From Heliocybe sulcata (Eukaryota > Basidiomycota > Agaricomycetes > Gloeophyllales > Gloeophyllaceae), in assembly GCA_004369045.1 (NCBI GenBank), contig ML213530.1:71133-135132 (forward strand): a stretch of 64,000 nt of DNA, in the 5' to 3' direction. Shown one piece after another: positions 1-64,000 of this stretch. The notes beneath the pieces were generated by a model. The model saw nothing but the letters and a program-made list of their open reading frames with translations. It had not been told where the DNA came from and did no database searches. Made by a program: the position numbers and the translations under genes. Position 1 is the first letter of the stretch. Each line of letters starts with the position of its first letter.

Positions 1-1648
1 GATGCGGTGTGCGATCCGGCGGCTGTGGACCTGCGACGATGGCCAAAAGATCCGGGTAACCGTCTTGATCAGTGTCGGCTAGCCTGAGGGGCACCGGCAG
101 AGCGGGGGAGCTGGTAGTGTCGAGGACGAGGAGGGAGGACGAGGGGAAAATATCTGTGAGCGGGAAGCGAACGAAGGCCTATCCAGTCTTCAGCCGCGAA
201 AAGAAGGGAAAGGGAATAAATACGAACGTCGTTATCCGTCCTGTCCCCGAAATCGTACATAAAGTCCTGATCAGGTGTACACAGCTCCTCCGGGGGCCGG
301 CACACTCCTTTGCCGTCTTTCACTCCCGAGTCAGTGGTAGACGTACATAGAGGAAGCTGCTTGTTATATGCGATGTTGATGTAACAGTTTGTGCCGAGGC
401 CAGTGACGGGTGAGACAGAAGAGCAAGTGGGGAAAAGCATGTCAATCGTGCCGTCGCGGTCTGAGTGATTAGCATGAGGAAAAGATGCGGTTGTAGAGGA
501 GACGGAAGGGGTTACGCACCAATGTCAGCAAATGTAATTGCTTCAACTCCCGACGGCAAACGGCCCAGCCTACTCAACGAGAACCCAGAATCCTTGTTGT
601 TCACCCAGATCTGGTAATACTTGTCGCCTGAGCTCGAATCATCGCACACCAAAAACAGATCTATGGACGGCGTTCACTCCCAGAGCAGTGGCAAGCCGAC
701 AAACGCACCTGCGAGACAATCCCCGTTTAAATCCACCACAGCATTAGTATGTGGATTAGCGAGGCGGCACTGTGTCCCGTCAAAATTCGGATCTACACTT
801 CACTCAACCTCGTTCTCCTTCAGCGCTTTGTCACGGCAGCTTGAGATACGTACACATCGAATATTCCGCCGGTCGGATTGGACGCGTTCCACACGTTCCT
901 CCATATCTTAAATGCCGAGCTCCGCCCTGGTGCGATGCCAAACAAGTCAATCTTCATGTCCCCGTTGGCGTCCATGGGGACGGGCTGCGCGAGCGTGGAG
1001 GAGGGCAGGGTAAGCGGGTTTGCGGTGTCTTCCAATTCCGACCACGATCACAATAGCACTGTAGTGAGATACAGACTGCTGGCAAGTTGGCGGATACGAG
1101 GACGTACCAAATCCACCTTCCACTACAGAGAGATACACCGCCATGTCGAGCTGGCTCCCGCCGCCTTGTGCCATGACCAGCAGATCGAGCCGCCCATTCT
1201 GCGTGTAATCTCCTGGCACGACGTTGTATACAGGTCTTGGATGGGTAAACGTCGCGGAGCGTCGAAACGTGTAGTCCTCTGCGCATGTCCCACTATTCTA
1301 GCACCGTGATCACTAAGTAACAGAGGAACATACGCACCATGATCCCACAAATACACAGAAAGCGTGCGCTGGTCAGATCCGAGCGCCAGAACATCCAGAC
1401 TTCATCCAAATTCACCTCATAAGCCTTTCTCTTTACCACCCACCCTTATAATATGGATTCACGTACAACTGATCCCCGTTAAAATCTCCAAACGCCACTA
1501 CTCTTCCATCAACATCCACACCCATCCTGCCAGCTTCGAGCAGCGCATTTCCGGTATATCGTTTCGGTGGGAAGGGCCATATCCCGAGAGAGGGAAGAGG
1601 GAGGAGGAGTAGAAGGAGTGAAGTCGGGAGGGCAAGCATGGTTGTCAA
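1..1648 (-). CDS. TIP/ITFG1-like FG-GAP secretory protein (3' end outside window)
   Basis: Probable homologue of T-cell immunomodulatory protein (TIP/ITFG1), an FG-GAP beta-propeller glycoprotein that enters the secretory pathway. The start at 1648 gives a hydrophobic signal peptide of about 22 residues (leucine run ending LPSLG), followed by the first repeat, VAFGDFNGDQ. Further exons on the minus strand carry the same calcium-loop type: GDYTQNGRLDLLV, PMDANGDMKIDLFG, VVDLNGDCLAGAF and, at the left edge, ADTDQDGYPDLLA. Between the last two lies a cysteine-bearing stretch (FPTCSSVSP ... NCYINIAYNKQLPLC) that I recognise from fungal TIP proteins. Several short introns split the repeats. The C-terminal part, expected to hold the membrane anchor, lies beyond position 1. 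The family assignment is fairly sure; the function in fungi is not known. Confidence 0.8.
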
Positions 1649-2043
1649 AGTCGTACTTATGGTAGCTGCGCGGTCGTATTCTCAGGGAGACGGTGTACAA
1701 GACAAGAAAGACCGAGATATTAGGGATTCATGAGATGTTGAAGCGAGGCTCGAGTGTGGTAGCCGGTAGTGGTGGCAGACAGAGGTGACTTTGGACTCTG
1801 CAATTCTGACGCCCCTGCGACGCGTCTCTATCGCATGTGACATGCCCAACCAATCGTCCAAACTACGACAAGATGCATTACACTAAGAGGATCCCAACAT
1901 AGCATAGCCTATATACAAATGCGAACCATGTGCATCGTTCATATACACATAGAACATACTAACGTAGCTGCAGTCCCGCTGGCCCCAACTATTACAACCA
2001 ATGTACCCGCCCTCGCCTCTCCCCTGTGACACCCTGGCTATGC
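1649..2043. other. Intergenic, TIP-like 5' flank and Rab11 3' flank
   Basis: I see no coding potential here. It must hold the promoter of the TIP-like gene and the 3' end of the Rab11 gene, which are both on the minus strand. No clear TATA box was found. Confidence 0.6.
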
Positions 2044-3115
2044 TTAGCAGCACTTGCCGCCCTGCTGCTGGGTGGTGTCGACGCTCGGCGTCACGGTGAT
2101 GGTGTCCCCCTTCGGCGCTTGGATGGCGTCGGCGGACTGCTCGAGCGATTTACTTGACACAATGCGGTAGATGTCTGCGGAATACAGAATGCCAGCTGTT
2201 CAGCTGTGCGAAAGGGAGAGCCGATGGTGGAAACGCACCGGTCAAGATAGTCTGGAACGCAGCCTCGACGTTCGAAGCGTCCAACGCCGAAGTCTCGATG
2301 AACGACAAACCATTCTCCGCTAATACCACCAATACCATTCACCCCATCAGAAGCCATGATATACCCCAGGCCGAGTCTGACGCACCAGCAAACGACTTCG
2401 CCTCCTCCGTCGGCACCGCCCGCAGATGCTTCAAATCGCTCTTGTTGCCCACGAGCATAATGACGATGTTGCTGTCGGCGTGGTCGCGCAACTCTTTCAG
2501 CCACCGCGTAACGTCGACGTACGTCGCGTGCTTCGAAATGTCGTATACCAGGAGAGCGCCAACTGCGCCACGGTAGTATCTGCGAGCAGAGTCTAATTAG
2601 CAGGCCAGGTGGATCGGGAGACGCAGGGAAACTGACGCTGCTGTGATCGCACGGTACCGCTCCTGACCAGCTGCATGCAGAGAACAAGCTATGTTAGGCG
2701 ACATAGTGGAGATGCGGAGGCAAGAGGACGTACCGGTATCCCAGATCTGCGCCTTGACAACCTTCCCGTCCACGTTTATCGACCGAGTCGCAAACTCTAC
2801 ACCGATAGTAGACTTCGTCTCCAGGTTGAATTCATTGCGCGTGAACCGCGAGAGAACTGGATTGTATTCGGGTCACGTCTGATGAGTACGATGCTGAACA
2901 ACAGCAAGACGTACGGTTACTGGAGGGGAAGGTCGTAATGCGTTAGGCGGATCGGAGCAGAGGATAAGTGCTCAGTGGACATACGATTTTCCGACACCAG
3001 AGTCCCCAATCAGCACGACCTACACCATTACGCCCGTCAGTCATCTCCTGGTAACTTCGACGCGTGTGCACAGACGCACCTTGAACAAGTAATCGTAGTT
3101 GCTGCCTTCAGTCAT
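2044..3115 (-). CDS. rab11: Rab11/Ypt3 family small GTPase
   Basis: Small GTPase of recycling endosomes and the late Golgi, needed for polarised exocytosis and septation in fungi. The reading starts [12 protein letters not shown] at 3115 and runs through six or so short introns. Motifs appear in the normal order: P-loop GDSGVGKS, switch [11 protein letters not shown] (Rab11 type), [13 protein letters not shown], guanine specificity NKSD, and ETSA. The C-terminus is GGKCC, a double-cysteine geranylgeranylation signal, with the TAA stop at 2044-2046. Length of about 210 residues is normal. Switch I, the RabF-like IGVEFATR and the double cysteine place it in Rab11 rather than Rab8 or Rab1. Confidence 0.93.
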
Positions 3116-3743
3116 CGTGAACTATACAGCCGTCAAGTGAGTGCGTAAGGTAAAGTCGATTGCGAAGGAAGGAGTCTAAGATGCGGGCGGGGCTCGGTGT
3201 CGTTACGGTTTCGGTCTGCGTCGTGGACGTTACAAGAGGGGATTCGGGGCGGAGTTCGAATTGCCTTGGCTTCCAACTTGCCCGTCGCTGCCCCTCGCTT
3301 TAGTGCTCCTGGTTTCATTGATGTTACTGTGATACGAATCGCTTTCTGCCCGAGTGAACAGCTATTGGAAACGCAAGAATGATCCCGCCGCTATCGCTGG
3401 ATACTGATATCTGGGCTTCCGTCTGACCTGGGCGTCTATCGGACATTGTTTGGATCGTTTACGGCAGCACACAATCAAATCGCTCTTGGACTTGTATCCG
3501 CAAGGATCTATTCAATGTTTAGGCAGTCATGGACTCCTCGAATCTTATGGCTGTCTCCTGGCCTGATTAGTCTCAATGAGCTCGTGCATCTGGGCTTCCT
3601 GGTCTTCCTAGCGGTTGCTCGGGCCGCCACCTCTGGTCACGATCGTGCCCAAAGCATATAACATAGGCCAGAGACATCGCAGAGGACTGGACATTCTCTT
3701 ATCATCTAACCTCGTCTGAGACTACTAGAAGCATCTTTTCGCT
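3116..3743. other. Intergenic between divergent rab11 and mutarotase-like genes
   Basis: A 628-base shared upstream region between two divergently transcribed genes. I see no supported coding region, RNA gene or repeat. Confidence 0.6.
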
Positions 3744-4225
3744 ATGCCAATCCCCCACACCAGGCGGATCTGCCAAATCATAAAGGTCCATCCCCTTTGC
3801 CATCCACTTTTACCCTCGCTGACTCCATCCCTTCAGCTCAAAACCGAAGCAGTTGCAGAATACAAAGCCATTCACGCATCTGTCTGGCCAACTGTCCTGG
3901 CAGCTCTCGAGCGTCACCACATCGTCGATTACTCCATTTACTACTACCCGCCCCTCGACCTCCTCATCGCCACTATGAAATACGCAGGTGAGGACTATGA
4001 GAAGGACATGCAGGGTATTGCAGAGGACCCAGAGACGCAGCGGTGGTGGAAGGTTACGGATGGGATGCAGGAGAGTTTCAATGAAGGCGCGACTGGAAGT
4101 GGTGGTACAGTGCCATGGTGGACTGTAAGTGAAGGAACATAGTCAAGACCTCCGGTTTTCAGGGATGACTGACAGATATGTTACAGGAACTGGAGGAAGT
4201 TTTCCGGTTTGAAGGCAAACCATGA
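3744..4225 (+). CDS. L-rhamnose mutarotase-like protein (RhaM/DUF718 family)
   Basis: Short alpha/beta-barrel protein of the L-rhamnose mutarotase family, whose bacterial members interconvert the alpha and beta anomers of L-rhamnose. Three exons join in frame: 3744-3785, then from 3837 after a 51-base intron, then a final exon ending in TGA at 4223-4225. The junction restores RICQIIK-LKTEAVAEYK, the family's first strand. Further family motifs are HASVWPTVLAAL, HHIVDYSIYYY, the DPETQRWWK and TDGMQESF stretches, and the tail PWWTELEEVFRFEG. The His in AIHASVW, the paired Tyr residues and the WW pair match the residues that line the sugar pocket in this family. The product is about 110 residues, the usual size. 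The real substrate in fungi is unproven. Confidence 0.9.
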
Positions 4226-4851
4226 GACAACTCGTACTAAATCAGTGTCAAGTCATGTATCTACTTCGCCTACCGTATTAGCCTCAAGCCCAATATCTTG
4301 CGGTACATGTTGTTGAGCATGTCTGATGTACCGGATACTCATGACCGCTGGACGGGACCATAACATAAAATCCAGAACGAACATGCAAAAAGTCTGCGAA
4401 GGGCACGGCCCACTCGCGCGTCAGACGACACGTCCTGATCTCCTAAGACTAACTCGGCAGGTCCGGCAGGTTGCAGAATTGCTTCCCTGGCCTGTCACGG
4501 ACCGATTATTCCAAGCCCAGCCATGTCTTGCGACGCGGCGGACGATGGCCACCAAGTTTTCTGGAGGGGACGGCCTTGAACTCAGCGCACGAGCGGGTAA
4601 ACCCGTTGTCACTTTAGACCACCTCGCATTCCCGGTTTGGGCCGTTACAGCCGTTACACCATTGGACGCTGGAGTATTAGAAGTGTTATAGCATTATATT
4701 GGTTTTCCTGTAGCCTCGCGCATTACACGATCACGATGAGCAAGGATAAGCACGACTTGAACACGTCGCGGGCGCTCCTCACGGAGAATCGCCCGCTATA
4801 AGCGGGAGACACGTTCCTCTAGCTCCCCAGTTTACCGTCTTTACCACCATC
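4226..4851. other. Intergenic
   Basis: 626 bases between two plus-strand genes. A 121-codon open frame at 4326-4691 has no recognisable domain or clear start context. I treat the stretch as noncoding. Confidence 0.5.
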
Positions 4852-6114
4852 ATGTCTATGCTCGCCCCCATTGTCGAGCTCTATCGCTGGTCGCTGCAGC
4901 CTGTGGCGCCCTTCACTTGGTTCGGTCTGTCCATCAGCACGCTCGACCTCGCAGCAACATTCCGATTATGCATCGTGCTCCGGCAGATCAGGGAGGGTCT
5001 GAGGGCGAAACACGTTGGCAAAGCCGAGCCGCGGTCGTTTGTACGCGATGCAGCAACTACTTTGTTGGTGGTATATGGAGGGGAGATGATAATGTGTGAG
5101 TAGATCGTACTCAAACCTGCGACGTGACCGGCGTACCAGCATTCTGTCGAATGGTTGAGATGCACGACTGCATGGGCGAGGCGAGGCATGCGTTGTGACG
5201 GCCACCCACCAGGTGTAGGTGGCGGTATCGCATTTTCCCATCGCCCATACACAATCCTGTCATGACCCACTGTTCAAGTGACCGGTTTGCTTACCTTTCT
5301 CGATAGGCCCCTACCTCGGCACGCCGCCATCCTTCCTGTATTCCGGAGTTGTCCCAGCGCTCTACACCGGCGTCCAAGCCCTCGTGGAGCAAATCCCCTC
5401 CTCTTACATCCCCGAGCCCTCCCTCGAAACCGAGCTCCCCCTCTCCTTCATGGACGGCTTAACCCGCGCCTTCCTCCTCTGCACACTCATCCCGCCCATG
5501 GTCACCCAGAACCCAAACCCCCTCCTCGCCACCTCGCCCTGGACACTCCTCGTCACCTCCCTAGTACGTGGTGGCATGCGTAAATACCTCTCTTACTCAT
5601 AATCACCCCCCCTGTTCCCTCCTTGCTTGATTACACAAGCTCACGGCAAATACAGGGTTCTTCCTGACGAACTTGGGTAACCTCCTCTCGCCAACATCGA
5701 TCAGCCTCACCACTCCGCCGGAGTTCCTGCCATACGGATGGACAACTACGGACCTGTGGTGTGCGCCGCTCGTCACGGGTCTCTATGCCACCCTCACCCA
5801 CGCCCAACCCTTCTGGGCGGATGTCAACGCTGTTGTCGCGGGTGCGCTCGGCCCTATGGGCTTGTCCAACGTAACGGGCGAGGGGAAGCTCGTCCCTCTA
5901 GACGCGGAAACAGCGAGGGCGGCGTGTGGCGTCCTTCTAGCCGGCATGTTCGCGACCAGGGTGGCGAAGAACTTTGGTGGCCAGTGGACCGGGCAAGTAA
6001 AGCCTGCTTCACCCGCTAAATCTGGTCAGTTCTCCTCAGTGTGCCGAATACATGTGGGCTCTGACGGGTGTTTGGATTCAAGGTTCACCTCGCAAGACGA
6101 AGAAATTACAATAG
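4852..6114 (+). CDS. Multi-pass ER membrane protein, possibly TRIC-type cation channel
   Basis: A polytopic membrane protein of about 305 residues in four exons. Hydrophobic segments alternate with short loops. The order of elements resembles TRIC (trimeric intracellular cation) channels: an early segment with VVYGGEMIMCPYLGTPPSFL, then FMDGLTRAFLLCTLIPPM, a long central segment, SPWTLLVTSLLTANTGFF, and a late ARAACGVLLAGMFATRVAKNF. The first intron begins inside TGC (Cys) of MIMCPYLG at about 5094. The last junction near 6034/6083 joins KSG to SPRKTKKLQ and the TAG stop at 6112-6114. The C-terminal KKLQ fits the dilysine KKxx ER-retrieval signal, which supports an ER address. The TRIC link is my inference from layout only; it may be an unrelated fungal membrane family. 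Confidence 0.6.
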
Positions 6115-6721
6115 AGCAAGATCAATGTGCTAGACGTGGTGACAGTAGACGCGTGCGCCTGAGAGGTGTCTCGGCTGTGCTTCCTGTATGCTTTCCGGAT
6201 GTCTTGGACGCGCTATAATGTTTGCCCTTGTACAGAATAAAGGCATTTTGAGACTGGATACTTTGGCGCGTCTCTGGTTGCGGACATGGTTGCGGACAAG
6301 ATATCAGTCACTGCACGCCTGATTTGTCAAAGTTTCGTGGGCTGCTTGCGGCGTGCTAGCAGTGGCATACACCCCGGGAAAGCTTCGTCTGCGCTCGCAC
6401 TGGCAGCTTCGACGTGTTCGAACGTGCGAGTGTTATATAGCTCCCCACTGTTAAAGGCACAGAGTTTCGTCTCGCGTGGAATACGAATGTCGGATGGTAT
6501 GGCGATTTTTGTTGGCGCTATAACAAGATATACCTGGATACGATTGAAGTGAAGACCGCTTTAATACTAGGAGCAACAGCGATCTTGACGTCTGACCGTA
6601 GCTCGGTTTGCCCGCATTCCCTGACCGTGAATTGACTCGAAGGTCTCATTACTAGAGCTTCCGTTATATATCACACTCCACCATAGAAGGAGCTCAGACT
6701 ACAAGTCCAGCAGGCAGCATA
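6115..6721. other. Intergenic between convergent genes
   Basis: 607 bases between the 3' ends of a plus-strand and a minus-strand gene. An 88-codon frame at 6286-6552 shows no recognisable features. I see nothing else. Confidence 0.5.
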
Positions 6722-7458
6722 TCACATCAACGCAATCTCCGGGGGCTACCCAACACCATCAGCTCAGTGTTCAAAGATCCTAAATCGCGTGCATAGACTA
6801 ACCTGCCCCCTCGTCTCGAACGCCAACCAGTCGCCCGTGCCCGTCGGCAGCAGTCCCATACTCCGGCACTTCCACAGCCCCAGCGCGAGCGTGAGTATAT
6901 TGCACGCGAGGTACGCTATCTTCTGCAGCGGGAGCGTCGACAGGGATTTAGAGTTGGATTTCGCCGGCGCGAACGGCGCAAACACTGGCATTCCATGCAT
7001 ACCGCTTCACTTCGCACAATATAACGTGGATGAGGAGGGCGTACCAGAATTCATACCCGCGACATTCTTGAACGGGGAGAGGAGGAGCATGAACACGATG
7101 CCCATGCTGAAGATCTGCACGCCGCCGCCGGACATGTACAGCATGAACGCCTGCATGGGGAGCGATTTTGCAGGGGAAATGGCGAGGTCCCATGCGCGTT
7201 TCTCCTTCAACTGCTCATAGGAGGAGTTAGCAGAGGATTTCTGAGGGGTCTTGGTCTGGTGTAGTCAGAGTCAGGATGAGTTTGAGTGAGGAAAGCGGAG
7301 GTGCTCACGGATGTGGAGGGCGAGGTAAAGCCTGGCGGTGGTGGGAGGTGCCTCCATCTGGATTAGAAGCAAAGTATTCGGACGTGAAGCTTTGTATACA
7401 CAATAGCCTAGACGTACTTTGAGCTCTCCAGCGACGAGTAGTCAAGAGGCTTCGACAT
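6722..7458 (-). CDS. EMC4: ER membrane protein complex subunit 4
   Basis: Subunit of the EMC, the ER insertase for tail-anchored and multi-pass membrane proteins. The start [12 protein letters not shown] at 7458 is followed by a short exon joined as [16 protein letters not shown]. The conserved core then reads [67 protein letters not shown] and [20 protein letters not shown]. The last exon adds PPEIALM and the TGA at 6722-6724 after a short intron that starts at the CAG|GTTAGT donor. The AWDLA...PAKS...MYMSG pattern and WKC..MGLLPT..DWLAF are diagnostic of EMC4/TMEM85. The size of roughly 180 residues is normal. The gene is convergent with the TRIC-like ER gene. Confidence 0.93.
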
Positions 7459-7701
7459 TTCGGATGATTGTTAGAAGTGAAGCAAGTGCTCGCAATGAAT
7501 GCGTGTGAATTCGATCATAGTCGAACTGTGGTGAACATAGACACCGGGCCCCGGCGCCTTGAATTGAGACTGATTATTGGCCAGGCAAGCGGAGGCGGCG
7601 AATGGAACATGATTCATACTCATGGCATAGATATCATTGAGGAGAAGGATTACGGTACAAAGGAACAAGAACGAGCAATCACAACATGAAGATAGAATAC
7701 A

Positions 7702-8863
7702 CTACATAGACTGAGCATACTGAGGCATGCCGGGAGGAGGCGGAGGAGGCATCATTCCCATACCCTGAGGCGCAAATCCAGGCGGCGGCGGCGGGTACGC
7801 AGCAGCAGGATTGAAAACAGGCATATTCGGAGGTGGCGGCGGCATCCCCATTGGCATCCCCATGGGCGGAGCCATCGGTTGTCCAAACCCAGGAGGTGGC
7901 GGCGGTTGCGCCAGAGCCCCAGCAAACTGCCCTGGATGGTACATACCCATGCCCGCGGGGGCCGGCGGTGGACGCGCGGAGACCGGGAGTGCGTTGTTCT
8001 TGCGCGCTTGGGCCGCGAGGAGACGTTCCGCGGGCGTACCGTGGCGCTCACCCTTGCCGTCCTTCTTGAAGGCGTACTGGACGCTGATGGCTTTGTTCAT
8101 GAGGAACTGGCCGTTCATGGACTCGATGGCGGCGTCAGAGGATTCGAAGTCCGTGTAGGAGACGAAGCCGTAGCCTTTGGACTTGCCGGACTGGGGATCC
8201 CGTGCAATCTAGGAACCATGAGATTCGTAAAAATGGAGAGAAGGAAGTTACGCACCTTAGCAGTCGTAGCCATGACTCCGAACGCACTGAACGTGTCGTA
8301 GAGTAGCCGCTCGTCCACATTTTCGTCCAGATTACCAATGAACAGGTTTGCGCCGACATCCAGCTGCTTTTTATCTGACGAAGCCTAAAAGACAACGGAA
8401 ACCAGTAAGTATAGTCCGTAAGAATGCCTGAAGCAAGCAACGAAGAACACCGTGAGGGTCCGTGCATGGAAGGCATGAACCAGACACGAACCTTGTTCAC
8501 TCGGATCGGCTTTCCCCACAGCTTAATCTGGTTCATGATCTTGCACGCGTATTCAGCGTCCTCTTCTGTTAAGAACTCGCAGAAGCCATAGCCTTGGTGC
8601 TGCATCGAAATTCGGTCCTTTGGCAGATGGACATTTACTAGAGATTATGGAAAAGGTCAATATTAGCTTCTATTGCAGACTTTCAGCCCACTTGCCTACC
8701 GGACCAGCCTGCAGCATCAACTCCCATACGAGCGCATCCGAACACCGCTCGTCCAGGTTTCCCTACGTTCTCGATGAGCTTGTCGCGCAAAGCTCTAATA
8801 GCAAGCCTTTCTTACCAAGTAAACCGTCGCTTCCTGATTCCTGTCATCTTGAGGTCGGGACAT
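7702..8863 (-). CDS. SF3B4: Splicing factor 3b subunit 4 (SAP49/Hsh49)
   Basis: U2 snRNP protein that holds pre-mRNA next to the branch site through two RRM domains. The start is [16 protein letters not shown] at 8863. RRM1 includes [18 protein letters not shown] and [19 protein letters not shown]2 includes [37 protein letters not shown] and [11 protein letters not shown]. The linker [11 protein letters not shown] and [17 protein letters not shown] are family hallmarks. The tail is Pro/Gly/Met-rich ([16 protein letters not shown], stop at 7702), as in all SF3B4. Five exons. The junction between exons 2 and 3 (about 8708 to 8638) is odd: the expected donor after Gly-Pro would place TAA next. 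The only canonical in-frame donor I see is one codon pair earlier and drops Gly-Pro. Confidence 0.95.
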
Positions 8864-9596
8864 GTTGCGTTCGCTTCACGTTTGCAGCTACAAGCAACAG
8901 CAGATACAGTCAGATGGAACAGTGGTGGGTGGCAGAACTGAGAACTTTCGGGATGCGCCACCGCCATTCGTGGGCGCATATTTGTCCATACTTGCTTACT
9001 GTATGCGGTATCGTTGCAACCTGAGCACTGCGCGGTATATTCTGCAGAATACGCGTCTGGCCTCTTCGTGTACCCTCCTCATATCCAGGATTGTCAGGAC
9101 TGTCAATTCAGACAGCTTCTAGTCTTGCTTGTCTGCTGTTATCGATTGCTCTGTTCACGGAGACTGTCACGAAGGAACATCACCCTATCGCCCCTTGTAT
9201 GCCCCTGGGTAGCGGGGTCACCACGAATGGACTAGCGCAGCCATCTCGTTGCAGACAAGATATCGTTGAAGTATCCATTCATGTTGCGTCGTATTCCCGA
9301 GACCAGAGCAAAGCCAGGCTCCATTCAATATTCCTAGGCCTGACGTGATGCCTCGAGGCATCCTCAAAAATACCAGCACCGAGGCCTTCACGTTCGCATT
9401 CCACTGCCTGTACATCTCGACGTCCTTCCATGCACCACATATCCGCTCTGACGGCATTGAATATGCCGTTCGTATGATTGATGGACTTGCGTCAGTGGCC
9501 TCGGAGCAGACATAAATACTCAAATCTGGACGGCCCTCTTATGTCAGACCCCTCGCCTGAAGTCCTTCAGCTTCACGCTATAGCTAAGCCTTCAGG
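8864..9596. other. Intergenic
   Basis: 733 bases holding the SF3B4 promoter and the upstream region of the small-peptide candidate. Overlapping short open frames on both strands show no conserved motif. Confidence 0.5.
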
Positions 9597-9870
9597 ATGT
9601 ATAGCCGTCTAAACAGCCTGTTCCTGGTTGTCCTAACCCTCTCTCTTATGGTCGCTGCTGCCCCAGTGCCGACCTACCGAATGGCGCTGAAGCAAGCTCG
9701 AGTAGTCCGGGGAGACCCTGAGGAGTGGGCTCGCCGACAGATGAGAAGTATGCTCCGGACCATGCCTATATTACCATCGCTATGTGCTGATCTTGCCTTA
9801 GTCGTTTGACCAAACTGTGCATCGCAACTGTATCGATTTCTTGGATTATATCTTGACGAAACGATTGTGA
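9597..9870 (+). CDS. Candidate small secreted peptide
   Basis: Not recognised. The ATG at 9597 opens a clear signal peptide: basic N-terminus, hydrophobic core LFLVVLTLSLMVAAA, then APVPTYRM as a likely cleavage zone. Read straight through, the frame closes at 9809 (70 residues). A spliced model is also consistent: donor GTAGTC at 9702 and acceptor TTAG at 9801 keep frame and add SFDQTVHRNCIDFLDYIL, ending TKRL and TGA at 9868-9870, for 57 residues in all. The intron would be 100 bases, longer than neighbours. Only one Cys is present, so it is not a typical cysteine-rich effector. It may be a small secreted protein or a chance frame. Confidence 0.35.
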
Positions 9871-10389
9871 GTCCGTCTCCGTAGGAAAGAACCAGCACTC
9901 CACTAACGTGGCTCGAACGATTTCACAGCTTGCTCACGAATTGGATACGACGTCACGTAGTAGAAACGTCTTGCCACGAGTCAGAAGGAATGGACTCCCA
10001 TGGACTTGTACCTTACTCTATTTCCGAACTTCCCAATTGCATCCTATTTATCACACGAAAATATGCAGTGAAATGGCTCAGGCCAGAATCGAATTCTCGC
10101 TCAAGCTATTAGATTCCGCCCGTGTACCTAATTCCCAATGGTATGAACTACAAGAGATAGACAGTAGAAAGTACGGGAACAGACAGGGGCTGCGCGCACT
10201 GTTGCTCCGACAGGCATCCTCAGAGAAAGAGAGAAAGTGTGAAAACGGGGAGGGCAGTCAGGTAGAGGGTGGGCTGATAAATCTGTCTTCAGTAGTAACA
10301 ATCAGAATGCAATGGGATATATGAAGAACGTGACGTGATGAAGTGATCGTGAACAAGGTGGATAGGGTGATTCCGCATCGTTAGGAGCA
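9871..10389. other. Intergenic, 3' flank of cdc42
   Basis: About 520 bases without a supported gene. The open frame 9908-10324 shows no domain. Confidence 0.5.
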
Positions 10390-11206
<817 letters not shown>

Positions 11207-11946
11207 GGCCCAAGAGCAAGTCTATGAGAATCGATCGTGAAGCGTACTACAGAGGTTCAAACGATAGAGGCCGTCAGCAATCCGTCGCTGCACGATGCAG
11301 GTCGCAGTGCGAGATAGATGAGGGGATGTGGCAAGCGGGCGTGGTAACCACGCCTGTTCGCGGCGGTGCGGGGCGATGATGACGCAGAACCCCTATCATG
11401 ATATCTGGCAACTCACCGTTGTATGTAAAGAGCAGCCTAAGGAGCGCGTAGCTGGAGAGCAGGAAAATTGGCTAATTTTTAACGGCTTCAGAAGTCGAGC
11501 AGCCTATCCCAAGAGGTAGAAGCAGCGTTGTCGTCACTAGTTCTAGAAAGAGAAGAACGGCATGAGGATGAGTAATGGGCGGGTTGCGCGGTCGACGTAC
11601 GTGACAGCGAACGTTGTCGTCCTGCAGGTTGTCGAGAACAGCGAGGATGAGCGGTATGACTGTCTCGGACGGTCTTGCCTCGAGGACGGTTAACGACAGT
11701 TGGGATCATCTCCGTCGGCAACGCATGGACCGGCCTCGCAAATATTTACAAACAGCGCGTCGCCGCCCGCCCGGGCTGCATCCGGCGCCCGCATCTTTAT
11801 TCCACGTGGAACAATATGCTACAAGTAGAAAAGTACAGGTATATAGTAGCGTGTGCTTGAATATATAAGTTAACAGAGACTAAGGAAACAAACAAAACAT
11901 AGACAAGAAGAGTATTAGATTCCCTCCTTGAGATTAGAATGGGCGA
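11207..11946. other. Upstream region of cdc42, with a CACGTG palindrome
   Basis: 740 bases between cdc42 and the 3' end of the WD40 gene, all on the minus strand. No coding region is supported. A perfect 12-base palindrome, TTCCACGTGGAA, lies at 11800-11811 and contains the E-box core CACGTG, the site type bound by bHLH factors. Whether it is used is unknown. Confidence 0.5.
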
Positions 11947-14900
11947 TTAGTCGAGGTCAGCGGACTTCATTCGTTTCCGCGGACTATCTACGTCTGAAAT
12001 AGCAATTCAGTATACAGAAATGAGAGTGGATTTCCGTACTGACTGGTCGGCGAATGAGGCCACCACATTAAATGGCCGTGTTTCGTGCCGGTTACCAAAC
12101 AATGCTTGGACGAGCCAGCAATGGCGCCGAAGCTCTGAGAACGGCATTTCAGTATGACGGAATACTGATATTAATAGTTGATGGAACTTACAGCAACAGC
12201 TTGCACGACCTCTGCTCAGATGTCAGCGAAGCGCAGGGAATTATGTGAACTAACGCGTACCATCGCCGTGGTCCAGGCCGCAAGCCACCTCCGCAGTCGT
12301 CCGATCCCAAACGAGAGCACAACCTTCTAGTACGCCCCAGAGAACGGACTTGTCAGCATTGGCGAATATCGCCCCGAAATTGTAAGTAGCATTCTTGTCC
12401 TTGAGCATGTAGGCCCGCTCAACCTTCCCCCGATGGTCGTCCTCCTTTATGCCAACCAAATGGCATTGGCCCCCGTTGTGCGCGACGAGTGCGTGCGTCC
12501 CTGGTACATTCACGTCCAAGTGGTATCTGTATGTCATTATGAGAGACTGGAGCAGATGTGAGATCGACTGCCTGGCTCACACTTTAGTCTTAAAGAACGC
12601 GTAGGCCCGCAGCGTCCCGTTGGGAACTTGACAGTACCACCTGTCCCTCTCTATCATCAGCACTCGTTTAACAAAGTAGAAATGAAGATCGTACATCACG
12701 CCATCCGTCGTTCCGCCGATTAATGCATTACCATCGTCGACAAACCGGATAGCAGTCACGTTCTGGCGGAGAATGGACCTCTGCGGTTGCCAAGTCCCTA
12801 TCCTCAGAGTGAGCGCAGTGAGCTGGAAGATGGCGCATCCTTACCTTTCACCCATAGCCAGACCTTAACCCCCGTCCGCGGGTATGCGACTGCGATGCGG
12901 TCCCTCATGTATGCGAAACAAGTAGGATCATCGTCTGCTCTTCCTGAATCCAAGATCTTGGCCCAGTGCCAGTTATACTGACCCTGACATGCAAGTCCAT
13001 GTAATTGAGGTGAACACATAACGAACACGATAACTCACCAGGCGCACCCATTTGTTAATGATTCCGTTATTGCTCAAAGAAACAATACCAGCATCATCAT
13101 CCATCCAAGCAACAGATACCACTGGGGCACGGTGTGCCAACATCGCGGACTCCATGCGACTATCACTATTCCATATCCGCACGGTGTCATCCTGGCCTGC
13201 AGCGACTTCATTGGCACGGCATATAAGACATCGGATAGGGCGCACTTACAGTTTACAGCAAATTGACTGCCATTCGAGTTGAACGCGATGCCACGTACCC
13301 CGGTATCTTCCCGTATGCCGGTAATCCCATGGGGTCTCACCTGAGTCGTATGTATGGGCTCTACGACAGACCACTTGAACGACTTTTTTCTTGTCCCATC
13401 CGATTCACGCGCAGCCATGGCCGCAGACCGTTTCACGCCTATGACTGGACGGCTCGGCTCGTATTTATGCGGCGAGGGGCCTACAGTTGTCACAGGCTTC
13501 GGGGGCAATGGGTGCTTAACGGTGACTGCGGGAAGGTTAGAGAGGCTAGAGCTGCTACATGGACAGACTGACCAGGTGCCAAAGGAAGTGCCGCTTTTGT
13601 AGGGACAGTCGACTCTGGAACAATATTGATTTCGATTTTCACTCTACAGTAACGAAGGATTCCAGAAATTTGATGTGATCAACTTACCATTCAGTTTATT
13701 GCCGATCACAAGACCAGGCGGATGATCGAACTCTGCGGTCGTGGGCCCAGCACCAGCAAGCACGTCAGCCAGATTACCCTTACCGGGCTTCTGAGGAAGC
13801 GGCGAGTGCTCCTCCACTTTCACCTGAGGAGAGGGTCTTTTCGGCGGCTCGACCTTCGCCGCGATGTTCGAAGAGGAGGAAGACGGCGCAGCAGATGAGT
13901 GCAGGCCTTTAGAAACGAACCTGACGGGCGTCGCTGATATGGACTTCTGTCGAGGGGCCAGAGCACGTGCTGTTACTTCGGGAGAAGGGGAGCGGTAAGA
14001 CACAATCCCGGGCAATTGTGTAGCAGACGAAGATGCGTTACTTCCCGCATTCTTGGGCGTAGATTGAGGGGGTGTCGGCACAGGAAGGGGAGCATGATCC
14101 GGCGGGGTGATTGGTTTGGTCGATCCTGCGCTGGTGGTTACAGTCGCAGGGGAGGGACTGGGCGAATTCGTCTGCGCCTGGTTTCTCCCAGGAGGCCACG
14201 CACTTCCTACTACAACCGGCTTCTTGGAGATAGAGAGTACTGCCGGTGCTTTTGGCGGCTTGTTCGTTTTAATGCTGACACCATGTCTCATGGGCGGCGG
14301 GGCAGATGGCCGGATCCCAAGGGGATTGCCCAGAGGACTCGGAGTAGGAGTGATGGGAGCAAATGAAGCAGGCTTCCATTCAGCGGACGTTTGGATTGCT
14401 GGACGAGCGGTTCCTATGGGCTTGAAGTTCGATTGCGAACCATGGGTGCCATTTGCTGCTGAATTTGAGGCAGCCGAAAGTAATGCTGCTGGTGCAGTGG
14501 GCGGTGCAATGGCAGGGATAGTCAGAAAAGCTGCCGGGGCAACCGGGATGCCACGGCTGTGACCTGCTGTTGCATGTGGCACGGGAGCAGCTGGAACCCG
14601 AGGAATTTCTTTCGTGCCGCCGGCATCGTAGCCTGCAAGGGATCGAGGACCTGTGGGTGGCGACCGACCTCGCTTTCCGAGGAACATACCTGGCGGTTGT
14701 AATGTACTGGAGCTTGCCTCAGATAATGGAAGAGAGGACAGCTGTGCCTTGGCCTATCAGAGGAGAGCGTGGATATCCTACCTTAGTCAGTATTCTCATT
14801 CAAGCTCCAAGCAACTCACCTGTGCCGGCTTCGTCGAGGTTCCAGGCCCTATAGGCTTAGCATCGTCCACGGGCGTATTTCTGTGAGCTACATGAGGCGA

Positions 14901-16171
14901 AGATGAAGCTGGTAAGGGCGAGGGAGAAGGGAGTTTCGCTAGACGAGAGTCTGATGTTGTGGACCTGGTCGGTTCCGCCTGTCTCGGGACAGAACCGGCT
15001 CTGGAGCTGGCCAAAGAATCGTAAGATTGCGTGCGAATAGATACGGCGCCTGTGGGAGAATGAGGAGGACTGCTCGAAGGAGAGTCGAGTTCCATGGGAG
15101 AGAGACTGCGCTGGCGGACAATGACCTGTGCGGCATGTCAGCTTCTGTTCAAATCAGTCATCAAGTAACACACATTGTCTGCGTCGCGAGGAGTGGGGTC
15201 GATGGGACCCTTGCAATTGAGTGGTGGTTGCGCTGCCTCAATCGACTTCCGTAACTTGACGAACCTCTTCCGTTCCTCGGTCACACAATCAGCCTGATTC
15301 ACGTGCGAAGTAGCGGGCGGCGGCTCGACTTGAACTGAACTTGATGTCGCTTCCCTTGAAGGGTCAATTAAATCCAGTAGTTTGCCAGATCTCCGCCGTG
15401 AATCGAGTGCGGTATCAATAGGTTGCACATGCGGCGCCACAGGCGGTGGCTCGACTTGAATTGAACTTGATGTGTAGGAGGGCGAGATCTGGCAGGAAGA
15501 GCTCTTGGTAATTGTCGATGCTTGAACACTCTGTGAAGAGCACGATGGTTGAGCCTGCGTTCCCTCTGACACATAATCGAGCTGAGCTTGTACAGCAACA
15601 GAAACATGACGTGATGGTGGGGGCAGTGGTTCGCTGGGACCTGGAGCGGACAATTCAGCTAGTGATAGTTGTCCCGGTAAGAGTGTATTAGAACGAAACA
15701 ATGCAATATCTAGGACACACCTGTCTCCTTCCCAGCTAATGATCGTGCTTTCCATGCTTTCCTCATCTTTGGTGGCACTGCCTGATTTACAGGTTCCTCT
15801 GCCTCGGTTGAAGCATCCTTTCCAGAGGTATCATTCTCATACTTCTTCTCGGACTCCTTCTGGATGTCTGGCAGCTCCCCTCCAAACGCCAACGGTGTGT
15901 CGTTGTAGATGCTGTCCGGGATAGCCAAAAGGATCTCTTTGCCTGGCTTCACCTCGATCCTCTTGGACGCGAAGAGACTGTAGTATACAATCTTCATCTT
16001 CTTACCATCATCTCCAACCTCTTCAGAGACTTCAACACGCCTCATTACAACATGAGGTTTCTGGGTAGACCCGTGAGGGCGTATGCGCAGGGGCTCCCTG
16101 AGACCAAGGATTGAGGCTATTGTGGGTGATAAGGAAGGGTTCCTGCCATCGCTGCTGATGGACTTGTCCAT
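11947..16171 (-). CDS. Large WD40-repeat protein with Pro/Ser-rich middle
   Basis: I read one gene of roughly 1,100-1,200 residues. Residues 1-150 (start MDKSISSDGRNPSLSPTIAS at 16171) form a compact region with IASILGLREPLRIRPHGS and KIVYYSLFASKRIEVKPGKE, which I do not recognise. A long low-complexity Pro/Ser/Ala section follows (about 13,650-15,750). The C-terminal third (11,950-13,500) has WD40-like blades: TGVRGIAFNSNGSQFAVN, AAGQDDTVRIWNSDSR, VVSVAWMDDDAGIVSLSNNG, AVAYPRTGVKVWLWVKG and LVTGTKHGHLMWWPHSP. The protein ends SPRKRMKSADLD, a basic possible nuclear signal, with TAA at 11947-11949. Exon joins across 13,500-13,690 keep the two halves in one frame, which argues against two genes. 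The function is unknown; a nuclear scaffold role is only a guess. Confidence 0.75.
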
Positions 16172-16641
16172 CTGCGACAGTCCGCGAGACCTGAGTCGAC
16201 TTCAGATGGAATAAAGGAAGCGTTTAGAGGGTTGAACAGAGAACAGGCATCGTAAAGGAAAGCAGATTATCCGCATGCCACGTGCCAACACGGGAACTCC
16301 CGTCCGGTCATACTGCAGCGCTGAGCTCTGCTACTGAAATGAGCTCTGCCATTGAAATGGCGCCAAGAAATACATCATTGTTTATCCGACATTCAATGCA
16401 TACTACCTCGAGCTAAAGAACGGTCCACATGTATCTCCACCAAGCCCACGAATATTTGGTTCACTAATAATAACAGTACTAGCACTCTGGCCAACGCGTA
16501 AGCATGACTCGGGAACGTTAATGATTGTAGAGGAACATTTCTACTCTGTCTTCTTTATTCGAAGTCACGCACCAACCTACACTACCTGGAGCGGATAGGC
16601 CTAACAGAGACTAAGAACGTGTTGAGCCTCTGGACGACGTA
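16172..16641. other. Intergenic
   Basis: 470 bases between two minus-strand genes. No coding region, repeat or RNA gene seen. Confidence 0.6.
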
Positions 16642-17646
16642 TCATTCAGTGATCTCCGGAACGCCATTTCTCCAGCTGACTCCCGATTTCTCGGCGACCT
16701 CCATGGCGATCTGCCTGGCTGCTCTGACCTCCTCCAGCGTCGCCCCAAGTCGGCGAGCGTTCCCCATGTGCCAGTTTATTTGGCGCGGGGTATCGACAGC
16801 TATGAGTGCAGCGACCATCGCAAAAGAAGTCTCCAGGGGTGATGTAATCTCTGTGTAGCCATAGGTGGCCCCGTATCCTATCGTGTTAGAAAACCAGCCT
16901 ATAGTCATATCTCAGTACTCGATTGCGAGACTCAACGGATAACGAAGACACGGACCCATATCAGGATAGATTTCATCCAAGAGGTTCTGAACTGGAGCAG
17001 CTGTTTCTCCGTACATATAGTGGAAGATTTCCTTCCCCCTGCGGACGTACTCTTCTACTGGAGTTTTAAGATCCCTGTCGCATTTCAGTACTGTTCGCCA
17101 CCGGCTACGCAGGTGATCAAGATACGCATTAATGAGACATACCGTAGCGGTTGCGTATCGCGCAAGTCCTCTGGCATCGATTCATGCAAGGATACCAGAC
17201 TGTTAATGGCCTGTGGCGATGCCATATAGTATCAATTCTCAAAACGACACAGCAAAATGGTACCACACCGCACCCGCGAATAACCAGTGGTGAGCCCAGA
17301 CTTGAATATGGAGTCACGCAGCTTCCGCGCAAGGAGCACATTTTCGCTTCGAGCTTCACCCGGGGGAATATTCTCTTGGTTGTGTATGTTTTCTAGCTCG
17401 TCTAGGGCATGACGGAAGACATGCGGCACTGCTTCAGGTCTACTGCTCCCGCTGAAACTGACAGCTGCCAGTATGTACCATGGGTTGCATAACGCTAATA
17501 GATAGCGTAGAAGTGAGCGACAGAACCAGGAGCTCACATCTTGTGCACATGCCTTCTAGGCCTTTACTTCGCGCTCTTACAGGAGCAGGAGCGGGGTATA
17601 ACGACTTCAATCCGTTCAGGAAGGCAGCACTCGCGAGTCCAGCCAT
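16642..17646 (-). CDS. Carboxymuconolactone decarboxylase/AhpD-like protein
   Basis: All-helical AhpD-like fold protein of the fungal carboxymuconolactone decarboxylase-like family. Exons on the minus strand give MAGLASAAFLNGLKSLYPAP from 17646, NPWYILAAVSFSGSSRPEAV, VFRHALDELENIHNQ, LARKLRDSIFKSGLTTGYSR, AINSLVSLHESMPEDLRD, TPVEEYVRRGKEIFHYMYGE, and the conserved end NTIGYGATYGYTEITSPLET, VAALIAVDTPRQINWHMGNA, RRLGATLEEVRAARQIAMEV with the stop at 16642. The LETS..VAALIAVDTPRQI..H..NA..LGAT..EV motif is typical of the fungal members. The redox CxxC of bacterial AhpD is absent, so a peroxidase role is unlikely. The substrate is unknown. Confidence 0.85.
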
Positions 17647-17947
17647 TTCTGAAGTCCTTCGCCCCTAGAGCAAGTGTACTGAAGCAAGTATACTGAAGGT
17701 GGATACGACGTTTATGATGTTGGACCACATATACATATCTGACCGAACGCCGAATATGTCCTGGCATCGCGCTTTCAAACTTCGAATCCTCGGTCTCATC
17801 TTAGCGCCGGCTTACGTGTGCCATACACAAATAGCAGACCCTATCGGACAAGCATACGAAATAGATACACCTTTAACAGCAATGCACGACAGTGGTAGTA
17901 CAGGTACAAGAAAGCAAGCGCGACAAGATGAGCGCGAAGTTCACGCA
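17647..17947. other. Intergenic, 3' flank of Dicer
   Basis: 301 bases between two minus-strand genes. Nothing recognisable. Confidence 0.5.
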
Positions 17948-20900
17948 TTACAGTCCGTTCAAGATCATTTCCTCGACAAACAATTCATCGGCCTCATCGT
18001 CTCCAGAGCACATGTCGGAGTCTTCCTCCTGTTTCGAAGCAAGACTTTCCATTTCGACCAGCTTCTTCCTGGCCATTAGCGCAAACCCTTCCTCAGTCTC
18101 ATCGTCCAGTGGCTTCAGATCCTCGTCAACTGACTGCTCTGCCTCTTCCTGGCTGTCAACCACCATGGCCTGCGCACACTGGCAGATCTTCGGAAGATAA
18201 AACTGGTGCTCGGGATCCTGCAGAATACTGCGTGCTTCTTCTGATGCTTTGCCCTTAGCCAAAGAGAGGTTCGCCGCAGATACTGGACCCACAACGACGG
18301 TGTCATGGACAACTACGGAGACGCTGTCGTTGCGTTTCGAATCGGGGTTACTGGACGTTTTGCTGTATGAGGTTTTAGCTGTCATCGGTCCGGGCTACAG
18401 TAGTAAGATTTACGTACCGGTAACTCATCTTTCGACAGCCTGCACGGGCAGTACTAATCATCAACTCCGATACGGGATCCCTAGGCAAGTCAGGCGACAA
18501 GACTTCCAGAACGTCTTGCATCACAGCCTCCGCTATCACTGAGGCTCTCTCATAGTTGTAAGCAGAATCCACCAGAATAGCTCCCATCACGCTCTCCAGG
18601 ACATCACTCAATGCCTTCGGAGGATCGTGCTTCCACCCATAGTTCACAATGGTCTCCGGCGTCGTGTCCTCCAAGACAGGCACATACTTGCTGATAGCCA
18701 TGCTCAGCTCTACGTTGTTCACAAGAAGTATCTGATGTAGAGATAATTTCTTGACAGCAACGGAGGCCAGAGCAGGCGCACAGACAGCTCGGGAACGAGC
18801 CCATGACAACTGACCCGACGTAGCTCCAGGAAACTTTCGAAATAGGTAATGCATGACAACCAGGTCGATCAGAGCTGCAGAACTAGTGAGGTAAATTCAA
18901 CAATGAGGCAGGAATACGCTCACCATCACCGAGAAATTCCAGACGCTGGTAGGAAGAGCTGACCGCCGATCGAAAGGACGGATGCGTCACGGCCTCGACC
19001 AGCAGCTCGCTGCGATGGAACTCGTATCCAAGTGTATCTTGCAGAGCAACAAAGAGTGGTGGTACAGGAGTCGGTACAGGGTCCCGGCTATAGCGAAGAG
19101 TCCAGGGCAGTGGTCCGCCAAAGCACAGGCCCAGAGCCATTCCCGTCTCGAGCGCGATGGGTATTCCTCCCATGATGAATCCCGCCCCCAACATGGCCTC
19201 CATACAATCTTGCAAGCTCCTGCGGGGATACCTTCGGACAGCAGTCCGGGCTTGATTCTCGTCCGGCATGACACTCGATCCTTCCGACATCGTGTATCTC
19301 CACGTTCTCAAACTTTGCGCCTCCGACGTCAGATAGTGCTCGAGTCCATTCTCCTTCGCGCGAGCGAGCAGGGTGCGGTTGGACACCGAGTTCCGCCGAA
19401 GGATATCAAGCTGGCCTTCGTGACGATGAGGAAACTTATTGAAGAGATGCACCACGGTGCAGAGCTTCAGCACTGAATCACCTAGTGTCTCCAACCTCTG
19501 ATTGCTGAAGCCAGCGTTCGCGCTCGGGAGGGTATAAGCTTCGATGAGCAGATCTGTCCGGACAGCAGGCAGACCCAGCTCAATTCTTGCCCTCCGAGCA
19601 CGATAGATGTCGGAAATACGATGCAGTACCTTTGGGAGCACATGGAAGGTGCGGTACATCTCTTCGGTAAGATCGATCCAGCGGCATAACTGCTGCGGTA
19701 CGAACTGCGCGTTCGGTACGTTCGCGGCAAGATGGCCGTCGTCTTCTTGGCCGAGCGAGCGAAGTGCATAAAGTCCAGACGCGTGTCTGGGGAAAGGCTG
19801 CACCTCGAGAAGGGGGCCATCTTCAGATACCTCAGGGGAGATACCTTTCCTAGTGTATAAATGAAGTACATAGTCACGGTACGTGGGGAAACAGCCTTCC
19901 CTGGAGCCCCTGGGGGGTTTTGACTTAGGCGTCAAATCGCGACGTATCCGCCTCAACAGAAGTGGGCGTCCGTGGTCCTTGCTGTTCACGACCAGTAATC
20001 GACCTTCGTGTTGCTCGGTGATACCAGTCCAGTCCGGGTTACCATACGGATAGAGTACGGCGCTCTCCATGGCGCACCAATCGGGTTGACTCGTCGTCTC
20101 CCTGAGAGGTACTAAGAAGGCTGAGAAGGGAAGTTGAACTAATCGGCCCGTGATACACCACCAAACTCCTTGCTTCATGTAGTCGTGCAGTAGCTGTCGC
20201 TGACGCTGTTCGTCGTCGAATATGACCCGCATCGACCGGTGTATCCTGATCTCATGCCCATCACATTTCATGACCTCCACAGGTAGCTGTGTACCAGTGA
20301 CGAGGCCCGCGGTCCGCTCGCCATTCATCGTGACAACATGAAGCCACATCTTCTGATGGATGACGAACGGATCACAAACCATAACATCCATAGTCTCTGG
20401 GACCTCACTGACATCCAAGATGGGCCGTCCGTCCGCGTCCTCTGTATCCGCGCCGCTCGAGCTCTTTGCTGGCAGTAGATAGTCATCAAACACGTTCAAG
20501 CGGTGCAACTCCATGACGGCCATGAAAGCGACAGAGCGCTTCGCCTCTTTCTTCGATCGCTTCATAGGGCCGTTATACGTGAGCTTGTCCGGTGGCAACG
20601 GGAGAGACAACGGGAGCTCTAGAGTAGCTTGGAAGTCGCCAGAGTATTTTGGCAAGTGAACGGGGGTAAAGCGGTCGCGCGGTATCAATGAGCATAGATG
20701 ATTGAGGAGACTGATGGCAGAATTGTAAGTTAAGATAGCACCGGTCGACGGAACCACGTATCGCTCTCTCTCCGCAAGGTCCGCCGGGTCTTCGCGCTCA
20801 TCGTCCTCATCTTCCTCCGCAGTCTTGGTGGGGACAGGGTCAGCACGCTGGTAGACGCGCTTCAGCTCTGGCTCGCTTTCCGCAAAGGCTCGGTAGCGAG

Positions 20901-22693
20901 CTAGATCGGCTGCGTGGTTCTCCTGCACCATGATGACAAACGTCGAGGTCTGATGACGGGCCCGACCGCGAGACTGTACGTAGCCGACCATATGCTGAAT
21001 TGGATCGAAACGGACGACCACATCGCAGGCCTAGCGAGGGGGCGTTAGTCCGGTAAGGGATGCAGGGTCGTCAAGACATACCGGGAAATCCAATCCCTCT
21101 TCAGCGACAGAAGTAGCGATGACTGGAAGAAGCATTTACGATGAGTCAGTCTGAGGATCTCAAGGGAACGTGGGCTTACGTAGGTTGACTTCTTTGTCGC
21201 GAAACGACTGTACCACGTCTTGCTGCGTTTTCAGCGCCATGCCTTTGAGCTGCGACTTCGCGATACTTGTCGCCCCATGTCCTATAAGCTCAGCACTCTT
21301 GACAAAGCCTTGTAGATACGGCACTCTCAGGAGGATCTTCGAAAGACAAGCTGCTACATGGCGCTGCTCGACGAAGATGATGCCCTGGAAGGTGGTGGTG
21401 TAGTGCTTTATGAGGAGATCCACGAGAACCTTGAACTTGGGAGAACACCACTCCAAACTAAATGGTACGCGGTACTTGTCCGGATCAGAATCATCCTCTC
21501 CGAAGAACACGGTGTAATCGGAGAGGACAGCACTGATCTGGCGAAGCTCCGGTTCAAATTGCGCTGCGTACGCGGTATCCAGTCCATCGATGTCCATGCT
21601 CGTGTAGTCCATAGTGCCGGTGTGTACATGATCGTTCGTTTGATCCACGAGTTGCGTGAGGCGTTGCCTCATTTCCGAGTACAAGTATAGCTCGGCTCCG
21701 TAGGGCCCCAAGCTGTGGTATGTGACCGCGTACCTAGTGTGAATCTTATCCCATGGGATCTCCATCTCATCGGGTAAGTTCAGGACCTGAAGGCGATTCC
21801 ATAAGGTAGGAGTAGGGTACGAATCATAAGATTCCGGTGATGGAGGATAGGGTTGAATGTCCTTTGTATCTAGATCAGGACAGGTGGACCCACAATGACC
21901 AACGGGGACGTACCTCTTTTGGACGCGGCGAATGGTCCAGAAGCTCGTCGACGTGCTCACGGACGGCGATCACTTTCGCGTCCATATTTCGCTCAAGCGT
22001 GGCAAGGGATTCTACGGCATCCTTCGGATTCCAAATCGGAGAAGCTGTCATTCCGAAAATCTTAGGTCTGTGAATGCTAGCGCATTGGAAGTATTCCCGC
22101 ATGATGCCATTGTATGCATGATTCTTGCGACAGTGATGGCATTCGTCAAAAACCAACAGGGACACCTGGGATTGCCTGTCAACTATCCGACTCCTGCTGC
22201 AAACAGGTACATACTCGCCTTGTCCATGCTCCAGTGTGAATGGGTAAGAATGTTGAGAAAGATTTGCGCTATGTCACGAGTCAAAACTGCGCAGTCCGAA
22301 GCTTAAAGAAATCGCCTACTTACCGGTCATTACAAGCACGTCAGAATTGTCGAACTCCTTCTTCCACCGCGCGCGATCTGACAAGTCTATCGCCATGGCA
22401 CCATAACACTTCGTAACCCGCAGCGGCGTCTGCTTTGATATGAAGCTTCCTTGCTGTTCCACCAACGCTACTTTCGGGACCAGAAAGACGATCACCTTCC
22501 CTTGCCCGAAGTCCCTCGCGGCAATCCATTTTATGAGCAAGGTACTGATGAACGTCTTACCACTGCCCGTATCCAACGCCGCAATCACGTTTCCTTCCTG
22601 CGCCCGACAGAAGATTTCTTCCTGGTAGCGCCGGGGGAGGAGGCTCTCGTGAACCTCCTCTATCGTTGTCGGTAATCCTGGTAGCAACTGCAT
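17948..22693 (-). CDS. dcl: Dicer-like ribonuclease III
   Basis: RNA-silencing endonuclease that cuts long dsRNA into small RNAs. The first in-frame ATG is at 22693 (MQLLPGLPTTIEEVHESLLP). The helicase comes first: ALDTGSGKT (Walker A), VFDECHHCRKNHAYNGIM (DECH box), FGMTASPIWNP, then IQHMVGYVQSRGRARHQTST (motif VI). A Dicer dimerisation/dsRNA-binding fold (DUF283) spans SAISLLNHLCSLIPRDRF to MELHRLNVFDDYL. RNase IIIa has FSNQRLETLGDSVLKL and SLQDCMEAMLGAGF. RNase IIIb has SSYQRLEFLGD and KALSDVLESVMGAILVDSAY, so both sites keep their Glu/Asp residues. A C-terminal dsRBD-like segment follows, with an acidic tail ending at 17948. No PAZ domain is obvious, as is common in fungal Dicers. Length is near 1,450 residues. 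It shares its upstream region with the phosducin-like gene. Confidence 0.95.
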
Positions 22694-22954
22694 TACTGAC
22701 AACAACAGCCTGATATACTAGCGTGCGATGGTCCGTGTGCACAATGTTCATCGCAGCGCTGGCATATCAGGGTCCCAGTCCGGTTGAGTCGTCCCAGAAG
22801 AATACAGCGCAGATGAGAGTTAGGAAAATTAACAAAAGCTGTTCGACTCTGCGGGTCAGCGGGAGTCACGCGTGACGCGCGCAGTGCGCAGTCTCGCAAG
22901 CGAGCCTCATTACAGCGATTACACATTGAGGCTTCTCGCAACGTTACCGCCGCC
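22694..22954. promoter_or_regulatory. Bidirectional promoter, Dicer / phosducin-like gene
   Basis: 261 bases separate the start codons of two divergent genes, so both promoters must lie here or overlap. No TATA box is evident. The assignment rests on gene layout only. Confidence 0.6.
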
Positions 22955-23910
22955 ATGGCTGTTAATCCCGACGAGGACACTGAATTGTAAGCTGGTCCAG
23001 ACTTTGAAACGACCCGTCGCCGACGAAGTATTCAGCAACGACGCTCTTCGCAAACATGGCATCCTGCCTCCTAGGGAGGCGCCACCGCCCAGTCCATCTC
23101 CGCCCCCTTCTCCTTCTCTGAGCGAGAAACTCGATGATCTATCGGACTCCGAACTTAGGGAGCTTGTGGATGACACGAAGGATGATGAGACAAGTAGGCT
23201 TATAGAGAAAATGCGGAGGCAGCGGATGGAGGAAATGCAACGGGAGATGAAGAAAGCGAGATTCGGCAGAGTCTATCCAATCGGGCGGGAGGATTACACT
23301 AGAGAAGTGACAGAGGCCAGTGAAGTGAATGAGGAGGATGACAATGATGACAGAGGTACGGGTGTGATATGTTTCCTCTACAAGGACGGGTGCGTCGATT
23401 CCTGTGCTATATGCTATACCTCGCTGACTCTGGGACGTAGCATATCTCGCAGTGACCGGACTTTCCAGCATATTCGGACTCTTGCAAGTAGATATCCTCG
23501 GACCAAGTTCGTCTCCATAGTCGGAGATAAATGCATTCCCAACCTCCCCGACTCCCGCATCCCTATGCTCATCGTGTACAGGAAAGGCGAGATCGTGAAC
23601 CAAATAATCGCGTGGTCCTCAGACAAGGAGCGGCGGCTAGAAGGTACTTCGTAGATGCAATTCGCAGTTCAATTGTTAACGAGGTTTCTGTGCTTCAGAA
23701 CTGGAGGCATTGCTGATTCTATGTGGTGCTGTCGATCCTCCTGAGCGACCATTGCCGAGCGAGAAACGCAAGGACGACGACGGTTCTGAACAGGAGGACG
23801 AAGACGAGGATCCATCATCCAGGATGAAGTCTCGACCTGCGATGACGAACAGGTCGTCGAAGAATATTCGGAAAAAAGATGAAGATTCCGACTCTGACTT
23901 CGACTTGTAG
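22955..23910 (+). CDS. Phosducin-like protein (PhLP2/PDCL3 type)
   Basis: Co-chaperone of the cytosolic chaperonin CCT, needed for folding of actin, tubulin and cell-cycle proteins. The start at 22955 gives MAVNPDEDTEF. A short intron ending ATTCAG joins to NDALRKHGILPPRE, which matches the PhLP2/PDCL3 N-terminus (DTEWND.LRKKGILPPKE). A charged helix follows (SRLIEKMRRQRMEEMQREM), then FGRVYPIGREDYTREVTEAS and a thioredoxin-like fold with VICFLYKDGC, RTKFVSIVGDKCIPNLPDSR and IPMLIVYRKGEIVNQIIAW. The last junction near 23,651/23,699 restores ERRLEELEALLILCGAV. The tail is acidic and lysine-rich, ending DSDSDFDL with TAG at 23908-23910. The PhLP2/3 class is clear; orthology to yeast PLP2 is likely. 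Confidence 0.9.
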
Positions 23911-24175
23911 GGCATAGTTCAGTATGATCGTGCGATCTTGCATCGTACCATTATGCTAATATATGAAGAACTACAATAGCAATCTTTATAATCAAGTAAT
24001 TGCTGTCTTCGCGCGTTAGCATTTGGCAAGACAAGATAACAATATTCAGGCAGTCGTTGGACATGGGTCAGATCTAGGAATCGCAGCAACGCGTACAATA
24101 CATGCACAAATCCGAACGTGACATAGATCGTGAGTACAGATGAGGTATGCACTCAGTGGCTCGAGGACTTCCCTC

Positions 24176-24911
24176 TTACTGCTCAATTTTAGCCTCCTCT
24201 GCCTGCTCAGCTTCAACTGCTTCCTCTGCCTTGGCGGGCTCTACTTCGCCGTCTCCATTGGCCTCCTCGGCAGCTTCTTCCTTCCCTTCTTCCTCTGCCT
24301 CCGGCTTGTCGCCAGTCGGCGCATCCTTGCTTCCTACTACAGTGGCATTGATCCTGTAGATGCCAGGTCAACACGGACAACACGGTATCCGCAGGACGTT
24401 GACACATACTGCAGCTGGACGTGCACCGTCTCTTTCTCTCCCCCGCCCTCCGGGTTGGAGATCTCGACCTGTATCCTCTTCGTGCCCTTCCAACCATAGC
24501 TGCCGGGTTTGAACGCGGACGGCGTCAACGTCAAGCTGCCCAGGAAACCGGGGTCGGCAGCAGTCGCAGGCTCTGAGTCCTTGTCGGCAATCGACGGGGG
24601 TGTGTGCGTCACGTTGACGTGCAGGGGGAGCGCGTTAGCCTTGAACTTGGAGACAGACATGTTCGCCTGCCGCAACCGCCAGCTCACATGAAGCTCGACG
24701 TCCCGGACGCAATATGGAAGCAAAACGCGTACCTTGGGGCCTCTCTTCCCGCCCTTAGCTTTGGACGCCGAAGTGCTGCCCTCCGTCTTCGCAGCCTTGC
24801 TTGCCCGCGTCGTCGGGCCCGATCCCTCCTCAGCAGCAGCGCGCTTACGACCTGTCCGGCCGTCGCTCAACGCGTCTCACGGTAAGAACATGCGCGGAAC
24901 GTACCAGCCAT
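24176..24911 (-). CDS. Uncharacterised protein, basic N-terminus and acidic tail
   Basis: Not recognised. The model that stays in frame starts at 24911 (ATG GCT GGT AC), skips a very short intron of about 35 bases, and continues DGRTGRKRAAAEEGSGPTTR. A second likely intron lies near 24,660-24,725, joining GGKRGPK to ANMSVSKFKANALPLHVNVT. The core continues GFLGSLTLTPSAFKPGSYGW and KGTKRIQVEISNPEGGGEKE, then TVHVQLQINATVVGSK. It ends in an acidic Glu/Ala tail closing AKIEQ (TAA at 24176-24178). About 180 residues. The Lys/Arg-rich front and acidic tail hint at a nuclear protein, and the middle could be a small beta-sandwich, but neither is shown. The start is less certain because of the unusually short intron. 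Confidence 0.65.
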
Positions 24912-25192
24912 GTCGGTTGCAGTGACGGAAAAGCGAAGGTGAATAATGGGGGTGAAAGATGGATTGATATTCTGGGGACCGTTTATATAGGGTTAGTGGT
25001 TGAAGGCGGCGGCAGAAGGGTCCGAGTCTCAGTTTCCTTTTCGCGACACCGACCCTAACAACGCGCGCGTGACGTCACGCGTCCAAGCGCGTAACAGCCA
25101 TGTATTTCCGTGACAATTCTCACCAATTTCTCAATATTTCCCAGCAGCCTCCTAAATGCCCTGCCATCAAGCCATACCCAAATAACGTAGGG
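24912..25192. other. Intergenic
   Basis: About 280 bases holding the promoter of the charged-protein gene and the 3' flank of the protease gene. A GC-rich patch at 25,050-25,090 contains two GCGCGTGACG-like motifs. Confidence 0.4.
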
Positions 25193-27573
25193 CTAGATGG
25201 AACCGAACAGCTCCTTCAACTTCACAAAATCAGGTGTGCCCAGACCCGTGATGGCATCCCAGCCTTCAGTGGCGTTAAACCCGGGCGTGCCACATCCGGG
25301 ATTGTTTCCCAGCAAAATATCGGTGAATCCTGAGAGTGTATTAGTCACTGTACCTGGGGCCCGATGGATGCAATGGTTTACCGGATACTCCGATGGTATA
25401 CAAGAGCGGATTCAGCCAGCCCAGAGAGGGGCGACCGTTCGCAATACGATAATCGTTCAGCAAGGCGACGATGCTGGCGAACGTCGGAGAACTAGCAGAA
25501 GTGCCGCCCACGGACTCTACTTCCCCTGCAACGACGACCTGGAACCTGTCTCGGAAGTAAGCACCTCTTGGCTTGCGATGCCAGCAGACTCACCCGTAGC
25601 CTTGGGCGCTCACATCAGGCACTGCACGACCCGCAGGACTGCCAATCAATCAGAAAAATGCACCTATCTGCCATGGCATCAGACCTACTAATACAGACCG
25701 GCGTAGGTCGATCCAAGCTTCGCCAAGAACGGGGGGACGGCCGCGGCTTGCCACACAGGCCTCTCAAAATACCTCGAAAATCCTCCTTGCGAGAAGTACA
25801 CGCCCTTCTCCGGAGCGATCTGGTATGTCGCACCAACCTATATGAACAGTCTCAGCTTGCGGGTTACTGCACCTTCAACCGGACGAAACAAACCCCGGTG
25901 ATGTAAGGGCACGTTGCGGGGAACACCTATATTCGCGCCATTCCGTCCATATCAGCAACAACCCAGGCGACTCTGAAAGTTGAAGGCTCACTGGTTGGAA
26001 GATAGTTCTATTGGTACCATCGTTTGTCTGGCAGGTGCCGGCTCCTACCTGTTCACATATCGCAGGTGATTCAGCGGATCAGGGCTGCAATGTGGGCACC
26101 CGGTACTTACGCCACCATCACCGCTTGAGAACATGACGGAACTGCCTCGTGCCGACAACTGGGCGAACATGCCGCAAACCCGGCTGAAAACCTATTGAAC
26201 TCACGTAGCCAACAGAAAAGGATACCAAGATACCTACACTGCCCATTCATAGGGGAAGGTCTGCCTGGACGTAAAAACTCAGCCTCAGTGTCAGCGGCGT
26301 GCGGGGATCGGGCACTCACTCATCGCCTCCGTAACTCGTCGTGAACGCTTGCGGCAGCTCATCGTCCGGCAGAGTCAATATATACGATAACCAATCCAGG
26401 TATGGCTCGTCTCTCTGCGGAGGTGTCACCGAATCGTTAATTGTCGGCGCCGTACCTGGAGTCGAGTAGTAGTAGTTCGGTGTGGGGTATGTCAAGCCTT
26501 CCGTGTATTGCACGTCTAGGTCTGCTTCGACGCCCGGGAGGCTCTGATCATTCAGCCCTCCATCCACAGAGACCACTGTCACATTGGTCCCCACAGCATC
26601 TGGACGGAATTGGGTGAAGAAGGACTGTAGAACGGTCAGAGTCGATTTATACAGTATGACGGATCAATACAGCATTACCTGGAGGTCCGCAAAGTTTACG
26701 TACTATGTAGACGGAATCAGCACGGACGTATGGACAAGGCAGAAGACCCCTGCCATACTTGCTCCATCCAGCAACGCCTATCTTGTTCCCCTTATCCGCC
26801 GCTTGGGGCGTATACCCTGCGGTACGATACAATGCCTGCAAACATGCCGGCGTCACAGTCGTATTGCAGCTGAGGGGAATATCCTGTCCCGCGGGCCCCT
26901 TGACTGTAGAACCCTCGATGGTCCCCGTAGCAGGCAACGCAGCATCCAACATGTACGTCGCGCGCATCGCCTTCATCCTATCAAACATTGTCGTCGGGTG
27001 GACCAAGTCAATATGGGCGTGCAGCTCTCGCGGCAGGCTGTAGGAGAGCGTGCGGACGACCTGTTCGCCTGTAGAGCCGTGCTGGTAAGTGCGGTACGAG
27101 GCGGAGAGCATGTATTCCACTGTGGAGACCGGAACGGACAGGGCGAGCCAGTCTTTGGCCTGGGAATAGTGGACGGAGCTGATATCTACACCGTTCGCGA
27201 GGAGCCACCCATTGACTGCTGCGTGGGTAGACTCGTGAGGAGCTGCGAACTCTTCTACCTCCCTGAAGCCCCATCAAAATTCACCGCAGAGACGCGTTGA
27301 ATACAAACCTCACCTCTTCGACAAGTGTTGTCCGTATTTCGTATGGAATGGGTCGCTGATTTCATGCAGGACAGAGATCAGATCTTCGAACCCACCCTGC
27401 TTCAGCCCGATCTTGAGGTCGATGGTATAATCAGCAGGAGGCGCGCCGACGTCAACCCAGCCCTCCGGAACAGAGACCCAGCTATGCTTGACAGCCGCAT
27501 CACCATGCGAAACAGCTACAGCAGAGGCGCCCACAGCCATGCAGCAGGCAGTCAACACCAGAATGGAACGCAT
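25193..27573 (-). CDS. Secreted sedolisin-family (S53) serine peptidase
   Basis: Acid-active serine-carboxyl peptidase of the S53 family, secreted as a zymogen. Start at 27573: [20 protein letters not shown] is a signal peptide. The activation prodomain follows, with [33 protein letters not shown] and [20 protein letters not shown]. The peptidase unit begins near [20 protein letters not shown]. It carries the Glu/Asp pair in [14 protein letters not shown], the oxyanion Asp in [10 protein letters not shown], and the catalytic Ser in [21 protein letters not shown] calcium site follows in [20 protein letters not shown] and [11 protein letters not shown]. All catalytic residues are present. The stop is at 25193-25195. 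About a dozen short introns. The length of about 560-590 residues is usual for Agaricomycete sedolisins. It probably degrades extracellular protein. Confidence 0.93.
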
Positions 27574-28128
27574 AGTGACTGGCCCTCAGATAGGTACGTC
27601 TCGCACCAAGGGTCCTTTTGTACCAAACCCCAGCGGGCCTACATCGGCCTAATCGCGATAACAAGTTGAATACTTATCTGTCAGGCAACTTCTTGTGCCT
27701 AAAGAGCATGCTTCAGCGCCGTTATGTTTAGCTGCGAGAATTCATATCACGTACCAGACAGGAGCTGTTCACCACAACGCTCACGGCCCGGGCCTCACTG
27801 TGCCAATCACAGATCAGTGATTGTATGATTCAGTGTCTCCGACAGCACTAATCCTCCAACTGGACGAGTAGTAAGACAGGAACCAAGATGCAATTGCAGA
27901 CACTGTAGCAAGACGGAGTCCATACAGCTAATATATAACCACGCACGAAGTATCTGCTAGGTGGTTGTTCTTGATGGCGAGTCTGCACTGGATATATAAT
28001 AACGCCTTCAACTCTCCTCCTCATTCCTCCCACAATGCGAATAAATAAGACACGAGACACGTAGATGGATCTAACAACCTGATTAGGCAGGGGAGCGAAG
28101 ATCATAGGAGACAACTTACACAAAATCA
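27574..28128. other. Intergenic, protease promoter side
   Basis: About 555 bases between the protease start and the eRF1 3' region. No coding region is supported. The stretch 27,940-28,060 is locally AT-rich with a tatatAATA-like run at about 27,991, which cannot be tied to a gene. Confidence 0.45.
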
Positions 28129-28383
28129 TTAGCTTCTCATGTGGATGCTCCTCCCTATTATTTTCACGGCGCTGTTGCGTACTACGCCATGCGACAACAC
28201 CTGGCGTGCGTCCTTGCCATCAGACGGACCAACCTCGCGCAAGAGTTCTTTGCCGTCCGGGTACACCTTCACCATCCCGACTGGCTTCTTCCCAACCTCC
28301 TCAACCACCCCTCCCTCCGCCTCGCCCGGCGTAACCCTACCGACGACCCCAGGCGAGGCTCCTGAACGGAGCCCACACAACCG
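28129..28383 (-). other. 84-codon open extension in frame behind the eRF1 stop
   Basis: Directly after the eRF1 UGA (28384-28386) the same frame stays open for 84 sense codons and closes with TAA at 28129-28131. The translation is Gly/Val/Lys-rich (for example VVEEVGKKPVGMVKVYPDGK). Codon third positions are mostly G or C in its first two thirds, like neighbouring coding sequence. There is no ATG near its start. It could be a chance frame within the 3' untranslated region or a readthrough extension. The first base after the stop is C, the context most prone to UGA readthrough. Confidence 0.3.
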
Positions 28384-29860
28384 TCAGATGTCATCGTCAT
28401 CCGAGTAGAACTCGTCTTCCTCCTGATCATCCACCGACTGCAGGTTCTCAAAATCGACTTTGTACCGCAGCAGACCACCAATCCCACCAAAGCCCTTCAC
28501 GAACTGCGCACCCTCCTGCGACTTGTTCGTCACAAACTCGAGGTTCGCACCGAACTCGCGGTACTTGTCCGCGAACCACTCAAGCAGCGGCTGCGGCTCT
28601 TCCGCCTGCTCCATCTCCAAGCCGGTCGACTTGTCAACGAACTTCTCCCGGTCCTTCTCCTGCTCCTTGTTCACGTGCACAACGATGATGTCCCCTGCTG
28701 CATTGCGCAGAACGTAGCGCGTAATGTCCAGATTCTCGTAGACGACGAGCGTCTCGACGGCACCGAGCTCAAGCGCCTTTAGCGTGTCGTCCACACCGTA
28801 GCAGTACTTGCCAGTGTCCTGGCTGATCTCGTCAAAGTAGCGCTGGATCAGCTTCTTCTCCTGAACGAACTTGACGTTCGCGAGCGCCTCAGCGGCAAGG
28901 TCGATGGCCTGGTTGAAGCCGTTCTCGCCACCGTAACTGACGTCGACAACCTTGATGACCTTCGCCGCCAATCGCGGGTCGAACATGTCACTCTGGCTGA
29001 GCTCGGTCTTGAAATCGGCGCTACCCGCGAGCACAAGCCCGGTGACGTTAACCTTGTCGTTCGTGATGTAGTGCTGAACGGCCAGCTCCGCAACCTTGCG
29101 CACATAGTTGTGGCGCTTCTCGTCACGCAGACGGGAGAAACGAAGCGCAGACTGCCCACCACGGCCGTGCTTCTTGGGCAGGTCCACGGTGAACTTGTGG
29201 ATCACCTCGCGAGTGTTGCCTGCGACTGTACCAAAGAGTGTACCGTTACCGTCCATGACAATGAACCCAAACTTGGAGTCGGATTCGAGTAGCTCCTGGA
29301 GGGCCTCCGTATGGAACTTGTTGTCGCAGAGGTAAAGTGAGCTGCCCGCCCGTGTTAGAGCACATCATCGGGAGTTCAGCGGGACACATACGTGTTGATG
29401 GGCTTGTGAGGTTCGAAATCGAAGGATACCTTCTTTTCCTTGCCCTCGTCCGTTAGGATAGTACCGACGAAAAGCACAAGACCATTTGGCGGCACTCGAT
29501 TGTACAATTTCAGTCTTTGCTGAGTACTTGTGATGGCCGCAAGTACGGATAGCCTATTGACACGGGATTTAATGTTGGACGCAGTACCGTACTCCTGCGT
29601 CAACATGGCCGATACACGGGAGATTTGATCCTGAACCGAGCCCTCAGAACGATGTAACTGAGTATAGCATGAGCAACGCACCTTTGGCGGAATGATCAGA
29701 CTGATCATGGAAGTACCAGCACTAGAGCACATCAACCGGTCAATGCGTCGCCTCTTCCCATCGCTGCACGATACCCTCACCCCCTGGCTGAATCAAGGCT
29801 CTTGATGAGCTTCTTGATCTTCCACATCTGAATATTCTGCTCTGCTGCATCTTGACTCAT
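28384..29860 (-). CDS. SUP45: Eukaryotic peptide chain release factor 1
   Basis: eRF1, the protein that reads all three stop codons in the ribosomal A site and triggers peptide release with eRF3. Exons join from 29860: [36 protein letters not shown], then [20 protein letters not shown] followed by [10 protein letters not shown] (the NIKS stop-decoding motif). Next come [40 protein letters not shown], and [20 protein letters not shown] (the GGQ hydrolysis loop). The eRF3-binding domain ends [15 protein letters not shown]. Length of about 435 residues is normal. The stop is UGA followed by C. An 84-codon open frame continues behind it. Reverse-strand neighbours are the protease and, divergently, pop7. 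Confidence 0.97.
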
Positions 29861-30062
29861 GCTGGGCTACTCGTTCTCGTTCCCAGACCGACGGCGACAG
29901 AGGGGCCCTGGTGAAGGTCAGGATCAAGCTGTCCCTTCAAATTTCAACGTATATGCGCTCCGTCATACTCCCGATTTGGCAGTTAGATAGGGGCAGTGTT
30001 GTCGGTCCGTGGCCCGTGTGGCGCAGAGCTGTGGCCACACTTGTACTTTGACGTGCTCTTTC
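29861..30062. promoter_or_regulatory. Bidirectional promoter, eRF1 / pop7
   Basis: 202 bases separate the start codons of the divergent eRF1 and pop7 genes. Both are housekeeping RNA or translation factors. A shared promoter is inferred from spacing; no TATA box is seen. Confidence 0.55.
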
Positions 30063-30812
30063 ATGGACTCTGACTCTCCGAATGCTGGTGTATCAGCCCA
30101 GGATGCCTCTATGACTGAAGTTTCCAGAGCCCGTGCGAATACAACCGAGCCGCATGACGAGTCAGCCAAGGAGCCTGATGCTTTGAAGCGAAACCTGGGG
30201 TACAAAATCAGGAAACTCAATCCGAGACGACCATTTCCTACTGTGCCAACTTCTGTATCTGCTACTGGCCCCCGTTCCGCGCATACAGAAGGCAAAAACC
30301 ATATATGCATTTCGCGTAAGACACCGCTGGGCGCGTATTTACGTCGCTGTAAAGATGCCATTATAAAGGACGGGTTCGTTATATGATATCTTCAACTCTC
30401 CGTGATCTGACGTCCTACGCACAGGTATAAGACGCTGCACCTTAGCGCCATGGGCGCAGCCATACCGCATCTGCTCTTGTTGGCCACGTCTCTCCCCGAG
30501 ATCCTTCCCTACAGCCCAGACGAGATACACACGGAGGTGCTGGCAGGGACAGTAGAAGTGCAGGACGAACTTATACCGGATGATGAAGACGAAGACATCA
30601 CGTACCGTACGAGAGGCAAGTCAAGTCTGAGTATCGTGATCAGAATTGGTGAGGGGGACCCGGAAGAGGCACCACGGGTAAGTAATGGGAAGGGAAAGGG
30701 AAAAAGGGTCGCTGGAGCGCAGGGCGGCGGGGATTGGAAGAAGACGACCCAGGAGAAGGCTGGTGAGGGTATGGTGGTGTTCCAGGAGCCAGAGCAGGAT
30801 GAGGTGCGCTAA
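30063..30812 (+). CDS. POP7: RNase P/MRP subunit Pop7 (Rpp20), Alba fold
   Basis: RNA-binding Alba-family subunit of ribonucleases P and MRP, which pairs with Pop6/Rpp25 on the P3 stem of the RNA. The start is taken at 30063 (MDSDSPNAGV); an in-frame upstream ATG at 30009 is possible. The Alba core is split by one intron at about 30,369-30,422: KNHICISRKTPLGAYLRRCK, DAIIKDG, then YKTLHLSAMGAAIPHLLLLA, TSLPEILPYSPDEIHTEVLA and GTVEVQDELIPDDEDED. The C-terminal strand is SSLSIVIRIGEGDPEEAP, followed by a lysine/glycine-rich tail. The pattern of an isolated KTP(L)..Y..RC and a late acidic E-V-Q-D-E-L segment matches Rpp20. Size of about 230 residues is longer than human Rpp20 (140) because of the disordered ends. 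Confidence 0.85.
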
Positions 30813-31222
30813 CCTTGAGTAGTATCCTGTCAGTATGAATGCTGTACCTTGCTTCCTGTACACTCTCCATGCTTGTTGTCTCTGATCAGATGTTTAGTGG
30901 CAGCTTATGCGTCACCGCAGTCCGCCCCATGGAATGTCATGTGTATGCGGTACTGTCTGGGGAGGTTGCTTCGTGCTCGATTTTCACCATCCTTCTTGCA
31001 TCCTACTAGTAATAGGCCAACTTCGCACAGGCAGAATCCTGTACGATGGCATAGCCACTGTCAATCGCACCGCCACCCGGCATGGCGCTTACGCGCGTGC
31101 GGCATATTCCGGCGCCACTTCTACAAGAGTCACGCCTTGGCAGCTCCCACTTTCTCCTCACTACCACCACCATCTGCTTGCGAGTCGCCTCTTACTTCAA
31201 AGTAATCTAACACTCGCCAGCG
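30813..31222. other. Intergenic
   Basis: 410 bases between two plus-strand genes, rich in CT before the next start. Overlapping frames at 30,849-31,368 have no recognisable product. Confidence 0.5.
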
Positions 31223-32605
31223 ATGCAACTAGCATCGCACGGGCTGCGAGGCCTCCCCGGCCAGGCCGCATCCCGCTGGCTATCGACCGGGGGACCTTCG
31301 ACAAGGTCCATCCATATACCGTCCATACCACGGACGACACATACGACACCACCCGGATTAGCACATAAGTTACTCTCGACTACCCGTTCACTTCTTTCTG
31401 GCTTCGTCGGCCACCTTACCACTCCTGGTACACTGCGAGGAGCGCATGGTGTGCCCTCGCGTTCGCTGCATTCTGCGCGACCGCAGACGATCCAGCAGCG
31501 GCTCTCTCTGCCTTCGAGGTATGCGCTCTCGACGCCTTTGCATGCTCCGAGGCTTCCGAAACCTCCGGTGGTGCCGAGGAGCACCACGCAGGTTGGCCTT
31601 GGGGCAGCGAGGAACTTCTCGACTGCCCGCCCGATCTTCCAGAATCTAGTGCAGAACGTTCCCATCGCGGGGCGGTCGCTGTACGAGGCGGATTGGGAGA
31701 TCAGGATGCCTGAGCTGGAGAAGGCGAAGATGGGCAAGGCGAAGGAGATGAAGGAGGTGAAGAAGGGCAAGGAGATGATGAAGCCCAAGCAGAAGAAGGA
31801 GAGGAAGGACAAGGCTGCGAAGAAGGGAGAGGAGCTCGAGCGCTACTTCCCTGCTCCCTCCGTTGAGGACGTGGTCACCTACCTGTACGTTCCCCTTGCG
31901 CCGACCCCGACTTCCCGTATGCCCCTCCAGGCCTCGGGCGCGCCCTCCCGCTTCTTGCCTTTAGACACGCTCGCCTCCCTGCACAACGGCCATGAACTTC
32001 ATTCCCTGCGTGTCTCGTCGCTGTTCATGCGGCTCGACCAGGCCAAGGTCTGGGAGCGCGGGGCGAGCACGTCTGCGTATGGCGACCCGAGCGGCGTGTG
32101 TGCCGTGTTGAAAGTCGAGTTTAAGGGCTGGACGGAGAGTATGGTCCGGGGTGTCATTGGGGAGAGTGGCAGTGGGTGGTGCGAGATTGAGGAAGTGCGG
32201 AGAGGGGAAGAGGATGAGATGGATAGTGTGCTGTCGGATATGGAGATCAGCGAGGTGACGGAGACGGAGAGCGAGGACGAGATTCGTCATCCGTTCGAGC
32301 AGCCGCATATGGATCCCTCCCAGTCTTTCGTCTTGCCCACCCTGGACTTCTCCTCCTCGTTCTATGCTGCGTCCCGTCAGTCCGTCGCGCCGCCGCTCAC
32401 ACCCGTATCATCCGGCATCTCGACACCTACGTCCGACGTTCACTTCCCCTTGTCGCCGGTCACCAGCGACCACGAGCTGTTCTCGGACTTCAGCGATGCT
32501 GGCTCGGAGCGCAGTTTTAGCTCAGGGAGCTTTGTCCATGCTTCCCGTCCGAATGACTCCAGCTGGTATGGGTTGGGAGAAGAGCCGAGAGAGAGTATGT
32601 TCTAA
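31223..32605 (+). CDS. Uncharacterised 460-residue protein, possibly organelle-targeted
   Basis: One uninterrupted exon, unusual in this intron-rich window. Not recognised. Residues 1-130 are rich in Ser, Arg, Pro, Thr and Leu with almost no acidic residues, as in mitochondrial presequences. A lysine/glutamate helix follows at about 165-205 (KAKMGKAKEMKEVKKGKEMM). A folded part then spans about 215-330: YFPAPSVEDVVTYLYVPLAP, FLPLDTLASLHNGHELHSLR, SLFMRLDQAKVWERG and AVLKVEFKGWTESMVRGVIG. The C-terminal 130 residues are Ser/Glu-rich and disordered. The stop is at 32603-32605. Codon usage is strongly G/C at third positions, as expected for a real gene. The targeting call is only by composition. 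Confidence 0.75.
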   Translation: MQLASHGLRGLPGQAASRWLSTGGPSTRSIHIPSIPRTTHTTPPGLAHKLLSTTRSLLSGFVGHLTTPGTLRGAHGVPSRSLHSARPQTIQQRLSLPSRYALSTPLHAPRLPKPPVVPRSTTQVGLGAARNFSTARPIFQNLVQNVPIAGRSLYEADWEIRMPELEKAKMGKAKEMKEVKKGKEMMKPKQKKERKDKAAKKGEELERYFPAPSVEDVVTYLYVPLAPTPTSRMPLQASGAPSRFLPLDTLASLHNGHELHSLRVSSLFMRLDQAKVWERGASTSAYGDPSGVCAVLKVEFKGWTESMVRGVIGESGSGWCEIEEVRRGEEDEMDSVLSDMEISEVTETESEDEIRHPFEQPHMDPSQSFVLPTLDFSSSFYAASRQSVAPPLTPVSSGISTPTSDVHFPLSPVTSDHELFSDFSDAGSERSFSSGSFVHASRPNDSSWYGLGEEPRESMF

Positions 32606-33343
32606 TGACCGTCATGTTTCCTTGTTTTCCTTATCTGAAGTTTCTGTACTGGAGGCCTTCTAGGCACTCGAATCACTCTCCTTGTTTTATACTTGTCTCC
32701 GTTTTACCTACCTGTACTTGTCGTGCGTGCGTTGTATTCGTCTAAATATATGGAAGTGGCTTTTGCATACGACGCGTTTTTTTGTTTGAGGAGACTCCTC
32801 AAAGTACTGTAGTCGACGCGAAGTATCACGTGCTTCCGCCTGTTGTCGTCATTTGTGCTTCCTGGGACCTGAACTTGTCCTGAACCCATCTTGCGATACT
32901 TGATATATGGACAGAGACCTGCTGAATATGGATCTTTTACCTTTCACATGCCCTTTCCCCCAATGTATATAAGACTCGCTGCTTGCGAAAGTGTGCTTCA
33001 TGTCTTTTCTCCCAGTTGTTTGTGACCTTTCTCGACTCCTGGCCAGCGGTCTTCTGGGCATGTCCTCGACACCACATCGAGGGACGCGGATGCAATGTTC
33101 TATAATATTATGAGTTCATGATTGAAGATTCAGAAATAGGATTGCGGGGTAGAGCACGGGAACCCATCATTGAGTTCCGTCATACCTGTCTTCGTGCCTG
33201 ACCTGCTACAGCACCACCACTTCCGAAATGCGTCTTCTTTACGAGGACTCCTTCTTTACTACTCCTGAAGCACGCCCTGCTCTTCCTCCTGAGTCTCTCT
33301 TGAAGCGCTTGGTTCAGTGTCTATGCCAGGATCCTAGCCCGCC
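32606..33343. other. Intergenic
   Basis: 738 bases between plus-strand genes. A candidate TATA-like run (gtatataaga, about 32,964) lies some 380 bases before the next start. Minus-strand open frames here show no domain. Confidence 0.5.
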
Positions 33344-36300
33344 ATGTCCATCAACCCGTCCAAGGCCAACAGTAGCACTACAAAGACCTTCCTCACCTCC
33401 CTCATCACCAATCTCGGTATTCTCGCTGTCGAAGTCGGCGCATTCACGGTCTTGAAGCAGCGTCTCGGGCGGATATATACCCCACGAACGTATTTGCCAC
33501 CTCCTGAGTGAGTCGCAGACACTTCAGCGGCACATCATTGGCAGGACTGAGAGGGAATTGTGACAGTAAGCGATCCAACGAGCTTCCACCTGGGGTTTGG
33601 AGATGGATACCTGCAACGCTAAATTCTCCAGCCGAGGAAATTGTACCGGTCCCGCAATACCCTCTAGCGGTATACCTGACTAATACATTTGTGTATCAGG
33701 TTCACAAGAATGGCTTGGACGCCTACCTCTTCCTGCGCTTCCTCAAATTCCTGATCGCCATCTTCGGCGTATTTTGGATATCGACATGGATCGTGCTCTT
33801 ACCTGTAGAAGTTGCCGGCGTCGACACTCAGAATCGTACAGGACTGGATAAATATCAATGGGGAAAGTGAGCTCTTCATCCCCGCCGTGGTATGACTTCC
33901 ACCTTACCAGCGAGTCACGTAGCGTCGCATCCCAACCCGAGCGCTATGCCGCACACATAGTCATGGTCTACCTCTTAACGTGTAAGCATCGTACAATCCT
34001 TCCTGTGATACTCCCAATTGAAGATAGCTCTGCGCACCAGGCTTCGTATTGTACATGGTCCGCCGGGAAATGTTCCAATTCGTCCACATGCGGCACCAGT
34101 TCCTCATCAGCAAGTCGCATTCCCGCTTGGCACAAGCCCGCACTGTTTTGATCACAAACCTACCCGACGAACTTGCGAATGACCACGACCTCCGCCAATT
34201 TTGTTCCTTTGTCCCTGGTGGAGTGGAGAGGATCTGGATTTACTGCGATTCGCGGGTGCGTGTTCTTCCTGCCTTCTGTAATGTAACCCCTTCTGATAGA
34301 ACAGAATTATGGACGGGGTACGTAGGACTTGAACAAGAAATTCGAGGCTCGCCAGAAAGCCTGCAAGACCCTCGAGTCTGCATCCTCGAAGCTCATTCGT
34401 GCTGCGACCAAAGAGTGGGCGCGCAGGCAGAAGGCACAACATAAACTGGCCAAGAAAGTGCGCAAGCCGAAAGACGTGGAAAAGGCCGAGCGATATGCGC
34501 AGGAAGATGGGTTCGATGCCAATGCGTTGATTGCACCGCCGCCAAGTCAGGAATTTCTCGGTGATTTGGTGCCGGAAAATAAGAGGCCGAAGCATAGGCT
34601 TGGGGTACTTGGGAAGGTAGGGCTTGGGAGGAAGGTGGATACTATCGAGTGGTGTAAAGTGAGTCTTTGCTATGGGTAGTCCGTGGTATATGACCGCTAA
34701 CGACGGGTTTATATATAGGAAGAAATTTCTCGGCTTAATAACGAGATCGAGGAAGGGAGGCGGACGTTGGGGGAGCGCAAATCGTTAGGATCTGCGTTTG
34801 TGCAATGCAACCTGCAAATTGGAGCGCATGTTCTTGCGCAATGCGTTAGTTACCATGAGGTTAGTCTTCTCTTACAACGCTAGACGTCGGGATTGATAAT
34901 GCTGGCGGATATCTGACAGCCGCTACTCATGGGCGACAAGTACATTGAGGTGTGTCAATACTGTGCTTCTTGCAGGACAAAAATGTGTTGGTTGACTGGA
35001 TGAGCACGCTAGGTTTCACCGAAGGACATGATCTGGTCTAATCTCGACGTATGTCCATCACACAAATCATTATCCGACCTAGATATTCAGATTGCGGCAC
35101 TATAATCAGGATAATGCCTACGAGACACGGGCACGGTACATTGTTTCCCTAGCCGCAACCGTGGGCCTCATCATCGCCTGGGCGGCGCCAGTAGCGTTCG
35201 TCGGAACCATAAGCAATATTGACGGCTTATGTTCGCGGTTGCCATGGGTGAGATGGGTATGTGACGGTATGTGCATGCTGACATTCCTCTTTGGAATGCG
35301 CCGTTTTGAAGTAAGCTTCGGAAGCTCCGACTCCCGTACCCGGTATCATTTCGGGAGTGCTGCCCCCTGTCTTTTTGGCGCTGTTGATGATCGTGCTTCC
35401 GTTTATTCTTCGCGGTAAGTACCTTCGTCCTCGCGTATGCTGCTCGCCCGCTGACATGGAGGTATTCGTGTAGCCCTAGCGTGGTTCGAGTGTATACCGC
35501 GCTATTCGTTCTTGGAAGTGAGCGTGTATAAGCGGTACTATGCTTTTTTGGTTATGTGAGTCCTTTCTTGCTTCCAGAGCAAGGTGATGATACTCATTGT
35601 TATTCAGTCATGGATTCCTGATCGTGACGCTGAGCTCAGCGATCACATCCACTATCACAGACGTAGGCCGCGCCTAGCTACGCTATATCTACGAAAAGTG
35701 ATACTGAAAATGACGGGATAATGGATAGATCATAACGAACCCCACAACTGCTGTCGAGAACCTCTCACGCCGGCTGCCCGACGCCTCTATATTCTTCCTT
35801 ACCTTTATAGGTGTGCACATTCGCTTTCCCGCGCAAGGTGCACCTCCGATGCTGACTGGCATTACTGGGTACAAGTTACGCAGGGCTTGACGGGCGCTGC
35901 AAGCGCTCTCATCCAGCTCGGCTCGCTCATTCTGCATTTCATAAGAAAATGGTTCTTGGGTCGGACACCGAGACAGGCGTATGGGGTAAGTGTCGTCATA
36001 TTTTCTTTGGCTCGTCTAATTTGATTTGGATGTGCAGGTAACGTTCTTGATGCCATCCGTAAGTACTATCTGCAGCCGCAGTATGTTTACCGCTGATAGT
36101 GATTGGCTACAGGCGAACTTTGGCACAGTCCTTCCTCGTATTTCGCTGCTGGCTACTATCGGCTTGGTCTATTCGGTACTGTCGCCGATCATTAACGGCC
36201 TAGCGACCGTTGCCTTCTTCCTCTTGTTCATTGCATGGAAATTTTGTAGGTTTTTTAGCGCTGGGTTTATCACGCTCTGGCTGACTGACGGTTGCAGTGC

Positions 36301-37437
36301 TCACGCAGGTGTTTGACCAGCCTACCGAATCTGAGACAGGTGGGCAGTTTCTGGTGCGGAGGGCGGAGGTCCACTGACAGTCAATTATCTATTGTAGGTG
36401 GACAATACGTGAGTGGTGCTTGTCCGAACAGTTCTATGTCCAGTTTGCTCACTAGAGACGTCCGCTCGCAGTTCTACCTGGCGTTGTCCAATATCTGTAT
36501 GTGCATCCATTTGTCTTTGCAAATTTATGCTGAAGCTGCCACTAGTCGTCGGGTTGTACATCGAGCAGATAGGCCTGGCATGTCTATTCTTCCTAAATGC
36601 ACCATCTGCTCCCAAGACGTCTCTTGCTGGGGGGATCCTCATGATCGTCCTCTTGATAGTGACAGTGCTATTCCAGATTTTGATGCATAGAAGTTTCTAC
36701 CGTAAGCATTTATACGCGGGCGGTTCACTGCTACGATGGGGATACTGAACTTGTTGCGCAGCAATATCGGAGTACCTGCCAATGTCATTAGCGACAAAGC
36801 AAATGACGGAACGGTACAAGAAGCAGCTGACGACCACCCAGTATATTTTGCCGGAAGAGGAGTTCGACCTGTTTGACAGGGATCGTATGTATAATCATGT
36901 TCTTTATTGTTTATGTTGGGTTTAAGCTAGTAAACAGGGCTCAGGGGCATCTTACGTCGCCGTACCAAGTTTGTGCGCCCCGTGCTAGGACGGCGAGCGA
37001 GACCTGAACTCAAGCCCGACGCCGATGACCAGGAGAGGCTCAAGCCCGGCAAATCTAGTGACGACAAGGCCGACGCTACAAAACGACGCTCCGGCTCCGG
37101 CGACTCGCTGCACTCCACCGCAGTAACTGCGTCCTCAAGCAGCGTAAGTGCCACGCCTAACCCCGAGCTTCCAGATATCGCCCCTCCTCAGCCTATGGAC
37201 GAGGAAGAGGAGGAGTATCTCGACGAACATGCCTTTGACCACCCGTCTACGTACGTCGCTCAGCCGTGGATATGGCTGCCCAAGGATACGCTGGGCCTGA
37301 GTGGAGTGCTACTGCGGGAGTTCAAGGCGGCAGGAGTGGAGGCAAGCGATGTGGGGTCGAGTATGGACACGCGGGGGACTGTCGAGGTGGAGAGAAATCC
37401 GCCGGATGAGGAGTGGGCGGGTGGGCATGATAGATAG
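33344..37437 (+). CDS. OSCA/CSC1-like calcium-permeable channel (RSN1_7TM/DUF221)
   Basis: Large polytopic membrane protein of the OSCA/TMEM63/CSC1 family, mechano- or osmo-gated cation channels and fungal Rsn1 relatives. The start at 33344 (MSINPSKANSSTTKTFLTSL) precedes the first membrane segment LGILAVEVGAFTVLKQRLG. The N-terminal family domain continues with GLDAYLFLRFLKFLIAIFGV. The cytosolic domain includes ARTVLITNLPDELANDHDLR, a basic coiled region, and DTIEWCKEEISRLNNEIEEG. The DUF221 core is seen in RYIVSLAATVGLIIAWAAPV, FVGTISNIDGL, IPRYSFLEVSVYKRYYAFL, IFFLTFIVTQGLTGAASALI, and PMSLATKQMTERYKKQL near the end. Many introns of 50-60 bases. The tail is disordered and acidic. The stop is at 37435-37437. 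The last ~20 codons and 3' flank occur again at 61,005. Confidence 0.93.
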
Positions 37438-37775
37438 ATCGCGAGAAACGGAGAAGATATTGTCTTGGATCAAGATACCCTTGTTGTCGTGCTTGTTTGA
37501 GTATTTTAGTGCCTTGTAGTATTTGAGTACCTTGTCCATGGGCATGCGGCTGCCCCGGTCATCACGTGATACCCGCCTCACACTCTGGGCCACTTGCTGA
37601 AAGGCCACTTGCGGAAAGGCTAAAATACATACAAACAGACTAGCGTATATATTCTCCCATTGCAGTTCTGACACCTTGCCAGTTGTTCGTGCTGCATGAA
37701 TGTCAATCCCGAACTCGTTTCCCTGCGTCTAGGACGCGAGGCTAATGCTGTCTCGCTGGATATTCCGATAGATAT
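37381..37775 (+). repeat. Source copy of duplicated OSCA-3'/HNH-5' junction
   Basis: This stretch runs from the last codons of the OSCA gene through the spacer into the first codons of the HNH gene. A diverged direct copy lies at 61,005-61,360. Shared landmarks in order are GTCGAGGTGGAGAGAAA, GATAGATAGAT, GAAACGGAGAAGATATTGTC, ATCACGTGAT, CTAGCRTATAT and the CCTGCGTCT of the HNH start. Confidence 0.85.
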
Positions 37776-39048
37776 CGTTACCCGTCTCTGCGTTCGTCCA
37801 ATGAAGTACCTGAAATATCTGGGCTGGTCAATTCTCGATATCCCGGGAGAACTTCACTCAGTCTCAGAGGGACTCGTCGTCGAGGACAGCGCACAACTCA
37901 TCCCGGGTGCGACGTACATATACGATGTGGACAACTGTAAGCCACTCCCGCCTTCTGAAGCACCGTTTGCTGAGATCTACAATTAGTGGCCAACGCAAAG
38001 CCTGTGAACTTCAAGGTAGCAAATAAGCGGACCGAGTCGCGAACACAGACATCCCAGCGGGATAACTTCAGGGAGACCTTGTCAGAAAGGGATCGCGGCT
38101 GCTGTATCTTCACAGCCGTGTCACCCACTGCCGGAACACGAGCTGTCCACATCATCCCGTTCGCGAGGGGCGAAAAGGTAAAGATTTTGGTCCCATCGGC
38201 GTACCTTCTGATGATGGGGCTCTTCTCTCAGTGGCTACAAGAAATCCTCATGCATCGATCGTACTCAAGGATGGAGGATGTGCCGTTAGAGGATGTTCAT
38301 CTCAACCATAGTGTCAACGGTTTCATGGCATCCCCAATTGTGCATCATCTTATAGGTAGCCGCCGGGCTGCTGTACTCCAAGTGAGTTAGAGACAATCAT
38401 TTTCCAGCCTGTCGCCTAACCACTCTTCAGGTACCCAATTGCATGCTGTCAGAGGACGATGTACGACAGGAACTTCATCCAAATTGGAAGAAGGTTCGTT
38501 ACACCCATGGAGTTGGCGTCAAACATTACATCTTCCAGTGGTTGGATTTCAATGGCCAGGATGCGGATGTCGAAACGGCCACAATACTCCCGAATTGCAT
38601 CCTGGCGGCTTTTCCTGGGGACCCTAGAGAACCACAACCTTCACCGCTTCTCCTCCACTACATCTACGGATGCACTGTCCTTCGCCTATGGGGGAGGAAC
38701 ACTGAACTTCTAGCCAACAGTCCAAACTTCGTCCATAGTCCACCTCCAACTCCCAGGATGGTCGGACCTCCCCAGAGCGGGGTTGGTCACGGCAAAGCTA
38801 TTGCCAGTGGCTCGAGTGGCGAGAAGCAGGACGATGCACAGTGGTACATGATGGAGTCCGGTGCTGTGCTAAAAGCCCGTAGATTCCGTAATTTTGATTC
38901 CGTAATGGACCTTGTCTGCGAGCTTTCGCTGCGTAGCAAGCCTGAGGTACGTCGTGCAATCGAGGCTGAGAAGCAAGAGTGGGAGTCTCGCATGCAATCT
39001 TGGGTAGAAGGAGTGGACAGTAATGAACCTCCTGAAGACCCGCAATAG
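37696..39048 (+). CDS. HNH nuclease-domain protein (fungal HNH_2 type)
   Basis: Member of the basidiomycete family with a central HNH endonuclease-like fold. The start is at 37696 (MNVNPELVSLRLGREANAVS). Intron 1 begins inside TTG after VDN near 37,938 and ends at 37,986, joining LIPGATYIYDVDN to LANAKPVNFKVANKR. The HNH-like core reads LSERDRGCCIFTAVSPTAGT, RAVHIIPFARGEKW, in which the AHIIP-type His and the preceding Cys residues match the family pattern. Introns 2 and 3 join EK to WLQEILMHRSYS and VLQ to VPNCMLSEDDVRQELHP, both in frame. The tail is LADQ-free and ends SNEPPEDPQ at 39048. These families are abundant in Agaricomycetes; nuclease activity and role are unproven. Its first codons recur at about 61,265. 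Confidence 0.85.
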
Positions 39049-40627
39049 CATGTGCATTCTATAGCAATCGTCTTATCATAGCATTGAATGCTTACTGTAT
39101 GTTTATTGTATTGCCATGATATTGTTATGTATATCAAGCATAAATTAACATTCACCGGCGCGGGTGGTCTCGACAGCTGAGCGCAGAAGCTTGGAGCTTG
39201 GCTTGAAACTCAAACCCGTGGCATAGGGATGTTGCTCAGCACGCTGTCTCCGCCTTCTCTTCTGAAGTCTCTCTTGATTCATCTAGGCAGCCAGACAGAC
39301 TCAAACAAGCATCTGTCGTCCAGCATTCAACTACAGCTTCGCATACGTGACTACCGCAGAGCAGCTCCAAACAGAAGGGCCCGCATCCGCTCGCATGAAC
39401 CCGCCAGTGCCTCCCGAAAGTTGACCTATTCCCTAAGCATGGAGTCAAGTCGGCAGCTTCAGAGAAGCTCCAGCGTCCACAGGTTTCATGGTTCTCCTTG
39501 TAACTTCGAATGCCGTCGGATATCCGGAAGGAAAGCCACTCCAACGGCGAGCCCCGACGGTAGATGCGCTGGTGGCGACCGCCATCTTCACAGGCAAAGG
39601 GAATTCCTCAATAGCAGCTGAAGCAGCGCGCTCGGAAGCTTCTCCGGAAGCAGGAGACTCGGTGGTAAGCCAGGTGGGTGACGGCTGAACACTGAGAGAG
39701 CAAGAAGAACATTGATGTGATACAGGTGTATGCGCTCCAGTGATAGGCTGCAGCTGCGAACGGCTGTCGACGGCGTTAGGAAAGCTGTTGACCAGGGCAT
39801 CGAGAATAGATGTCGCGCTTGCATGGGTATGGCTTTCTCCAGAGAGTGTGTCGTGAGCGTAGCACAGCATCTCCTAAGTGGACAGGAACAACGGTTGAGG
39901 AATGATTATAGACCAATACTGCACTGGTCAGCGGCGGCTGGAAGCTGAAGATTTTCGCCTAAGGGTGCTGTGAGGAGAAGAGAAGGTCCGTGCGGAAAGA
40001 AGTCGGTCCATGTTGCCCTGAAGTTGAGCGGTAGCTCGACGATGATGGACTTTATCTTTGACGACCTTATGGAGGAAATTAAGGGCCGATAAAATCTAGA
40101 AGGTAATGAAATGCGTACCAGGCACTTGAGACAGCTGGATCGAACGAGCATTTGCTGTCGATTTTTGTCGAACAACCGCTGGATGAACGAGCGGTCAGTA
40201 CTGTTATGTCACCGTAACCTCACAAAGCACCAAGCATTCACAGCTTTGACGCTTCCCTCCTGGCTAGTATTCTCCTGGGCATTTGGGTGAGTCTCTAGAC
40301 GACGTGGCAGTGCTAGAGCATGCAAGACAGTCCTGGCAAACGCCGGCACCGGAAAGGGAGACAGACGACACTACTATCAAGAGATGGCAATCATAGTGGT
40401 GGAGTCGTTGTGCCGCTAAGCTTGAAAATCAATGTAAGACGGGAGGTCTTAACGTCTGAACATGAGTTTATGCGCGCACCTGAGTTGTCAGCCAGGGGCT
40501 AACGATGCAGCCAGCACGAGAAGTAAGAAGACCTCTTAAAAGCATGCGTAATCGCTGCTAGTAATCTAAGGGGATACAGATAGTCTGACTTCTACATTAG
40601 GATAAGAATAGCACATACAAGATTCCT
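39049..40627. other. 1.6-kb region without a supported gene
   Basis: The longest gene-free stretch of the proximal arm. The best frames are on the minus strand: an ATG-started 141-codon frame at 39,870-39,445 (Ser/Ala/Pro-rich, no domain) and an 89-codon frame at 40,175-39,906 containing FDKNRQQMLVRSSCLKC. They could be parts of a small spliced minus-strand gene, but I cannot build a convincing one. Confidence 0.35.
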
Positions 40628-41963
40628 TTAAGTACTCTCCGAATTATCTGGAACCAATTTCATAACCTCTTCAATCCTACCCTCGAGCAACTTGAGGACA
40701 GTATCCAAGCCAGTCAATACACCCTCGTCAGGTCCCATGCCAGGTGTCAGCTTCGTGTGGGCGAAATCAATCAGGCGCGCCACATACGGAGCCGAGGGTG
40801 TGTCCGACGAGAGCGAGGACAGCGACGATGACAGGTTCGAACTCGAATGACTCGCCACGGCTGACTGAGAGACGGAGACAGAAACACTGCCGTCCGTCGT
40901 CGTCGTCCTGCTCGTATCAAAAGATGCATCGCCCTCTCCTTCCTCGGAACCCTCAGATTCCTCCTCCTCCTCAGAGAGGTCATCGTCTAATTCTTCCCCC
41001 TCCTCTACCGCAATCCGCTCCTCCCGCTCACGTTCTCCTTCACCCGGCTCGCCCCCAGTGACTTCCCAGATCGTTTCCGCGATTTGTGGGTGTCCCTCAT
41101 AGACGATCAGCAAGCTTCCTCCAACCATACGCATCTCAACGGACGCGACGGCTGCACGAATTTGCGTGACATCTGTCTTGAGAGACAGGAGAATGCGGAG
41201 AAGTGTCGGCGCGGGGAGACCAGGATCCGGGGTGGCGTCTGGTGATGGCTCCATAGCGCAAGGGGAGGACATGACAGGGAATATTAGTCGGAAAGCGTCA
41301 GGGAGGTCTTCCGGTTTAATGGACTTCCCGTAGGTTTTCTCTGTCTTTATCATCCCAAAGCTGACGCTGTCAAATACCTGCCGGTGCGTCAAAGAGTTGA
41401 TGGGGCGCATCCCGTGAGAGCTCGTGGAATTTACCTGGAATCCAGTCACTCTAACGCCAGTTGTAAGAGACGTCGTCGCTGCTGCTGTCTTAATCATACG
41501 CTCCTTCTTATCCGGCGAAGCCGAATCGTCATACAGGATGGTGCCGAGCTTGAGGTCCACAATGCTGGGCTTGGCGAAATTTCCTGAGACGTTCTCTAGT
41601 ACAATCCACTGCACATCATAATACAGTCAGACTGAACCAGCATGACCTGTCTATGGCACATACCTCTTTCTCGTCCGACGGAGCCTCAGGCTTGACAACC
41701 AAGTCTCCGGCTTCATTGGTCTCGCTAGAGCGGGTCAACGTCCCAACAAACTTGGGTATCCAGTCTCGTAGCTTGTCAAATTCCGTTGTAGGGAGGACAT
41801 TCTGGTAGAAGTGAAGCTCGCCCGGTAGCGTCGGCTTGATGATGAGGCTGTCATCGGCCACTGTGAGCACGCCAGGGTGGCCTCCGACTTGGTTTGATAA
41901 CGGCGTGTGTGCCCTCGAACGCTCAGCAATCTCCGACAGATTGTCCAGAGGATCCAGCGACAT
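40628..41963 (-). CDS. ARG82: Inositol polyphosphate multikinase (IPK family)
   Basis: Kinase of the IPK family that phosphorylates IP3 and IP4 towards IP5. The start MSLDPLDNLSEIAERSRAHT is at 41963. The first exon includes GGHPGVLTVADDSLIIKPTL and ELHFYQNVLPTTEFDKLRDW. After one intron: WIVLENVSGNFAKPSIVDLK, then LGTILYDD. PSIVDLKLG is the PxxxDxKxG inositol-binding motif. Later come VEMRMVGGSLLIVYEG (the SSLL-type motif) and APYVARLIDFAHTKLTPGMG, whose DFAHT binds metal. A Glu/Ser-rich acidic insert of about 90 residues separates the last two, a known feature of fungal IPMK. The stop is at 40628-40630. Length near 400 residues is usual. It could instead be the IP6K/Kcs1 branch, but the short size favours IPMK. 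Confidence 0.9.
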
Positions 41964-42313
41964 GACAGACGAGTGGAGAGTTGTTTTGGCTTATGTCCGC
42001 AAGGTATCCAAATGCCCCAATGTTCGGCGGGAGACTAGTGCAGCTCTTGGCAACGACGCGAAGTTTGTTCCTCGCCCTCGGCCAGCGTCTGCCCTTGTAC
42101 CACATCCTCTGCTTGCATGTCGAAGGCATCTCCGAATGACTGCTGTTACAGCGAGAGGCAGTACTAGTCGCGCCCAATGAACTGGAGCATGGCATAGGAT
42201 GCCAAAAACAGATACCTGTCGGGGTAATGTCCGTTGACCGATATAGGTTCCGCGCTACAAACACCGACATAGCACTTCTGAGCGCGTCTACCTCTCTGTG
42301 CAATACTGCGACG
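41964..42313. promoter_or_regulatory. Bidirectional promoter, IPMK / small unknown gene
   Basis: 350 bases between divergent start codons. The region, with the first ~30 codons of the small gene, is repeated in inverted orientation at 52,785-53,155. Shared blocks include GGTCAACGGACATTACC and TCTGTTTTGGCATCCTAT (read on the minus strand here). Confidence 0.6.
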
Positions 42314-42613
42314 ATGCCTGAGCCCCAGAATCTGAACCATGGCACCACGACATATCTTACCGTGACTCTGGCATCCTCCATCTCCCCTTCCTCGCTGCCC
42401 AGTTATCTGAACGTCAACGCGGAAGCTGCGGTGGCATTGGATAACCTCGGGAACGTCGGTGAGCTCAAGGATGTGCATCTTGTTGGTGTGCCAAAGGAGC
42501 AATGGGACACCTGGGGGAGCGAGATAGTCCAGAGGCTTCAAGCTGGCCCGGGCGTGACGGACGTCCAAGTGGTAGCGGCTCCTTCAACAAGAAGAAAGAG
42601 GGATGAGTTTTAG
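42314..42613 (+). CDS. Small uncharacterised 99-residue protein
   Basis: Not recognised. Single exon, ATG at 42314 (MPEPQNLNHGTTTYLTVTLA). A beta-alpha like pattern follows: YLNVNAEAAVALDNLGNVGE, LKDVHLVGVPKEQWDTWGSE and IVQRLQAGPGVTDVQVVAAP. The tail is basic (TRRKRDEF) with TAG at 42611-42613. No signal peptide or membrane segment. Codon usage looks coding. The first third has a decayed relocated copy at 52,797-52,860. It may be a fungal-specific small cytosolic protein. Confidence 0.6.
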   Translation: MPEPQNLNHGTTTYLTVTLASSISPSSLPSYLNVNAEAAVALDNLGNVGELKDVHLVGVPKEQWDTWGSEIVQRLQAGPGVTDVQVVAAPSTRRKRDEF

Positions 42614-42819
42614 ACCTAGTAGAAGATGAAATTGGAATGCCCGAGGTGAGTACCAATGTATGATCTACCTGCTTAATGAGTTCATACATGCTCGACTATC
42701 CAGTTTGTATCATTACGGACGTGTAAGATACAGCGTACGACTGGTATGATGTGGTTCAAGCGTGGATACCCTTTGGCGCTTGCGCCAGCAGGACAGGCCA
42801 CGGCTTCCTTCGTATCCGA
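42614..42819. other. Short intergenic gap
   Basis: About 200 bases between convergent genes. Nothing recognised. Confidence 0.5.
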
Positions 42820-44400
42820 CTATGAATCTGTGTACAGGACTACCAGCGCCGACTCTGATCTCGATGTTATCCTACACTGGAACGGAACAGGATGGCTGCA
42901 ATAGAGTTAGCATGCGGCGAATTGCATCCATATGAAGGACCATGCACGTACGCCACGATTCCGTTCACAAACTCGCGTTCAGGAAGGACCTCTCGGCCTT
43001 CCTTATCAACGTAAGTAGAGATGCGGTAGGTTCCTAGGATCGTTGCAATCTGAAGGAACAAGGAGTATTCTGCGAATTGCTGCCCTGCGGAATGAAGTGT
43101 AAGTCATCGGCTAGCATAGGCCATGAAGGAGTCTTGCTCAGTACCTGGGCATGACCTCCGTCCGAAACCGAAGGCAAAGTCCCTTGCATCTGATTGGATT
43201 GCTTGCTGGTCGGATGGCAGGAATCTTGTAGGATCGAAGACTTCCGGGTTCGGGTAAGTTTCAGGGTCCTGCAGAAGCGCCCTGAATTTACGATAGAGAA
43301 GGTGAACATTTCACGAACAGATGAACACGAAGGGATTATGCTAACCAGATATTCGCTATGACTGTAGTGCCCTTAGGGATGTAGTAACCCATATACTCGT
43401 TGTCTTGCACCAAGGAATGCGGAAGTCCTGACGATTTGGGCATGACTAACCGAGTTCCTATGGCTGCCGATATTTCACGCACCTACAGGAGCCGTATTAC
43501 CCCATCGCAGGACCTCCTTGATCAAGGCTTCGACGTAGGGCAACCGAGCTCGATCTCTAGGACTGGGCAGCCGGCTTATGCAGTCTTCCCCAGGACCCCG
43601 GCCAATCACGGAAATCACCTCCTCATGCGCCCTAGTTTGGATATCTGGGTATAAGGCCATTGCCATGAAGAAGGTCTGCATCGATGAGACTGTCTGCGGT
43701 TCTCGTATTAGCCCCTCTGAGTGCAGAATGCATCGCCTGCACTAACTGTATCGGCACCGCCTGTGTACAGACCTGCTGACGTCCATCTTATGCAGTCCTC
43801 ATCTTCCGCAGTCAACTCTGGACAGCTGCACAACAGCCGTGACATGTATGATTCTTCGTGCGTTCCTTCGTCCTAGAATGCGTCATTGAGCTCGGACTGA
43901 AGTGAGAATCTTTCGCACTAACCATCTGCTCTTTCACCCATCGCCAGGGCACCTCATTCTCCCTATTTAGGAGCTGCCGATACCGCTCCAGCTCACGCTG
44001 GAAGTGGGCCCCTGGGAGCCAAGAGGGTATGAAACGGACTAGAGTACGTTTTGTCAGACCCAGACGAGGACTAATGGTTTGTGAGGAACTACTTACGGAC
44101 CGGGAACGAGTCAACGAGGAACCTGCCCGGTTTCGTGGCCTCGGCGCTCAGGAGGTTGTTGGTCTCGACAATCTCTATACGGGACCGTCCTCCCTAGTGA
44201 CCTGGTAACCGTAGGTAACTTGCATTATGGTCCCTGTGGTGAACCTGACGCGATTATAGAATCCATGCCATTGGTGAAAGCAATAAGGACAGCCCACCCT
44301 TCAGATGTTTAGCGAACGCGTCAGGATCGCGATGAAAAGACTGGAAGAATATCCGTATCTCCTGCTGGAACAATCTGCTGCGCACTCATGATGATATGCA
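42820..44400 (-). pseudogene. Cytochrome P450, 5' part missing, likely pseudogene
   Basis: A basidiomycete microsomal P450 whose C-terminal three quarters are legible. In order: RLFQQEIRIFFQSFHRDPDA, FTTGTIMQVTYGYQVTRE, EIVETNNLLSAEATKPGRFL, RFIPSWLPGAHFQRELERYR, LYTGGADTVSSMQTFFM (I-helix, AGADT type), VEALIKEVLRW (ExxR), NEYMGYYIPKGTTVIANIW, FDPTRFLPSD, FGFGRRSCPG (heme loop with its Cys) and GIVAHPVPFQCRITSRS, ending with TAG at 42820. Later junctions splice cleanly. At the 5' end two joins fail with canonical sites (near 44,280 after HLKG and near 44,195 after TREDG), and the first ~120 residues with the membrane anchor are absent. The break coincides with the start of the zinc-finger duplication block at about 44,560. 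The substrate is unknown. Confidence 0.75.
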
Positions 44401-44791
44401 CTCTTGTAAGTCGTAGGTCAACAGTCCTGTGCCTGAGTTTGCCGCTCAATGGCTTTGTACTCGGCCTCGTTGCTGACCCTACACATAGACGCCCGAATAA
44501 TTCCCCCTGAACAGTGGCACTTGAAATTCGAGGGCTCCTTATTCAAAGCCAGTGGACTGTGTCCCAAGTGCGGTCAGCCATTATCACGTTATTGCATGCA
44601 GGCGTCGACGATGTGCCACCCGGAAACAAATTACTGCGGATACGGTGTAGGCAGCCGCAATCGAAGTCTCATAAAAAGACGACGTTGGCCAGAGGGATAT
44701 CCTCGTGCTAGGTGTGTTATCCTAATCATATAAGTACCAGAAGCTTATCGCTATATTCCAATAGCCCTTGTCCATCTCGGAAACTGGCGAA

Positions 44792-46087
44792 ATGAGTAGC
44801 TCCCATAGGCCTCTTGCTACTCGACCCGAAACTCGTCACTGGACTAGAGAACACTTTTATGATCATCCCAAGTTATTTGTCAGACACGCAGACGCTTATG
44901 TCGACGACCGATTTGACAAACCTAAAGTTTACTGCAAAATATGCTTTGACCGGCGAGTGCGGGATGAGCTGGCCAAGAACGAAGTCCAGAAGTGGAAGAG
45001 ATTGAGCCTTCTGGTAAGATATGATCTCTCGACCACTTTTTATGCTCTGACATTCGTTGGAAGTTTAGAAATCAAATGGGTACCATGCAGTCAGGACAGA
45101 GTTGCTTCGCCCGCCCCTTGCCAGATGTAAGGGCCAGCCTAGGTCGGTACAAATAGAGGCGAAAAAAAGAACAAGACGAGTACAATAGACGACACAGTGT
45201 CAATCGCAGGCACTCGTCTGCCGGCACTCCGGAAATTGATAAACCGACTCCCCCAATGCATGCTCCCCACTATGCCGCGTTAGTATCTGCGGCATTGCTA
45301 TAGACTTGTGGTTAAAGCGGCCAATCATAGATCCAGTAACTTGCGGCCGAGGCTGAAGGGTCCCATTGTGGCACTGCAGTTCCTGTGTTGACCTCCTTAG
45401 ATTCTTACCCGTGAGTCCTGGAAGAGATTCCATACCGCTTATCCTGAACAGTCGCTCCCCTTCACTGCACGCAGATTCTCTTCGGCCCAAGACTTGGAGT
45501 CTGGCTCCCCGACGCCTCCTCTGGGCTTCGGCGTGGCCCAGCAGGGCGTCACCTGCCACCCACATATTTCCAGGACTAGCTACGGTGTCATGCCTCAAGA
45601 CCCCGTTCGCGATTGGAACGAGTGCATTGACAGTGAGCAGCTCCTGCGCCATGGCACTTGGACCAGCCAGGAGGTCTCCCCACCACCACCTGCTTTATCC
45701 CAGTCTTCCGATTGAGCCTGACTGTTGGTGTTTCTGGGTCCTGGCTAAACACCGTTCTGGAATATTGCCTTGTAACAAGCCCGTCTCACACGATTCAAGA
45801 GAGCACTGCGGTGCTAGCGGTAATTGTTTCCAGTTCGCACTCGTAGGACTCTAATGCAATTATGACTTTGTCCGTTCTAACGTCTGATACTTTTCACTGC
45901 ATGCAGTACATATTTCAACAAAGATTTCGCGACTCCTTCGTATGGATATCCCTTGGCGCAGACGTCCACGTTCTATTACGGCGGCATCCAGCAGAATGAC
46001 CGTGGCGTGGAGCATATCCTTGGCAATAACTACGGTGTCATCTATGTACCTCAGCTCTCCGGCGCTCCACCAGGCAGCGGAGTATAG
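44792..46087 (+). CDS. Split-finger family member A, possibly degenerate
   Basis: Member of an Agaricomycete-type family with a CxxC...HxxxC finger split by an intron. ATG at 44792. Residues include RHWTREHFYDHPKLFVRHAD, then FDKPKVYCKICFDRRVRDEL (CxxC). After an intron ending at about 45,065 the second half reads YHAVRTELLRPPLARCKGQP followed by RSVQIEAKKRTRRV. The His expected four residues before the last Cys is replaced by Pro. A late exon has FATPSYGYPLAQTSTFYYGG, IQQNDRGVEHILGNNYGVIY and stops at 46087, aligned with family member B (54,449-55,965). Exons between 45,190 and 45,890 are not resolved. A TATA-like CATATAAG lies at 44,727-44,734. The missing His and early stop suggest decay. 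Confidence 0.45.
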
Positions 46088-46749
46088 CACTTCCTGGGGA
46101 TGGCAAAACGGTGAGTAACTCTGGCCGACATCCATAAGCTTAATCGATGCTGTTTGCAGGCTTCCCAATGACCTCCATGTCTCTTCTATCAGGACGGACT
46201 GGGTACAACGTTCATGCATAAACGCTGCAGTGAAAATTCGGTCCATATTGGCCGATAGACTAGTCAGCGACGCCAATATTAACGGATCGTTATCGACATT
46301 AGTTACCAAAGTCATACATCAGAGAAACAGCCTACATATATGATATGTGCTGATAAGATTTCATTTGATTATAATACATGTATCGTGATTTCATCAAATG
46401 TGGCTGCTTGCAGGAAGCCATCAAATCCAAGAAGGTACCGCGCGGCCCCGCAATTTTGAAATAGGCTGGCTGCTGCACGCCTCGGTGCCTTGCGTGCAGC
46501 GACGCCGGTCGCTACTCCAGTGCTCATCAACGCGCATGGGATAAACGATGCTGTCACACCTCGTGGCGACCTAATATTAATCCTCCGTGGTAGACATGAG
46601 CGGTCAACCAGTACTAGCGTGTAGTCAACCACAAACCGGAGCCAGTCTAGCCAGCCTACAAAAACACTTGAAGCCGGGATGCTGTTTGCAGAGTCTCGCC
46701 TTCAACCTGAACACCTCAAAACTGCTTCTGCGGGCATTTGTCTCTACAA
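46088..46749. other. Spacer between split-finger genes A and C
   Basis: About 660 bases. Short frames on both strands overlap but no motif is recognised. It probably holds the promoter of gene C. Confidence 0.4.
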
Positions 46750-48052
46750 ATGGTTCGTAGCCACTGGCGCCAGTACTTCTGTGCTCATCCCTGTCTGAAG
46801 GTACGATCCCGAGACATTTATCCCGACTTGTACAAAGAAAAGCTAAGACTCTAGTGCAAGCCATGCTTCCATTGGGAAGCCTTCCGTATGCTATGGGAGG
46901 ACCTCTCCAAGTGGTGCATACATGGAAAGGAAGATGTCCGTCGTACCGTCGAAGAGATTGAACTCTCACGTGAGTATCAATTTTCTGCCTATTCCTTAGT
47001 CTCAGTATTGTTAAATATGCGACAGTATGGGGCATACAGACTAAAGGGACGGAGGAGAATATTGGTCGGCATCCAGCAAGAACTCAATCGCTCGTACTGC
47101 ATCTCAGCATATGCCCTCGTCAACGTTATCACGTCAGAAAGGCGGCGCAAGCTGTTCGAAAGATGTGGGACATGTGGTGCTGTAGTAAATTATGCAGTAA
47201 TGGTGGTACATCGCAAAATCTGTGCGTATTTTGCTACTAGCTAGAAAAAGCCTTACTAATATCTGAGGCCTCGCGTGTCCCTACTCTAAAGTTCTACAGT
47301 GTCACCGCAGATCCCCGACGTCGCAGTCCATGAAGCATCAGATACTGAACTGTGAGTGCTATCAGATCACGAAAAAGCCACTTTAATCTCTCACGCTATT
47401 CATCGTTTCTGTCTGCTCACCGCCAGCAACTCTGTACAGTCCATTCAACCTGCCCATACCGATGGCTACGTTTACCCGCGGGTGGAGTATGCGCTCGCTA
47501 CTGCCCCGATAAGCAGCGAATACGACTATGCCACCACCACGCTTTACGCTCGAACGTTCTCATTGGGAGATGTGATGGGTCCGACGCATATATTGTATTC
47601 ATTCGCTTCCTGGAAACCCAGGATGCAACCTTGGGTCATCACAGCTGACAATAATGACGGCCGTCACTTCACTTACGGATCGTTTTATGACGATGTTCCC
47701 TTCCTGCCCAATATGTGCCGGTCTTCCTCCGTACACTCCGGTCGTAATCTTTCTAGTCACTATCCTAAACAGTGAGTACACATTCAGATGTCTCACTTCA
47801 TCACGTTAATCGCATATGTGCGGTGCAGAAACGCCATGGCTCCACTTCGACAACCGACTACGGGCGGACCCCCACGAGGACGTTAAAGAGGATACCCAGT
47901 ATTCTGACAAACGGCGTCGAGGCGACCCTGGGTTAGCCCGCCCTATCAACTTCATGATGCGGTTCTGTTATCCCGATTTCCACGACAATGACCGCTTTAC
48001 AGTTTCATTGCAAATCTGGCGGATCTCATCTAACCTATCTAAAGGACTATAG
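46750..48052 (+). CDS. Split-finger family member C
   Basis: Uncharacterised. ATG at 46750: MVRSHWRQYFCAHPCLK, then an intron (46,801-46,854, GTACGA...CTCTAG) joins to CKPCFHWEAFRMLWEDLSKW (CxxC) and GKEDVRRTVEEIELS. The next exon reads WGIQTKGTEENIGRHPARTQ, then SLVLHLSICPRQRYHVRKAA, in which HLSIC supplies the HxxxC half. A long Tyr/Ser/Pro-rich part follows (DGYVYPRVEYALATAPISSE, YDYATTTLYARTFSLGDVMG). The last exon contains ETPWLHFDNRLRADPHEDVK and ends NLSKGL at 48052. The finger's shape resembles BED-type fingers of hAT transposases, and a hAT tail lies 160 bases downstream. The link to that fragment is inference. Exon borders after the finger are provisional. Confidence 0.5.
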
Positions 48053-48214
48053 CGCCTACGGCATTCTATCCAGTACTATGCAGCTCTGAGAGCAAATCTG
48101 ATACATACTCTATTCGCCTTCCATGTAATTGGCCACGGCTATCCGTAATGTAGTGTAGTTCGTCGCGTGGCTTTCGTTTTGTTGACACCAATACACCTCA
48201 GTCCCTTCTGCGCC

Positions 48215-48316
48215 ATGTTCCTTGCCCAGTGCACGCTTGCATCGCGCGCGGCCATCCAGGCTTCGTCTGTCCCCTGCGAGAGGGACTTCTCAAATGCTGG
48301 TCATTACGGACGATAA
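48215..48316 (+). mobile_element. hAT transposase C-terminal fragment
   Basis: A 33-codon frame contains AIQASSVPCERDFSNAG, the dimerisation motif at the C-terminus of hAT-superfamily transposases (consensus AIQASSVPCERxFS). No catalytic domain is seen next to it, so it is a relic. It lies between split-finger gene C and the third, broken copy of that gene's last exon. Confidence 0.75.
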
Positions 48317-48743
48317 ACGTTGAGGTAAATTGACCCCGCAGATGTTCGGGGCCATCCAGTGTCTCAAATCCCACTTCAGAGAGGAGAGGAGGCAGCAGCT
48401 GCAGGCTTCAGCTCAGGAGGCTCACCGGCAGAGCTGGGGGGACTTGTAGCAGAATATGCATCCTTAGTGTATATATATTTTGTATATATATTTTGTCAAG
48501 AATATGTACGTGGCTGCAAGAGTGGTTCGAACCTTGGTCGAACCTGACATGAACCTGCCGTGATCGCGAGAACGTGCCTGCCAATGAGCGTCTGAGGTGG
48601 GAAGGGAAGAGGTGGGGGAGGACTGCTTCCAGGCGAGCGTGTCGGCGTTCTCGTGAACGAGAACCTGACGGCGAGGGTTTGGAACGACCGCTCAAACGTT
48701 CAGATACCGTGCCAGAGCATATATCACCATTCACTTAGCTACG
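48317..48743. other. Spacer with no supported gene
   Basis: About 430 bases. It holds the small TATATATTTT tandem repeat at 48,469-48,494 and a GAACCTGA-rich patch around 48,520-48,670. No coding region seen. Confidence 0.4.
48469..48494 (+). repeat. Perfect 13-base tandem duplication
   Basis: GTATATATATTTT occurs twice without a gap. A minor AT microsatellite in otherwise GC-balanced sequence. Confidence 0.9.
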
Positions 48744-48950
48744 TAGAGATGCAATGGCTTCACTTCTACAGCCAACTCGCAGACGTCTACGAGGCCACAT
48801 GAGCGACGGAGCATGAGGCTGAGTGCGGTCCAGCCTACTATGAGACTCCGTCTTCTTCCAGACGGATGGAGGGGATGCTGAATCGGTTCGACTCGTGTGG
48901 TCCACTCTACTTGCGTTTGGTATGACTTATGAAGAGGACTTTACGAAAAG
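48744..48950 (+). pseudogene. Broken copy E of the split-finger C last exon
   Basis: Shares the WLHF..(R/Q)L(R)AD..E region with gene C and about 200 bases of sequence with the D copy at 56,930-57,130 (GAGGCCACATGAG and CGACTCGTGT are common to E and D). The frame is short and not continued. No finger half is present. Regarded as a stranded fragment. Confidence 0.55.
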
Positions 48951-49267
48951 CGGACATAAGACGCAGATCCAGGTGGAAGTCCGACAATGGACTGCATGCG
49001 CTGGCAGTCGTTATGAAAAATCGACGGACATATGCGGGAAGCCTCAGCACCGGGCATGTCTCGCCCTAAAGAAAATTATGCATCGTGCCAGAAAGGCTAG
49101 CTGCGTTACGAACCCGATCACGTGATCGCATTCCCTGCGCCGCCCCCTTCATGCGAAGCTATTAAGACGATATCAATCGCGGCATCAGTTGAGGATTACA
49201 TGAGATTGAATGCCAGTGCCTGTCTCGCGCCCCCAGATTACCCGTCTGTGCTCTTTTGGTATACCTG
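48951..49267. other. Left flank of the long-TIR element
   Basis: About 315 bases without a gene or repeat that I recognise. Confidence 0.4.
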
Positions 49268-49449
49268 TTACGAGTCCTGAGGTACGAAGGAAGAGTCTTT
49301 AGCGACATGGAGCCGAATGATGATGACCGTGAGAAGAATAATGCCGAGAAGTGGTGGGAATTAAAAATGTGATCAAGACTACAAAATATTGAAACCCCGC
49401 TTGTAGTCGAGACTACAATTCTGAATTTGTAGTGCCACATTTCAGTAAT
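49268..49449 (+). repeat. Left terminal inverted repeat
   Basis: Includes GTACGAAGGAAGAGTCTTTA, AATGCCGAGAAGTGG, the palindromic TTGTAGTCGAGACTACAA and TGTAGTGCCACATTTCAGTA. Each block has its reverse complement in the right repeat. Confidence 0.85.
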
Positions 49450-49726
49450 GTGCACAGTGCTCACCCTCTGGTTGCCATAGCAATCCCATCTTCCAAATAT
49501 ATTATGTACATTACATTCTTCACCTCTCCAAATATTTTCGTGATTTTACGGTTGATTCTGAGCCTGCAGTGAGCGTCACAACAAACTGGAGACTACAAAT
49601 CATGTTCTTACCTGTTGCTTATCGTGAGAGAAGAATGTCGGAGTTTCAACCACAGGATTTCCGCGCCGGTTGGGAATCCTGGCTTCTCATTGGCTGGTGG
49701 CTTGTAATGGAGCGCTACTTACTACT

Positions 49727-49746
49727 GACTACAAAATTTTGTAGTC
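49727..49746. repeat. Perfect 20-base palindrome
   Basis: GACTACAAAATTTTGTAGTC. The half-site GACTACAA also forms the palindrome within each terminal repeat and recurs at about 49,590 (AGACTACAAATC). It may be a protein-binding site of the element. Confidence 0.7.
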
Positions 49747-50547
49747 GGACTATGATAGATTCTGGTTAAGGCAACTATGACGGACATGCAGCTCGAGAAT
49801 TGAAACTTTTGAACATGCAAGTGCGTCATAGCCCTGCTCTGACGTAATCAGCATGATGTAAACTTGTGCTGCCTTCAAATACAGCAATAAAATATGGGAC
49901 AAAATCACAAAAAATCAGCAAATATTCTAGAGAGTGGAGGCAGTGCTATAAGTGCTATTAATAACATGCTGCTATGAATCAAGTCATGTATGAAGGCATT
50001 TTACCATTGAAATCAATTCAAAAATACACAAAAATTTGGGATAATCAGCAGCACCCAGCCACCTGAAATCCACACTTATGCAAGCACAAAAGATAGCTTC
50101 CAGCAGCATAAATTAAGTGGCAAAATGCACAAAAAAATCAAGAGCTGTTGGACATACCTAGATTTCTGCTTATATAACCACATGGGCAATGCCATATGAC
50201 TTTCAGTAGTGTGAATAAACTAGCAATGTATATGCAGTCCCAGTAAGGGACTGGGGGGTGCAATTCCAAGTTCATATTTTGGACCTTATCCTCAAACTTG
50301 CATAAACAAGCATGTGCCTCCACATGCCTATGTTCTTCTACATCTGTTTCTACTTATCAACTAACTTCTCTTTTCCCCTTAGTATCTAGGTAGTATGTGG
50401 TGTTGTGCTTTTGATCTTCTTGTAGATAGTGCCTCTGTCAATGTGTATAGATAATATTTAGTAGATACTTAAGGTACATTATTGTGTCTCCATGAATGCA
50501 CTGCCTTTACTGCTGTGCATCCATATTTAAGTGGAATGCACCTAAGT

Positions 50548-50731
50548 ACTTACCTCAGAAAGTTCCAAACTCAGGACTCGTACCATGCCATGCATAGCAG
50601 TGGCCCACTTCCACAAGTAAAGATGCACGTCCTTGAGCTCAGTGACCTGCACCGGTATAATACTTGTGGAAGTGGGCCACTGCTGTGCATGGCATGATAC
50701 GAGTCCTGAGTTTGAAATATTCTGAAGTAAG
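50548..50731. repeat. Near-perfect hairpin, 72-base arms and 41-base loop
   Basis: Left arm 50,548-50,619 and right arm 50,661-50,731 are reverse complements with only a few mismatches. The inner part CAGTGGCCCACTTCCACAAG pairs fully. The arms contain CTCAGGACTCGTA, the same sequence found at the outer ends of the 3.36-kb element. Most likely a small palindromic (MITE-like) insertion; if transcribed it would give a long dsRNA stem. Confidence 0.85.
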
Positions 50732-51360
50732 TTTGGCACATGTCACTCAAATATGAGTAGGAAAGGCAAAATATTAATTGCATATCTCACATGCAGTTAC
50801 TACAATATCTACATATCGTGACAAGGATGCTATCTACAAGAAGAACCGAAGTACAACAAGCCATACCTAGATACTTGTAAGAGGGTCAAGACCAGTGACG
50901 CTTTAACCATTACACCAAAAGGCAGTATAACTGAGAACTGGTATCTCAGCCACTCACTGGTATATATGTTAGTTATGGGAACCTAGTAAGCCACCAGGCT
51001 TACAATACTAAGGTAAAGAGATAAGTTAATAAGCAAGGACAGACACATGTGGGTGTACAGGCCTGTTTATGCAAGCTTGACAACAAGATCCAAAATAAAA
51101 AATTGCTATTCCACATATTCCACCACATATTATCTAGATGACCTTCAAGGATACACTGTCCCCAGTTTGTGCACAATCATTTCTGCTTTTAGTAATAAAC
51201 CTACATGTGAAGTGGAACTCACCAAAGTATATTGTTGCTCCTTCTATATTAGGGCTACGAGATGGTGCCGGCCACAATGAGCAGCAATATTAACTTTAAA
51301 AATTCACTACTTTATTTGTAGTGGTATCTGTTCTTAAATAAGCAGCAATACCTGCTTACC

Positions 51361-52045
51361 TGAGTGTTCTTGGCTATCCTGAATTTTTGTGCATTTTTCA
51401 TCAATTGTTTCAGGTCATTTGTTCTAGCAGGGAGTATCCCACATTGTTCATGTTCTTATGTAGGCAGAGACCTAGATGCTCTTGAATCTTCTAATTTTTG
51501 GGCCATTTTCCACTCAATTGAGACTGCTAGAAGACATGCAGATGCTTACATAAGCATGATTCTCAGGTGGCTGAGTATTGGCTGATTATCACGATTTTTC
51601 GGCGTATTTGTAGTTATTTATTGAGTTGAGTTCAACAACCCAGAGCTCTTATACAGGGCTCCATGCATTTACAGGTGCTAATAACAGCTGATATAGTACT
51701 GCCCCTGTCTCCGGGAATATTCTTTGATTTATTATGATTTACCCCATCCTTTCAGGCAATTGTTGGGGCATTTTGTTACTCAAGTGATTTTGTTGGATGC
51801 CATACAGGGCTGCTTATATGCACACATAAGCATGATTCCCAGGTGATTGAGTACTGGCTGCTTATTCTGAGTTTTTTGGTGTATTTTTAGGTATTTAAAC
51901 TCAGTTCAACAACAAAGAGGCCTTATACAGGGCTCCATACATTCCCAAATGCTAATAATAGATCATATAGCACTGACTCTGCTTCCAGGAATATTTCCTG
52001 ATTTATTGTGATTTTTCCCATATTTTATCGCTGTCTTTGAAGGCA
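51361..52045 (+). repeat. Diverged tandem repeat, period about 275-285 bases, running into the gap
   Basis: Two clear copies: CATAAGCATGATTCYCAGG at 51,549 and 51,825, followed in both by GAGTAYTGGCTG, GTTCAACAAC, TTATACAGGGCTCCAT and a TTTATTRTGATTT block. A partial earlier copy starts near 51,380 (GTTTCAGG..ATTTG). The last copy is cut by the Ns. Confidence 0.8.
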
Positions 52046-52441
52046 NNNNNNNNNNNNNNNNNNNNNNNNNNNNNNNNNNNNNNNNNNNNNNNNNNNNNNN
52101 NNNNNNNNNNNNNNNNNNNNNNNNNNNNNNNNNNNNNNNNNNNNNNNNNNNNNNNNNNNNNNNNNNNNNNNNNNNNNNNNNNNNNNNNNNNNNNNNNNNN
52201 NNNNNNNNNNNNNNNNNNNNNNNNNNNNNNNNNNNNNNNNNNNNNNNNNNNNNNNNNNNNNNNNNNNNNNNNNNNNNNNNNNNNNNNNNNNNNNNNNNNN
52301 NNNNNNNNNNNNNNNNNNNNNNNNNNNNNNNNNNNNNNNNNNNNNNNNNNNNNNNNNNNNNNNNNNNNNNNNNNNNNNNNNNNNNNNNNNNNNNNNNNNN
52401 NNNNNNNNNNNNNNNNNNNNNNNNNNNNNNNNNNNNNNNNN
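52046..52441. other. Assembly gap (396 Ns)
   Basis: Undetermined bases. Any frame through it is meaningless. It follows directly on a tandem repeat, so repeat collapse is the probable cause; the true size may differ. Confidence 0.95.
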
Positions 52442-52446
52442 TGCAG

Positions 52447-52628
52447 ATTACTGAAATGTGGCACTACAAATCAAAAACTGTAGTCTCGACTACAACCGGA
52501 GTTTCAATAAAGTGTTATCGAGACTACACTTTTAATTCCCACAGTTTCTCGGCATTATTGTGGGAGGATCTGCATTGTTCGGCGTCGACCCGGTAAAGAC
52601 TCTTCCTTCGTAAACTCAGGACTCGTAA
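52447..52628 (-). repeat. Right terminal inverted repeat
   Basis: Mirror of 49,268-49,449. Shared blocks read here as ATTACTGAAATGTGGCACTA, GTAGTCTCGACTACAA, TTTTAATTCCCAC and TAAAGACTCTTCCTTCGTA. Confidence 0.85.
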
Positions 52629-52784
52629 TTACTACAGTGGGGTCGCTCACTAAGGGAATTTCGGAATTTCAAAGGATTTTTGCGACGTTATTGGCTGGGA
52701 GCCACCCATCCTGTACGGATAACCACTGCAGATACACTCTATTAATGTCACCGTAGTTTACGCGTTACGCATTGATGATGCAGA

Positions 52785-53155
52785 TAGCTAGCGGTAGCGA
52801 GGAAGGGGAGATGGAGGATGCTAGAGTTATAGTAAGACGTCGTACTGTCATGCATGCATGCTCGTATATGCACAGAGAGATAGACGTGCTCAGAAGTGCG
52901 TCGGTGTTTGTAGTGCCAAATGAAACAGGTATCATGATTGGTCAACGGACATTACCTCGACGCATATCTGTTTTGGCATCCTATCTATACAGTCAGTTGG
53001 CTAGTATGCAGCTGCCTCTCGTTCTATCAGTCCTCCAGGCCCCCGGAATGGAAGCACAAGATGATGGGCGAACACTGCCCGAGGGCGACGGACGAACTTC
53101 GTGTTGTCGAGGTTGCCACCAGCCGTTCGGGCCACGTTGCTCGTGTAAGGATCAG
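52785..53155 (-). repeat. Inverted, decayed copy of the IPMK/small-gene promoter
   Basis: Reverse-complement copy of about 42,030-42,405. Matching blocks (plus strand here) are AGCGAGGAAGGGGAGATGGA, GCACAGAGAGATAGACGTGC, GGTCAACGGACATTACC, ATATCTGTTTTGGCATCCTA and GAGGGCGACGGACGAACTTC. It includes the start and first codons of the small gene but no usable frame. Confidence 0.85.
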
Positions 53156-53504
53156 GTGCCGGAGAAGATCGGGAATGATCGAAATGGTTTGAGATGAGAT
53201 GGCAAACGACTTCTTCGACTGATCGCCGATTATGACGCTTCGCTCAACCTTGTATGGCGAGCCAGACATAATATTGTAGTGATGCTAATAGTGGCTACCA
53301 GAAATTGAATGGCCAGACGCACGTGATGGCCCAGTATCCCTTGACGTTTGAAGAATCATAAGCAGCGGTAAACGTCAGCATAACTGAATGGATCATTTCG
53401 CTGGCGTGATCCGTGACGCGTGACGAGCTGCAGATTGCAGGGCTCAGCTGCGGCCTGCGCAGACCTTGATGATCTACCGCTGTATGTTCACCGGCGGCCT
53501 CATG

Positions 53505-53770
53505 GCCTCATGGCAACATCGTCACTGGGAGTCGGACTCCGTGCGCTGCCTGCTCGGAAACAGACAGGTGCAGCCTCCAGAGCCTAGCACAGGACATACG
53601 TGGGGCACCACAATTGGCTGGATGTTTATAACCTCGCACAGGCGGCTATCCGGAACCCCGAGGGAAGGCCCAAACTTGCAGTCGGGCACCCCTACTAGTG
53701 CTGTTCACGCAGGATGTGCCCCGTCCTCAAGACGCGACCTTAGTATGCCGGCATAGGACACTTGTCGCGT
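53505..53770 (+). repeat. Left member of an inverted repeat flanking split-finger block B-D
   Basis: Homologous to the reverse complement of 57,195-57,565: shared blocks CTCGGAAA.CAGACAG-like, GGCTGGATGTTTATAACCTC and ATGCCGGC.TAGG. Divergence is considerable. No gene is recognised in it. Confidence 0.65.
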
Positions 53771-54294
53771 TGGTGCCATGACGAACCAGTGCGCTTAACA
53801 TGCTATTCTCCTACTCTCAGAAGGCTGTCCTGTCAAAGAGATATCGCGCAGACGCGATAGTACGTTATATAGATACTACCGCCCCAAATCTGCGACTTGG
53901 CGAGTAAGAACTCATTGCCGCGAGTAAATCGAGCGTGTAACAAGTAACAGCATTATAGTCAAAGAGTGGCGAAGGGAAGCTTTTGGCGACCTATACGCCA
54001 CTCAATTCTGTAGGCCACGGTACGAAGATCGAGCGATGGCGACTGCACTATGAAGCGCTAAGCGTCGGACGACCAGCGACGTCCTATGAAGACCAGCATG
54101 CACTCAGATGCATCTCTGTAAGTTACACCCCGACAATTCTGTTGCTGAATTCAGTACTCAATTGGCTCTATTTGTTGTCCTACAGACAATCCGCTGATCT
54201 ATGGACAATGCCCCTGATGAAATCTGCCGAGAAGTCTGAAGTGATCGCGATATAAGGTTCAAGTGCTTCTGCTCAAGATAAGCGTATCCTGATG
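53771..54294. other. Spacer
   Basis: About 520 bases without a supported gene. A 90-codon frame at 53,983-54,255 is unremarkable. Confidence 0.4.
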
Positions 54295-54384
54295 AAGGGG
54301 TGTGGTCAGCCACCATGACATTCTCGCAGCAGGTAGCCTTGTCGGTAAAGGTCAACCTAATGCACATGTGGCGCGCGCTACCCA

Positions 54385-54390
54385 TATAAA
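54385..54390 (+). promoter_or_regulatory. TATA box of split-finger gene B
   Basis: TATAAA in CCCATATAAAACACTAGG, 59 bases before the gene B start codon. A related CATATAAG stands at the matching place before gene A, and the surrounding promoter sequence (CCAATAGCYCTTGTCC) is shared. Confidence 0.5.
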
Positions 54391-54448
54391 ACACTAGGAG
54401 CCCATCGGTGTCTGCCAATAGCTCTTGTCCGCCCCACAACCTAGCACG

Positions 54449-55965
54449 ATGCCTGGTTGCCCTTCGTCTTTGGACAGTCGGCATTGGACTCGCCACTGGA
54501 CTCGGGCATATTTTTATGATCATCCGGGGCTCCAAGGTAAAGCACCAGAGGCTTATGCCGACCGCCGATTCGACAAACCCAAGGTTTACTGCATGAAATG
54601 TTTCGACAAGAAAGTGGGTGAGCTGATAGCCGATGCAAATGGCAGTCGCAGCATGGACGACATCACACGCGTCGGTCAGTCCTCTCTTCTCTAAAGCTTC
54701 TCCATAATGTGAAGTTCGATGAAAGTATGGGAGTCGGACGGATGGCACCCGTCCAGACCTGGACCGCTCTGCCAACATCTTATGCAATGCGATGGACAGC
54801 CTGGAACGGTCAAAGAGCGAGCGAGGGATGAGCACGAAGAACGTAACACGAAGCGTTGCGAGGCCAGGCGCCTGCACAAAAATGGCGGTCAGCGCCCATC
54901 TGGTGGCACGGGGGCGAGGTACGCACCCCATGCGCCGCAGAATCGTGGCCAACAGACTCAGTGAGTCCGATCGTCACTGCTGTGGTGTCCCGGTCAGTGT
55001 TGATACTTTGTCCTGCAGTCATGACTCCTTGGCTGGATTTCACACCTCTGGAGGGAGCACTGTGACATCTGCCGTGCCCCACTTGAGTCCTTACATGTAG
55101 GGCTTTGGTAATATTATTACCTGACTCAAGCTGACGTCGGTTGCTTCATTATACACAGGTTTTCTCCCATTCGAGCCTCTGAGGCTGCATCAGTTCTGCC
55201 CTATGTCCCCGAATATGGAATGGCACAGTATTCGGGGGAATCTTGGGCGTATTTGGGAAGGACTCAGTACAGCGGGAACTACAATGAACCTATTGTCGAC
55301 ACCGGCTATGCGGTTATGTCTCAGGTGGCCGGCCAGAACAGGGAACCGCCGCCGCCATCGAATCCAGGCCAGCACGCTGAGTGCGCATCCTACTTGTCGT
55401 CGCTGGGTCGTGGCTAACGTCTATATTCCAACGTGCAGGTATGGCCTTGCGACTGGATCTCACATGATTCAAGAGAGCATTGCAGTGCCAACGGCAACCT
55501 GTTGCGGTCCACAATCGTAGGACCCCGACGTAATCATGGTTTTTCCCATCCTGACGCCTGCCAATTTTGACTGCATGCAGAACATGGTTCGTCGGAGGAT
55601 TTGCGATTCCTTCGTACGGTCATCCCTTGGCGCAGCCGTCTGGAGGGTTCACGCTCGATTCCAGCGGTATCCAGCAGAACGACCACGACATGGGGCACAT
55701 TACTGGCGGTACCTACGATGCCGTCTATACGCCTCAGCCCTTTGCTCCACTAGGAGATCTGGACAGCAACAACCGAGTTCAGTACGGCACTTCTTGGGGC
55801 GAGGATGACGGAACGGTGACTGATTCCTGGCTCTCGTCCGCAAGCTTCACTAATGTTGTTCACAGGCTTATGAGGACAACAAGGTATATTCCACCAGCGT
55901 ACATGAGCTGGACAACACATCAGGGTGTGCTGGTAGTACGTCCATTCATGCTACTCTCCGCATAA
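54449..55965 (+). CDS. Split-finger family member B
   Basis: Paralogue of gene A, better preserved. ATG at 54449. Residues 8-18 repeat RHWTR in tandem, then AYFYDHPGL, FDKPKVYCMKCFDKKVGELI (CxxC). A later exon near 54,735-54,870 gives GWHPSRPGPLCQHLMQCDGQ and PGTVKERARDEHEERNTKR, with HLMQC as the HxxxC half. The middle is Tyr/Gly/Gln-rich (VLPYVPEYGMAQYSGESWAY, LGRTQYSGNYNEP). The last exon reads FAIPSYGHPLAQPSGGFTLD, SSGIQQNDHDMGHITGG and VQYGTSWGEDDGTVTDSW, ending at 55965. The finger plus low-complexity, prion-like tail suggests a nucleic-acid-binding protein; the finger form is known from Agaricomycete transposon-derived genes. Exon borders between finger and tail are provisional. Confidence 0.5.
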
Positions 55966-56051
55966 GGTCTGACTAGGTGCACGATGTCAGTGTGGTAAAG
56001 CTGAGCGTTGATCCAGCATTCTCACTTTGTATCACTTGATCGCGACCGCTT

Positions 56052-57140
56052 TTGTCCGTTATATGCTTTCTTCCTTTATCACCTTTATCGAAATATCTAG
56101 GACAAATTGTGCCGTACATCAATGTGTTGTGCCCTGAATGTCTTGTCCCTGATTCCTTTCATCAGTTTTCATTTCGATACCTCGACTTTCGGTTATCGGT
56201 GGTGGCTCTTTTAGTCAAACAGACGACCTGTTATCCTCATCTCGTGTCCGCCATTAGCTCACAGTCAACCGTCGACCAAATACAAACATGCCACACCTGC
56301 GCTCAGCCGCCGTGGAAGATGCACCCTTTCATGAATGTTATTTCCGCGTGCGGCCGCCAGTATACGTTGATCACCAAGGAGCGCCGTCGTGTCCGACGCG
56401 TGGACGCAAGCCCAAATTGGTGCCGTCCATATTTCGGGGAGGAAGCGCGCCTCGAGACAATCAAGAGTCCAAGCAAGTTGCTTCAAGAGGAGCAAGTCAA
56501 GGACCAAATTGTCATGTGGATGGAGATCTTCCGGACATCATTGACGGCCCCCGAGGTTGGGAACCAGCACTATGGAACATGCCAGCTAGGGCGAGAAGAC
56601 GGGGTTAGGGTAATGTCCAGCAAGAACTGCACCCTCGCGGTCCACGTTAGCGCATGCTGTTCCCTGAAATCGGAAGGGCGGTTGGTGGCTTACGTAATAT
56701 GTAAGCATCGTCGGTACCGTACTGCGTTCAGGAATCCTCAATGTAAATCCTGAATATGAGGCACCGCCACCCTCCAGCTCTTCGATCCTTCCGCGGGCCC
56801 CGGACGTTGCAAGTCCCGAGATAGCAGATATCAGATTATGCGCCCGCTGCTTCTGTTCGCAAAGCTGCGGTCTGTCGTAATCTGTCCGCAATTCCGGTCG
56901 GCTGGTGCCGCTGATTCCACATATCTGGCTACATTCTTCGTGGTCTCTTCGGGCAGACATCTACGAGGCCACATGAGTAATGTGCATGAGGCTTCAAGTT
57001 GCGCGCTGCCGAGCCTCATACAAGGCTCACTGCTCTTCCAGACGGACGGACGGAAGGCTGAATCGGTTTGACTCGTGTAGTTCACTGTGCTTGTGTTTTC
57101 ATGATTTGTGAACAGGCCTTTGCGACATCAATTTTACGAC
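56052..57140 (+). pseudogene. Decayed copy D of the gene C region
   Basis: Its right part (56,750-57,140) matches gene C and fragment E: LPRAPDVASPEIADI parallels QIPDVAVHEASDTE of C, and IWLHSSWSLRADIYEA parallels PWLHFDNRLRADPHED. The left part has a 233-codon open frame (56,052-56,753, no ATG until 56,319) with PNWCRPYFGEEARLETIKSP, not recognised and perhaps a decayed finger exon. The last-exon frame breaks soon after the shared motif. Confidence 0.4.
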
Positions 57141-57194
57141 GTACCACGACATCTGGGATGCATCTCTTCGGCAGAGCAGCGTTCTGAGAGCGGA

Positions 57195-57565
57195 AGAGTT
57201 CACATGTACAGCATTACTGGCGTGTAGGTTGTGTTTTGCCATTTCCCCGACACGACAGGTGACCTAAGCCGGCATAAATCGCGCCTCGAGCGGGTGTCGT
57301 GCAACGAGACACGTCCTAGATGGCCAATTTCAGTGTGTGCGTGGTAGAGCTGAGCATTGCCTCGGGGTTTCGGAGCGAGGCGGTTCCAAAACTGTACAGC
57401 TGTGATTGAAAAATTGACGCCCGAGGTAATAAACATCCAGCCGTTGGGCTTCGATCTCATGTCCTAAGCTCCATATATACGCTGCACCATTTGGCACGGA
57501 CTATACCAAGCTTCAGCTTCAAATGCTGTCCGTTTTCCGAGCGGGCGGCCCATCGAGCCCAACTC
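57195..57565 (-). repeat. Right member of the inverted repeat flanking block B-D
   Basis: Reverse-complement partner of 53,505-53,770. Together they bracket 53.8-57.2 kb. No gene is recognised in it. Confidence 0.65.
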
Positions 57566-59198
57566 CCACTAGTGATCGCCATACAATCTATCTAGCACAT
57601 TGTTAGTTGTAAACGTCGCCATGAGATTATCGGTGAACGTTGAACATACAGTGGCCTTTCCATCCGATCTCTGTCGCACTCATTGCAGTACTGGAGAAGG
57701 TCTGTGCAGGTCGCACCAGGTCTGGTGTACCTACGTTCGGCAGGTCGTGGCGCAATACGCTGACCACTGCTTACTATTCTCCAAGCTTCAAAGCATACTA
57801 GGCCATCTCGTGCGTCAAGCCATTCAGTTTCTGGTAGCCATTAGCATCTGCAGCAATTTCAAACCAATCCGATTCTTCCCGATTGTGACCTCCCCAGCAC
57901 CTCCGAATCCTTACGCGAGCAGACCATTTAAACTCTCTCCCGAACTTCTGCCTCAACAGTTATGCATCTCTTTGCCTATCACTTCCGCTGACTGGCCAGG
58001 TAGATTGCAGGATATATGCGAGCCAAGAGTTCGATAACCGTCCAGTGCGTTATTCCAACATATGTAGCATTCATCCCGAACTCGACTCTTCGCGAGATCA
58101 CATTCGGCTAGCTTTGCCCTCCGCTGTCCTTCAAAGCTTCAAGCTTCATCTCCTGCAGAACATTCTGTCTTCGCGTGGCCACCTCCTTGTTAATCCCATC
58201 GCCGACCCTCGTCTGCCCGTCGCACTTCTCCGATTTCCCCGTCCATCGCCGCGATCTTCGTCGTGAACCCAAGCTGGCATAGGTATCCACGCTCCCATAC
58301 TGACTCGCCCGGGCTACTTCTTAAGGCGCCGAGAATCGACATCACGTCGACGCAGTCGCCCCGCCTCTCGCCTACGTTCATCTCCACCCGAGTCCACCGG
58401 CACCTCTCGCCCGTTATCTTGGGTTTCGTCTCCCGCCTGCTCTGACTCCTCGCTCCGGCAGCCGATCCGAGCATCACCCTCAGCGGTATGCAAGCGGCCA
58501 GCGCCGTGATTTGCAGAGGATTACCTGATGCCACTTCAAGAATTCCATCCGCTCCAACAAACACTTGGCTTGTTTGTATTCTTCGCTCCCATTCCCGCTA
58601 GCCCAGATTTCATGCTCTCACTCGGGACTCCGAGGCCTCGCTCCCAACTTCACCTGTGCTCTCAGTCAATCGTCCTCGCTCAAGGTTCCAGCTTCTCGGC
58701 TTCCCGGTCCCTCCTTCTGCTGCGGAACGACTATCTAGGAAGCTCACACCCCATCGCCGCTCGCTTATTAACGCCGTGTTGAACAATACTCTGCTTGGCT
58801 CTGGCCTTCAGCCTCACGCTCCTCCCGCGCCCCAGGGTGCCGTCGGACGCAACTACCGTGGTGCAGTCTCCTACTCGAACACTTTATGATCTCAAGATCT
58901 CATTCATAGCGCGCTAGTCGGTTCGACTCCGGCTTGTTCTATTATTGCCGAGACGTTACACCCCCGCGTGTCCATACTCGACCACTTGCCTGCAATACTT
59001 CTGCCTCCTTGCTCCTGCAGTAGCATTCCAATCAGGCCCAGCTTACTCTCGGGCAGCGGTTGACTGTTGAACGTTGAGCGACGGACGCAGACGGGTGGTC
59101 AAGCGTACGTTCGTCGAGATACTCCTTCTCTTCCTCGTCCATAGGCTGAGGAGAGGCGATATCTGGGACCTCGGGTTTAGGCATGGCATCTGCACTGT
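57566..59198. other. Unassigned region with fragmentary frames
   Basis: Plus-strand frames at 57,600-58,037 (145 codons), 58,045-58,266 and 58,656-58,889 show coding-like stretches (for example SPELLPQQLCISLPITSADW; LQPHAPPAPQGAVGRNYRGA) but no recognised domain, and they cannot be joined with confidence. It may be the remains of a gene or of duplicated flanks. Confidence 0.35.
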
Positions 59199-60128
59199 TT
59201 GAGGAAGCACTTATTGCGGTGGAGTGCAGCGACCGGAGTTCGACCGTCGTTTTGTAGTCTCGGACATGTCGTCCTCGTCACAGACGGCGGCGACGATCCC
59301 CCCATCTCCGTCGGCGACGACGGCGCCCAGATTCCCTTCTCCGCCATCCCTTCTTCCAAAACATTCACCATCGGGCCCTCCACGTCGCGCTCCGCCCTTG
59401 TCTCCCTCTAGGTGAACCCACTGCTCGGCGACTGGGAGGTCATCGATTCCCCTGGGATCGGCACTCACAAGTTCTCCACGCCCCCCGATCCCCCGTCCTT
59501 GCATCCTCGGTTTCCTCAACATCGCAGTATGATTACTCCACGGTTTGGGACCCATCCGCGCCCGCCAGTGCCGCGTCTCTCTCGGGGACACCACCTGGAC
59601 CTTCTACCAGCTACAAGAAAGGGCTGACGAGCAAGCTATGGAAGCCCCTCCTTATGCCTATAAACCTCTCCAAGAAGTCTTCCTTCAATCTCCCAAGTAT
59701 CAGCACTAAGAGTGTTGGTCTCGTCAGGTAAGCCTCTCCCCTTTGTTTCACGCACAAATCCCTTCGCCGGCGGCGATTTCTCGAATCATCTTCCCACCGA
59801 GACCCAACCATACCCCCGTGATTGTTACTTTTATTCACCTACTCTATCTCCTGCATCGCAACATCCTGTATACACGGATACTGATTTACTCTACGTGCTC
59901 AGATCATCCTCGTGCGACCCCTCCCCAGGCTTTAGCTACGGTGCTTCGCTCTCTGGCTTCTTCTCCACGCAATCCACGCAGTCTGACGCCACCTTCTTCT
60001 CCATCGGCGCCTCCTCTAGCACGCTCGCCCTCGTAGGCACCCTGTCACTCACCTCAGAGCCCGACGAGCCGAGGAAACGCAAGCTCCTTGAGCATGGGCA
60101 TACGACTGTGGCGGTACCGCATCAATAG
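59199..60128 (+). CDS. Low-confidence Ser/Pro-rich gene or pseudogene
   Basis: Not recognised. The stretch 59,525-59,718 reads YDYSTVWDPSAPASAASLSG and KLWKPLLMPINLSKKSSFNL. A donor GTAAGC at about 59,729 and an acceptor GCTCAG at about 59,903 then join SVGLVR to SSSCDPSPGFSYGASLSGFF, ending in PDEPRKRKLLEHGHTTVAVP and a stop at 60126-60128. Upstream pieces (GDDPPISVGDDGAQIPF, then NPLLGDWEVIDSPGIGTHKF) are separated by an in-frame TAG and by a change of frame, so the gene may be broken. The start is not defined. Confidence 0.3.
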
Positions 60129-61004
60129 CATCATGCATCGGAGGAAGGCGTGGGTAAGAGTGAGGAGGGGAGTGAGGAGAGAGTGCGGAGCAGAACCGGG
60201 CGGTTGAGGACGGGGTAGGTGCATTCTGGTTTGTTTCTTGTGTACTGTACTTATTGGGTGGTGATAGGAGGAAGAAGAGGAGCAGAGGAGGAAGGCGCTG
60301 GGAGCTGGCGTGGAGAAGGGTCGGTATAAGGAGGTAGGGGGGGGAGGGCGGTAGTGCTCTCCGTCCCTTGTTGCCGACACTGCCGCCGATGGTTAATTGG
60401 GCCTCGGTGCTGGGTTTTGGAGACTCGTTCGGTTTCATCTTGTTATAATCATCACTACTCGCACTTCGCCTCCTTCCGGGCCTCGATACGACTTCAGTAC
60501 TCAGTCTCGCTGAGTTTTAGAGACTCGGCTCGTTTGAGCTGGGTTTCGTCTCATACCACTCGTCACAACCCGTATCCTCAACTTTACGCGTTCACGTGTA
60601 CATCTATGGCCACTTTCTGTATGATCCGCTTCGCCACGATCGTTCATGTCATACGAACACGCCATCGCCGCTTCGACTGTTTTGCGACGCGCACGAGGCT
60701 CATTCACGACTACAGCAATTATTAACCATTCGCCACGCTGGCAGTGTTCACCGTGTTCACGGACATGCTCCTCGCTTACAGCAAAATAGTGTACGTCTCC
60801 TGCTAGATTCATATTTTTCTTGGCGATGAGAGGACAAAGTAGTCCGTTCTGCTTTTGGTGTACGTGCGTTGAGATAAACTCGACACTACTCCAAGTGTCC
60901 CATATTCCGAGGGCGTTACACACTCTTTGTGCGGTTACTCCGGGGTACTAAAGGGTCCTGCCGCACTCCTGGTCCGTAAGGATTCGTATCCTTACAGGGC
61001 GATA
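60129..61004. other. Intergenic, purine-rich at 60,260-60,350
   Basis: About 880 bases. A G/A-rich tract (GGAGGAAGAAGAGGAGCAGA and similar) lies at 60,265-60,350. No supported gene. Confidence 0.4.
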
Positions 61005-61360
61005 GTCGAGGTGGAGAGAAACCCGCCAGATGAGGCTTGGGCGAGTGGGCATGATAGATAGATGGTGAGAAACGGAGAAGATATTGTCTTGGATTAAGCT
61101 TATACCCTTGCATGCTGTTTACTTGTTCTTGTCCATGGCCATGCAACACAGCGATGACTTGTCCTGACCATCACGTGATCCCCCTCTCTCAACCTCGCCC
61201 GGAAAGCTCCGGAAAGGCGAAAATAAAATACAAATAGACTAGCATATATTTCAATTCTGACCCTGTCGATCCCAAACTTGTCTACCTGCGTCTGGGGCGC
61301 GATTTTGGCGCGATTCAGAGGTTACTGCTGTCTGGCTCCAGGCTGGATATCCGGTAGATG
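61005..61360 (+). repeat. Relocated copy of the OSCA-3'/HNH-5' junction
   Basis: Direct, diverged copy of 37,381-37,775, 23.6 kb away. It begins in the last OSCA codons and ends in the first HNH codons (CCCAAACTTGTCTACCTGCG). It has no usable frame of either gene. Confidence 0.85.
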
Positions 61361-62072
61361 GGACGTGGCTAGTATCTTGGGTCGAAGTGTGGAAAGATTG
61401 TAAACTAAGTTAAGTTTAATACAGGCGGGCCGTGCGCGAAGACGCAGTTGCCTTCAGGTCATGTTCAAGTTGTATCAGAAGCAATCATCGAGACCTGAAA
61501 GTGCCGAGGAGTTGCCAGTGTGTGCGTGTTGACATGTAATGTGGTTATAGATAGATTTTCCTTTGTTGTTGGTATGATATTTCCGCATTCCGTTATTACA
61601 TCACACCATTTGTACTCTAACCGGGTGGCAGAGTCGTGCCACCAGTGGCACGACTGCGGTGGCAGGTTTCCCTAGTAGTATAAAAGCCCTTGTGTTCCAT
61701 AGCTATACCTTACTGCAATCGACTATTCTTTACCGTCTATTGAGTTCTATTCTCGGTGCGCTTGTCAACAGTGCGTGCTTGAGAATCATTAATCATTCTT
61801 ACCACTGGCCACCGTCGAGGCCGAGACTGTAAATGCAGTATGGACATCTTGTGTTCTTTACTCTGATGAGAACCACGAGCTCTGGGCTATAGAGTGCTTG
61901 TGGTTCTCGTCAACGTCTAGAGTGAGCTCGCGTGGTATGGGTTTTAATACAGACTAGAAGTCCAGCCGCCCGTCAAGCCTAGGTGAACATCGATCGGTGC
62001 GCCAGCCACCGCCAGCCGCTCCAGAAACTGCATTAATACCTCCCCCCCTCTCTCCTCCAGTCCCCACACATT
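61361..62072. other. Promoter side of the right-end gene, with palindrome, TATA box and hairpin
   Basis: No coding region seen. The palindrome GTCGTGCCAC-CA-GTGGCACGAC (61,633-61,654) sits 24 bases before TATAAAAG (61,679-61,686). A hairpin with 16-base arms (one mismatch) and a 15-base loop lies at 61,865-61,911. It could be a true promoter with a long leader, or a solo LTR fossil of an LTR retrotransposon; ends and target duplication are not clear. Confidence 0.4.
61679..61686 (+). promoter_or_regulatory. Candidate TATA box
   Basis: TATAAAAG, the best TATA match in the window, 387 bases before the start codon at 62,073 and directly behind a 22-base palindrome. Confidence 0.4.
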
Positions 62073-63950
62073 ATGGAACACTTTACTGTTACTCAACTTT
62101 TAAGTGCAACTCTCTCTGGTCCTTCGGTCCTCGACACCGTCGACGTCTTCCGCCTCTCTCTGCTCTTCAGGAGTGTCGCTCCTGTTCTGAGACGGCTCCT
62201 CTCCTTCATCTTCGGATGTATGCAGGCCCTCTCGCTGCCAGCACCAGCTCTCACTATCTTGCTGGATGCCGCACCCGACGACATGGAGAAGACGACATCG
62301 ACGTTCCCCGTTGAAGCCTTTGGTCTTGGATTGGTTGTACTTATTATAGGTTTTATTGCCGGCGCCGTTTGGTTATTCGTTACAAGGACACCCGTACGCT
62401 TCGACGACTCTAATTCGACCCCCGTGGCGGATTGGATAGTCAATTCTATCACGCACTCCATTCATATTCCTTCGGTGAGTGTATTTGTTGTGTTGCATGT
62501 CACAAAAGACTAACACCACTCCACAGGACGCTCTCGTGCACTCTCCGATGCCCTCCGAGATCGACCTTGCCAACGTCTCTCCAGGCTCAGTGGATGATGC
62601 TCCGAACAGCTTGGACAACACCCCCTCCAGATTAGATGCCTCTCGCAACAATGTTAGTGCTCGTTCGAGTCAGAAGACGAAGCTTCTGGGCAATCCAGCC
62701 GTGTCGCGATTGGTAAGCACGTTCGTATACGCACCTGATCAAGTACTGACTCTATCCCTCTTTAGCGTGAGGATCACAGCGCAAACGCCTCGCCAGAACC
62801 GGAAGCTTGCATGGACCGTTCTTCCAGTTTCGGCTTGGCCGCTTACCTTCCTCCGCTCTCGCCATCTTCGACATCCTCTTCACCATCCGACTCTCTCCGC
62901 TCCAACGCCACGTACCGCACCCTCTCAGAAATATTGGATTACTCTCACATGTCGGAGAATGTTTCAACTGAAAAGGCGCAGGAAGTGTTCGCCCGCGATC
63001 TCCTCCCTGAGTCGACAAGCTGCCGGCTCCCAACAATACCCTCGCTCGACTTTGACAAGCTCTCCGTCGGCGACATTGAAGACCCGCTAGTTTTCTCAGG
63101 CGGTATGATTTCAAGAATGGCGAGCCCTCCTCCATTGATATCGCAAGGCCGCCGGAGCCGCCCTCAAGATGTAAGGGGCACCTGGCGTACAGTAAGTCTA
63201 TTTTCGTCATCTCTCCACACAGTACTAACGTGGCTTGTGCTGTGGCAGAAGAGCCTCATAGCGAGAGCCGCGACCGCTCCTCCTTCGACGTCGCAAGGCC
63301 GCCGGGATCGCCCTGAAGACGTAAAGGGCACTGGGTACCCAGTAAGTGCACCTAATCCTCTCCCAGAATGATCTTGACATGGTCTTGTTTCTTTCAGATT
63401 GGCCTCGGTTCAGCAGAGAAGCGTCTAGCAGCAGCTCGCCCCTTATCCACTACTTCGCATCTCCGCGTACGCGTGCCTTTAGAACGTGGCCTGCCGCGTA
63501 ACCCTGAAGACGTAAGGGTTTCCGGACGATGGGTGCGTATTCTCGCACCTCCCCGAAAGTCCGATCTGACCACTTATTCTCCAGTATATCTCAGACCAGC
63601 CATCTACACGGGCGACTCGCAGGCCACCGACTCGTTCGAGGGGTCACCCTGCTGCTAGGAGCAAGTACATGAGCGACTACGAACGCGAGGCACGAGAAGC
63701 CATCGCGAGGTGCAAGGAGCTCAGGCGAAGAGGAGCAGCATTAAACGAGCGCATCGAGAGGACCACGAGGCGCATAGCGGAATTGAGGATCAGATGGTGC
63801 AAAGCTGAAGAAAGAAGGGCGGTGTACGAGCTGGCCGAGGCCCGCAACGAGGAACCTCCACCGCCCAAGCCTCCGCCGGAGCCGCCAGTTAAACTCCCAC
63901 CGATCGCAACGCCGGACTGCAGCATGACCGAAGATGAAGACGACGACTAG
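62073..63950 (+). CDS. Uncharacterised single-pass membrane protein with repeated exons
   Basis: Not recognised. ATG at 62073. Residues 1-75 are hydrophobic and helical (VFRLSLLFRSVAPVLRRLLS). One membrane span at about 84-104 reads FGLGLVVLIIGFIAGAVWLF, then VTRTPVRFDDSN. Seven exons, all joined in phase 0. The Ser/Pro-rich middle includes AYLPPLSPSSTSSSPSDSL and LSEILDYSHMSENVSTEKAQ. Three successive exons end with variants of one motif: QGRRSRPQDVRGTWRT, QGRRDRPEDVKGTGYP and RGLPRNPEDVRVSGRW. The C-terminus is a coiled coil (YEREAREAIARCKELRRRG, LNERIERTTRRIAELRIRW) with a Pro/Glu tail ending DEDDD at 63948-63950. Clean splice sites and codon use argue for a live gene. The role is unknown; a membrane-tethered coiled-coil adaptor is one guess. 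Confidence 0.7.
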
Positions 63951-64000
63951 TCCACGAGGCCTACGCTCCCCCGGGCTACATCCGTGGACGACTACCCGAC

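What the first reader, a model, noticed from the sequence alone, without database searches (positions are those of the whole stretch)
52785..61360. Distal region is a rearranged, decayed copy of pieces of the 37-49 kb arm
Three separate segments from 37.4-49 kb occur again between 52.8 and 61.4 kb: the IPMK/small-gene promoter (inverted, 52.8-53.2), the split-finger block (direct, 54.3-57.1) and the OSCA/HNH junction (direct, 61.0-61.4). The copies keep gene starts, ends and spacers, so they are DNA-level segmental copies, not retrocopies. Divergence is similar by eye in all three, hinting at one event followed by rearrangement around the long-TIR element.
Basis: partly seen in the sequence, partly recalled or inferred. 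Interest (0 to 1): 0.7.

Follow-up and report, generated by a model that had tools for sequence, protein, structure and literature searches.

The report
Decayed patchwork of neighbouring gene pieces
A stretch of a fungal-type chromosome is littered with old, broken copies of pieces of its neighbouring genes, apparently made by more than one round of local DNA copying plus one small inversion; it is an instructive but ordinary kind of genome scar.

Summary
The copies are real but probably not one event. Divergence agrees for promoter and OSCA/HNH pieces (82-85% identity, p=0.69) but not for the main finger block (64.5%, p=3e-23), which is probably older. Also missed: 58707-60777 copies gene X, whose parent lies beyond the window (C28:137557-139912). 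Undoing one inversion (58961-60996) makes X collinear and rejoins the OSCA/HNH pieces, leaving X joined to the OSCA tail at a 4-bp overlap. Segment 40513-44380 has its own 93.8% inverted partner 41 kb away and may be the derived one. With the TE masked, 23% of C28:108-168 kb is internally duplicated (10% without that pair), against 0.34% of the 99 kb to its left. The long-TIR element holds none of the pieces and is not needed. Best reading: serial local duplication, decay and one inversion. Ordinary in kind.

The parts
37060..37377 (+). Parent of piece C: coding tail of an OSCA/RSN1-type channel gene (PHM7_ext domain)
37373..37773 (+). Parent of piece D: last OSCA codons, spacer and start of the HNH-like gene
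42043..42438 (.). Parent of piece A: divergent promoter between IPMK (-) and a small gene (+)
40513..44380 (.). IPMK (-), small gene (+) and 5'-truncated P450 (-); inverted 93.8% pair with C28:156473-160370 outside the window
44722..46192 (+). Parent or older paralogue of piece B1: finger-gene block
48779..48946 (+). Parent of piece B2
49268..52628 (.). Long-TIR transposable element with TA at both ends; not part of the copies; part of it reads N
52744..53123 (-). Copy A (inverted) of the IPMK/small-gene promoter, cut on both sides
53138..53865 (+). Left arm of an old inverted repeat (three matching pieces), no third place found in the genome
54378..55897 (+). Copy B1 of the finger block, 64.5% ungapped identity
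56953..57125 (+). Copy B2
57139..57921 (-). Right arm of the inverted repeat
58707..58834 (+). Copy of the 3' flank of gene X (C28:137557-137680), left of the inversion
58961..60996 (-). 2,036-bp inversion; undoing it restores collinearity with gene X and with OSCA/HNH
58961..59273 (-). Copy C: OSCA tail, inverted, with 4 of 5 gap runs out of frame
59270..60777 (+). 5'-truncated, frame-broken copy of gene X (parent C28:137889-139912, minus strand)
60976..60995 (.). Perfect 8-bp-stem hairpin ending one base short of the right inversion breakpoint
60997..61359 (+). Copy D: OSCA stop, spacer and HNH-gene start

Best explanation
52.7-61.4 kb is a graveyard of short segmental copies of genes that still lie about 6-23 kb away on the same contig. 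Shown: the homologies, orientations, divergences and frame breaks, and that one inversion puts the gene-X and OSCA/HNH pieces back into parental order. Inferred: an older duplication made the finger block; a later one (or a few close in time) copied the IPMK promoter, the OSCA-tail/HNH-start and gene X, with OSCA tail and X joined end to end at a 4-bp overlap; a 2-kb inversion then split the OSCA/HNH copy. Later still the segment 40.5-44.4 kb and C28:156.5-160.4 kb arose from each other as an inverted duplicate. The long-TIR element is a separate insertion. The non-homologous join with a short overlap suggests end joining or replication template switching rather than unequal crossing-over.
For: K2P: A 0.204, C 0.174, D 0.175, X 0.249, B2 0.258, B1 0.492, IPMK-segment pair 0.066. 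Heterogeneity tests. With the inversion undone, X matches in 6 of 6 blocks in parental order and orientation (as it stands: 1 direct, 5 inverted), then OSCA/HNH in one 606-column alignment (382 bits) instead of 261 + 138 bits; 4-bp overlap of the X and OSCA alignments at the join. Few further copies in the 31.6-Mb genome (one 77-bp match of the X parent on C4). Frame breaks: 4 of 5 gap runs in C and 3 of 3 in the X coding part are not multiples of three. No Pfam family at E up to 0.01 in 63 hand-picked ORFs of the 112 of 55 aa or more in 52.5-64 kb. Duplicated fraction, TE masked, each stretch against itself: 23.2% of 56.8 kb (C28:108001-168132, 14 pairs) against 0.34% of 98.9 kb to its left (2 pairs).
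Against: X is marginally more diverged than A+C+D (p=0.044), and its third codon positions much more (0.268 against 0.108 in C), so X and OSCA/HNH may be of different age. More than half of the duplicated fraction is the IPMK-segment pair: without it 10.0%, and within the window part alone 9.5%. The mechanism rests on one junction; a 4-bp overlap can be chance. No related strain or species was available, so order of events and parent/copy direction are inferred. 53.1-54.4, 55.9-56.9 and 57.1-58.7 kb have no known parent.
Confidence: 0.75

Rival explanations
1. One reading: one duplication of the 37-49 kb arm, then rearrangement; the finger block looks older only because both of its copies evolve freely while the other parents are constrained.
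For: A, C, D and even B2 agree (p=0.29). If neither finger copy is constrained its divergence could be up to about double. The conserved part B1b is less diverged (72.3%, K2P 0.360).
Against: Third positions of the OSCA tail differ by only 0.108 (11 of 102), against 0.355 over B1; gene X does not come from that arm; A is inverted and C/D lie on the wrong side of B.
Confidence: 0.12
2. The finger blocks are an old tandem gene pair, possibly both still genes, and have nothing to do with the decayed pieces around them.
For: 50% protein identity over 64 residues in open frames of 90 and 121 aa; only these two places in the genome; much larger divergence than the neighbouring pieces.
Against: Little 3-base periodicity of differences in 150-base steps along the block (one step, 45950-46099, hints at it), so little sign of coding constraint over most of it.
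Confidence: 0.35
3. The long-TIR element moved or captured the pieces.
For: Copy A begins about 115 bp from the element's right end.
Against: No copied piece lies between its TIRs; copies B, C, D and X do not abut it; parts of it are 92-99% like places elsewhere while the pieces are 15-35% diverged.
Confidence: 0.04
4. Assembly artefact or uncollapsed alleles.
For: None seen, apart from the N stretch inside the element.
Against: 15-35% divergence with frame breaks and different order is far beyond allelic difference or assembly error (inference).
Confidence: 0.02

Closest known systems
Local segmental duplication with pseudogene decay in eukaryote genomes
   Same: DNA-level copies of spacers, promoters and gene ends; local; more than one age
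   Different: Pieces are short (0.2-1.5 kb) and below the usual 1 kb / 90% cut-off, except the 3.9-kb IPMK-segment pair
Microhomology/microsatellite-induced replication (MMIR) in yeast, PMC2518615 (abstract and list of sections read)
   Same: Duplication joints at microhomology, chimeric joins of gene pieces
   Different: Here one joint with a 4-bp overlap, old and decayed; the mechanism cannot be shown from sequence
Duplications mediated by TIR DNA transposons, PMC8277862 (seen in a search listing only)
   Same: A TIR element lies close by
   Different: The copied pieces are not inside the element

Membership tests
Segmental duplication (strict: at least 1 kb and at least 90% identity; the 1 kb is recalled, the 90% also stands in the abstract listed for PMC4053137) | Length and identity | tested here: not met
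   Pieces A-D and X: 64-85% and, but for B1 and X, under 1 kb. The pair 40513-44380 / C28:156473-160370 meets it: 3,859 sites, 93.8%
Decayed DNA-level segmental copy | Includes non-coding flanks, not spliced | tested here: met
   A is promoter, D spans stop codon, spacer and next gene start
Decayed DNA-level segmental copy | Frame broken relative to parent | tested here: met
   C: 4 of 5 gap runs out of frame; X coding part: 3 of 3. Not tested for B, which may be coding
Single duplication event | Same divergence in all pairs | tested here: not met
   A+C+D p=0.69, with B2 0.29, with X 0.044, with B1 3e-23
Dispersed repeat / transposon | Many copies genome-wide | tested here: not met
   At E up to 0.001 only parent and copy for B, C and the inverted repeat; for D the same up to 37715; for A one more; for the X parent one 77-bp match on C4
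TIR-transposon capture (Pack-type, name recalled and in the abstract listed for PMC8277862) | Captured pieces between terminal inverted repeats | tested here: not met
   None of the pieces lies within 49268-52628; the N stretch inside could not be looked at
Replication template switching (MMIR/FoSTeS-like; FoSTeS recalled) | Microhomology at joints, mixed orientation, nearby donors | tested here: inconclusive
   4-bp overlap at one joint, mixed orientation, donors about 6-23 kb away
Mating-type locus | STE3 receptors or homeodomain genes at the site | tested here: not met
   14 STE3 matches, on C11 and C16; 2 homeodomain matches, on C16 and C1; none on C28

The most novel reading that the evidence does not exclude
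The right part of C28, from the OSCA stop codon on, is a duplication hot spot in which replication repeatedly switches templates among neighbours within tens of kilobases, giving mixed-orientation patchworks of 0.2-4 kb pieces of several ages, a gene array in at least seven places and a palindrome-linked inversion, while the adjacent 99 kb stays nearly free of duplication.
Probability: 0.15. Interest if true: 0.5.

Novelty: new member of a known kind. Interest (0 to 1): 0.28.

Why it matters
It is a readable case of how small local copies, end-to-end joins and inversions turn gene pieces into intergenic DNA. The sharp change from 0.34% to 23% internally duplicated sequence along one contig (10% without the largest pair) marks a border between a quiet and a dynamic stretch that comparison with sister strains could test directly.

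Tried and rejected
Mating-type locus: rejected. tRNA at the inversion edge: a T-arm-like motif at 58920-58930 is the only match to that pattern in the held C28 sequence, but ARAGORN finds nothing in the window, in five further loci or in the strict run over C28:9133-168132, nor does Rfam at E up to 1 in window 36000-64000; the loose ARAGORN run gave 438 calls and was discarded as noise. The stretch 58840-58962 has no other place in the genome at E up to 1. RIP-like or CpG mutation: over pairs A, B1, B2, C, D together, parent C against copy T is most frequent before G (57 of 320), but copy C against parent T is as frequent (58 of 322 before G, 62 of 338 before C), so no directional signature (B1 dominates these counts). 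Transposon-driven copying: disfavoured as above. A stop codon that first looked like a nonsense change in the window P450 probably lies in an intron (my reading) and is not claimed.

Full report
Setting. The window is C28:71133-135132 of a 31.6-Mb genome in 51 contigs. No relatives are held for it.

Observation. A: 42043-42438 against 52744-53123, inverted. B1: 44722-46192 against 54378-55897, direct; B2: 48779-48946 against 56953-57125, direct. D: 37373-37773 against 60997-61359, direct. Against 36-49.3 kb the region 52.6-61.4 kb gives 6 matches at E up to 0.05; the same region merely reversed gives none. Pfam supports the parents: OSCA/RSN1 with its PHM7_ext tail, an inositol polyphosphate kinase, a P450 fragment, a double zinc ribbon just before the finger block (below its curated cut-off) and HNH_2 (below cut-off) (55 hand-picked ORFs of the 134 of 55 aa or more in 35-49.1 kb). 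Of 63 hand-picked ORFs (of 112 of 55 aa or more) in 52.5-64 kb none has a Pfam match at 0.01.

Divergence. Ungapped identity and K2P distance: A 82.4%, 0.204; C 84.6%, 0.174; D 84.5%, 0.175; B2 78.3%, 0.258; B1 64.5%, 0.492 (its best part, B1b, 72.3%, 0.360). A, C and D are homogeneous (p=0.69; with B2 p=0.29); adding B1 to A, C and D gives p=3e-23. Its other refuter, many further copies, is not: B has no other place in the genome at E up to 0.001, nor has the protein of its open frame; C and D have none up to 37715, after which the HNH gene matches relatives on C6; A has one more, in the partner of the IPMK segment.

Gene X and the inversion. Window 58707-60777 matches C28:137557-139912, beyond the window's end: 58707-58834 in direct and 59270-60777 in inverted orientation. 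The parent has open frames of 316 and 507 aa on the minus strand without a Pfam family. C and D are one continuous stretch in the parent (they share five bases at 37373-37377), but in the copy C is inverted and lies 1.7 kb from D. Both oddities vanish if 58961-60996 is turned round: six X blocks fall into parental order and orientation, followed at once by an unbroken 606-column OSCA/HNH match, 382 bits instead of 261 and 138. The X and OSCA alignments overlap by 4 bp at their join. A perfect 8-bp-stem hairpin (60976-60995) ends one base short of the right breakpoint; the scan listed 7 such hairpins in 64 kb, some overlapping. C has 4 of 5 gap runs out of frame and the X coding part 3 of 3. 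Against one age for both: X is somewhat more diverged (p=0.044 with A, C, D) and its third codon positions much more (0.268 against 0.108 in C).

The arm itself is not simply the original. Window 40513-44380 matches C28:156473-160370, inverted, at 93.8% ungapped over 3,859 sites. The IPMK frames are open in both; third codon positions of the main exon differ twice as much as first and second (0.115 against 0.053, Fisher p=0.0009), as expected if both were under selection for at least part of the time. The outside copy's P450 has an exon matching profile positions 34-135 that begins before the shared segment; the window's P450 lacks it. So the window segment is probably the derived one, or has lost its end. 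Piece A is about equally far from both (0.204 and 0.194), so it probably predates their split.

Surroundings. With the TE masked, 23.2% of the held 56.8 kb of C28:108001-168132 is duplicated within that stretch (14 pairs), against 0.34% (2 pairs) of 98.9 kb to the left. Much of this is the IPMK-segment pair: without it 10.0% (13 pairs); within the window part alone 9.5%. The left stretch is the only control. From about 61.9 kb starts a family found in at least seven places on C28 between 133 and 243 kb. An old inverted repeat (53138-53865 / 57139-57921) brackets the finger copy; no third place was found. The long-TIR element 49268-52628 ends in CGAGTCCTGAG with TA on each side (my reading); 49268-50618 is 98-99% identical to places on three other contigs, other parts 92-99%.

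Mechanism. The pieces are DNA copies from about 6-23 kb away, in mixed orientation and probably of at least two ages. The direct X-OSCA join at a 4-bp overlap fits end joining or template switching, such as the yeast MMIR route (PMC2518615, abstract and list of sections read), better than unequal crossing-over between long repeats. One junction cannot decide this. The direction parent to copy is inferred from gene integrity, not from an outgroup.

Verdict. Real, partly misread, ordinary in kind.

Noticed in passing
window about 61800-64000 and C28:133-243 kb (L026-L032): A family of roughly 2-2.8 kb units, pieces 73-95% alike, in at least seven places in both orientations on this contig and weakly on C32; open frames look like a membrane segment and a coiled coil (my reading), no Pfam hit in the frames tested.
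   Followed up: partly
window 49268-52628: Long-TIR, TA-flanked element made of two imperfect inverted arms; a search with 49200-53400 gave 152 matches in the genome, own place and both strands included. Part of it reads N.
   Followed up: partly
window 40513-44380 and L042: Two open IPMK genes 41 kb apart in an inverted 93.8% duplicate, one beside a 5'-truncated P450.
   Followed up: partly
window 58920-58930: tRNA T-arm-like motif about 30 bases from the left inversion breakpoint; no tRNA found by ARAGORN or Rfam.
   Followed up: partly
window 61527-61770: Short element 98% identical to C22:66894-67134 with diverged relatives on C17, C19, C41 and C6; contains a 10-bp-stem palindrome.
   Followed up: no
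window 37716-39053: HNH-like gene with relatives at 68-70% DNA identity: five longer matches and one short one, on contig C6.
   Followed up: no
L054/L042 (C28:152948-154076 and 160421-161509): An inverted pair, 71% alike, one member holding an HSP20 gene, on either side of the outside IPMK/P450 segment.
   Followed up: no
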